Shown: positions 1 through 46,033 of the stretch, piece by piece
How positions within the stretch are numbered: position 1 is the stretch's first letter
Layout: each line of letters starts with the position of its first letter
Virus record (IMG/VR): IMGVR_UViG_3300017956_000025
Span: 1-46,033 of that record
DNA from: a virus
Strand: one strand, 5' to 3'
Length of the DNA stretch: 46,033 bases
Translations under genes and position numbers: made by a program
The notes under the pieces: model-generated
What the model was told of the DNA's origin: nothing
Seen by the model: the letters and a program-made list of their open reading frames with translations, nothing else
The model's database searches: none

Positions 1-87
1 GGTTTTCTTTATCTTCTGCATATCTATGTCTGCTTCAGAAGATTGCGCAAACTTAAATATCTCTCTTAATTTTTCAAACCTACTCAC
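1..87 (-). CDS. start of an unknown gene, cut by the window edge
   Basis: A minus-strand reading frame opens with GTG at 87-85 and stays open for all 29 codons to the window edge. The first residues read (M)SRFEKLREIFKFAQSSEAD, a charged and probably helical segment. The start is chosen because AGGAG lies 6 bases upstream, and the only nearby ATG (91-89) runs into TGA after two codons. The Shine-Dalgarno sequence overlaps the TAG stop of the preceding 1520-residue fibre gene, so translation is probably coupled. It is the next late gene of the operon. Too little is visible to assign a function. Confidence 0.6.
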   Translation of the reverse strand, partial: MSRFEKLREIFKFAQSSEADIDMQKIKKT

Positions 88-96
88 AGCATGCTC

Positions 97-3000
97 CTAA
101 GGAAGATGGAAGTTGCACGGGAACGGACCCTCAACGAAGGTTCCAGTAGCTGTATTGCCAGCGATAAAGAAGCAGAGATCCTCATCATCAATTGCAGACT
201 CATCCTTGCAGGTGCCAATGCCGAGTCTTTCAAGATCCTTAATTCCAACATAAATATCGTCATTTCTAAACCCAGATTTCTTTAGGTGAACGCCAAAGGA
301 AAGAACTGTTCTGTTTGCTCTATTTAGTGAATCATAAAGTATGTTTCTGGTGCTAAATGAAACTATGCCAGTATTAGGATCAATGCTTGCACCAACCTTG
401 AAAATTACTCCAGAAGTAATGTCTTCATAAAGTATATTGAAACTGATTGTTCCATCAATAAAGAGTGCAGAATTTGCATCAGAGGCGGGCTCCAAAACAA
501 CTGCTTTCGAAAATCCAGGTAAATGGCCAGTTCTAGATAAGAAGTAAATCGCCATGCCAGTAACGTCAACGGTTATTTCGGAGCCAGCAGTTAGTGTGCC
601 AGGCGTAAATGAGGATATTGTAGACTCATTTATTGTTTGTGGATAATCAATTATTGTACCGAGGTTATCTGCATTAATTACTTCTAGAGGAATAATATTG
701 AAAGAGTCTGTGCCAGAGTAATCATCCGAAAGTGTAAATACCATATTGGCAGACACTATATTTGTGCGCCTATTAAGTGCTATCGGGAAACCAATAGTAG
801 CTCGGTTAATTAAGCTTGTTGAAGAATCTCTTGATATTTCAATAAATGTACCGCCAGTATTATCGGCAGTCACCAGATCGTATCTTATTGTTGCGCTATG
901 TATTTTCCCAAAGAATATTTGGCCAGCGTTGGGAGTAAACTGCTGAGACATTTTAAATGCCAGGGATGCATCTCCAGCGCCCGGAGAAAAGCTTGGTATA
1001 GATCCAATTTTGCTAAACTTTCCATCAATACTGTCTTCGTCCAAAAGGGTTTCGTCATAGTACATCCCAAAGACAGCTTCATTTGTTCTTCTGAATCTAA
1101 ATGTTATTTCATCTGCAAGATCATCTCTTGCGGCTATTGCTCTATCAAAGTCATTGAGTATCGTACCGGTTGCCGTATCGGAAAGCGTTCCAGAGTAGAA
1201 CATCTCGGTAGAATCTCCGGCATTCACCCTCCAGCCAAGTTTTAAGTTGCAGGTGGTACCATCACTGTTGACGATCTCAATTTCTCCAAAGAAGCTTACG
1301 GTACCGACAGTTAAACCGGATTCAGACCAAGTTGACCTTGAGGCAACAAAGTCTACAACAAAATCTCCTGAAATAGGATCTAGCCCGCTAGGGTAATCGA
1401 TTGAAGCAGTTCTTTCTGGAGCACTGGTGGTTTCGAGCAAAAAGGTTGCAGGAGTATTCGTTGCTGGGTCGGTCGTTATTACGAAATAAGTTCCGCTAGA
1501 TGGATCTGTAATGGTCCAATCTGAAAAGCCAGCAGATGTTGGATAGCTGTAATCTACAAAGGCCTCTTCTATTATCTCATCTACAAGTCCGGTAGACTCC
1601 TCGTCAGCATAACCATCTACTGCGTAACCGTCAATTAGGGCATCAACATGAAGGCTTGCTATGCACTGAGTTATCTTTACCCGACCCTTGGTAATATCTG
1701 TTTCTCCGCCGGAATCTTCGCATCCAACATAAGTTCCGTCAGAGAAGAGCATTGCAGGATATCCGGATGCAGTATTACAAGTACCAGCATAGGATTTAAT
1801 AAAGTTATTGTAAAGGTCTATCTGGCAGTCCTCTATAGTACCGGGAGGCATGGCTATAGAAATAGTGGAGTATTCGATATCCCCGTGGTAAGGAACGCCT
1901 GGCTCGCTATAAATTTCTCCGTTTGGTATAAACAAATCATTAGGAAGAATCTTTTGATTCTTTAGGATTGGGCTGCAAACCTCTGGCTGAATGCAAGCTT
2001 CAGTCTCACAAACACATGACTCTGGCCGCTCTTCAATTAAGTTTGTTTCAACAAATCTTCTTAAATCACAGGCATCTATTTGTGACTCAAGATGGAAAAC
2101 ATTTGAATAAGAAATTGACCAATTTTTATTAACATATGGAGTTTTTAGAAGGTTCAGGTTATCTGCAAACATATTGACTGCAGATCCACTAACTATTGTT
2201 ATGTCAAATCCAGAGGATCCATTAAATGACGGAGTTCCACCATCAGGCTCCTCTACAGTTAGCGTTACCGAAAGAAGATCTGGGTCAAATTCTTTTGTCA
2301 GAACAACATATTCACCAGCATCTGATGAGACAGCCGGAATAATTACTTTGTCACCAGGCCTTATGGCTAGACCCTGCGTTTCCATAGCCACCGTAAATGT
2401 AACCGAATTTGTTGCAGCATCTGTACTTGCAGAAAGGCTCGATGATACATCTTCTGATGAATCAAATAGTGTAGGATAATTATCATCATCCAATATATTT
2501 TCTAAAGATATCTTTAGAACTTTGATGGTTTCATCTGATCCAAAGTTTATATAGCCGTCTATAGCATCTTCTAGCAGCTCAATATCTTCGCCGTCAACTG
2601 TGCCATCGGCATTTAAATCTGACTGCAAAATATCAACAAGGTCTAGCTCACCGCCAAGAACTTTTCTATCAGTTGTCTGGGTGCCAAGCGTGCTTCCTAT
2701 GACGTTTAAAAGAAGCGGAATATCATCGTTAGTGTACTTGCCATCATTATCTAAATCACCAAGCTTAACTACATCGCAGTCTACATTTGTAATGCGATAT
2801 CTAGAGTTGCATTCGCAATCCAAGTCAGGAGTAAATACTCTTCCTATTAGATTCTGTCCGAGCACATCTGTGCCGGGATCTATAAGCAATGCAAAATCCT
2901 TATCAATCAGTCCTGGCTTGTCCGCAGTTCCAGTAATGTCTTGAGCTTCCCTAACATTTGTGTCTATCACTCTGCTGAGAATAAGCGGAGATTCATGAAG

Positions 3001-4659
3001 CTGATCATCAAGCTCTTCCTGGGTCAGGACGCCTACCGAGGGAGCATCTTTTATATTTCTATATACAAAGTTGCCTGTTCTAGGGTGAGTGGCAGGATCA
3101 ACAAAGTCGTCCTCTCTATACAGGACTATGTAATTCTTTTCTCCCTCAGCAACTTTGGCCAAAGGAATATTATTTAAGAAGAATGGAATTCTGGTCGATC
3201 CGACATACTCAATCGTCTTGGGTATAGATACTGGAAATCCATCTGTAGTATAAGCTTGACCGTCTGTTATCTCGACTGTATCAGAGTGAACTACAATCCA
3301 CATCGATAAATCTGGATAGTCTACAAAAGAAGAGTTTACTGGATCATATTCTATTAACCTATAATCCTGTCTTTTAAACCTTTCTTCTGGGTTTAGGTCC
3401 TGACCGTTATCTTTCTTTCTAGAAGGCTTATAGTATCCGCCGGGTATACCGAGAGTTCCAACGCTATTATTGCCCCTTCTCGAAATCATAATGGCATAGA
3501 ACTTATCTTCCTCAAGACTTGGCTCTATATTTGGATCAGCTATAAGAGTTGTCGATAAATCTATCGTAACAATCTGCGGATTCTCATTAAGCCTAATGCC
3601 TATATCCTCTAAATCTTCTTGAGAATAAGATACTTCCATCAAAGGAGATGGGTTGGGGTCAAAATCAAGCAGATTTTCAGGATTTGGATCGGTTATACAG
3701 GATATATTGTCTAAAAGCTTATGTACCGATACTACAATTTCTCCGGAGAAATCATACTCGCCGCCTATAGCTGCATCGTCATCTCTTTCAACATAAAGAA
3801 GGAGGTCTACGCGCTGTATATTGTTGGTCTTTGATAAAAACTTCTGACCGTACTGAATTGTTTGATCAGCATTGGGTTCAAATAGAAAGTTTTTTGAAGA
3901 TTCTAGCTCAAAATAAAGCTCATTAAAGCTGTATGTCGTTCCAAGCGCCAGCTTTATCTCATCTTCTATTGAGCGACTTGTAGAGGAAGTTATAAAGGAG
4001 GCTAGCCCATAGTTGGGCGATTCTATTTGCGAGAAAGAATCAGTTTTTGCGAATACCCTTAGAGGCTCAGACTCCCTGAAGACAATCTTCCCGCCTTCTG
4101 AAATTGTTTTTATACTTTCATCTGAAGAAAGATATTCTGTTTTTCCAGTTCCACCAGAAAAATTGTTAAAAAATACAGATATAACCCTGGTATAGTAGTT
4201 ATCTGTTATCTTTGTTGTGTTTGAATCAAACTCAACAATCTCTGTGATTAGCTCCCCTTGGGTTTTTGTAGAGCTATACCTTAGACCAAGAATTAAGACC
4301 TTAGCCTTCAGTCTTCCACCAACGTCGAGACCGCTTGCAGTTACCTCTATGCGATTTCCGTATACTGTATCGCTAGGCTGGTCATCAAGGTATATGGCCG
4401 TTCCGTCGTAATTGCCTGCACCTATCTTTGTTTCAGATTCATTGAAATCTTCTGCAAATTCACCGGGAGAGGATGTATCAAAAAGAACTCTGCTTTCAAA
4501 AATACTATCTCTAACTACACCATTTTGGTGAAAGTCTAAAATAATATTTGAAGCCAAATTTCTATGATGTATTTGCTCTGTATCAAGATCTGATTCGGTA
4601 ACTCTTTGGCCGTCAAAAAAGTTAACTCTAGGCAGATTTTCTCTACTATTCCTTGACAT
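97..4659 (-). CDS. baseplate-distal fibre-like structural protein with dockerin-like calcium-binding pair
   Basis: A 1520-residue protein, the last complete gene of the tail cluster. The N-terminus (LPRVNFFDGQRVTESDLDTE) resembles the short attachment region of some phage baseplate-bound fibre proteins; this is from memory and is an inference. Residues about 635-692 carry two EF-hand-type loops: D635-D637-D639-G640-D646 and D681-N683-D685-G686-D692, each followed by a hydrophobic helix. This is the signature of a dockerin-type pair, with a longer linker than usual. Cysteine clusters lie near residue 612 and at C882, C884, C889 and C895. A DGYAVDGY motif is at about 1010. The C-terminal third is beta-rich and may hold a ConA-like fold. 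TTG at 4662 directly precedes ATG at 4659; ATG is preferred because AGGAG (4670-4666) is then 6 bases away rather than 3. Role in host recognition is inferred from position. Confidence 0.7.
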   Translation of the reverse strand: MSRNSRENLPRVNFFDGQRVTESDLDTEQIHHRNLASNIILDFHQNGVVRDSIFESRVLFDTSSPGEFAEDFNESETKIGAGNYDGTAIYLDDQPSDTVYGNRIEVTASGLDVGGRLKAKVLILGLRYSSTKTQGELITEIVEFDSNTTKITDNYYTRVISVFFNNFSGGTGKTEYLSSDESIKTISEGGKIVFRESEPLRVFAKTDSFSQIESPNYGLASFITSSTSRSIEDEIKLALGTTYSFNELYFELESSKNFLFEPNADQTIQYGQKFLSKTNNIQRVDLLLYVERDDDAAIGGEYDFSGEIVVSVHKLLDNISCITDPNPENLLDFDPNPSPLMEVSYSQEDLEDIGIRLNENPQIVTIDLSTTLIADPNIEPSLEEDKFYAIMISRRGNNSVGTLGIPGGYYKPSRKKDNGQDLNPEERFKRQDYRLIEYDPVNSSFVDYPDLSMWIVVHSDTVEITDGQAYTTDGFPVSIPKTIEYVGSTRIPFFLNNIPLAKVAEGEKNYIVLYREDDFVDPATHPRTGNFVYRNIKDAPSVGVLTQEELDDQLHESPLILSRVIDTNVREAQDITGTADKPGLIDKDFALLIDPGTDVLGQNLIGRVFTPDLDCECNSRYRITNVDCDVVKLGDLDNDGKYTNDDIPLLLNVIGSTLGTQTTDRKVLGGELDLVDILQSDLNADGTVDGEDIELLEDAIDGYINFGSDETIKVLKISLENILDDDNYPTLFDSSEDVSSSLSASTDAATNSVTFTVAMETQGLAIRPGDKVIIPAVSSDAGEYVVLTKEFDPDLLSVTLTVEEPDGGTPSFNGSSGFDITIVSGSAVNMFADNLNLLKTPYVNKNWSISYSNVFHLESQIDACDLRRFVETNLIEERPESCVCETEACIQPEVCSPILKNQKILPNDLFIPNGEIYSEPGVPYHGDIEYSTISIAMPPGTIEDCQIDLYNNFIKSYAGTCNTASGYPAMLFSDGTYVGCEDSGGETDITKGRVKITQCIASLHVDALIDGYAVDGYADEESTGLVDEIIEEAFVDYSYPTSAGFSDWTITDPSSGTYFVITTDPATNTPATFLLETTSAPERTASIDYPSGLDPISGDFVVDFVASRSTWSESGLTVGTVSFFGEIEIVNSDGTTCNLKLGWRVNAGDSTEMFYSGTLSDTATGTILNDFDRAIAARDDLADEITFRFRRTNEAVFGMYYDETLLDEDSIDGKFSKIGSIPSFSPGAGDASLAFKMSQQFTPNAGQIFFGKIHSATIRYDLVTADNTGGTFIEISRDSSTSLINRATIGFPIALNRRTNIVSANMVFTLSDDYSGTDSFNIIPLEVINADNLGTIIDYPQTINESTISSFTPGTLTAGSEITVDVTGMAIYFLSRTGHLPGFSKAVVLEPASDANSALFIDGTISFNILYEDITSGVIFKVGASIDPNTGIVSFSTRNILYDSLNRANRTVLSFGVHLKKSGFRNDDIYVGIKDLERLGIGTCKDESAIDDEDLCFFIAGNTATGTFVEGPFPCNFHLP

Positions 4660-4709
4660 CAATTGCTCCTAAAGATTGGTCTCGATAAAGCTTTTATTAT
4701 TAATAGAGA

Positions 4710-7700
4710 TTATTTGCATAAATTTCTCGGGAATTTGACTAGCGCATTAGTATGAGATGGTTTTAGTCTGTTAACTAATTCTACGATCAAGTCTTCTATT
4801 TCTTCTGTATTTATTTTGTCAAATTCATCAAATATTTCGATGTCAAAATTAAATATACCTCTCTTTGGATCTACTACCAGTGCATACTCTGGGTTTTCAT
4901 CTGACTTCAGATCCAGCAAGAAAGTTGTTGCGTCATCTTTGGATACCGGCAGAACTGTATCCGTATTTTCAGAATAATCTAAATCAATGCTCTCTCCGCT
5001 AGGAGACCTCGTGTTATCTCTTGGTTTATTGCTAAATCTTAAATTATCGATTCTAGCTAAAGCAGGCTTTATATCAAGTATGCTTCCACCTATAGATATT
5101 ACTCTAAAATCATCTGTTAAATTAATCTTTCTCTTTTTCCTTAGATTATTTTCAGAGTTTGGACTTTCACCGTATACGCTGCCTGCGCCATATTTAACGC
5201 CGGGATCTCCGTATGTTATCGATGTAGATGCTGCTCCATCAATAAATATTTTCATAAAGTCATTTGATGAATTTGCTCTCCATACGCACTTTACTCTGTG
5301 CCAGGTATTTCTCTTCCAGTTTACATCGATACCAGTAGTTAGCTCTTTTTCGCCATCACTAATAGAGAATATTACCTCACTCTCTCTTGACTTGTAAACT
5401 GATATTCTTTCTCCATTTAATCCAAGAGGAATGTAAGAAACTATAACGTCAACATTGAAGCCTGGCAGAGCCTCCTTGAGCCTTATTGTTCTTCCATCGG
5501 GGGAAAGGGTTGCTTCCTTTGAGAAATCCTTAGAAACACCAGTGCCGCCCTCTAAAATGCCGGTCAAGTCGCTTCTCTCGATTTCGTCAAAAAGAATGCT
5601 GCTTTCTTCGTTTTTATTATAAAATTTATTAAATCTCTTACTCTTATCCAAAAGCTTAACACTTAAAATTTTGCCAGCCGAGGTAGGAAGCTCGATCTCG
5701 ATTGGAGATATTGACTTTAATCGCTTTGTATTTACTGATGATATATCAACATAGTAACGATCTGTCGCGTCATTAAGTGTATCTAATATTGGGCTAATCC
5801 AAAACTCTATCGTGCCACCATTTTTCCTAAATATAGACAAATCATTATTGAGCAGAACGGGAGATCTTCCTGCGAAAACTCCTGATAATCCGAAATTATC
5901 ATTAACGCTCATGGTGCTAACAAGCATTTCTTCATTTCTTATGTATCTAGCATCATTAAATAGGGGTCCTCCCTCTGCCTGATTGCATTCAATAAAAGTC
6001 TGCTTTGCTATTTCGGGATCAAACCCAAGCCTTATCATTCTTGACTCAAATTCCTCGGGATTATTGATAACTTCTAGCAGCTTTTCGCGATCCTCTAGAT
6101 CCAGCTTAAACTTATAGTTAGACTCTGTATTTAAGAATTCTTTTTGCCTCAGTCTTCTTGACTGAAGTGCTATCGGATCGTCAAAATTAACCAAAAGTAG
6201 AGTCTGATCATCATAACAGGCGGGGTTGGGAGATACATAATCTCTAGTTATACTTCTAGTTCCTTTTGTAAATCTTTCATAGGTACGAGTATCGCTTGAC
6301 ATCTCTGTAACAATCTTAAGATCATCAAGAACTCCATTAATTGGATTTTTGCCATTAATATCAGTGCCAAAGAATAGGTCGTGACCAACATTTGGTATCT
6401 TTACATTTAAGAAGGCAGGATACTTGACAATATAAGGTCCGGGAACAAGTTCAAATGGGAAAGTTCCATCAGTTCCGTAGGAGGTTATGACAAAGCTTCC
6501 GTTGGCATACCTAAATATCTCAGCGTATTCCCCGTTATTGTTCTGAACCGTTACTGGATCGCTCTCTCTTATCTCCAAAACAAGAGGTTCGTAATAAGCA
6601 TCTGCTATAATTAAGCTGCCCTCTACAGAGTCAACTCTTAGGAAGATTTTGCTTCCAGCAATATCGCCATTACCTCTTATCTCAAATTCTTCAAAATTAG
6701 AGCCATCTACCGTTTCTCCTCTGACTATTATTGTATTTTCTGACTCTGAATAACCATCTATATCATCACTGCAGAAAACAATATTATCAGAATCAACATT
6801 AATAGTTAAATATCTACCGGAATTAACTTTAGAAATCCTTTCGGATTCAGAAGAGACTTTTGAGTCACTAAGATCTGTAATAAACTCTGCAGTATAATTC
6901 TCCGTTACAGAGGAAACGGTGCAATCTGGTATATACCTTTCTTTTATTATCTTTGTTATCTCAACAGAAGAAAGGGATATTGGCTCAACAGCATGCGTCA
7001 TAAAGACGCTCTTACCGCCCAGAGTTTTTATGTAGCTCTGTCCACCGTGTTTTATAAACTCTTCATATGCAGCGCTTGGAAGATAAGAGGAGCTTGCCAA
7101 ATAAACCCTCTCGTTAATGCCTCGGAAAAGTAATCCAAATGTTTTTATATGAACATCAAGATCAGAGAGCCTTACTGTAGGCACCCAGTTGCAATCAGCG
7201 TCCAGCCCAACAAACTCTATTATTCCGGCTTGAGCATTTGTTCTATACTTTGGATTTATTATTGAGCTTTCATTTTCTACCGTTATTTCTCCACTTCTAA
7301 TACTGTATCTTATGCCACCAATCTCTTCCTCGCTTTCATCACATCTCGTAATGTATACTGAGAAGGTTGAGTTAACAAGATCTGTCTTAATAAGATCTTT
7401 TATACCAGCCGTAGGCGCTAAAGAGAAGCTGATATCGCTTGCTGATACATTGAATACAACTGGCAAGAGGGTGTCGGCATCAAGTATCGTCACGCCCGAA
7501 CCAACTATCTGCCCAATGATATACTTTCCTCCAACATATGTGCTGGCATCAGTAGAGGCGTGGAATATAATTGCCCGTCCATACATATCGCTGGTAAAGC
7601 TAAATGATGATGAAAAGAATGTTGATGAGTTTGCAAGAATTGTTCCATCTACATTTATTGGATAGTACTTTATAAGGTCAGTAGTAAAATCTTGGAGTCT

Positions 7701-10700
7701 TTCCTTTCCAATGCCTGAAAACTTATCATTTATCTTGGTTTTTATTGGCCCACCAAATCTAAAGATATTTGGAACTTCTATACCATCTACAAAGAGGTGC
7801 ATCTCATCTTTTTCGTATAAAGTATTAAGCCTCCAGCTTGCCCCGATATGATGTATCTCTCCGGCCTTAAAATCCTTTATATTTTTAGCGATGTTATACA
7901 TTGCTGGGGAACCATTTGTTGTAAATCCATTATCATAGATTCTAAAGTTCAAAAATCCCTTTCCATCCTTAAAGATAGACATTCTATTTTTGTTCTCAGA
8001 TTCTCCGGTATCAAAAAGATATCTTAGCCTATCTGAAGTAAATCTTAGCTCATCTACATCAAATGTTACATCTGGAGCATAGCCATCTGAATAGCCATCT
8101 AAATAGCCGTCCCCGTAACCATCAATTACGCCTTCTGAGAAGAAGGAGAACTCTATCTTTTTATCTGTTGATATGTAAGTATCCTTATCTTCCAGCAAAT
8201 CATCGCCATCAACGTGCCTGCCGTCAAATTCAATTAATGATATTGAAATTATATTGCCATTAAAGTTTTGATGGAAAACTTCTGAGTTTATAGACTCTGC
8301 ATCAAAAAGATTTATAGCAAAGAATGGTTGAGACATAAGCAAGCAATTTTCATAATTTGCTTTTTCAAAATCATATATGGAGAGTCTTGATATAATTTCG
8401 GTTTCAGTCTCTACTGATATTTGCTCATCTACTTTTCTAAAAATTAATTTGTTAAAGGAATTGTTTTGCCAATTAAAATAAGCTATATCAATAACCTCAA
8501 GGGTTTCCATATCTCTGACTAGCAGAACCGTTTGGCCTGCATTCGTTAATCCTAACATTAGCTTAACATTAATCTGTCCGTCGAAAATATGAATCGGAGT
8601 TATCCCAATTATTTTTCCAGATATTTCTCCGTTAAAGCTGCCAAGATTTGTGTCTTCAAAATTATCTACTCTAAAATCAACAGACACTGAGTAGTTTCCG
8701 CCAGCACATGGCAAGCTGGTATATACAGAATTCTCTCCGGAGAATCGATCACCATATACAGATGGTCCAATTGTGTAAATACCAGAGGAATTTGAGCTAT
8801 CAAAGTCTAACGTCTTAGCCCATTGCCCTCGATCATTTTGGGAGCCGCCCAATATGGTATTTATAATGCTGGAGTTAGTTTCGTTTATCTTAAGCCACCC
8901 ACTCTCTTCAAGCTTACCGTCTCCACAATATCTGAAGGAAGAAGCGCATATTAGGCCATTGGCGCAAGTTTCATCCTCTTTTCTGTGAGATCTATTTACA
9001 GAGGAGAACTCTCCATCAGTAATAAGTCTTCCGGTTAAGTTGTAGTTTAAGGCAACGGTATCGTATACAAACGAGAAATCTTCTCCATCAACCAGAACTG
9101 ACACCGGAACACTGGCCGTCTCAGCTATCCGGCTTTTAAATATCCATTGTCCAGCATGCTCTGATAACTCAGATTCACAAAGCTCGTCATGCCATATAAA
9201 TATACCTTCATCGTCACGAATATTATATGGAGATGAATTTATAGGATAAAAGCTATCTTTTGATATTCTAAATGGATTAGATTTTGGAGATAAAGCATTT
9301 TTGCCAATAAAAATATCATTTAAATTAAAGCGATTATTTAATTTATAGATAAATTTTGTTATATTTATTTCAGAATTAACACCGCTTTGTATAGACCCTA
9401 TAGATATTGAGCCAAAATCTTCAGTTAAGGAGTCTTTTTCTAATTCTTGAAGTCCAAAATCAGCATAAAATGAATTATCAGAAGAATCTATAATATCAGT
9501 ATAAAATAAATCAATATTATTTTTATTTAGCTTTATTGATACCTTATTTGCAACAGGCTCTCTTTCTAGCGACATTGATATTTTGTCAAACAAATTGATT
9601 ACAAAGCTTTTTTCCTCATAACCGTATATAGAAGATGACGCGGTATTTGGGCGGGTTAGCAAAGTTGCGGTTCCATAAGCAAGAACGCATGCACCAGTAG
9701 GTTCAATTGCGTTTAGCGCCTCAGACCCCATGCCAGACAGCTCAGGTTTATTTATAGGAATTCTGTCAACAACAACGCCATAAAGTTCAGATGGTATTTC
9801 TCCACCAGCTTCTTCGTAGTTTTCATCTAAGAACGAAGAAACTTTGAATACATTATTTTCTGAGTCAATAAACACAAATGAGTCAGGGCCCGCTTGGCTT
9901 ATATCATCAGCCTGAACCATAAGGCTTGTGCTAGCTGGAGCATCAAAGGTTATTGTTACAGAGTTAAAATCTTTATCTCTAAATAGAGCTAGGGAATCTA
10001 GCGTATCTTTTATAGCGCAAGAACAAAGAACGGTCTTATGATATCTATTGTATTTTTCAATATTATTTTTAGCTACATCTAGCTCATCAATTAGAAATAC
10101 TGCAAGCTCATAGTTCTCAACCAATAGAGGCTTGAGGGAAAACAGTGTTGTTATATTCTTGTTGCTATCATCGAAAAGAATCGAGCCAACCATAAACTGT
10201 GATAGGGCAGCCGCGTTTATCCCAGAGCCATATTTTCCGTAAGAACCTGAGGACTGGTCAAATATCCCCGCGAAATCATAGGGGTCCTCTTTATAAAAGT
10301 AGTTAAAGTTAAACTCTATATCTAGGCTGGCATGGGCCACTCTATCTAAAAGCCTATCTTCCTTGCTAAGCAGATAATTACAAAACTCAACTTTTTCTTC
10401 TTCATCTTCTATATATAGTCTTTTGTTATTTGCGGTTATTCCACCCCTAGAGCTATCAACTATATTGAAGTTTTCATTTTCAGAAAAAAGTCTAAAATTT
10501 GACTCAAAATCAAATGGATTTTGCCCATCTTGATAGTTATATATTTTTTGGCCAATATTATCTATCTCTATTTCTATTTCTGCGTCATTATCTATTCCGT
10601 TCCAACCGGGCGTAATCCAAGCTGATATAGTACCCTCTGTTAGATTTAGATTAGACAAAGAAGGAGTCGTTATGGTTAAGTCGTCCTCAATCAGAACTCC

Positions 10701-13700
10701 TTCGCCAAACTTTGATTGCTCAAAATTAAGAATGCCATCGGCAACTACCTTTTCTGGATCTAGATAATTGCGACCCAATACCCAGGTATTAAATGCTGTT
10801 TCTGAAATTTCTGGAGTCATATCTGTAAATGACTCTACGAGATTCTCAAACGAAGGTATGGTCGGCCCCGTAGCGAAAGACTCTATGGTGCCGCTTAACG
10901 CACTCCTGTAAACCTCTCGATCAGTTGTTAGGGCAAAGTCCTGGAAAAATGGTATTTTTGTTAAAATTCCAAAGTTGTCTTTGAGTGCTTTTCTTAGCGC
11001 CCCATATTTATACGAAACGTAGTACTCCTCACCCTCCTGCATGGAATTATTTATAGACCAGTCTATTTCATTATCGCCATACTCATAGGATATGTATATA
11101 TCATCGTAGACATAGCTGTAAGATAGGTATAGGGAGCCATAATTATAATCAGCAGCAACCTTTGTACCAATGCTTGGTATATTATCTGTTATATACTGAA
11201 CGGTGACCAAGTCACCATTAGTCAAGAAGGAATCGGAAGGAATAGTTATAATTATTCCCTCATCATTATATTCTAGCGAAACTTTATTTATAACATCGGC
11301 CAGGCCTAGCTCTGGTTCAAATTTATCCGAGGCATTAACAGCTGGGCTATCGATATAAACCCGTGATAAAAATTCATCTGCTCCAGTTATTGAAAATCTT
11401 GATCCATTAGAGTCTAGGAGGAAATCTCCATCTAGATCTATTAGAGACAAATTTGGGCCTGTTTTTATCTCTGCATAAAGTCCTGTGCCATCAGTTCCTA
11501 CGGCGACGATTACCATGTCTGAAATTTTTGACACATTCAGCTTTTCATCAAAAACTTCCTCTCCAGTTGCATCAAAGATAACCTTATAAACCTCCGAGGC
11601 ATCTGGATCGCTGATCCTAATTATAAAGTCATCATTATTGGTAAAAACTTTGGTTGAATAATATTTTTTTAAGTCTAAAACATTTTTACTGAATTTAGTT
11701 ACGCCCGGTATATATAGATTATAATCATTATTGCCGATAATTTCTTCTGAGGAAAGGTCCGATACCCTCTCTGCAGCGTCCGTATAATTTAGATTTTCTC
11801 CATAAATATACTTATAATCAACAACTGATCTTATAGACTTTATTTGATTTTCAAAAACAACTGTATAATTATCAAGAATTATGTTTGTTTCTTGGGAATC
11901 ATTATTTAAATCTAAAGCAAAAGAATTTGACCATAATGTAAGTGAGTTTTCTAGATCAAGAACAGATATGGACTCAAAATCATTTTTAATTTTATCGTAA
12001 TTTATAACAGAATTAAATACAGAATTTGACTCGCTTATTTTCTTTGAGGCTTCCGTAACAGCTAGTACATTTTTATTTCTCGTTACTGCACTATTATGCT
12101 TATAAGATACTAGGCCAAAGCTGTCAATATCAAAATCATCGGTTGCCAAGTATATTTTGCCATTCTCGTAGTCAATGGCGTAATCACCAGAGATTCTTAG
12201 CCTTGAAACGTTGTCTAAAAAGCCGTCATAGCTGTCATATTCAATCGTTGAAAGAAAACTATCTGAGTTAACTCTTTTTAGATTTGGAGCAAGAGACAGT
12301 GGCTCATAAAATTTCTCTAAATTAAAAAGGCTATTCTCAGAAAAAACAGCAGAGCTATTTAAAAATGAACCAATATAACTTTCTGTTTTTGAAATAAGCA
12401 TTATATTGGATAAGTCGAAAGCATATCCTGCAGGCCCAATAGTTACATTCTCAAAGAGCGAGGGGGCTTGTGCCGTACTTAAAATTCCAACACTATTTAT
12501 AAGCCCATTAGAATCTGGCTCTCCAAAAAACTTTATTTCGATATCTTCTACTGGATCGGAGCCATCTAATCCAAAACTTCTTATAAAATAAGTTGTTGAT
12601 CCAGCGTCTATAAGCTCACTTGGAATTCCTGGAGATATTTTTATATTCGAGTTAGATGGTATGGCATCTATAGATACAGAGAAAGAGGGTATTACAAATG
12701 AGCCAGAGGGAATAAGCTCCTCTCCCTCTACTTGTGCAAATTGAGCAATCTCATATGCTTCTTTAATCTCTGGAGATCTTCTTCCTGAGAACTGAATATC
12801 TGTATTATTAAAGAAAACAGTTTGATATATTTCTCCAGTAGTTTGATTAAAGATCTTAAAAACATTTGTTATAGGATAATTTTTCGCCCTAACAACAAAT
12901 GATGACACTAGGTCATTCTTGACCTGCTCATTTATAACCTCAACGTGGCAATCAGCCTTATAATCTACATCTTTTACCAATACAGTTTCATATCCAAACT
13001 CTAACTCTACTTCGCTTTCGAGCAAGGCTCTCTTTGGAGTTGCAACGACATCATTATCTTTAACATAATAGTCAAGGTTATTTGTAAATGAATTTTTATA
13101 TGAATAAGAAGCCGTGTATGCAACCCTTCCGGTACCTTCTCCAACGAAGGTCACTCCAGCTACAATTACTTCACCTGTAGCGTAATTTATTGTATACTCG
13201 CCAATTTCAGAGGGAAGCTTTGAAGAATTAAAGGCTATTTCTTTTTTAAATGGAGTCTGAACTTCGATGGCATTCTCATTTGTAGAGAATGTAACTTCTC
13301 CTAATTCTGCTATCTCCCCATTCACATCAACTATTGGTGCATTTTTTAAGAAAAATCTAGTTGAGCTAGAGGGTATATTTTCATTTACTACATCAACAAT
13401 ATTGAAAATCTGAAGGGTATCTTCCGCTACATTTAAAGATAAATCTTTATAAACATATGAGACTAAAAATCTATCATTAAAAGATGGCTTCTCTATATTT
13501 CCAAATTCAGATAGCTGAACCTGATTAGATTCTAAGTTAATATTTTTAAATGCAAAATTTGGATCGTATTTATTCTCTGCCAGGGAGTACTTGTAAATAT
13601 CTAATCGGTACTTGGTGCCAAGGTTATCATCGCAATCAGGTACATCGTCTGGTGTTATATGTATAATTTCCTTGACGGCTATGATATTTTTGTTTGCTAA

Positions 13701-14435
13701 AGTAAGAATAAAGTTTTTAAACGAGTTATTTTCTGAAAATGTTGATACTTCCTCAAGCTCAACGTACTCCTGCTGCAGAGAAACTGGAAAATTTGGAAAA
13801 AAGTGATTTTCGGGTATTGTTGATTCCTGGTTGTACTGCAGAGATTTAAATCTAAGAAGATCACCCTCAGGAGTTCTTGACACCCTATCGATAGAGTAGG
13901 CATTCTCATTTGCAAGACGGTCCGTTGCTCCAGAGGCCCTGGTCCTTACCTCATCTACTACGGTCTGCTTTATGTAATTATCAGATAAAACTTGACCAAT
14001 AGTCTTCTGAGCATTGTAAAGCTGTTCGGCTTGCGCATCAACTATATTTGATACATTAGAGTTCTGCAGAGAGTATACGTCTGGAAGAACCTGATAGATT
14101 TGATCCTTTATAGGATTTCTATTGCTTATACCAACAAAGTAAAGCTGCCTAGATACATCATCATTGACTAATCCAGAGCCATCAATTGATTTAAATTTTA
14201 TATCCTCTAAATCTAATAAATTTAAAAGATAATAATTTCCAGATGTTTGAGGTCTTGTTTTTAAGATAATTACATTATCTTCTATTTTAACGCTAGATAC
14301 CTCTAATCCATCAGAGCTTCCGTCTATAGATTCTATTAAGAAATTATCTTTTGTAATTAAATCGCTTAACTTTTTATTAAACGTAATTTTCAGTTCAGTA
14401 CTTGATATTGCTGAAAATGATACAGGTCTAAGCAT
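4710..14435 (-). CDS. giant LamG/ConA-like structural adhesin in the gpI position (3241 aa)
   Basis: The largest gene here. The N-terminus (about 1-65) reads like a bacterial Ig-like (SbsA-type) domain, with the phrase LKITFNKKLSDLITKDNFLI. Residues about 100-180 are helical (QIYQVLPDVY, then an Ala/Gln-rich stretch) and could stand for the tail protein I module, since P2 and Mu encode I just after J. Three ConA/LamG-like regions are recognisable: about 1220-1330 (EGTISAWITPGWNG), about 2120-2220 (HHIGASWRL then MHLFVDG), and about 2870-3085 (GGTIEFWISPI, then NTWHRVKCVWRAN and FIDGAAS). A DGYx repeat begins at D2105. The C-terminus ends with a helix and LKPSHTNALVKF. The start ATG at 14435 follows AGGAA that overlaps the TAG of the J gene. 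Likely role: baseplate-anchored receptor or glycan binding. The ConA-like calls are fairly sure; the gpI assignment is by synteny only. Confidence 0.75.
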   Translation of the reverse strand: MLRPVSFSAISSTELKITFNKKLSDLITKDNFLIESIDGSSDGLEVSSVKIEDNVIILKTRPQTSGNYYLLNLLDLEDIKFKSIDGSGLVNDDVSRQLYFVGISNRNPIKDQIYQVLPDVYSLQNSNVSNIVDAQAEQLYNAQKTIGQVLSDNYIKQTVVDEVRTRASGATDRLANENAYSIDRVSRTPEGDLLRFKSLQYNQESTIPENHFFPNFPVSLQQEYVELEEVSTFSENNSFKNFILTLANKNIIAVKEIIHITPDDVPDCDDNLGTKYRLDIYKYSLAENKYDPNFAFKNINLESNQVQLSEFGNIEKPSFNDRFLVSYVYKDLSLNVAEDTLQIFNIVDVVNENIPSSSTRFFLKNAPIVDVNGEIAELGEVTFSTNENAIEVQTPFKKEIAFNSSKLPSEIGEYTINYATGEVIVAGVTFVGEGTGRVAYTASYSYKNSFTNNLDYYVKDNDVVATPKRALLESEVELEFGYETVLVKDVDYKADCHVEVINEQVKNDLVSSFVVRAKNYPITNVFKIFNQTTGEIYQTVFFNNTDIQFSGRRSPEIKEAYEIAQFAQVEGEELIPSGSFVIPSFSVSIDAIPSNSNIKISPGIPSELIDAGSTTYFIRSFGLDGSDPVEDIEIKFFGEPDSNGLINSVGILSTAQAPSLFENVTIGPAGYAFDLSNIMLISKTESYIGSFLNSSAVFSENSLFNLEKFYEPLSLAPNLKRVNSDSFLSTIEYDSYDGFLDNVSRLRISGDYAIDYENGKIYLATDDFDIDSFGLVSYKHNSAVTRNKNVLAVTEASKKISESNSVFNSVINYDKIKNDFESISVLDLENSLTLWSNSFALDLNNDSQETNIILDNYTVVFENQIKSIRSVVDYKYIYGENLNYTDAAERVSDLSSEEIIGNNDYNLYIPGVTKFSKNVLDLKKYYSTKVFTNNDDFIIRISDPDASEVYKVIFDATGEEVFDEKLNVSKISDMVIVAVGTDGTGLYAEIKTGPNLSLIDLDGDFLLDSNGSRFSITGADEFLSRVYIDSPAVNASDKFEPELGLADVINKVSLEYNDEGIIITIPSDSFLTNGDLVTVQYITDNIPSIGTKVAADYNYGSLYLSYSYVYDDIYISYEYGDNEIDWSINNSMQEGEEYYVSYKYGALRKALKDNFGILTKIPFFQDFALTTDREVYRSALSGTIESFATGPTIPSFENLVESFTDMTPEISETAFNTWVLGRNYLDPEKVVADGILNFEQSKFGEGVLIEDDLTITTPSLSNLNLTEGTISAWITPGWNGIDNDAEIEIEIDNIGQKIYNYQDGQNPFDFESNFRLFSENENFNIVDSSRGGITANNKRLYIEDEEEKVEFCNYLLSKEDRLLDRVAHASLDIEFNFNYFYKEDPYDFAGIFDQSSGSYGKYGSGINAAALSQFMVGSILFDDSNKNITTLFSLKPLLVENYELAVFLIDELDVAKNNIEKYNRYHKTVLCSCAIKDTLDSLALFRDKDFNSVTITFDAPASTSLMVQADDISQAGPDSFVFIDSENNVFKVSSFLDENYEEAGGEIPSELYGVVVDRIPINKPELSGMGSEALNAIEPTGACVLAYGTATLLTRPNTASSSIYGYEEKSFVINLFDKISMSLEREPVANKVSIKLNKNNIDLFYTDIIDSSDNSFYADFGLQELEKDSLTEDFGSISIGSIQSGVNSEINITKFIYKLNNRFNLNDIFIGKNALSPKSNPFRISKDSFYPINSSPYNIRDDEGIFIWHDELCESELSEHAGQWIFKSRIAETASVPVSVLVDGEDFSFVYDTVALNYNLTGRLITDGEFSSVNRSHRKEDETCANGLICASSFRYCGDGKLEESGWLKINETNSSIINTILGGSQNDRGQWAKTLDFDSSNSSGIYTIGPSVYGDRFSGENSVYTSLPCAGGNYSVSVDFRVDNFEDTNLGSFNGEISGKIIGITPIHIFDGQINVKLMLGLTNAGQTVLLVRDMETLEVIDIAYFNWQNNSFNKLIFRKVDEQISVETETEIISRLSIYDFEKANYENCLLMSQPFFAINLFDAESINSEVFHQNFNGNIISISLIEFDGRHVDGDDLLEDKDTYISTDKKIEFSFFSEGVIDGYGDGYLDGYSDGYAPDVTFDVDELRFTSDRLRYLFDTGESENKNRMSIFKDGKGFLNFRIYDNGFTTNGSPAMYNIAKNIKDFKAGEIHHIGASWRLNTLYEKDEMHLFVDGIEVPNIFRFGGPIKTKINDKFSGIGKERLQDFTTDLIKYYPINVDGTILANSSTFFSSSFSFTSDMYGRAIIFHASTDASTYVGGKYIIGQIVGSGVTILDADTLLPVVFNVSASDISFSLAPTAGIKDLIKTDLVNSTFSVYITRCDESEEEIGGIRYSIRSGEITVENESSIINPKYRTNAQAGIIEFVGLDADCNWVPTVRLSDLDVHIKTFGLLFRGINERVYLASSSYLPSAAYEEFIKHGGQSYIKTLGGKSVFMTHAVEPISLSSVEITKIIKERYIPDCTVSSVTENYTAEFITDLSDSKVSSESERISKVNSGRYLTINVDSDNIVFCSDDIDGYSESENTIIVRGETVDGSNFEEFEIRGNGDIAGSKIFLRVDSVEGSLIIADAYYEPLVLEIRESDPVTVQNNNGEYAEIFRYANGSFVITSYGTDGTFPFELVPGPYIVKYPAFLNVKIPNVGHDLFFGTDINGKNPINGVLDDLKIVTEMSSDTRTYERFTKGTRSITRDYVSPNPACYDDQTLLLVNFDDPIALQSRRLRQKEFLNTESNYKFKLDLEDREKLLEVINNPEEFESRMIRLGFDPEIAKQTFIECNQAEGGPLFNDARYIRNEEMLVSTMSVNDNFGLSGVFAGRSPVLLNNDLSIFRKNGGTIEFWISPILDTLNDATDRYYVDISSVNTKRLKSISPIEIELPTSAGKILSVKLLDKSKRFNKFYNKNEESSILFDEIERSDLTGILEGGTGVSKDFSKEATLSPDGRTIRLKEALPGFNVDVIVSYIPLGLNGERISVYKSRESEVIFSISDGEKELTTGIDVNWKRNTWHRVKCVWRANSSNDFMKIFIDGAASTSITYGDPGVKYGAGSVYGESPNSENNLRKKRKINLTDDFRVISIGGSILDIKPALARIDNLRFSNKPRDNTRSPSGESIDLDYSENTDTVLPVSKDDATTFLLDLKSDENPEYALVVDPKRGIFNFDIEIFDEFDKINTEEIEDLIVELVNRLKPSHTNALVKFPRNLCK
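8079..8123 (-). repeat. 12-base tandem repeat encoding DGYx units
   Basis: Within the 3241-residue gene, four consecutive 12-base units encode DGYG-DGYL-DGYS-DGYA starting at residue 2105. On the plus strand the copies read agccatctgaat, agccatctaaat and so on, with third-position drift between units. This suggests an old or selected repeat rather than a fresh slippage event. The unit sits just before a ConA/LamG-like region. A two-unit version occurs in the neighbouring 1520-residue fibre gene. Confidence 0.85.
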
Positions 14436-14443
14436 TATTGTTC

Positions 14444-17400
14444 CTAGTTAATTCTGAATTTGTTTCTCGACACTGCCTCAAAGGAGATCACTCCCGGTGA
14501 AATATACTGATTATCTAGCGCTCGAATAAACGCCCTTCTTCCTGACAGCCCTGTTTCGTTAAATATAGATATATTAACTGAATCAACTCCATTTTGTGCT
14601 GCAGCAACTGATATAACATCTGAATAATCAACCGTTCCACCAAGTGAAGATGCTGATATAAGGTTTGTTACAGCATTAGCAACATTTTCAATAATACTGT
14701 CTGTATCATTTAATGCATCATCATTTATTAGAATTGTGCCGGAAACATCTACTGAAATTTCTTCAGCTTCTTTTACAAGTACATCTGCGGTAATAGGTCT
14801 TACCCTCTCTATTTCACTCGTAGCATCGAGTATCAGCTTATTTATATTATACGATACGGTTATTCTTTCTCCTTCTTTTGGAGATATAAAGTCATAATCT
14901 ATCTGATACTGCTCAGACAATGCAGGCTGATTTAAAGCAGAAATTTCTATAGAACCAGATATTCCTCCAACGCTATCTCTGAATCCAGATGAAACAGAGA
15001 TATTGCTTATTCTGCCGTACCTATTGGCCGAAGTTCTTTCCGTAGGTACATCGTAAAATAGCTCTTCCGATTCATTTTTATTATAAATACATAGCTCAAC
15101 CCTAATTGTATCAGAAGATGAGAGTTCTATTTCATTGTTAGTCTCATTTGATGGTATAGTAAATTCATAGTTAGTTAAAGAGCTATCTATACTTGCCGTA
15201 CCAACTGTGAATTCTATATTTGAAAGACCGTGACCAACCTTACTGAATACTTTATCGGGATCTCCATTATCATCTAGTCTAGATACAGAGAATATTCTAG
15301 CAATTCCAATGTCTTCGTTTAACTCGGTTAAACCTAGCGCTTCTTCGATATAAGGCTCTAGATCAACCTTGTTTCCAGTTATGCTTGTTCCAACTGTAAC
15401 ATCAAGCATATAAGTATTTAATGAAGTTCCTAATATTTTTACTTTACCCGGAGAAGATATACCCGTTAATGACAGAGCTAAAAATGTCGGACCAAATCTG
15501 GTAATCGGATTTACAGAGAAGTCAGTACTTCTATTAAAAAATATCGGCTGATTAGAACTCGCGGTTCCATCTCCAGATAAGCCGGTTAAAGTGTCTGCGT
15601 CATCATCGCTAGTAATTGGCAGGTCTGACAAGAGCAGGGATGGATAAATTGTTGAAGAATCGTAGATATATGTAACATAAACCGGATCACCAGACAAGAA
15701 AGCTGAATCAACTGTTTCTGTCAAATTTTCTGCCTCAAAAATGCCTTCAGATGGCAGGACCACAGTATTTTGGAAGAATGATCCATCGGTTGAATCCAAA
15801 TCAAATAATTCTACTTTATTATAATCAATTATAATCTCATCATCTATTTGCCCCTGCGAATCTGATGGCAGATAAATCTCTCTGGAAGAGAATTCTCCGT
15901 CAGCTTCCTCTGTATTGTAAAGCTCCAAGGAGTCGGATACCCTTTTTATTGAAATAATGTTTGATATTATTTCATCATCTAAAGATAAGCTTGTTCCAAC
16001 CGCCGTTGTGCCATCAGGCCTCGTTAGGACCCCAAGGGTTGTTGCGACAGTTTCTTTTAGATAGACAGAAATAACTCGATTTATATTATAATTTAATTCT
16101 ATCTCGTAATTTACATCATCAGCAGATCTGGCTATTAGGGACTCTTCCTCAAAGATCCCTCCGCTCTGACTCCAATCAATAACATCTCCGGCGTCTGGAT
16201 CTTTAAACTGATAATCGTCTCCACCGGAAAAGTCTATATTCTTATCATAGAATTGTCGCCATGTATAATTTACACTCAATATATTTGATGCGTTTGGAAG
16301 CGACCGCCCGCTTATTTCTATAAGTCCTGTATAATTTAAGTTATCTTGATCAAGATTTTGGTCAACAACAGAGTAAACTTCGCCAGTTGTTTTATTTTGA
16401 ACACTGGTTACTTTTACTATAGGAGTATGCTTAAGCCTTATAAAGTTTGACCCTGCAGTGCTAACGTCTGAGTTTTCTCCAGACTCTACCCTATCTAAAT
16501 AAACGGCATTTAAATTCTCAATATCAGAAAAAGAAGGAATATCTAGCGAATAAGATTCTCCCTTAATAATTGGCTCTGCATTTACAACCTTTATATTTGA
16601 TATATAATGAAGTTTATCAAACCCAAAGGGGCTGCCACCGGTATCTTCGTTTAAATCTTTTTCAAGCTCGAAGTTTCCTCTCTTAATTCCATCTTCGTCT
16701 ATAAAAGCTTGAGTTAAGGGGCCTGATTGGCTTCCAACAACCGAAATTATGGAATCGATAGGTTGTGCCGGCAAAACCCCCTTCGTAAAGGCTAATACCC
16801 TTCTCTCCTCAGAAGTTCTTGTTTGATCTTGGTTTCCTTGGCCCAGAACGAAGTCATTTCTTTCATCACTAATGTCCCCAGATCCAGAGAAATCAGTAAA
16901 GATGTAAGATTCGGTAAGTGGCTCAACTTTTCTTCCAAGAACATATATATCTACCTTGCCGCCCGTTCCTGAGCTAAGAATTCTGCTAGAGCCATCATCA
17001 AGAGAAATAGTTTCTGTGCCGTCTCTAAGCATAAGGGCGTTGCCAGGCTCTACGACAAGAGCATCTACAACCCCATCAACGCCTAGCAGTGCATTTCTAT
17101 AGCCAAGTGAAGTTCCAATATTTGCTCCACTAAAAACTGATAAAATTCTAGACCTAAATGATGCATCAGTTTCTTTGTTTATTCCCCCTGTTGTTGCCGT
17201 TAGATTTATCACAGATAGGGTGGCCTGCAGATTAGTCCTAACGATCTGCAGAGAAGATACGTTGCCTGTCGTACCGGGCCTTTCCGCTTGAATGGGTATC
17301 TCTATTGCGTATATGCTGTTTATACCGGCTATATTCAGTGCTCTCCTTAGCCTTGTTGCATTTGCGGCAAACCTATTTTTTTCAGAAGATGCCATAACAA

Positions 17401-17767
17401 AGTTTCCAACCGTTCTAAACGTTGCGCCATTTCTTGCGGTAACTATAGTCCCATTTGGAATTGATATATCTGCAGCCAAGCTGTTTGTGGAAAAAATAAC
17501 GATCCCGCTTGCAGAGGCGCCAGAGTTTCTAACTACACCAAAGTTTGAAGCAAGGCGGTCTAGGTCAGCCCCAGAAGTTGTTGCAAGGGACTGCTTCTGT
17601 GAGACAACTGAGAGGGTGGAATAAAGCCTTGATATCTGATCTGCTACCGGATCAATAAAGACATCTCTAGAAACCGTACCAGGCTTTGTGTCTAGGTTTG
17701 GCTGAGACAATCCAAGCCTCTGTATCATTGAGGATACTATTTCACTAAATGATCTAAAGTTTGCCAT
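14444..17767 (-). CDS. baseplate J-like wedge protein (gp47/gpJ family), enlarged
   Basis: An 1107-residue baseplate wedge protein; the family forms the inner ring of contractile-tail baseplates together with gp25/W. The N-terminal third has the typical phrases PGTVSRDVFIDPVADQI, SGADLDRLASNFGV, IPNGTIVTARNGATFRTV and GGINKETDASFRSRIL, followed by GGKVDIYVLGRKVEP near residue 270. The C-terminal family segment resumes near residue 987 (RPITADVLVKEAEEISVDVS) and runs to the end with GTVDYSDVISVAAAQNGVDSV. Between them lie roughly 650-700 residues of beta-rich, acidic sequence not found in small relatives such as P2 gpJ (about 300 aa). The start ATG follows TTAGGAG, whose TAG is the stop of the gp25-like gene. 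Confidence 0.9.
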   Translation of the reverse strand: MANFRSFSEIVSSMIQRLGLSQPNLDTKPGTVSRDVFIDPVADQISRLYSTLSVVSQKQSLATTSGADLDRLASNFGVVRNSGASASGIVIFSTNSLAADISIPNGTIVTARNGATFRTVGNFVMASSEKNRFAANATRLRRALNIAGINSIYAIEIPIQAERPGTTGNVSSLQIVRTNLQATLSVINLTATTGGINKETDASFRSRILSVFSGANIGTSLGYRNALLGVDGVVDALVVEPGNALMLRDGTETISLDDGSSRILSSGTGGKVDIYVLGRKVEPLTESYIFTDFSGSGDISDERNDFVLGQGNQDQTRTSEERRVLAFTKGVLPAQPIDSIISVVGSQSGPLTQAFIDEDGIKRGNFELEKDLNEDTGGSPFGFDKLHYISNIKVVNAEPIIKGESYSLDIPSFSDIENLNAVYLDRVESGENSDVSTAGSNFIRLKHTPIVKVTSVQNKTTGEVYSVVDQNLDQDNLNYTGLIEISGRSLPNASNILSVNYTWRQFYDKNIDFSGGDDYQFKDPDAGDVIDWSQSGGIFEEESLIARSADDVNYEIELNYNINRVISVYLKETVATTLGVLTRPDGTTAVGTSLSLDDEIISNIISIKRVSDSLELYNTEEADGEFSSREIYLPSDSQGQIDDEIIIDYNKVELFDLDSTDGSFFQNTVVLPSEGIFEAENLTETVDSAFLSGDPVYVTYIYDSSTIYPSLLLSDLPITSDDDADTLTGLSGDGTASSNQPIFFNRSTDFSVNPITRFGPTFLALSLTGISSPGKVKILGTSLNTYMLDVTVGTSITGNKVDLEPYIEEALGLTELNEDIGIARIFSVSRLDDNGDPDKVFSKVGHGLSNIEFTVGTASIDSSLTNYEFTIPSNETNNEIELSSSDTIRVELCIYNKNESEELFYDVPTERTSANRYGRISNISVSSGFRDSVGGISGSIEISALNQPALSEQYQIDYDFISPKEGERITVSYNINKLILDATSEIERVRPITADVLVKEAEEISVDVSGTILINDDALNDTDSIIENVANAVTNLISASSLGGTVDYSDVISVAAAQNGVDSVNISIFNETGLSGRRAFIRALDNQYISPGVISFEAVSRNKFRIN

Positions 17768-17775
17768 TATTACTC

Positions 17776-18207
17776 CTAAGCGATCCTTACCGTTAATGAG
17801 GCTGTTAGATCTGTTATTTCCCTTGTCAGAACTGACACACTTACATTATACAATCTTGGATCTAATTCATCTCTTTCCACTATTACTCTATTTATATCAA
17901 CTATAATTTCACCAGGACTTAGACTTTGCCTTGAAGACTGAGCCCTTTGTAAGGCCATTAGATTTTTAACAGCATTGCGAGCGGATCTCTCTAGGTCTAA
18001 GCTTATAATTTGATTATCGGCAACATCACCAATATTTAGGCGACCAATATAACTTCCATATCTTTTATGATACTTGTTGCTGCCCAAATCTGTAAGAAGT
18101 ATCTTTAATATATCTTGCCTAAGCTTATTGTTGCCAACAACCGTAGTGATAGAGCCATCAGCATTAAGAGATATATCGCCGTTTTTTATTTTTAAATCAA
18201 AAGACAT
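17776..18207 (-). CDS. gp25/gpW-like baseplate wedge protein
   Basis: A 143-residue protein of the length expected for the GPW/gp25 family, which joins the baseplate wedge to the first sheath ring. Diagnostic features are the N-terminal beta hairpin (LKIKNGDISLNADGSITTVV), the helix NKLRQDILKILLTDLGSNKY with the following RYGSYIGRLNIGD, and a C-terminal beta region (VIVERDELDPRLYNVSVSVL) ending in a final strand. It lies directly upstream of the J-like gene, as in Mu (46-47) and P2 (W-J). AGGAA precedes the ATG at good spacing. The stop TAG overlaps the Shine-Dalgarno sequence of the J gene, pointing to coupled translation of the two wedge partners. Confidence 0.88.
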   Translation of the reverse strand: MSFDLKIKNGDISLNADGSITTVVGNNKLRQDILKILLTDLGSNKYHKRYGSYIGRLNIGDVADNQIISLDLERSARNAVKNLMALQRAQSSRQSLSPGEIIVDINRVIVERDELDPRLYNVSVSVLTREITDLTASLTVRIA

Positions 18208-18267
18208 CTATTATTCCTAAGTTCTCTTTTTTACTATAAAAATAATAGAAAGACTATATAGTTTTGC
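18208..18267 (-). other. AT-rich spacer
   Basis: Sixty bases between the 681-residue gene and the gp25-like gene. It is strongly AT-rich and ends in the Shine-Dalgarno sequence TTAGGAA. A 12-base string (TATTATTTTTAT on the minus strand, 18247-18236) recurs in the spacer before the 2669-residue gene. No convincing hairpin with a T-tract and no clear -35/-10 pair is seen. Confidence 0.5.
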
Positions 18268-20313
18268 TTATTCTTGGTATACAAATAGTCCAGTAATTTT
18301 ATCTTCAGATAATATAGATCTAAAAAGCTCATAAGCATCAAATACGGCTTCAGATAATTCATTAACAGCTGATCCGATATCATCTCTGTCGAAATTATCA
18401 AAGAATCTATCTGGAAACTCATCTTTTAGATAATTAAACTGCCTGTTATTTAGAAGGCTTAGAAGCACTCTTTCGTCCACAGAAAACATTGCTATAATGT
18501 AAGCCATGGCATCAACAACTCCTACCCCTCTTGTTCTTCCCATTGTTTTGTCAATATTTGAGCGGTCAGAGTCACCTGGGCCGCGATTTTCCTCAAGATC
18601 TCTAGATTTAATTTTTTCAATTTGTTTATCAGTCCACTTTGATGGGTAGGTTACTGCCGCAGTTACAATATTCATAAAGTAAGCATCAATAACCCCAGAA
18701 TTTCTCGCAACATTTTCCTGAAAATCTATTCCCTTGTTCAATCTATCATCGCCCAGAAGAAGCAGCATAGAGTCATCTATTACCTTAATGCTATTTAGCT
18801 TCTTTATCTCAGGGCTTTCTTTTTCACCTTTAACGTCAGCCGCTATACCATCCCCTTCTTCGTCCCCCTCTACGGACGGAACTAGGCTGGTATTTGTCTG
18901 TTGAACTAGCATTTGCTTTATTTTATCTTTTGTAAATGCCGCTATTCCTGAAAAAGAATTAAAAAGTCTGGCTATCAAATAAGCCTCTAGTACTCCGTAA
19001 TTTTCAGCAATATCATTATACCTTACGCCATTAGGGTTATCGTTTCCAAATGAAATACCGGGTCTAGAGAAGTCATTTAGCCTTAACTTGGTTGTTCCTG
19101 TTACAATATCTAGTCTTATTCTAATTATGGCCTCAAGAAGGCTTGAGCGCATAGTTCTGTTATTTATTTTCCGCATTGTCTCTGGAAGAAATGGTTCTGC
19201 GACTATTTTGGACGGCTCATTTATACACTGGCCAATTCTGCCATCTTGGACCGCTGGAAACAAAAGGTTGCAATATCTCCAAAAGTTTGGCTTTTGATCT
19301 AGCCCCCCAATATTATCAACTTCCAATTCAAGTATATATGTGGCAAAAAGGCTGTCAACCAGAGCTTCATCAACTGGAGGGCTAAAGGTTGGATTAATTA
19401 GAGTCACAATGTTGCCAATTATTGTTTTAGAGTTATTTTGAAAATTTGGATCTTCATCTCCATCATTTTCTTTTTTATATCGATTTGTAAAATTTGTAAT
19501 GCTCGAAAAATTAGAATCGTAAATAACTGGATTGCTTAGCGCTGACTTTGGTACAGCAGATCTGGTAACAGCTGCCAAAAACTCTCCATTCGCCAAGGCA
19601 TAGGCCTCTTCGCCATTTGTCGTTCCAAGATCATAAAGCCTTTTTAGTATCCCCAAAACATCGATAAGAAGGCTGCTTGCGACCTCCTCCTCTCCAGCTT
19701 TTTCATCCGCCTTATCGTACCCACGCTCGATCAAGATTTGAATAGGGTCTGGATTTTGAATTAAGTTATAAACTTCAATATTTACAGATGTCTCTCTATC
19801 TTTCACTAGAGTTTGTCTTGCATTTAATCTAGTAAAAGTATAATCATCTTTATTTAACTCTTCCCTTTCTCCAGATATATCAACACAAATTAAGGCTTTC
19901 TCATCGTCAATATCAGCAGTAGACGGAAGGCCTAACATTCTAAAAAAAGCATTTTCATAAGATTCTTTTATAGACTCTTGGCTGGCCAATTCCTCGACTG
20001 ATTCTACCGCCCCACTAAATGGATCAACGGTATCAACCACCAGGTCATAGGGGAGATAGGAGGAGCGAATGGACTCAAGCATTTGAAACAAATCATTAAA
20101 TGGATTTCCTGATATTTCCTCAAATATTTTTTTATACTGCTCTATGCTTTCTTCGGACCCAGGCGTAGTGATTCCCTGCACAATATTCTGCTCTTGGCCC
20201 GCATCTTGGTCGATCTTAAGTACATTAAGAGCCCTATCTAAGGCCTTACCCAAGAAGTTAGTGCCATCCTGATCTATTGCGGCTAACCGCTCAATAAGCT
20301 CTTCATTTGCCAT
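18268..20313 (-). CDS. unknown 681-residue structural protein, probably baseplate-associated
   Basis: Not recognised. The protein is mostly helical and acidic, with no signal peptide. Hydrophobic helices such as EAYLIARLFNSFSGIAAF and VGVVDAMAYIIAMFSVDERV look like packed helices, not membrane spans. A low-complexity linker (VEGDEEGDGIAADVKGEKE) lies near residue 480. It shares the MAN- start and strong Shine-Dalgarno (TTGGAG, within the last codons of the upstream gene) with its neighbours. It lies between the 2669-residue giant and gp25. In Mu and P2 nothing of this kind separates spike and gp25, so it is an added component of this tail type. A wedge, hub-adaptor or assembly role is possible; position is the only evidence. 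Confidence 0.6.
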   Translation of the reverse strand: MANEELIERLAAIDQDGTNFLGKALDRALNVLKIDQDAGQEQNIVQGITTPGSEESIEQYKKIFEEISGNPFNDLFQMLESIRSSYLPYDLVVDTVDPFSGAVESVEELASQESIKESYENAFFRMLGLPSTADIDDEKALICVDISGEREELNKDDYTFTRLNARQTLVKDRETSVNIEVYNLIQNPDPIQILIERGYDKADEKAGEEEVASSLLIDVLGILKRLYDLGTTNGEEAYALANGEFLAAVTRSAVPKSALSNPVIYDSNFSSITNFTNRYKKENDGDEDPNFQNNSKTIIGNIVTLINPTFSPPVDEALVDSLFATYILELEVDNIGGLDQKPNFWRYCNLLFPAVQDGRIGQCINEPSKIVAEPFLPETMRKINNRTMRSSLLEAIIRIRLDIVTGTTKLRLNDFSRPGISFGNDNPNGVRYNDIAENYGVLEAYLIARLFNSFSGIAAFTKDKIKQMLVQQTNTSLVPSVEGDEEGDGIAADVKGEKESPEIKKLNSIKVIDDSMLLLLGDDRLNKGIDFQENVARNSGVIDAYFMNIVTAAVTYPSKWTDKQIEKIKSRDLEENRGPGDSDRSNIDKTMGRTRGVGVVDAMAYIIAMFSVDERVLLSLLNNRQFNYLKDEFPDRFFDNFDRDDIGSAVNELSEAVFDAYELFRSILSEDKITGLFVYQE

Positions 20314-20316
20314 CTG

Positions 20317-23300
20317 CTAGTTCTCCAAATTAGTGCCAAATACCTGTGGCCTTGGTGTCGCAAGCCTGCCAGAGTCATCTTCTATATCCGCAACTTCTGG
20401 TGCAGCCGTAAACAATATAGTTAAAACTCTATCAACCTTTGTTAGCGCTCCAGGAGCAAAAGCCTCTTCATCTGCGCCAGGATCAACCCCGTCATCATCA
20501 ACGCAGTCAACTTCAGCAGATGACCCTGATGCAGCGCTAATAGACCTATCAGTAACCGCTTGAACCGTAACTGAACAAATAGTTGCTTTTATTTTTACTG
20601 CTCCTATAGAGTTTGAGGAAATTGCCGCAGTATATTCTGTTTCGTCCTTAACTATTAGCCCAGAACCCTCTTCTGGTTCAACCAGCTCTGCACCACCGGT
20701 TTCATCCTCAAGTATCTCTATTAGGATTGAATCGGTTAACTTTAAGGTTGCAGGAAGGGGCTCATCATAACAATCTCTAGGGATTATTTTTATAAGAGCC
20801 TTGTCACCAACAGTTACTGCTGCTAAATCCCCTATTCCCGAAGCATATTCCATGGCTCCAGTAATCTGGGGGAAGCCTTGAAGTTCAGAATCAAATTCTA
20901 ATTCATCAACAATATCAAAGTTTGCTAAATTAGCTAAATCTTCTTGCTCTGGGTTTACAAAATCAGTCAATGGTGTTTCGTCCGTATCGGCCAAGAGTTT
21001 AAAAGAACTATTTAGAGGATTGATAACAAACTTGCAAGCTCTATCAACCTTATCCTCAATACACTCTCTTGTATCGTTGTATTTTGTTATTACATCATCT
21101 ACAACAATTAAGTCTGGAACGATTCCCTGATCTAGCTGAGACCTAATCCTCGGCACTACTCCATCCGGAACTCCCGGCGTAGTTTCTTTTGAAGAAAGGA
21201 AGAAGTCAAGGAAGGACTGCACACAGTCCTGAGTCTCTTCAACAAGATCCTCAACGTCTTTCTGTCCATCTTCAGTAAAGACATCCTGATCTAACAAAAA
21301 CTCTGTAGGCTTTGAGCCACATGCAGCGGCTATATCATCGGCAACATGCCTCATATCTATAAAGTGAAGAACCGGAAAATCAAATACCTTTATAGAGTCA
21401 ATTGAATCGCCAAAGTCATTCTTTTCTTTCTTCGAACCATTTGCCCAGTCAAATATTCCGTAATCTGGGAAGGGCGGATCAGAAATATTGTTAGGAGGGC
21501 CAAACAAAACTCCATTGACATCATTGCCGTCATCAAATTCATCTTTTACATATTGAGCGGTGTAACTGCCAAAATCATCATTAAAGTTTTTAGACTTAAA
21601 TTCTTCGTCTCCATTGAAGTAGTTACCGCCCTCTTCCGCTGTCCCTCCCGCAACAAACTCTCCGGATAACCAGTTTGCATTTGCTTGCTCATAAACTAAT
21701 ATTTGTCCCAGTTTAACATCTGCCGTTTCTGATACAGTCTCTGGCCCCGAAGAGCCAGTTAGGGATAGCCCGGTCTCAAGATCTTTTGCCCTATCGCTTT
21801 TAGGCTTTAGGCTTTCAGCATCTCGATAAACCTCTCGATCCTCCCTTGATAACTTTCTTTTTGGAGCAGTGGGATAATTTATCATTTTTGCGCTAATAGA
21901 TGTTATGCACTCCACCCCATCAATAGTCTCAACCTTAATACCGCCCTGACCTCCATCGCCCTCTTCAACAAAGTATACGTTGAACTCATCATCGACCAGG
22001 GCAACCATTGGAACATTTGCAAAGGTCTTGAAAACCTCTGTAGTTACGACTGTCTGCTCTCCGGTCTCTGGATCAACAGCGAATTCGTCAACGTCCACCT
22101 TCGCCGTTAGGGTTTTTGGCTGATAATATCCGCCGCCAGTGTCGTCAAGATAAAAGCCTGTAAAGCTTCCCCCAGAAAAATCTGAAGATCCATCAACAGG
22201 GGATGTGAAGCCGACCTGACCATCATTTACCACAAGAGAGCTTCCGTCCGCTATAACAAAACCCGGAGGAGAGTCCATATTTTGGAAGGTGTCGATATTT
22301 TTCTTTCTAAAAAATGCCGCCAAGAAAAAGTTAAATGCAAGAGGGTTCGTTAAGCCTCTTTCGTTAAACTGAAATTCTACCAGCCTTGGGTCTGGTCCTG
22401 TAAACAGGTTGAATTTTTTAACAGACTTGGTAAATGACATACCAAATGATGCTTGGAATTCGGTTCCATTATCATCAAACCTTAAAGTTGTATAGTCAAT
22501 ATTGTCAAGTCTGCCGTCCTCATCTCCATCGCCAGAGAAGAATCCATTATCTCCAATAACGATTGGTTCTCCAGTTATAGAGTCAGTTAGACCAGTCAAA
22601 TCATTTCCACCGTAGCCAGCATTACTTGGAACAACATCCGCACCAGCATTTTCTCTAGTTTCTTTCAGGACATCATTTGAGCCAAACCTATCTGGGTCCT
22701 CGTCATTGCCTGAGCTTGGCGTATTTCCGTAATTTGTATCTGCAGGATCAAGAGTGGTATAAGTTTGGGCCATTGGCAGAAGCGCATCTGGCTCAATTCG
22801 CCCAAATGGAGCCACCTTGCCCAGGATAATGCCCGCAAGCATTGACGGGTCTATACACGCCGGATCATCTTCATCCGACCCTATCTGACATGGGAAGGCA
22901 AAAACAAGCTCTAGAAGCTCAAGGAACAGCCCGAGAATGGTTATAATTGGCTCAAGAACCTCAAGGTCTGCCTCAAGGCTTATAAGATGCTCGTTAAGAG
23001 TTTCTTCTAAAGCGATTATTGCAGGGTAATTCTTTTCTCTAATTGCAACGTCAAATGCTGAAATTATTTCATTTATAGCATTAACAATGCTTAGCATCTT
23101 TACGATAACACAAAGTAAAAGCTCTAGTATATGAAGCAAAAGATTTATAAGCATAGCAGGAACTGCTAGCTGCGGCAAAAGCAAAATTAAATCATAAAGA
23201 CATAGGAACAGTCTTATTATAGCAAAGGCAAGTCTAATTGGATGAAGGAGAGCACAAATAACATCAATTATGCAAAGAATAACCTTAATCGGAACAAGTA

Positions 23301-26300
23301 GAACTTTAAAGTTTCTTAGCTGAAGCGATAACTCAGCAGTAAGGTGGAATGACATATCGCAAAAGCTTTGTATAAACTCTTTTGCAATATTTGCTTTTTC
23401 AAGCTTTACAGATGTAAATCTTAGATAAGCATCCTCTAGCTTTTCCTTAAGCTCCCCTGGTGGACCCTTCTTTACTCTCGCGCCGCCCTCAAGGTAGTTG
23501 GCATAAACGGAGTTTATATCAATTGCTAGGTCATTATCAACATCTGATAGAAGAAGTCTATTTTCGTTGGAATTTGTTAGGGCTATTTCAAGGCACGGGT
23601 CTAAGCCAGAAAGCAAAAAGTCATTTTTTGATTTTATTTTTACTTCTAAATCTTTAACTATTCCTGTTTCTTTAACTATAGAAAAGTCAGTTCTTACCTT
23701 ATTTATCTCTAGCTTTGTCCCTTTACTAGTTCCTATAGTTCTAAGAATAAGTGTAGCAGGTTCATCATCGATTATTATTGATCTAAACTCACTGGGAAGA
23801 ACTAATTTATCGTCACCCTTCTTTGTAATCGCTAATATTTCTGGAGAATTAAATTTTATTGCCGCAACCTGATCAAATCTGGTTTTGAAGTTCAGCCTAC
23901 TTTCTTCTTCACCTATTATTACAATCTTGCCTGTTTGTATCGCAGCGTCTTTATCTATTGCTATATTGGAAATTCTAATTCCATAAAAATCGCCAGCCCT
24001 ATCTGATACCCCCAGGGCATCTTCAAGATCATCCAGAATCCCTTCTGCTATCATTGATAGTCTAGATAGCTTATCTAAAAGGCTATTTAGTGTAGAAATC
24101 GCGTTGTTTAGGCCGTCTACAGCTTCGTTTGCTGCGCTTAGCGCGCTATCCAAAGCCGCCTGAGCTTTTTCAAGAGCCTGATTAGCTGCAGCGATAGCCT
24201 CCTCTCCAGCATTTGAATCCAAGTCCCTTACCTGCTGCTCTGCTTCCGCCAGCGCCGCATCGGCATCCTCTGCTTTTTGGACGGCGCTATCAGCAGCTGA
24301 GGCATTTTCATCATATGCGTCTATTTGCTCCTGGCCCTGATCAGCCTCCTCGGTAAGCTCTTCAGGAGTCTTTGAGAGACCTTCACCCGCCTCTTCTGCA
24401 GCCTCTCTAACACTATCTACTGCTTCCTGCGCTTGATTTTTAAGCTCCTCTCCTTTTTCTAAAAGGCTATCTTTGGCTTCTTTAAGCTCGTCCAGACCTA
24501 AATCAACACCCAAAGTACCATTTGTACTAATAAGAGTTTTTTCTCCATTTGGATTTTTTGATTCGCCGTTACTTTTTTTGCTAGTATCAGTATCTGTTAA
24601 AAAGAGATCGGCAAATAAATCTGAATCGGGAAAAATCTTTATCGGGTTTCTAAAATAAGCAAAAGATGTCGAAGTTTGATCAAGATCTTTGTCCAGAGGG
24701 CCAGCGGCGGCCGTAGCGGCATCCAGTCGCCCGGGCTCTCCATCTGCCAGCTTTCTGTTTGAATATGGTATTTTGAATAAACCAGTAGTATTTACGCTTG
24801 GGAAAATATTTGCAGATTCTGAATATATAAGCTTTTGGCTACCATCTCTCGCTAAGATATACTTGTTTTTCCCAGATGCAAGTGTGGCAATCTCGTTTTT
24901 TCCACTTCCTGTTATCTTTACTATATCATTACAGTTTAGATCAGGCAGCTCTGCGGCGCAATCAAACTTTATAGTTGATATATTATATACGGTAGAATCA
25001 TAATCAACGTTAAATCTTTTATCTTTCTTTTTTATTGTTATATTTGTCCAACCAACGTCTTTTATGTCTTTTATCTTTTTAAAATTTAAAAGTAAAAGAT
25101 TATCTTTGGCACTCAGCTTCTTTAGACTTCCTGCTCTATATTGCCTTATGCTTTTGCTTCCAATAAATGCTGTATAAGCTCTTTTGTCAACCCTAAAATT
25201 AGACCCGGTAAATACAAGTGCCAAACGATCTAAACCATCTTCGGTAATTATTGGGCCAACATTGTCTTCTGCCTTCAGGTCTTCTTCGGATATACCCTTT
25301 ATCTGTTCAGAATAATCAGCTAGCTTAGCATTTGAAGATGCAAATGACCCAGATCTTCCAGGTATTTTTGCTGCCATGCCAACAATATATGGAGGCTCGA
25401 TAAAAGCTGGCTTGATATTATCTTCGTCTGTTTCGCCTGAATCTGAGCCGACAGGTATTATTGCATACTCATTGCTTTCGCTGTTAAGAAACACAGTATC
25501 TATCGAATCGTCACTGAGCTTCTTATTAGTCAAAATTATATATGCTGGAGACTGATTGTTGATCGCCTCAAACTCATTGAACCTGCTTATATTAAGGTTT
25601 CCAGCGGGACCAGGGAAGCTTAAAACCGCTTTTTTGTCTGAAATTCTTTTGAAATAAGTTGATTCAAACTTATATTCTATATTGGTTGGAACTATACAGT
25701 ATAATTTAAATCCATCTTCTTTTGTTATTATTGCATTTTTAATGAATATTTTTTTGCTTAAATTAAAACCTGAATCTAAATTTTCTTGAAGCCCCAGGCT
25801 TTTTGAAAAACCAATATCTTCTTTTAATATATCTTTATTTTTACCATCAAATACCGTACCGCTTATTGCAAAGTAAGCGTATATCTCTGATCCAGATTTT
25901 AATACTTTTTTGTTGTATTTTAGGGTGATTTTAGCATTAGAGCCGTCTAGGAGAAGGGGTATAGAGTCAATTCTTTTGCCAAACTTTATTGCGCTTAAGC
26001 CATTTGGATCTTGAAATAAAACCTTATCGTCTATTGATTTTTTCGATGGTAATTGCTCTACCGTTATAACATCTGCGCTTGCAATAAAGAACGGAATCCT
26101 ATCGTCGGAATCATTTACCTCAAGATATACGGTACCTATATTTGTTCCAAAAACATCTTCTACATTTTGTCCACCGAAATCTATAATAAACCCAGAAGAA
26201 GTTTTCTTTACATCAATATCGTTAAGCGTTAAAAGTAAGGTTCCATCAGTTTTTGAGTCGTATACCTTTAAAGACTCGAATTCCGGCCTTTTCTCAAGCT

Positions 26301-28326
26301 CTATGGTAAGCTCCGGCATTGGCTTGCCGACCTGTATTATTACTCCGTCTTCCTCGAAGCCACTTGGGACCACAACCGTTAAATTTGCCTCATATTTTTC
26401 AAGTATTATGTTAGGCCCAGAAGCTCTAGAGATTTGCCCAAGATCATCTACTGCATATAGGGCAAATTCAACGCCGCCCTCTTTATTGTTATTAAAATCT
26501 GCAATTGAACTATAGCCCTCTTGCCTACTGCCAAATTCTATTTTCTTTATACCCGCAGAATCTTCATTGCTGATAGCGCTGGACTTAACCCATAACTTTG
26601 GAATTAGTGGCTCGTCCATCCCCAGGTTTGGATCTGCTATATTCGGAGCTATAGACATAAAAAATTCTTTTGATGCATAAATTTTTTCGCTTAAATATTT
26701 CCTGTCATTTCTCCTAAATGACCTGTCGAAAGTTCTTCTTCCAAGATATATGTCCGGCCTATTCGCAAACCCACAATAATCAGATCCATTTAATCCCAAT
26801 TCTTTTTCATTTACAAATAAGGGCACTCCAAGATCCTGGATATATATTTTGTTGCCAGATGGAGACCCTTCCTGCAAAATTTCAATATAATATCCTCTTG
26901 CATCTTTCTCCAAAAACGGGCTTACATTCTGAAATATATCACTATCTGCCAGTTTGCTTATAACGTCTTCAGTTAAGGCTTTTACATCGGTTCCAAACTG
27001 ATAACTATAATTATCATCCAGAAGATCTGTTGTCTGATTTATATTTGTTGTAAGATTAGTTTGATCTAACGCAAATAGTGGCTTTGATGGCTCTGAAATA
27101 GAATTATAATATGGGGCCGATAAGTTTGGCGCAGTGAAAAACTCTACTGCATCATTAACTCTTTTTATATTTTTTACACCAGAGATATTTGCTTTCCCAG
27201 CAGGATTTATTGGAGATAAATAATAGCTAGTATTACCGCCTAGGCCGGCTGCCTCAACCTCAATCTCAACCGACCCCCCAGATTCGGCTGGAAACTCATA
27301 AACATTATCAGCGATTTCGATAGTTGGCGGAGCTTGATAGTTAAATGAAACGGCATCATAAGCTCCTTTTATTAAAAGTTCGAAAGCAAAAGTAACATTT
27401 TCAGACCGCTCTTCTGATAATCCATATGGATTTAGAGAATAACCAGAAGCATCTCTTGTGCTTAAGTCTGGAGTTTTTAAGTATATAGAGGTGTTATATA
27501 TTGTGTAATAACCTATAGTGGGCTGATTATCTTCTCCAAGAACTATATCTTCATCGATTCTTAGTATTGGAAATATATTAAGAATAGCCTTACAGATTGT
27601 ATCGTCGTCAACTGTTTCTTTATTTAGATTATCATATGTTTTCTTAAATGTATCTCCGGCAAGAGTTACATTTTTTTCAAACCTTGTTTGAGGCTCGCCT
27701 TCATCATCTGGATTAATTATAGTTTCGTATATTGCTTTTAATGTATCAAATGGAATAAATTTAAATGAGCCAACCTTAGTTAGACCAGATACTCTTGTTC
27801 CTATTTTCTTTGTTCTTTCTATTTCAGAATTTAAATCACTAAAATCTTCAATTTCAGAAGATATCAAGGAAGATAGCTCAAGGGTTGGAATATTAATTGT
27901 TCTTAATCTTTTTTCAAAAAATCCAGTTTTTTCCAGAAAGTTGTTAATCTTAACATGCAGAGTTGCTAGCTCAGAGGGATTTGCTGGGACGGCATTGCCC
28001 TTATTTGAAAAGCTAGAATTTTCAACAAAAGCCTTCAGGCTATTTATTCCTGAAAGTTTTTGGCCTATTCTGCTAACGATTCTTCCAAAGACACCCTCAT
28101 CCGAAGGAACAATTTTTTTGCCTAACTCTATTTTTACAACAGAGCCGCCTATGAGTGGAACTTTATTTTCTCCATTTTCGGGAAAAAGAACAGTTAATTT
28201 TTGATGAGGGAAGATGCTGCCCTCTTCTTTTTTTTCACCGCAATTAACTTTTGCAGAAGTATACTGCTCTCTTTCGTTAATAGCTCCAACTACTAATTCT
28301 AAGATGGAGGTCGTCTCATCTGCCAT
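20317..28326 (-). CDS. giant 2669-residue virion protein with coiled coil and long hydrophobic segment
   Basis: Not assignable to a named family. Residues 1 to about 1270 look like successive beta-sandwich modules with helical linkers. Residues about 1274-1439 are an Ala/Glu-rich coiled coil (for example AAIAAANQ-like runs such as QALEKAQAALDSALSAANEA). Residues about 1670-1815 are extremely hydrophobic, including VILCIIDVICALLHPIRLAF, AVPAMLINLLLHILELLLCV and TILGLFLELLELVFAF, enough for several membrane-spanning or buried helices. An EF-hand-type loop (D1933-D1935-D1937-G1938-D1944) follows. The C-terminal about 150 residues resemble an invasin/Big_1-type Ig domain (ALIKIIPRDCYDEPLPATLK). 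ATG at 28326 has only a weak upstream AGTAGGT. Position between spike and gp25 suggests a baseplate protein, perhaps acting on the cell envelope. Confidence 0.65.
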   Translation of the reverse strand: MADETTSILELVVGAINEREQYTSAKVNCGEKKEEGSIFPHQKLTVLFPENGENKVPLIGGSVVKIELGKKIVPSDEGVFGRIVSRIGQKLSGINSLKAFVENSSFSNKGNAVPANPSELATLHVKINNFLEKTGFFEKRLRTINIPTLELSSLISSEIEDFSDLNSEIERTKKIGTRVSGLTKVGSFKFIPFDTLKAIYETIINPDDEGEPQTRFEKNVTLAGDTFKKTYDNLNKETVDDDTICKAILNIFPILRIDEDIVLGEDNQPTIGYYTIYNTSIYLKTPDLSTRDASGYSLNPYGLSEERSENVTFAFELLIKGAYDAVSFNYQAPPTIEIADNVYEFPAESGGSVEIEVEAAGLGGNTSYYLSPINPAGKANISGVKNIKRVNDAVEFFTAPNLSAPYYNSISEPSKPLFALDQTNLTTNINQTTDLLDDNYSYQFGTDVKALTEDVISKLADSDIFQNVSPFLEKDARGYYIEILQEGSPSGNKIYIQDLGVPLFVNEKELGLNGSDYCGFANRPDIYLGRRTFDRSFRRNDRKYLSEKIYASKEFFMSIAPNIADPNLGMDEPLIPKLWVKSSAISNEDSAGIKKIEFGSRQEGYSSIADFNNNKEGGVEFALYAVDDLGQISRASGPNIILEKYEANLTVVVPSGFEEDGVIIQVGKPMPELTIELEKRPEFESLKVYDSKTDGTLLLTLNDIDVKKTSSGFIIDFGGQNVEDVFGTNIGTVYLEVNDSDDRIPFFIASADVITVEQLPSKKSIDDKVLFQDPNGLSAIKFGKRIDSIPLLLDGSNAKITLKYNKKVLKSGSEIYAYFAISGTVFDGKNKDILKEDIGFSKSLGLQENLDSGFNLSKKIFIKNAIITKEDGFKLYCIVPTNIEYKFESTYFKRISDKKAVLSFPGPAGNLNISRFNEFEAINNQSPAYIILTNKKLSDDSIDTVFLNSESNEYAIIPVGSDSGETDEDNIKPAFIEPPYIVGMAAKIPGRSGSFASSNAKLADYSEQIKGISEEDLKAEDNVGPIITEDGLDRLALVFTGSNFRVDKRAYTAFIGSKSIRQYRAGSLKKLSAKDNLLLLNFKKIKDIKDVGWTNITIKKKDKRFNVDYDSTVYNISTIKFDCAAELPDLNCNDIVKITGSGKNEIATLASGKNKYILARDGSQKLIYSESANIFPSVNTTGLFKIPYSNRKLADGEPGRLDAATAAAGPLDKDLDQTSTSFAYFRNPIKIFPDSDLFADLFLTDTDTSKKSNGESKNPNGEKTLISTNGTLGVDLGLDELKEAKDSLLEKGEELKNQAQEAVDSVREAAEEAGEGLSKTPEELTEEADQGQEQIDAYDENASAADSAVQKAEDADAALAEAEQQVRDLDSNAGEEAIAAANQALEKAQAALDSALSAANEAVDGLNNAISTLNSLLDKLSRLSMIAEGILDDLEDALGVSDRAGDFYGIRISNIAIDKDAAIQTGKIVIIGEEESRLNFKTRFDQVAAIKFNSPEILAITKKGDDKLVLPSEFRSIIIDDEPATLILRTIGTSKGTKLEINKVRTDFSIVKETGIVKDLEVKIKSKNDFLLSGLDPCLEIALTNSNENRLLLSDVDNDLAIDINSVYANYLEGGARVKKGPPGELKEKLEDAYLRFTSVKLEKANIAKEFIQSFCDMSFHLTAELSLQLRNFKVLLVPIKVILCIIDVICALLHPIRLAFAIIRLFLCLYDLILLLPQLAVPAMLINLLLHILELLLCVIVKMLSIVNAINEIISAFDVAIREKNYPAIIALEETLNEHLISLEADLEVLEPIITILGLFLELLELVFAFPCQIGSDEDDPACIDPSMLAGIILGKVAPFGRIEPDALLPMAQTYTTLDPADTNYGNTPSSGNDEDPDRFGSNDVLKETRENAGADVVPSNAGYGGNDLTGLTDSITGEPIVIGDNGFFSGDGDEDGRLDNIDYTTLRFDDNGTEFQASFGMSFTKSVKKFNLFTGPDPRLVEFQFNERGLTNPLAFNFFLAAFFRKKNIDTFQNMDSPPGFVIADGSSLVVNDGQVGFTSPVDGSSDFSGGSFTGFYLDDTGGGYYQPKTLTAKVDVDEFAVDPETGEQTVVTTEVFKTFANVPMVALVDDEFNVYFVEEGDGGQGGIKVETIDGVECITSISAKMINYPTAPKRKLSREDREVYRDAESLKPKSDRAKDLETGLSLTGSSGPETVSETADVKLGQILVYEQANANWLSGEFVAGGTAEEGGNYFNGDEEFKSKNFNDDFGSYTAQYVKDEFDDGNDVNGVLFGPPNNISDPPFPDYGIFDWANGSKKEKNDFGDSIDSIKVFDFPVLHFIDMRHVADDIAAACGSKPTEFLLDQDVFTEDGQKDVEDLVEETQDCVQSFLDFFLSSKETTPGVPDGVVPRIRSQLDQGIVPDLIVVDDVITKYNDTRECIEDKVDRACKFVINPLNSSFKLLADTDETPLTDFVNPEQEDLANLANFDIVDELEFDSELQGFPQITGAMEYASGIGDLAAVTVGDKALIKIIPRDCYDEPLPATLKLTDSILIEILEDETGGAELVEPEEGSGLIVKDETEYTAAISSNSIGAVKIKATICSVTVQAVTDRSISAASGSSAEVDCVDDDGVDPGADEEAFAPGALTKVDRVLTILFTAAPEVADIEDDSGRLATPRPQVFGTNLEN

Positions 28327-28385
28327 AAAAATTACCTACTTTAACCAATCATAATTATACTTAAAAACATAAAAATAATATATAT
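28327..28385 (-). other. AT-rich spacer
   Basis: Fifty-nine bases between the spike gene and the 2669-residue gene. It contains TATAATTATG and the same 12-base TATTATTTTTAT found in the spacer before the gp25-like gene. There is no terminator hairpin. A promoter is possible but no -35 element is evident. Confidence 0.4.
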
Positions 28386-30743
28386 CTAAGAATCGCCGCC
28401 AAGATTTTCCGCAAGGCAACTAACTTGTCCTGCAACGCCATCTATACTTGCGTCTGGCGTATCGGCCTGAACGCCGTCTAAGTTAGTTGGCCTCTCCGGT
28501 CTTGCGCCTTCTCTAATGGCGACCTTTGGCCCGCTCAGTATTAGCTTTGATCCACTTTCAATCATTAAATTTCCATCATTTCTAATAATCATCGGAGCGC
28601 CCTTTTTCATTCCAGCTATAACTAATCCCGCCTCACTTATAGAGATCAGAAAATCAGAGTCATCTGAGCCGTCCTCTTCTTCGCCAACAAAACCTTTATC
28701 CGATACATTCACTCTAAGGTCAAATCTGCCTTTGTTGAAATCATTTCCATTATTGCCGCCAACATTCATTAGAACCTCGCCATCCGTTTGAACAACTAGG
28801 GATCTGTTGTTTTTATCTTTACCAAACCAGGCAACCATGCTACCGGCAGTATCAAGCAGTATCGACTTCTGATCAAAATTATCTCTTCCGACTGATAATT
28901 CAAGGGAGCCTTCTAGATTTATATTTGCACTCTTGCCACCAGGGTTGCCTCTTTCTTCCCCAGATTCATCGGAATTTACCGCCGATACACCTGTGCCATC
29001 TTCCGTTAACGCAAAGCTATTAGCAAATTTTAAGCTATCCTCATAATCTATACCGGCGACGATAACTCCTCCGCCAGTACTAATGGCAGGCCTGTCTGGA
29101 ATTATTGTTACAGTTGACATATATTTTGGAAAATCATCCTTTCCCTTAACACTGTCTGATACAATTTCAAAAGATTTTCCAACCGGCGTTCCAGGTATAT
29201 AGCCGGTACACTCAGAGCTTGTAAGAGGTATATTTACTTTCTGTACCTTATTTGCAATAAGCATCTCTGCTGCAGCATACATATTGTGATACTTAGTTGG
29301 ATTTACTCTAACATTTTCTTCTTCAGCAGAGGTATCTGTAAATCCCCTAAAGTATCCATTATCATTCGAAAATCTGACGCCAGTAAATCTTTCTGGAACC
29401 TCTTCGTCACCTAGAATATCTGTTTGCGGATAATAAACGTCACCAGATGTCCTAAGTGTTATTGGTATCTTTTCTTTTTTTCTTTCAAAGGAGTATTCCG
29501 TCTGCGTTTTGCCGGTGCTTTCAGAGTAAAAGCTTGCAGATGCAGGATACATAATATTTCCAGTTGCAGAAGAGGCAGGAATATTGGCTTTTAAAACCCC
29601 CTCTTTATCTATTGAAAATATAAAGTTATCCTTATTATTAGAGGTCTGAGAGGTAAGGGTATTCGTTGATAGCTGAAAGTGATATCCGATCCCCCTTCTT
29701 GACTTTAGCCTGGCATCCTCATATATTAGGGTCTTTGATTTTTGCCCAATAGGCAGGCCATTTGCATTTCCCAAAACAACCACATTGTAATTTGGATCTA
29801 AAACCTCTCCTCTTGAGTTAACCACATTTCCAATTATAACTTCTACCAGCTGATGCGGCGCCATATGAAGAGAGCTTTCAAATGACAGAGAATCATTAAG
29901 CCTTTTAGAGTTAAACTTTTGTATTGTTTTTGAGTCTCTTCTTCCGGGCTCTTCATCCCAGCCGCCAAAAAACTCAGTTTCAGAAAATTCATTTGCAACA
30001 AATCTATATTCTGATATTCCAGGATTTCTTACCCCGCCTAATATAGCAGATTGTGAAGCCTCTCTTCCGGGAAATAGCCCCCTTCTTTTTCCTCCATCTA
30101 TATCCTGCATTTCAATATAGCTGTTTGCAGAAACTTTATTTAGTAATTCGGGGTCTCCCTCAAAGTATCTGTAAACATTTCTGGAACTCATCCTAACGGC
30201 ATCGTTCGCTATCTTTAAAGAGTTGCTAACCAAGCTTGCAGAAGAGTTTACTGTAGAATTGCTCCTTACATGCAGACCATCCCCAGATATCGTACCAACA
30301 GAAATCCCACTACCTCGATCACCAGAGCCAGTTATGTCAACCTTGCCTCCAAAGCCCCTCAGCTTTACCTCTCCGGCGTCCAACCCAACAACTGGGTACT
30401 CTGGAGTGCCGGCCTTTATATCTCCGCTCTCACTTCTTGTAACGCTTTCTGAGTCAGCAATTCTAGTGGATTTTGGAATAACTCTTAGGCCCTGCGTTAC
30501 GCCCTTACCTCCCGGGTAAACTCTGACGCAGATTACTGTATCGCCCTTTTCTGGATGCTGAAACAAGCCTGTGCCAGATATCCCACCATAATATATTGGA
30601 GGTATAACGTCTGGATCCGTAAGCTCTCCAGAATCAGAGGTTGTTACGTATATATTTCCGGTATTTTTATCAACATCAACAACTATGGCCTCAAAAACCT
30701 TTAGGTTTGAAAGCTTGCCTTCTACTTGTTCTTTGGATGACAT
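28386..30743 (-). CDS. baseplate spike protein, gpV/gp45/gp5-like OB-fold plus beta region
   Basis: 785 residues. The N-terminal about 90 residues match the OB-fold of central-spike proteins: FEAIVVDVDKNTGNIYVTT, then GGISGTGLFQHPEKGDTVIC and VRVYPGGKG, the usual short-strand pattern with a PxxGDxV phrase. The rest is Gly/Asn/Ser-rich and beta-repetitive (GSLELSVGRDNFDQKSILLD, QTDGEVLMNVGGNNG, RNDGNLMIESGSKLILSG), as expected for a trimeric beta-helical needle. It follows the hub gene, as gp45 follows P in Mu. No lysozyme domain (as in T4 gp5) and no metal-binding His tip is seen, so the tip may be a separate PAAR-type protein. GGGGGAG precedes the ATG, 12 bases after the hub stop. Confidence 0.78.
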   Translation of the reverse strand: MSSKEQVEGKLSNLKVFEAIVVDVDKNTGNIYVTTSDSGELTDPDVIPPIYYGGISGTGLFQHPEKGDTVICVRVYPGGKGVTQGLRVIPKSTRIADSESVTRSESGDIKAGTPEYPVVGLDAGEVKLRGFGGKVDITGSGDRGSGISVGTISGDGLHVRSNSTVNSSASLVSNSLKIANDAVRMSSRNVYRYFEGDPELLNKVSANSYIEMQDIDGGKRRGLFPGREASQSAILGGVRNPGISEYRFVANEFSETEFFGGWDEEPGRRDSKTIQKFNSKRLNDSLSFESSLHMAPHQLVEVIIGNVVNSRGEVLDPNYNVVVLGNANGLPIGQKSKTLIYEDARLKSRRGIGYHFQLSTNTLTSQTSNNKDNFIFSIDKEGVLKANIPASSATGNIMYPASASFYSESTGKTQTEYSFERKKEKIPITLRTSGDVYYPQTDILGDEEVPERFTGVRFSNDNGYFRGFTDTSAEEENVRVNPTKYHNMYAAAEMLIANKVQKVNIPLTSSECTGYIPGTPVGKSFEIVSDSVKGKDDFPKYMSTVTIIPDRPAISTGGGVIVAGIDYEDSLKFANSFALTEDGTGVSAVNSDESGEERGNPGGKSANINLEGSLELSVGRDNFDQKSILLDTAGSMVAWFGKDKNNRSLVVQTDGEVLMNVGGNNGNDFNKGRFDLRVNVSDKGFVGEEEDGSDDSDFLISISEAGLVIAGMKKGAPMIIRNDGNLMIESGSKLILSGPKVAIREGARPERPTNLDGVQADTPDASIDGVAGQVSCLAENLGGDS

Positions 30744-30754
30744 CTACTCCCCCA

Positions 30755-33700
30755 TTACTCAGACGGCAACACTTTTGTTAGCAAACTGCTTGGTATTGAT
30801 AATATACCAACCTCAATAACATTTGACTTAAAAGATGATGTAAAATTAAACCCAGAAACTTCATCTCTTAAATCCAGCCAGCTTGTCTGACGCGGACCAC
30901 CTCTTGGAAATATTCCGTTTATAACTTCTGTAGATAGCGCCTCAAATTGGCCCACATCAACCTGTAGCGCCTGAACCAAGTTTTTGTCCAAACACCTTAT
31001 TTCACCCTGAGAGTTTTTGCTGCCCTTCTTAAAAAATGAAACCTGCTCAACAATCTTTGCGGGAGAGATTGGTGTCACCGGCAGATTATTTGGCAAACGC
31101 ATTTGCGTCAAAGTCTTTGTCGTACCAACTGATCCTCCACCAAAAACTGAAGAGGTTGAGGTAAAGAGCGAACCTACTGTGTCTACAACATCGTCTCCAA
31201 GACTAAACTGATTGGACTGGGTTAGCTGACTTGGGTTTTCGAAAAGATACCTTACAATCGCCATCTTTTCTAGCGCATCCTGCTTTCCTTCTTCGTCATC
31301 CTCATCAGTTGCAAAGCCTCTTATCAGGAGGTAATTGCTTCCGGCAACTCTTGAGGACACATCAATCATCATATTTGTAAATCTTACTTGGTTATCCGAG
31401 AAGGATAAAAGTTCTGCAGCTCCCGCTCCGCCGGTAGGAAATACAAGGGATGAGTCTGGCCGCAACGGGCTGTAATTGTCATCTGACGTATCAGATCTAT
31501 AGATTATAGCTGGATCTTCAATTATATTGGAGACAAGCTGCTGACCAATTACATCCAGCGGACTTGGTATATAATTTCCCGCAGGATGCCCATACTCTAG
31601 GTTTAATGAAGTTGTAAAATTTGAACCATAATCAAAAGAGTGATTTACAGAAGTAACATAATATAGAAGACCTTTAGATGGTATATAAACAGTGTCTCCA
31701 GGCTGATAAAATTCATTCCCTATAATATTTACACTTGCAGAGTTTACCTTTAGCTTTTGCATAGCAAGCTCAAGGAAAGCATACGGCTTCCCCTGTCCCT
31801 CTGGATCTGAAACGAATGGTAAATCTATTTTCTGAGGTTTGTAGCCATACTGTTTCCACAGATCAAAATCTGTTGCTCCAGCCCAAAAGTAAAGACCATC
31901 AAAACTTCTGTTTAGAGACTCTGCCAGTCCCAATGGTGCGCTGCCAAAGACATCGACTCTAGTAAAATCGGGTGGTTTTTCAGAGAAGGTTGCAGATCGA
32001 ATATACTCATCTTTAAGTATAAATCTTTTGCCAGAACCGTAGCCCAATAGATTTCTTGTGTCATCTTCTATCAGGTGATCATAAACAGTTCCCTCTGCTA
32101 GCTTACCAGTTATGATGTCAGATGCAGCCTGTAAACCATTTGCTGATTTCGCCAGAAAATCTGCGGTTTCCGTTAGAAAAGGAGAAATGCTATTATCTGA
32201 GCCTTCAAAATCAGCATTATCTCCAGTCAATAAAAACTCTTTTATTTCTTCTAGCTCTTTGGCTTTAGCGATATTAGCTTGCAGCATTGTAACATAACTA
32301 TCTCTGCTTGAGATTGCAGTTTTTATTTTTCCCGCTATTGAATCAGCGTCAAATAGCGCCTGATCAACCTTCTCTTTGTTCGTAGTATTGTAAACGAGAT
32401 CTTTTTCTATAAACCCGGTCCTATCCTTTGGAATCAAGCCTGCTGCAGGATCTTTCCCAAATTGCTTTCTAAAAGTATTTCTGATTGAGTTTAGGTCATC
32501 TGCGGTAAATTGGGCAGCGGGCGTAACCGTTCCACTTGTAGACGTAATAACATTTTCTATATCATTAAGCAGAGAAGCCTGTTCCTGAATAAGTGCGTCA
32601 AAGCTTCCAAGGAGAGTATCTGTATTGCCATTTAGAACATCGCCCTTTTCCTGGAAAGATACCCCAAGATCTAAATTATCTCCAAAGGCTTGTCCCAGAT
32701 CCGTATTTGCACTGGTTTCGAAATTTGTTTGCCTCAATCTTAATGCAGAATCCGAACTCTGCCCAGATAGGGCATTTCCGCCCCTATTTATAAGTCCGTC
32801 TACACCAGTTAGCTTATTTAACTCTATCCCAAAGAATGATAGCGAGTTAACGCCAACAAATGGCACATTGGGTATCAGAGTATTATCAGGATACCTTCCA
32901 AGCATTAAGGATGCTAGCGCTATTTTTACATTCTCTGTATGTATCTGTAAATATAAGGCTTCTATTCTTGTGCTAAATAGGTTTGTAATAAAACTTGGAA
33001 TAACTTCTGAGCCTTCAGACTCCTGCTTCCTTATAGCCTCTTTTAATATTGTTAGAGGAACCCTGTTCCACAGCGGCGGTCTAAACTCTAAGTGTCCCTG
33101 AGAGTTTGCAAAAAACTCTAGATTTAGATAGTTTGAAGCAGTATTACACATCTGCCAAACATCAACGTACTTACCCTCAAATAGTCTCCATCCGCTCTTA
33201 TTTAGATTAAGAATAAATGGGCGTATATCTGCAGAGTCATACTGATCAGAAACAATAAACAAGTTTCTATCTCTATTTAGCCTTACATCTTCAATTCTTC
33301 TTTGAGCGCCAACCAGCATCATAGCTCTTGTGACATCATTATTTTCATCTTCATTATCGTAAAGCGGTAGATTTGTAGATCCACCAAGGCTTATTTGTAT
33401 GCCAACATTATCTTCTGCAGTTAGTGCTCGGTCTGCTGTTACGGATATCTTTACCTGTTGCTTTATTGCTGCGTCAATTGTTTCTATTTCATTTCTTAGC
33501 GTCTGAATAATTGGCTTAACAGATACTCCGCCTTCTAGCTCTCTTATCCTCTTTCTTATCTCTCGCTTCCTTGCTTGAAGATTTTTTACATTATCATTTA
33601 GAATATTTCTATTCCCAGCATTATTTAACATCTGCTGGGTTGAGGCAGAACTCATGCTGAGCATTCTGTATGGCTGAAAGTTTCCATAATATACATTTTG

Positions 33701-35701
33701 CTTTCTGATGGTATCTAAAACTCCAGTTAAAGGATCTAGCTGAGTTAAGCGACCGGATCTATCTCGTATATTATGTGCAGTATAAGCTTGCTCAATAAAT
33801 GTTTCTATATTATAAGGCTGGCCAACGATAAGTATGCTTAAAATATTTGGAATATCTAAGTTATTTAGAATGCCGTTAGTCACTGTAAGCTGATAATTTT
33901 GACCAAACTGATTTGTCGGGCTCTCCTTATCTTCGGTAGCATCTGTTGCAGCAAATCCAGCAGTGGCAGTTATTATTCCGGTCTTCCACCTGTAAACAAA
34001 TCCGCTAGGATGTTGAACTACTTTTTTGCCATTCAGAGAGCCTATTCCGTTGTACTGCCCCTGAATAAGATTTCCTTCGCTAGCATTTTGCCCAGCCAAT
34101 ATACCAGAATCATAGCTTAAAAGGCCAGACTGAAGAAGTTGCTTGTTCTCATATAGCAAGTCTCTACTTGAACTAATAACCTTGCCCTGCGGGTCTTTTT
34201 CAAACTCAAACGGAGTAAGCGGATCCTCTAGTATATTTTTAGGATCAGAAATGGGCGGCTCACTCTGATACCTGCTCCACTTTAGCCAGGACATGTTATC
34301 AGTAATATTTACTGATAAATCCCAAAATCCTCCAGAAAATGACTCTGAAGTATCTGTTACCAGGCCGGCATAAACATGGATCATCCCAAACGAATTATCC
34401 TGCCTTCTTCTTAGCTTTTTATACTTCTCGTAATCTATTGCCCCACTTGTATAAAGTTGGTGCTCTGCCTTTAAGATGGTCTCATCTATCGTCATATACT
34501 CTTCGTCAAAGGGAGATTCAGAGGTTTCCTCTGAGTAAGTTGAATCAGCAGAAGAAAAGTCGGTAAAAGTTCTATTCCCTCTTATGTAAAAGTGTACTAT
34601 ATCTGAAGCATTTATAAATGGTTTTCCCAAATAGAAGGTTCTAAGTCGCTCTCTTATATACCCTGTATCGATTGCCGTATCGAACACACTCTCTCCTGCA
34701 AGCTCGAATGCAGAAGAGAGAATCGATGCACCGTCCACATATGCCGTCTGTCCGGCTAGGGACTCGGATGATATCCCACCATTAAGCAGCTCTGAAAATA
34801 GCCCCAGGGTGCCTTTAAGAGCTTCCTCTATTGCTAGTTCTATGTCCTCTTCCAGTATAGTTCCAATTCTATAAGGATAAGTTATGCTCAATGAAGCAGA
34901 AGCCGGAGAAGAAGTATTATTTGTAGCTGTCTTGAACCCCCTAAATGTTGTCAACTCTATAACTCCAGTGCCTGGACCTATAGTATAGTTATCTGGACTT
35001 TCTGGATCTATTATCCATGTTGTTAGACCGGTATCTTCAGAAAAAGCATTTCTTTTTAAAATAGAAATTATATCATCGCTAACTGCAGTTATATTTTCAA
35101 CGGAGCTGCTAGCAGAAAGAACATCCCCCACCAATCCTGCTCCGGACGAAAAAACATCACCAATGGTTCCAATAGAAACGTCTCCATCTATCACCAAGTT
35201 TGCTAAATCATCAAAAAACTCAGAACCCTCTTCCGCTATAGTCTGCTTAAGCTGCTCATCGGCATTCAATATTGCTGATGATTCATTTAAGAAAGAAGAT
35301 AGTAAAGATAAGCTATATGAATTGTTGTTTTCGAAAAAATTTTCAAATTTAGTCAAGCTTTCATAAGCTCTAATTTGCTGAACTTTATAAGCAAACAAAG
35401 CCTTTGTAGCCCTAAGAAGCATCTTCTCAGTTTTGTCCATAAATCTTAGCTCACTAGAGCTTCTTAAGGTAGAAAAAACTTTCTTCTTTATAAGTACCGT
35501 AGCTTCGGGGGACATTGCTATATGATTTCTTGTATCTGGAGTTACAGATACAGAACTATCCTGATTAAAGAATATAGATGCACCGGTATTAATTAGCGGA
35601 TGAGAATTTACATCAAGATAAGCGGGGCTAACTCCGTTTATAATATTTGATTTAGCCTGCTGCCAAGTTTGATATATTCTTTTTGATAGTTCATAAGTCA
35701 T
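30755..35701 (-). CDS. baseplate/tail hub protein (gpD/gp27-like), enlarged (1648 aa)
   Basis: Hub proteins form the ring between tail tube and spike. Family hallmarks are in the second half: WQMCNTASNYLNLEFFANSQ and GHLEFRPPLWNRVP near residue 860-880, and GDTVYIPSKGLLYYVTSVNH, SFDYGSNFTTSLNLEYG at about 1334-1371, the C-terminal beta domain common to late control D/XkdQ-type hubs. A charged coiled coil (QARKREIRKRIRELEGG onward) lies at about 700-750. Residues about 1428-1492 vaguely recall an OmpA C-terminal fold (LLIRGFATDEDDEEG), without the usual Arg. The N-terminal about 400 residues are unassigned. The position between the junction protein and the spike fits Mu P/P2 D. The Shine-Dalgarno before ATG 35701 is poor, unusual here. 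Typical hubs have 300-400 residues, so most of this protein is extra. Confidence 0.75.
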   Translation of the reverse strand: MTYELSKRIYQTWQQAKSNIINGVSPAYLDVNSHPLINTGASIFFNQDSSVSVTPDTRNHIAMSPEATVLIKKKVFSTLRSSSELRFMDKTEKMLLRATKALFAYKVQQIRAYESLTKFENFFENNNSYSLSLLSSFLNESSAILNADEQLKQTIAEEGSEFFDDLANLVIDGDVSIGTIGDVFSSGAGLVGDVLSASSSVENITAVSDDIISILKRNAFSEDTGLTTWIIDPESPDNYTIGPGTGVIELTTFRGFKTATNNTSSPASASLSITYPYRIGTILEEDIELAIEEALKGTLGLFSELLNGGISSESLAGQTAYVDGASILSSAFELAGESVFDTAIDTGYIRERLRTFYLGKPFINASDIVHFYIRGNRTFTDFSSADSTYSEETSESPFDEEYMTIDETILKAEHQLYTSGAIDYEKYKKLRRRQDNSFGMIHVYAGLVTDTSESFSGGFWDLSVNITDNMSWLKWSRYQSEPPISDPKNILEDPLTPFEFEKDPQGKVISSSRDLLYENKQLLQSGLLSYDSGILAGQNASEGNLIQGQYNGIGSLNGKKVVQHPSGFVYRWKTGIITATAGFAATDATEDKESPTNQFGQNYQLTVTNGILNNLDIPNILSILIVGQPYNIETFIEQAYTAHNIRDRSGRLTQLDPLTGVLDTIRKQNVYYGNFQPYRMLSMSSASTQQMLNNAGNRNILNDNVKNLQARKREIRKRIRELEGGVSVKPIIQTLRNEIETIDAAIKQQVKISVTADRALTAEDNVGIQISLGGSTNLPLYDNEDENNDVTRAMMLVGAQRRIEDVRLNRDRNLFIVSDQYDSADIRPFILNLNKSGWRLFEGKYVDVWQMCNTASNYLNLEFFANSQGHLEFRPPLWNRVPLTILKEAIRKQESEGSEVIPSFITNLFSTRIEALYLQIHTENVKIALASLMLGRYPDNTLIPNVPFVGVNSLSFFGIELNKLTGVDGLINRGGNALSGQSSDSALRLRQTNFETSANTDLGQAFGDNLDLGVSFQEKGDVLNGNTDTLLGSFDALIQEQASLLNDIENVITSTSGTVTPAAQFTADDLNSIRNTFRKQFGKDPAAGLIPKDRTGFIEKDLVYNTTNKEKVDQALFDADSIAGKIKTAISSRDSYVTMLQANIAKAKELEEIKEFLLTGDNADFEGSDNSISPFLTETADFLAKSANGLQAASDIITGKLAEGTVYDHLIEDDTRNLLGYGSGKRFILKDEYIRSATFSEKPPDFTRVDVFGSAPLGLAESLNRSFDGLYFWAGATDFDLWKQYGYKPQKIDLPFVSDPEGQGKPYAFLELAMQKLKVNSASVNIIGNEFYQPGDTVYIPSKGLLYYVTSVNHSFDYGSNFTTSLNLEYGHPAGNYIPSPLDVIGQQLVSNIIEDPAIIYRSDTSDDNYSPLRPDSSLVFPTGGAGAAELLSFSDNQVRFTNMMIDVSSRVAGSNYLLIRGFATDEDDEEGKQDALEKMAIVRYLFENPSQLTQSNQFSLGDDVVDTVGSLFTSTSSVFGGGSVGTTKTLTQMRLPNNLPVTPISPAKIVEQVSFFKKGSKNSQGEIRCLDKNLVQALQVDVGQFEALSTEVINGIFPRGGPRQTSWLDLRDEVSGFNFTSSFKSNVIEVGILSIPSSLLTKVLPSE

Positions 35702-35731
35702 ACTTTATTTTACTTAACCTGTTATAATATT

Positions 35732-36667
35732 TTAGCCCTGACCAGGCCTATTTTGTGGCAAAGATATTTCCGCATCGGGCAGCTCTGGAACTTCCTGAAC
35801 TACTGCCACCTCGGGTCTAATGCCATCTTCCTCGTATCCACCTATGGGAAATGTAAGGTTATCACCGCCCGTAAGAGGATCTCCCTTTGATTCTGTTACT
35901 GCTTTGCTCATTTGAGCCACTCCGCTTGAATCTAGCGGATTCCTATGCCATGGCATAAAGTTATTTCTCTTGCCAGTTCTTCTGGTCACAACAAAGCTCG
36001 TGCTGTAGGTGAAGTGACCTGGCTCAGTTGCGTTTTCTCTTACTGTAAATAATTCAAAATATCCTCTAAAAAATTCACCTTGAAAATACATATCTACATT
36101 AGTTGCGAGAGCTGCAAGAGTTGGTATGGATCTAAACGTATTTCTTTCTATTTGAGATTCACCAGATATAGCATTGCTTATTAACTCAACTGTATTTTGC
36201 AGACCATCAACCGTTTGCGAAAAGGCTCCTCCAGTAAGTAAATCTGCAGTATTTGTGAAAAAATCTCTTGACTCAGAATTTGATATAGCCTGCGACTGTA
36301 TTGCTGCCGCTTCTTCAGCAAGAGCGTTTCTTCTGTCATCTAAAAGCTTTCGGTACTGACCCTGCTCATGCCTATAAATAGAGCGCAAAACGTTTATTCC
36401 CTCTATACCTGCAGAGCCTGTTGTTCCGCCAAAGGATATTCTGGTTAGATCTTCTCCCCAGTACTGGGTTACAAATCCGCCTTTAGTTAGATCAGATTTA
36501 ATTAGCTTTTTTTCATTTATGTCAAATGATTGAGGATTTATATAAAGCTGAGTTTTAAACCATCCTACACCCTCATCGCTCAAAGTATTCGGGCTTTGGT
36601 CATTTGTAAAAGCCTCCATACTATTCGGCAAAAAGAAAATTATTGTCTGTCGCCCTATTCCTTCCAT
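35732..36667 (-). CDS. tail tube/baseplate junction protein (gpU/N position)
   Basis: 311 residues. The N-terminal half has the phrase LYINPQSFDINEKKLIKSDL followed by TKGGFVTQYWGEDLTRISF and GGTTGSAGIEG, a pattern seen in small phage tail proteins that cap or start the tube. After a helical middle, residues about 195-240 read VDMYFQGEFFRGYFELFTVR then FTYSTSFVVTRRTG, a second beta module of the same kind. The last about 60 residues are Pro/Glu-rich and probably disordered. It sits between tape measure and hub, where Mu has N and P2 has U/X. GGGGGG precedes the ATG, and the tape measure stop lies only two bases upstream, so translation is likely coupled. The exact family is uncertain. Confidence 0.6.
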   Translation of the reverse strand: MEGIGRQTIIFFLPNSMEAFTNDQSPNTLSDEGVGWFKTQLYINPQSFDINEKKLIKSDLTKGGFVTQYWGEDLTRISFGGTTGSAGIEGINVLRSIYRHEQGQYRKLLDDRRNALAEEAAAIQSQAISNSESRDFFTNTADLLTGGAFSQTVDGLQNTVELISNAISGESQIERNTFRSIPTLAALATNVDMYFQGEFFRGYFELFTVRENATEPGHFTYSTSFVVTRRTGKRNNFMPWHRNPLDSSGVAQMSKAVTESKGDPLTGGDNLTFPIGGYEEDGIRPEVAVVQEVPELPDAEISLPQNRPGQG

Positions 36668-36669
36668 TA

Positions 36670-38580
36670 TTATAGCCCCCCTGTATCTCTAACAACTTCT
36701 GGCATTGCTTTAAATACTCTTTCGAGTTCCGGATTAGCAAAATCAATCGTTATCGGTATGCCGCCCAAATCTCTATCGCTTTCCGCAAGAGCTTCTATTA
36801 ATGCTTGCTTAAAAACTTCCTGAAAATCTTCCTTACTTAACTGCCTTTCTCTAATAGCCTGATTGCCTGAAATCTTTCTAAGCTCCGCATTGCTTAGCTC
36901 AATATTAGTTGCTTCTTGAGCGGCCTTTTCTATATTCCTCTCTGTCATAGCGCCTCTGGCTCCAGCAAGAGCATCTCTGCCGCCTTCTGCTCCAAACGTC
37001 CGACCAATAAGATCTAGAATATCCCTAAACCTATCTCCTCCGCTCTCGATAGTGCTCACAGCAGCAGCACCAGCCTTTCTAATGCCAGGATTAGCAATTG
37101 TCTCTGCCAAATCCACGCCAAGCGCGCTAAGTGCTTCGAGATCATCTCTTGCGGCGATTGCCATCAGGTTGCTCTGAGCAGAGATTTCTCTATTTATTTG
37201 CTCTAACACATCGAGAGTCTTATCTCTTCCCTCTACTTCATTTTCAAGCTGCTTTTGAAGTTCTTCTTTCGCGTCTAAATTGCCAGATCTAGTTGCTTCA
37301 TCAATTTCTGCTAAAAGCTCAAGCGTTCTTGTTGCGGAAGCCTGATCCGATATCCCAAACTGGTTCATCAAAAGTTGCTGTTGAGTATAAAACTGCGTTT
37401 GAAGCTCTGGGCTTTCTGCAGCCTCTGATACAGTCACTATGTTTCCGCCACCAAAAGAAGCAATAGTATCTCTCATGGCTCCGACAAGCTGTGAGCCTAT
37501 TGCTGATTGATCGCCTGTTTGCTCGGCCCTAAGCAATTCTGCCTGAAGACCTATTGATGCTCCCAAAGCACCGCCTCCTGCTCCAAAGTCTAATCCCCCT
37601 CTTTGAAACATAATATAGGCTTTTCCATAATCTTCAGTAAGCCTGCCAAGTGATCCCGTTAAAGTCTGCGTTAACGCTGTCGTTTGCTCTATACCAAGCC
37701 CCATATCCTTAACAACTCTGCCAAAGCCCTCTAGAACCGGCGCTCCAAAATCAGCCGATATACCAAGTTTCCCAAACTGAGAGACTGCACTATTTAAAGA
37801 GTTTGCTACATCGTCTACTTGCAGGCCCACCTCTTTTGCTACGCCGGCATATACGCCTAGCATATCTGCAGCTTCACTGGCGGAAACGCCTTGCTTGTTT
37901 ATTACAGTATTTAAAAGCCCCATTGTTTGATAGGCGCTCATATTTACTGACTCACCAAAAGCAGTAGCTGTTGCAAGAAGATTGGTTTGACCTATTCCGG
38001 TTGTGACTGATTCGTTTAATATTTCTTGAGTTAAGTTGGTATTCCCTGCAGCTTGATAATACTTTGTTAACTCATCCCTTGTCATTGAGAGTGCTTGGCC
38101 GAACTGAGATGCGGGAATTGCCTTTATTGAGTCAGCGAACCTCTTTGACTCCTCTATCGGATCTCCAAACTTTTTGCCTATCTCAAATATCTGAGCATCA
38201 TAAGCTCTAAGCTCCCTGGTTGGGCCGTCAAATGCTCCGGCTGCAATTTCAGCAAAACCAACAACTGCGTCCGGCAGCGTGCTTGTCAGACCTGTAGTTA
38301 AATTCTCTATCATCTCTGTAAAACCAGATGCTACAGATGTTTCACTCGTAGCTGCCTTTACTACTGCATCTATTCCTGCGGCAGCCCCAGAGGCAAGACC
38401 CCCTATGTCTTTTACTGATTTAGCCAAATCATTAAGGGCTGTGCTTGTTCCAGTTAAGTTGGTATTTGTTGATGAGCCAAGCGAAAATAGTTTGCCTACA
38501 GCATTCTCTGCCCTTGTGGCAGTCCGCGTAAACTCAGCAAGTGCTTGTTCAAGGTTTTTTATATTAGTGGTATCGGCCAT
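36670..38580 (-). CDS. tape measure protein
   Basis: 636 residues, helical and Ala/Gly-rich, placed right after the frameshifted chaperone, which is where tape measure genes lie in nearly all long-tailed phages. The N-terminus is a coiled-coil region (MADTTNIKNLEQALAEFTRT). The centre has Gly-rich hydrophobic runs (GLDFGAGGGALGASIGLQAE) and phrases such as SASEAADMLGVYAGVAKEVG and VDDVANSLNSAVSQFGKLGI, typical of the conserved tape measure core. A charged helix (KEELQKQLENEVEGRDKTLD) lies near residue 440. At the usual rule of about 0.15 nm per residue the tail would be near 95 nm. The ATG overlaps the chaperone stop (TAATG), and AGAGG lies just upstream. Confidence 0.82.
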   Translation of the reverse strand: MADTTNIKNLEQALAEFTRTATRAENAVGKLFSLGSSTNTNLTGTSTALNDLAKSVKDIGGLASGAAAGIDAVVKAATSETSVASGFTEMIENLTTGLTSTLPDAVVGFAEIAAGAFDGPTRELRAYDAQIFEIGKKFGDPIEESKRFADSIKAIPASQFGQALSMTRDELTKYYQAAGNTNLTQEILNESVTTGIGQTNLLATATAFGESVNMSAYQTMGLLNTVINKQGVSASEAADMLGVYAGVAKEVGLQVDDVANSLNSAVSQFGKLGISADFGAPVLEGFGRVVKDMGLGIEQTTALTQTLTGSLGRLTEDYGKAYIMFQRGGLDFGAGGGALGASIGLQAELLRAEQTGDQSAIGSQLVGAMRDTIASFGGGNIVTVSEAAESPELQTQFYTQQQLLMNQFGISDQASATRTLELLAEIDEATRSGNLDAKEELQKQLENEVEGRDKTLDVLEQINREISAQSNLMAIAARDDLEALSALGVDLAETIANPGIRKAGAAAVSTIESGGDRFRDILDLIGRTFGAEGGRDALAGARGAMTERNIEKAAQEATNIELSNAELRKISGNQAIRERQLSKEDFQEVFKQALIEALAESDRDLGGIPITIDFANPELERVFKAMPEVVRDTGGL

Positions 38581-39496
38581 TAATCATCCTCTCCGAACAA
38601 GTCTCTTATCCCAGAAAGATCTTTTGGAAGCCTTCTGGTTCTTTCTTTTGTTCCCATATTATTATTATCTAAATTAGTATTTTTATACTTATCCTTTATC
38701 GCTTGAACTATGCTGCTCTCTTTAAATGCACCGGTAAGAATTTGGTCTTCGAACTCTTTGTCCGAGGCAAAGCCGCTATCTTCTGGGTTGGCACGAGCAT
38801 CTTTGAGTTTCTGGACAGCCTCAGCGTTCCAAAAGGACGCTAGATATTCAACAAAGTTTAGGGTTAAATCAGATGATTCCTTTTCATCCCTTGCAATCAT
38901 ATGGGCATACCACGTCCATTGGGCTCCGGTTATATCCTTAAAAATCGGATCATCGACCTTGCATCCCCATATTTTGCATAATTTCCAACGGAGCCTTTGG
39001 TATGGCTCCGCTGCTATTTTTTTACAGTATCAAAGCCTACGTCTTTTCCTGATCTTTCAACAAGAGATTCATACTCTCTAAATATCTTTTCAACTAACGT
39101 TGACTGCATATCTAGAATAAAAGAAACATTTCTATCTTCCACGGTTTCACCTTCGTGCTCTTCAGAAAGCTCAGATAGCGGAACTGAGTTTATTTCTTTT
39201 ACGCAATAAGAAACGGCTATTGCCTTTGAGTGTAAGACTCGATCCATTTCGTCCGCCCTCATCAGAACCTTCATCAGATTAGCCTGCTCGCTTGCAGATA
39301 ATGTTGATATCTTAAATGTAAATCCACTAATCTTAAACTCCTCGGTCAACTTGCCTAGTAATATAAGATTTTTTAGATCAGATATCTTCATGCTGTTTTC
39401 CGACTCTTCAACTTCTTCGGCCTTATCGGCAGATAACATATCCTGCATTTCTTTCATCCGACTATTCTCAGATAAACTTGCTTTAACTTTTGGCAT
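38580..39496 (-). CDS. long tail assembly chaperone, made by -1 ribosomal frameshift
   Basis: The 160-codon chaperone frame ends GTA AAA AAA TAG. Slippage by -1 on A AAA AAA (39023-39017) avoids the TAG and joins a second frame open down to 38580, giving about 305 residues. The added part begins IAAEPYQRLRWKLCKIWGCK and continues with ITGAQWTWYAHMIARDEKE, the Trp-rich phrase typical of gpGT-type chaperone extensions. The frame is open without interruption across 39017-38901, although no start codon with a Shine-Dalgarno serves the downstream part. In lambda and many myophages (P2 E/E') the long form binds the tape measure protein, and its gene directly precedes the tape measure gene, as here. 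Confidence 0.85.
38986..39023 (-). promoter_or_regulatory. programmed -1 frameshift signal: A AAA AAA slippery site plus hairpin
   Basis: The heptamer A AAA AAA occupies 39023-39017 in the correct frame. It is followed by the TAG and a stem: 39013-39004 (CAGCGGAGCC) pairs with 38995-38986 (GGCTCCGTTG), ten pairs including one G-U, with an 8-base loop ATACCAAA. The G+C-rich 7-pair core begins 6 bases after the heptamer, which is the usual spacing for -1 stimulators. The hairpin is conspicuous in this AT-rich sequence. Confidence 0.88.
39014..39496 (-). CDS. tail assembly chaperone, short form
   Basis: 160 residues, acidic and helical, without transmembrane segments. It lies between tail tube and tape measure, the standard position of gpG/E-type chaperones that keep the tape measure soluble and recruit tube subunits. 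The sequence KISDLKNLILLGKLTEEFKI and FTFKISTLSASEQANLMKVL resembles short-form chaperones of myophages. ATG 39496 has a perfect AGGAG 5 bases upstream. The stop TAG at 39016-39014 follows the slippery heptamer directly. The gene begins shortly after an intrinsic terminator, so it may be expressed less than the sheath and tube genes. Confidence 0.85.
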   Translation of the reverse strand: MPKVKASLSENSRMKEMQDMLSADKAEEVEESENSMKISDLKNLILLGKLTEEFKISGFTFKISTLSASEQANLMKVLMRADEMDRVLHSKAIAVSYCVKEINSVPLSELSEEHEGETVEDRNVSFILDMQSTLVEKIFREYESLVERSGKDVGFDTVKK

Positions 39497-39532
39497 ATTT
39501 ACTCCTGTTTTATATAATTATACTCTATAAAT

Positions 39533-39564
39533 AAAAAAGCACCATACATTTGTATGGTGCTTTT
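39533..39564 (-). terminator. intrinsic terminator after the tail tube gene
   Basis: On the minus strand, AAAA is followed by GCACCATAC, a four-base loop AAAT, the exact complement GTATGGTGC, and then TTTTTT. The nine-pair stem plus T-tract is a standard Rho-independent terminator. It lies 22 bases beyond the tube stop. The flanking A-tract makes it able to act on the plus strand too, but no plus-strand gene ends here. It separates sheath and tube from chaperone and tape measure. Confidence 0.88.
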
Positions 39565-39586
39565 GTGCAATTATTTATTGCTAAAT

Positions 39587-40216
39587 TTAGCCGCCATAAG
39601 CAGCAGAAATAAGTCCAGCAAAGTCGAGTGGACCGCGTCTCGTGCCCGTATCAGCAGACTGCTCAACCGAGTCAACCTGCCTTCCCGGAATCTCTCTAGC
39701 CCCAGAAACACCCTGGCTATCAGCAACTGGGCCGCCGGCTCTAGTTGATGACATAAATTCAGCGGATACACCAGCATTCTCTGCAATAACGTAATCATTT
39801 ACAGTATAAGACTTCGTTAAAGAGGTAAAGAAGCAGTTATGGTAAGTTGTAACAACTGCGTTATCTCCGTCGCCAGTAAACTTGTCAATAACCACAATGT
39901 CAAAGGGTATTCTCTGGGCATGGATGTTTCTATAGCCTCTAGAGAAAGCCTCAGGAAGTGATAGTCCATCAAAAACGACTCTATTAACTGTCATGGTGAT
40001 CTTAGCTGGCTGGTTGGGCACTAGCTCAATAACGCCATCCGTTCCAACCTCAGAAATAGGCTTTACGCCTCTATTTTGATTTTCCTGGAATGACTGCACG
40101 GCACCAACCGGCTCCCCTTCTACATAGATAACAATCTGAGTAGATAGGCCAGTTCTGGTTTTGCTACCATTATCTGGATTATCAAAAATGGTTCCTGTAT
40201 TTGGATATTCGGCCAT
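39587..40216 (-). CDS. tail tube protein
   Basis: 209 residues, typical for contractile tail tubes (about 150-200). The core is IVIYVEGEPVGAVQSFQENQ with PISEVGTDGVIELVPNQPAK and ITMTVNRVVFDGLSLPEAF, the beta-barrel pattern of tube subunits where an inner strand pair is followed by a charged loop and R-V-x-F/Y-D. The C-terminal about 55 residues are Gly/Ser-rich and extra to the barrel. It lies immediately after the sheath gene and before the chaperone, the canonical order. AGGAG precedes the ATG at 6 bases. An intrinsic terminator follows, which fits a need for many copies of tube and sheath relative to the downstream proteins. Confidence 0.87.
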   Translation of the reverse strand: MAEYPNTGTIFDNPDNGSKTRTGLSTQIVIYVEGEPVGAVQSFQENQNRGVKPISEVGTDGVIELVPNQPAKITMTVNRVVFDGLSLPEAFSRGYRNIHAQRIPFDIVVIDKFTGDGDNAVVTTYHNCFFTSLTKSYTVNDYVIAENAGVSAEFMSSTRAGGPVADSQGVSGAREIPGRQVDSVEQSADTGTRRGPLDFAGLISAAYGG

Positions 40217-40232
40217 TATATTCTCCTATTTA

Positions 40233-43200
40233 TTATATGATTCCAACTTCTATATCGATAAATATGTAATTAATCGGATAAGCTGGAGTAAATCGCAAGA
40301 AGACATTAATTTGCCTTGGATCAACCTTGTCCTGCTCAACCTTAATGTTGTCAAAGAAGGTTACCAATCCTTGACTAACTAATCCTGACATAATTGATCT
40401 CGTTCTTTGGTTAATTAGAAGATTTACATCTGGGTTCTGAACTCCGCCGATAAATCCTGCCAAAGAATTCCTGAGTGTCTTCTTTACAAAGTCTCTAATG
40501 AAGATAATTGAGATTTCCTCATCCTCAATAAATCCGGACTGACTAGTCGTTCTTCCCGCAAGAACTCTGCCGCCACCAGATACTGGCTGAAGCAGGGTTG
40601 CGCCAACGGCACCAATCTGGTTCTGGATAATTGGCCTAAAGATCTTATCTCTCGTAAGAGAGAATCCAGATAGAACCTTGTTAGTAAGCGGTATGGCAAC
40701 ATTCTGTCTTGCAGATAGATAACCTGCAGCGGCAGCAGCAGCATAGAATCCGTGAAGCGCAACGTTTGTTCCATTTACATTTCTTACAATTTCATCAGGA
40801 TAGAAGTATACGCATCTATTGCTTGTGTAATTGTCACTAAGCTTGAAGTTGACTAGATCTTCGGTATTTCCAGATAGGATCTCCTCGGGATCGTCTCCCT
40901 GAATTCCTTCGATAATTCCGATATCCTCTACTGCAACTTCCTCAGTTCCTATGATGGCCGCAGGTGTTACGCCCATTTGAGCGCCGATAAACGATACTCT
41001 TTCTTTGCGATTTACAATAGAACTCATATTTTCACAGTGATTTACGGAAGCTCTAAAGACAGATGATATCGCCTGACTCGGAAGAGGTACTATGATCTGA
41101 GCTTCTGCGGCTTCAAGCGCCTCGAATGCCTCAAACCAATTTGTATCAAAGAAGTCTGCATCATTTTCATCAATATATGAAATTCTGATTCCGTCGCCCT
41201 CTCTGATAACCCCGCTTGATACAAGATCCTGATGAAGAAGCAGTGAAGCATCATCAGCATTTGTATTCGACGGATCTTTGACAAAGAATTGAATATCAGA
41301 GTAAGAGCTTATCAGATCTAGCGGCGTACCATTTTCGGCAGCGACATAAACAAGTGAGTCGTCCTCAACGGAGGTTATCTCAAGCTCTACTGAAGGAATG
41401 CCGAGAGCCGCATTAAATAGCTGCCCCGATATCTCTTCAACAGAAGTGTAAACTGTTCCAGAGGCATCCTCCATGCTGGTGATCACTATTACATTTCCAA
41501 CGTTTACTCCATCAAAATCAATTTCAGGAGTCGTGAAGTACACCTGGCCAGACTCGACATCTAGAGTGCCGTCATCACCGCTCGCAACAATGTCCTCTTC
41601 GGAGTTAACAATCGTATAGGAGAATGCATTATCAGAGCTTGATATCCACTGACCCTGCTGAATATCGCTTTCAAGCTGAGAGTTGTAGAAAGCAACTTTA
41701 TTCGGGAAAACCTGAGTCTCTACACCGTCTCTTACAACAAATATGTTTACTCTTGAGTCGGAATCAGGCCTACCATTACGAAGACCCTCTATTGGTCTCG
41801 GAATAACAAATCTGAGATCGTCAACTTCACAGGCATCTGCATTGCTTGCTCCAGCATCATAGCAAGATGAGAAGCCGCCATTACCAAGTGAGTCTCTTTC
41901 TTCAAGTAAAGTTACAGATGTTCTTCTGGGAACTGGAGGCTTACACTGAACGGCTAGCACGCCCGGTGCGCCATTTTCTAGGGCCATCTGTGCGCCAAGA
42001 GAAAGAGCGTTTGACTCAGAAACCAGACCATGCTTTGTAAATAGATCGTTTGCTTCAGTGAAGAACTGTGGATCATTCAGGTCTAACTCAAAGATATATT
42101 TGGCTACAAGATTATCACCCTGAGCAAGTGCTCTTGAGCTGACATCTACAAAGAATTTGTCGCCAACCTCAAATGGTGTACCACCCTCTTCTATTCCCAG
42201 CAGAAGAAGCCCGTTGTTCTGAAGAAGGTGGAACGTCAGTCCAGTATCTGCCAACCCAGTAGCTCCGACTCCCTCAATGTCATCGAAAGATACAGTCTCG
42301 TCCTCTAAAGATACAAGTCTAACGCGCCTAGTTGATGTAACATCCGTTATTACAAATCTGCCGCCACCAAAATTGCTTCCGGGGCAAATAAGTACAGTCT
42401 TACCGACATCGCCGGCAGTAAAGCTTCCTTCTGTAGCGGGCTCTCCTGTAAGCTCATCATGGGCAACAGAATCATCATCAATTAGAATATTCATAGCCCG
42501 GATAGACCAATCTAGTGCGTCGTCAGGCTCCTCTCCCCAGGCGGGGTCGGCTGGGCCAAGGCTATCGCTGATCACAGTTATGGTTGTATCTACGCCATCG
42601 TATTCAATTGATTCGATCTCATGGCCGGCATATCCATCAACCGTAACTGAACCATTGGGATCTAAGCACAAAAAGTCTCCGGGAAGAGCCTGTCCCTGTG
42701 AAACCAAGTCAGCCCCAGGTACAACAAATGTATTTGATGTTTCAAGAGAAGTGTCTCCCTCTCTTATTGTTACAAAACCCTGCGGGAAGGCTGTAGCAGT
42801 ATTGTCTCCATAAGCAACCTCAAAGCCGTCTACACACTCTGAGACATTTCCAGATATTGCTCCGGCATTACTGGTGAAATACCCACTGGTAAATGTAATT
42901 GGAGCACCGGTATCGTCATAAATTTGCCCAGATATTGAGCCGGTTGCAGTAAAGGTTGATAGACCAGGAATTGGGTCGCCATTTGAATCTCTTACGACAG
43001 AGACACACTTGATAGTCCACCTTTCACTTGGTGCGGAGTCATCCAAGATATCAAGAGTAACTAGTGGATCACAATCATCATTTACAACAATAATTCCGGT
43101 ACCTATATTGGATGAAGATGCAGAGAACGCTTTCCCATCCTGATCGCCTATTGATGCCCCTCTAAGCTCTATGCATCCCGTGGTGGGATCTAGCCTAAAA

Positions 43201-43532
43201 TCAAACGGAGTAGAAATTCCGCTTGCATCAATCTCTTCTTCTTTTCCGAATAGGAGTGTTCCGTTTAGCCTTAGCTCAGTTCTACCGCTTACAACTGGCC
43301 AATTCTGAAGTCTAAAGAACCTTCCATCTGCAGAGCCTGTGGGGCTACAGTCGGAGTTTCCATCGGTGCCGGATCCAGCAGCAGACTCGATTACAGTCTC
43401 CTCCCTGAGGCCTTCACCCATTACGCAAACTATTCTAATTCCGCCAGGAATTGATACGCCCCTGGAGATAACCCTATCTCTGGCAAAAGCTCCGGGCTGT
43501 ATAAATCCTGATACTCCAGGTATGTTAGCCAT
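40233..43532 (-). CDS. tail sheath protein, unusually large (1099 aa)
   Basis: The contractile sheath. The N-terminus (IPGVSGFIQPGAFARDRVIS, RGVSIPGGIRIVCVMGEG) and C-terminus (RDFVKKTLRNSLAGFIGG, INQRTRSIMSGLVSQGLVTF, DPRQINVFLRFTPAYPINYI) carry the conserved sheath core, including the C-terminal arm that links subunits. SARQNVAIPLTNKVLSGFSL near residue 940 belongs to the conserved domain. T4 sheath has 659 residues and P2 about 400, so several hundred residues between are extra. They are beta-rich; residues about 189-265 (TATGSISGQIYDDTGAPITF) look like an Ig or carboxypeptidase-regulatory-like fold. These insertions probably face outward. GGAGG lies 7 bases before the ATG, the strongest ribosome site in the window, as expected for an abundant protein. 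Confidence 0.9.
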   Translation of the reverse strand: MANIPGVSGFIQPGAFARDRVISRGVSIPGGIRIVCVMGEGLREETVIESAAGSGTDGNSDCSPTGSADGRFFRLQNWPVVSGRTELRLNGTLLFGKEEEIDASGISTPFDFRLDPTTGCIELRGASIGDQDGKAFSASSSNIGTGIIVVNDDCDPLVTLDILDDSAPSERWTIKCVSVVRDSNGDPIPGLSTFTATGSISGQIYDDTGAPITFTSGYFTSNAGAISGNVSECVDGFEVAYGDNTATAFPQGFVTIREGDTSLETSNTFVVPGADLVSQGQALPGDFLCLDPNGSVTVDGYAGHEIESIEYDGVDTTITVISDSLGPADPAWGEEPDDALDWSIRAMNILIDDDSVAHDELTGEPATEGSFTAGDVGKTVLICPGSNFGGGRFVITDVTSTRRVRLVSLEDETVSFDDIEGVGATGLADTGLTFHLLQNNGLLLLGIEEGGTPFEVGDKFFVDVSSRALAQGDNLVAKYIFELDLNDPQFFTEANDLFTKHGLVSESNALSLGAQMALENGAPGVLAVQCKPPVPRRTSVTLLEERDSLGNGGFSSCYDAGASNADACEVDDLRFVIPRPIEGLRNGRPDSDSRVNIFVVRDGVETQVFPNKVAFYNSQLESDIQQGQWISSSDNAFSYTIVNSEEDIVASGDDGTLDVESGQVYFTTPEIDFDGVNVGNVIVITSMEDASGTVYTSVEEISGQLFNAALGIPSVELEITSVEDDSLVYVAAENGTPLDLISSYSDIQFFVKDPSNTNADDASLLLHQDLVSSGVIREGDGIRISYIDENDADFFDTNWFEAFEALEAAEAQIIVPLPSQAISSVFRASVNHCENMSSIVNRKERVSFIGAQMGVTPAAIIGTEEVAVEDIGIIEGIQGDDPEEILSGNTEDLVNFKLSDNYTSNRCVYFYPDEIVRNVNGTNVALHGFYAAAAAAGYLSARQNVAIPLTNKVLSGFSLTRDKIFRPIIQNQIGAVGATLLQPVSGGGRVLAGRTTSQSGFIEDEEISIIFIRDFVKKTLRNSLAGFIGGVQNPDVNLLINQRTRSIMSGLVSQGLVTFFDNIKVEQDKVDPRQINVFLRFTPAYPINYIFIDIEVGII

Positions 43533-43590
43533 TTAAAATCCTCCGCATATATAATATGTCATCAAATTATTTATTATTAGTAGTTTCATT
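43533..43590 (-). other. AT-rich spacer upstream of the sheath gene
   Basis: Fifty-eight bases containing AATAATAAATAATTTG and TATTATATATG on the minus strand, followed by GGAGG for the sheath gene. AATAAATA matches seven of eight positions of the T4-type late promoter TATAAATA, but such strings are common in AT-rich spacers. A promoter here would suit the abundant sheath and tube proteins; it is unproven. Confidence 0.35.
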
Positions 43591-44397
43591 TTAAATTTCC
43601 GTTAAATCAACTATTTCACTAAACCTTCTCGATAGCGAGTCGCCATTGGTCTTTAAACCAGGTATTGGAGTCCAGGTTGGTTCCAGCGTAAAAGCTATTT
43701 TCTCAACAATATTTTCTATTGGAACCTCTACTCTCCATTCGGATAATGTAGTTAATGATATTGTGTTATTATATACATAATCATTAGCATATGATTCGGC
43801 AGATTCTCCGCCTATTGATAAATTACTTATAAATAATCCATTTGCCCTAAGCTCATTCCAAAGCGAGTACTGAAGAGCAAGCGAAACTATATCAGTTAGC
43901 TCTTGCAGTTCTGCTTGGCTTTCAGAGTATATTTGAACATCAAATCTAAGCTCCCACCGGCCAGCATAAACTCTGTGAGTTGGAGTGCTAAAAACCTTTC
44001 TTGCACCATACTCATTTTCAATTACATCAGTTCTGTATTTATAAGTCATGTTTTGATTAAAGGATAAAGGCTTATATGATCCGCCATTTGCCTTAATCAA
44101 GATTGCCGGGAAAAATTTTACTTCATATCTGTAGGTGTCAGATATGAGGATCTTCGTTGTTAGCTCAGAATCTACGTCTAGCCCAGTTAGATCTGGCGTA
44201 AGCGGATATCCAAACTCATCATCCCTGTATGTAAATACGGAATCATTTTGGAATATTTTTCTAAGTCCATCGATAAGTAGAGCCTTGGGGTGAACTATTG
44301 CACTCTGTTGTACTACGAATTGATCAGCAAAAAAGCTTGAGTAAACAATATGATCGCCATTAAGCGCTGTTCCTGGCAAGTTTTGTTGATCTATCAT
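43591..44397 (-). CDS. putative tail terminator or neck protein
   Basis: 268 residues, just upstream of the sheath gene, where contractile phages usually encode the tail terminator or sheath-completion protein. The middle reads HRVYAGRWELRFDVQIYSES followed by a helix QAELQELTDIVSLAL, then strands SEWRVEVPIENIVEKIAF. That strand-helix-strand arrangement resembles tail terminator folds in outline; the resemblance is by eye. The N-terminal part (ALLIDGLRKIFQND, YRYEVKFFPAILIKANGG) is also alpha/beta. No signal peptide or membrane segment is present. AGGG precedes the ATG. Another possibility is a plain neck connector. Confidence 0.5.
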   Translation of the reverse strand: MIDQQNLPGTALNGDHIVYSSFFADQFVVQQSAIVHPKALLIDGLRKIFQNDSVFTYRDDEFGYPLTPDLTGLDVDSELTTKILISDTYRYEVKFFPAILIKANGGSYKPLSFNQNMTYKYRTDVIENEYGARKVFSTPTHRVYAGRWELRFDVQIYSESQAELQELTDIVSLALQYSLWNELRANGLFISNLSIGGESAESYANDYVYNNTISLTTLSEWRVEVPIENIVEKIAFTLEPTWTPIPGLKTNGDSLSRRFSEIVDLTEI

Positions 44398-44409
44398 TTC
44401 AAGCCCTGT

Positions 44410-44769
44410 TTATTTTAATCTGTTTTTCTTATCTCTAAAGTTCAGCGGCAAGTATTTAACATCCTCAAGCTCCGAGGCTTGATTGCAAAAATTTTCAATT
44501 TCTTTTATAAATTTATCCAACTCATGCCTTGATGAAAGCTGCTCTTTTGATATCCTTAATATCTTTTTTGCAGTAAGCTCAACCACAACTTCGTCATCTA
44601 TATTAGAAGCATTTAAATTACCAGAAATAATTTCAACACAGCTTGAATCTTTTATTATTCTTGTTTTAGACTTTTCTTTGTTTTTTATTAGGGATGAAAG
44701 ATTACTTATAGTCTTGTTCAATGCGACATTATTTTTGAAATGTCTATTGTAAAATCTTATAACGAACAT
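44410..44769 (-). CDS. unknown small protein upstream of the neck/terminator gene
   Basis: 119 residues, Lys/Asn-rich and basic, with no recognised domain. It starts MFVIRFYNRHFKNNVALNKT, has a central beta-like part (DDEVVVELTAKKILRIS) and a C-terminal helix (SRHELDKFIKEIENFCNQ). AAGG is 8 bases before ATG, and the stop of the preceding gene lies four bases upstream. Its setting among neck genes suggests a minor neck, head-completion or assembly protein, but this is by context only. Its coding frame agrees with the tight packing, and no better frame exists on either strand. Confidence 0.6.
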   Translation of the reverse strand: MFVIRFYNRHFKNNVALNKTISNLSSLIKNKEKSKTRIIKDSSCVEIISGNLNASNIDDEVVVELTAKKILRISKEQLSSRHELDKFIKEIENFCNQASELEDVKYLPLNFRDKKNRLK

Positions 44770-44773
44770 TTAG

Positions 44774-45232
44774 CTACCTTACTTCGTAGACTTTATTTTC
44801 TTTACTAAACTCTATTGTTTTATTAATTGGTTTAAAGTTTTTGTGTAAATATTCTACGCCATATCTACCACCTGGCAGTCTAACCTCCCAGTAGCCATTG
44901 TCATCTGTTTTTAGATCTTTAACAAGCTCATTTTTATCATCATATAACTTTACCTGAACGCCCACTAGGGGTACTTTAGATTTATTGACAATATAGCCAA
45001 ATACCTTTACTGCTCCCAGTAATAATTTTTTAACTTTTTGTTGACTAACAGTTTCGGGTTGGCTATTTATCTTAACACCAGGTGCTACTTTACTAAGCTT
45101 ATCTAATTTAGATAGCACTAGATCCAGTTTTCCCTCATTTGATTTTAGTTTTTTTTCTAGCTCATTTAGCCTTTGGTCCATATCATATATGGCATCTATG
45201 GCTGATTTTTCTCTATGATTCGATTGAGACAT
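44774..45232 (-). CDS. coiled-coil plus transthyretin/carboxypeptidase-regulatory-like virion protein
   Basis: 152 residues in two clear parts. Residues about 10-50 form a heptad coiled coil (MDQRLNELEKKLKSNEGKLD, VLSKLDKLSK), suited to trimer or dimer formation. After a linker, residues about 75-150 read VFGYIVNKSKVPLVGVQVKL, KTDDNGYWEVRLPGGRYGVE and FKPINKTIEF, the seven-strand pattern of CarboxypepD_reg-like (transthyretin-like) domains, which occur as surface decorations in phages. Likely a small fibre, whisker or decoration protein; membership of neck or head is not shown. The ATG lies inside the upstream fibre gene (20-base overlap), with GGAAG upstream, so the pair is probably translationally coupled. 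Confidence 0.65.
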   Translation of the reverse strand: MSQSNHREKSAIDAIYDMDQRLNELEKKLKSNEGKLDLVLSKLDKLSKVAPGVKINSQPETVSQQKVKKLLLGAVKVFGYIVNKSKVPLVGVQVKLYDDKNELVKDLKTDDNGYWEVRLPGGRYGVEYLHKNFKPINKTIEFSKENKVYEVR

Positions 45233-46033
45233 TATTTACTTCCAAAAGATTTTCGACTATAGTGGCTCCTCCTGCAACGTTTATAAATACAGGAACATAA
45301 GTCCAGGCTGCAGCCTGAAAAAGGGATAGATCCCTTGTCGAGTTAGAGACAACAATATTCCTGTAAGTGGGAGGATTTGATGCATTTATATTTGAACAGA
45401 AGACAATTCCATTATTTCCAGAACTAAAGTAAAAGCCGAAATTATTGAAGTAACAATTAGTTATAGAAACATTTTGAAATATGGGGTCCGCAACTGCTGG
45501 GAAGCTGGGTGTTCCAATGGATATGAACTCAGACCATGCATTGCTATTTAGAGGACCATAATTAGGAGTAGAGAATCTAATGCTGTCTATTGAAAAGGAT
45601 GCAGTTAAAGAATTTCCCACTTCTGCAATGTTGTGGCTGATTACTATGGCTGATGCAAGCTGTCCGACCCCAACTCCATCAACACCTTGATAGGTAAAGT
45701 TCGAGAGCCTTGCTCCATAAGTGAATTTATTTGTACCCGATTGATTTCCTATCTGAAATAACTGCCTTCCCGTTTCAAGCAAATAATTCGGACCTCGCTG
45801 AACAATAGACTCAGGTCCGCAACCCTCTATCTCTAAATCAAAATCAAAACTAATTTGACTATTTACAATATGAAGCCCAGGTGCCAAAATAATCTTTGGC
45901 TTGAACTGTCCCTTAAATATACTTGAGAAAACTTCACAATATTTGACAGCTCTTTTTAGTGATTTAAATTGTCCAAAATTATCTTCCGGGGAGACAATTA
46001 GTTGATTTAAGATCTTATAATCAACTCTATCGA
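45213..46033 (-). CDS. beta-helix (pectin-lyase-like) fibre or tailspike, 5' end outside window
   Basis: The last 272 residues of a longer protein; the frame is open to the window edge, so the true start lies beyond it and the TTG at 45887 is internal. The visible start, DRVDYKILNQLIVSPED, leads to FKSLKRAVKYCEVF and KPKIILAPGLHIVNSQISF, FDLEIEGCGPESIVQRG, the usual opening of a right-handed parallel beta-helix. Later strands (FTYGARLSNFTYQG, NVSITNCYFNNFGFYFSSG, CSNINASNPPTYRNIVVSNS) continue the coil pattern. Such folds bind or cut polysaccharides in tailspikes; no catalytic residues can be assigned. It precedes the coiled-coil/transthyretin-like gene, so the two may form one decoration or fibre assembly. 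Confidence 0.7.
   Translation of the reverse strand, partial: DRVDYKILNQLIVSPEDNFGQFKSLKRAVKYCEVFSSIFKGQFKPKIILAPGLHIVNSQISFDFDLEIEGCGPESIVQRGPNYLLETGRQLFQIGNQSGTNKFTYGARLSNFTYQGVDGVGVGQLASAIVISHNIAEVGNSLTASFSIDSIRFSTPNYGPLNSNAWSEFISIGTPSFPAVADPIFQNVSITNCYFNNFGFYFSSGNNGIVFCSNINASNPPTYRNIVVSNSTRDLSLFQAAAWTYVPVFINVAGGATIVENLLEVNNVSIES

Follow-up and report, generated by a model that had tools for sequence, protein, structure and literature searches.

This study considered where the peripheral wedge subunit of the baseplate is encoded in a viral record of 46,033 bases (the window, that is, the whole stretch of DNA that was analysed), and what is to be made of the giant protein encoded at the place where a gpI would be expected. 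The ORF of this giant (4710-14435, minus strand) begins with ATG and runs uninterrupted for 3,241 amino acids, and the plus frame over the same positions is full of stops. A Shine-Dalgarno-like AGGA (14442-14445, minus strand) lies 6 nt before the ATG and overlaps the stop codon of the upstream neighbour, a baseplate J protein of 1,107 aa (14444-17767, minus strand) representing the gpJ/BW2-type wedge partner, which is itself preceded by a gp25/gpW-like sheath initiator recognized by Pfam and PHROG matches (17776-18207, minus strand). Read in order on this strand, the sheath, the tube, a possible small tape measure and a tube-initiator-like protein (all from Pfam/PHROG) are followed by large proteins at the hub and spike positions, the gp25-like sheath initiator, Baseplate_J and then the giant. 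Since this order is supported by Pfam and PHROG, the giant can be assigned to the gpI position, as a sequence-only reading of this DNA had proposed.

Other proteins of the window were also noticed to be large. Baseplate J is inflated as well, in that shorter J proteins match its residues 5-390 and 947-1073 and leave an internal insertion of about 556 aa (391-946). The sheath protein (40233-43532), at 1,099 aa, is roughly double its counterpart in Bacillus phage G in size, and sheath families match its C-terminal part only. In a protein of 2,669 aa (20317-28326), residues 1280-1405 gave a weak, coiled-coil-like match of the apolipoprotein type. The conserved 1,521-aa protein that follows the giant (97-4662) harbors by eye two dockerin-like stretches (DLDNDGKYTNDD and DLNADGTVDGED), and gave no Pfam match at E 1.

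Homologues of the giant were found in IMG/VR with identities of 77-78% and 47%. An alignment-based scan disclosed 71 loci, many of them on contigs of 130-460 kb, and more relatives were gained by searching with baseplate J. The family alignment consists of 62 proteins judged complete, the giant of the window counted in, and these proteins fall into two size classes of about 3.1-3.5 thousand and 2.2-2.4 thousand aa. Because this 62-member family shows the same layout throughout, chance can be dismissed as the origin of this ORF. Named phages yielded no match to the giant in either nucleotide or protein searches, and no relative was detected in 84,980 prokaryotic genomes scanned with the patterns used, so that the giant is not evidently prophage-borne. 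Two further loci (L006:5069-15005 and L034:6980-14262) have the giant gene split over separate ORFs, possibly through sequencing or assembly error, and in L004 and L005 the gene meets the contig end within collagen-like PGGEG repeats, which may mark a limit of assembly.

We consider, with a probability of roughly 0.8, that the giant serves as the peripheral wedge subunit of this baseplate, the equivalent of P2 gpI, Mu gp48, T4 gp7, BW3 and triplex-1, and that its gpI core is cut in three by two inserted arms. When a profile of 11 contiguous gpI-position proteins was compared by HHalign with the whole 3,241-column profile of the giant family (62 members), with alternative hits reported, three matches were obtained: columns 31-90 of gpI with residues 107-164 of the giant (E 3e-3), columns 87-149 with residues 1149-1212 (E 1.4e-6) and columns 139-211 with residues 3172-3236 (E 2e-3). 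These matches are collinear with little overlap and tile columns 31-211 of gpI, and the next match stands at E 0.83. Piece A (residues 107-164; 13944-14117, minus strand) is a helix-turn-helix with an LPDVY motif and predicted helices at 108-116 and 127-151. Piece B (residues 1145-1215; 10791-11003, minus strand) reads NFGILTKIP...DREVYRSALSGTIESFATGPT, has predicted helices at 1148-1159, 1173-1189 and 1193-1204, and displays the lowest mean entropy among the regions compared. Piece C (residues 3185-3241; 4713-4883, minus strand) matches as a strand, a helix and the terminal LKPSHT-ALVKF motif; the KPAHT-type motif followed by a strand near the C-terminus of the giant (LKPSHTNALVKF) recurs as a KPA/KPS-type end in nearly all relatives. 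The order A, B, C is kept in 62 of 62 members and piece C forms the end of the chain in all of them, with insertion 1 varying from 744 to 992 aa and insertion 2 from 1,111 to 2,213 aa. Ahead of piece A, residues 1-100 (14136-14435, minus strand) form a conserved N-terminal beta-type domain which by eye resembles bacterial Ig-like/Big_5 domains.

A separate gpI gene elsewhere, which the earlier reading had named beforehand as contrary evidence, was not found in the related records scanned. Scanning ten large giant-carrying records with a gpI HMM, within the sensitivity of that HMM and the incompleteness of the records, returned piece B inside the giant ORF as the sole match in nine and no match in one, and the same scan gave strong matches in four records with a contiguous gpI. 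Annotation by families is silent on this point: Pfam PF09684 (Tail_P2_I) did not match the giant at E 0.001, nor at E 1, and Pfam and PHROG scans of the whole giant and of its pieces gave no match to tail protein I. The PF09684 cut-off is also missed by gp189 of phage G and by the 11 contiguous relatives, and neither the gpI nor the LamG-B profile found a match among PDB sequences. Since the PF09684 cut-off is not reached, the giant is classed as a divergent gpI-type (BW3/gp7-type) protein rather than a member of that family, and the assignment is one of homology by profile comparison and fold, not of Pfam membership.

It is equally important to establish that the contiguous relatives are themselves gpI. 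In several further large phages, J is followed by a gene for a contiguous protein whose first ~200 residues are gpI-like. Compared as single sequences with this contiguous family, P2 gpI (E 0.007) and Mu gp48 (E 0.011) matched in the expected register, and Mu gp48 also matches the giant weakly at the places expected for pieces A and C. The structural model of one contiguous member is poor (pLDDT 52); its PDB fold matches were to phiCD508 (probability 1.00), the diffocin triplex region (0.99) and A-1(L) (0.90, a chain with the length of gp32), with weaker ones to Bas63, T6SS and Streptomyces systems. Most of these top-ranking chains come from the baseplates of contractile systems, and the matches need care, as models of low pLDDT can match meaninglessly.

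Insertion 1 (residues 165-1144, about 980 aa; 11004-13943, minus strand) is predicted to be an essentially all-beta multidomain arm. The AlphaFold (AF2) run on residues 95-1220 with 58 sequences reached pLDDT 87, and long helices were modelled only in pieces A and B, with an essentially all-beta chain between them. When this 1,126-aa model was compared with PDB and BFVD, the top matches were baseplate proteins of phi812, JBD30 and phiKZ (TM <0.1, about 0.07), together with uncultured and cyanophage baseplate proteins, also at TM <0.1. As these are strings of beta domains at TM <0.1, the matches were dropped as proof of identity.

Insertion 2 (residues 1216-3184, about 1,970 aa; 4884-10790, minus strand) is the LamG-bearing arm. 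The sole domain of the giant above a Pfam cut-off is Laminin_G_3 (PF13385) at residues 3010-3089 (34.1 bits against 27.6), which belongs to LamG-B (residues ~2844-3145; 5001-5906, minus strand), and since Pfam sees only this LamG domain, standard annotation misses the gpI in the giant. A second domain, LamG-A, was found by comparing the last LamG domain with the whole-family profile, and it is interrupted twice, so that it lies in three segments: residues 1243-1276 (10608-10709, minus strand; E 9e-3, collinear), residues 2145-2228 (7752-8003, minus strand; E 2e-13) and residues 2677-2719 (6279-6407, minus strand; E 6e-3, collinear). The first interruption, nest 1 (residues 1296-2125; 8061-10550, minus strand), is recognized by the same profile comparison and may hold an additional nested ConA-like domain near 1824-2026 (E 4e-4). 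A DGY-rich repeat was observed at residues 2103-2122. The whole chain can accordingly be written as gpI-A, arm 1, gpI-B, LamG-A1, nest 1, LamG-A2, nest 2, LamG-A3, LamG-B and gpI-C, with the LamG block enclosed between pieces B and C. The three ConA/LamG-like domains of the earlier reading were thus right as to the presence of LamG and inexact as to the count, as insertion 2 contains two Laminin_G_3-type domains by sequence comparison and possibly the further ConA-like one; in relatives of the giant, three stretches match Laminin_G_3 by Pfam.

The conservation of these domains bears on what the arm may do. In identity to L001, the LamG core segments (78-88%) show much the same conservation as the wedge pieces (67-98%), which argues against LamG as a fast-evolving host-range determinant; the LamG cores are probably not hypervariable host-range domains, and their slow evolution leans toward a conserved ligand or a scaffold. 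Nest 1 is the most variable region among the close relatives of the window, with 67% identity to L001 falling to 42% in one 60-residue stretch, and it is largely absent from the class of 2.2-2.4 thousand aa. A different arrangement was noticed at L151:12522-18515, where a contiguous gpI of 271 aa ends in TAG and an ORF of 1,724 aa, which resembles part of nest 1 of the giant (E 4e-4), starts two codons on in the same frame. This suggests that an adjacent gene can encode the arm, or that readthrough of the TAG joins gpI to it.

In the mechanism that we propose, the chain would supply in order the first helices (107-164), the beta arm of about 980 aa, the next helices (1145-1215), the LamG arm of about 1,970 aa and a closing piece (3185-3241), a strand-helix-strand that brings the KPAHT motif to the C-terminus. 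Most likely, pieces A, B and C fold together as one wedge core, which would pair with two copies of baseplate J as (J)2-I and be present in six copies per virion. Each arm would leave the wedge and re-enter it, so that both of its ends would be anchored there, and the two arms would radiate from this core. They would probably extend the periphery of the baseplate and either contact glycans of the host surface or carry further fibres, and binding by the arms would exert a direct pull on the wedge, the trigger of sheath contraction. We offer more tentatively, as a possibility that we hold short of probable, the wider proposal that, in this conserved large-phage lineage, the arms which contact the host are built as insertions in the trigger subunit itself, double-tethered and with domains nested in LamG, so that contact is hard-wired to the baseplate switch without separate fibres here.

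The strongest alternative concerns function, and we regard it as a serious one whose chances fall somewhat below even: the arms would act as scaffold only, a peripheral collar or fibre-docking platform in which LamG binds virion proteins and separate fibres recognise the host. It is compatible with the split gpI architecture and contests the adhesive function alone. The conservation of the LamG cores, at a level close to that of the wedge pieces and unlike that of typical host-range domains, agrees with it, while LamG/ConA-like domains commonly bind carbohydrate, and nest 1, through its variability, could be the best candidate for a recognition face. From studies of other phages, a BW3 protein (T4 gp7, pyocin PA0619, P2 gpI) has two gp6/gpJ copies as its partners and as a rule carries receptor-binding proteins, BW3 being their attachment site in T4, A511 and pyocin; the main role of the known BW3 proteins is to anchor fibres (PMC10811340). 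In XM1, those regions of gp17 that are not resolved fall in the tail-spike density (PMC10457771). On the other side, Gp119 of Vp4, annotated as a wedge protein and furnished with carbohydrate-binding modules, decorates host cells (PMC11406892).

As for the core, it is highly improbable that the matches of pieces A and C to gpI are fortuitous and the giant an unrelated tail protein at the gpI position. Taken singly, pieces A and C reach only E ~2e-3 to 8e-3, and Tail_P2_I is silent on the giant, but the three matches occur in the correct order and register and piece B is significant alone at E 1.4e-6. With match columns only, the three scores are 61.8, 38.5 and 33.0, and the control maxima are 21.8 for reversed columns, 19.7 for column shuffles and 27.1 for 8-column block shuffles, so that no comparable score arises in shuffles. 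The helices predicted in pieces A and B also agree in position with those modelled for the contiguous gpI (the latter at pLDDT 52), and no other gpI was seen in the related large records scanned. Least probable of all is the arrangement that the sequence-only reading itself favoured, an N-terminal gpI adaptor within residues 80-200 with an adhesive arm fused behind it. Residues 107-164 do carry gpI-like helices (about the first third of gpI) and phage G gp189 appears to be so built, but the remaining matches to the gpI profile fall at 1149-1212 and 3172-3236 and not at 165-200, the residues after ~155 are beta in the AF2 model, and throughout the 62-member family it is the C-terminus of the chain that bears the KPAHT end of gpI. 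That idea is incomplete, as the final ~55 residues are needed to complete the core; what stands is that wedge and arm share one polypeptide, with the remainder of gpI at 1145-1215 and 3185-3241 and the arm inserted into gpI at two places instead of lying behind it.

The gpI-type wedge subunit is part of the conserved core of contractile injection machines, and a three-way split kept across about 60 large-phage proteins suggests that this core tolerates insertions of up to about 1,000 and 2,200 residues. The insertion sites are placed closely, and they offer a natural example of how arms could couple to the contraction trigger. The same check may reveal hidden wedge proteins in other large phages. 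Carbohydrate modules linked to the wedge (Vp4 Gp119), a C-terminal extension of gpI (gp189) and very large proteins at the gp7 position (gp111 of Synechococcus phage Bellamy) are already known or annotated, whereas the open-access literature searched yielded no description of a gpI whose core is divided in three by nested giant insertions.

With reference to known systems, the giant shares with P2 gpI, Mu gp48 and the BW3 or triplex-1 proteins (T4 gp7, A511 gp104, pyocin PA0619) the position after gpJ, the first and middle helices and the terminal KPA-type motif; P2 gpI and Mu gp48, however, comprise only 176-180 aa, as against 3,241 aa with two internal arms. In Bacillus phage G, gp188 is the closest annotated baseplate J homologue, and the next gene, gp189, matches PHROG 1160 'baseplate protein'. 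By eye, gp189 displays the same gpI pieces, including NFGTLV...YRGLIQGVIQSLLMGPT and KPAHT, but here gpI is contiguous in the first ~190-200 residues and ~900 others come after it without interrupting it. T4 gp7 (1,032 aa) and Bellamy gp111, a 'baseplate wedge initiator' of 4,067 aa (L184:28570-40773), are like the giant large proteins at the gpI/gp7 position. In T4 gp7, the gpI-like part appears by eye behind an N-terminal region of ~640 aa, and profile similarity of its family is not significant, the best E being 0.28 to the giant and 0.38 to the contiguous gpI profile. In Bellamy gp111, residues 192-224 match T4 gp7 weakly, and a beta-type stretch of ~105 aa is recognized by eye near the equivalent of the first insertion site; this protein differs in that a KPAHT-like end was not seen.

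Vp4 Gp119 resembles the giant as an annotated wedge protein with sugar-binding-type domains (PMC11406892). It differs in its size of 831 aa and in its relation to A511 gp105, a connector of the fibre network (PMC10811340); its extra modules are absent from homologues, and no split gpI is described for it. Lastly, the partner subunit gp6/triplex carries wing domains inserted after the core bundle (diffocin, PMC10996793; A-1(L) gp31, PMC10966104), and insertion 1, which follows the first gpI helices, may occupy a comparable place. The wing of A-1(L), however, measures ~100 aa and belongs to the J/gp6-type subunit, whereas the arm of the giant extends over ~980 aa within the gpI subunit.
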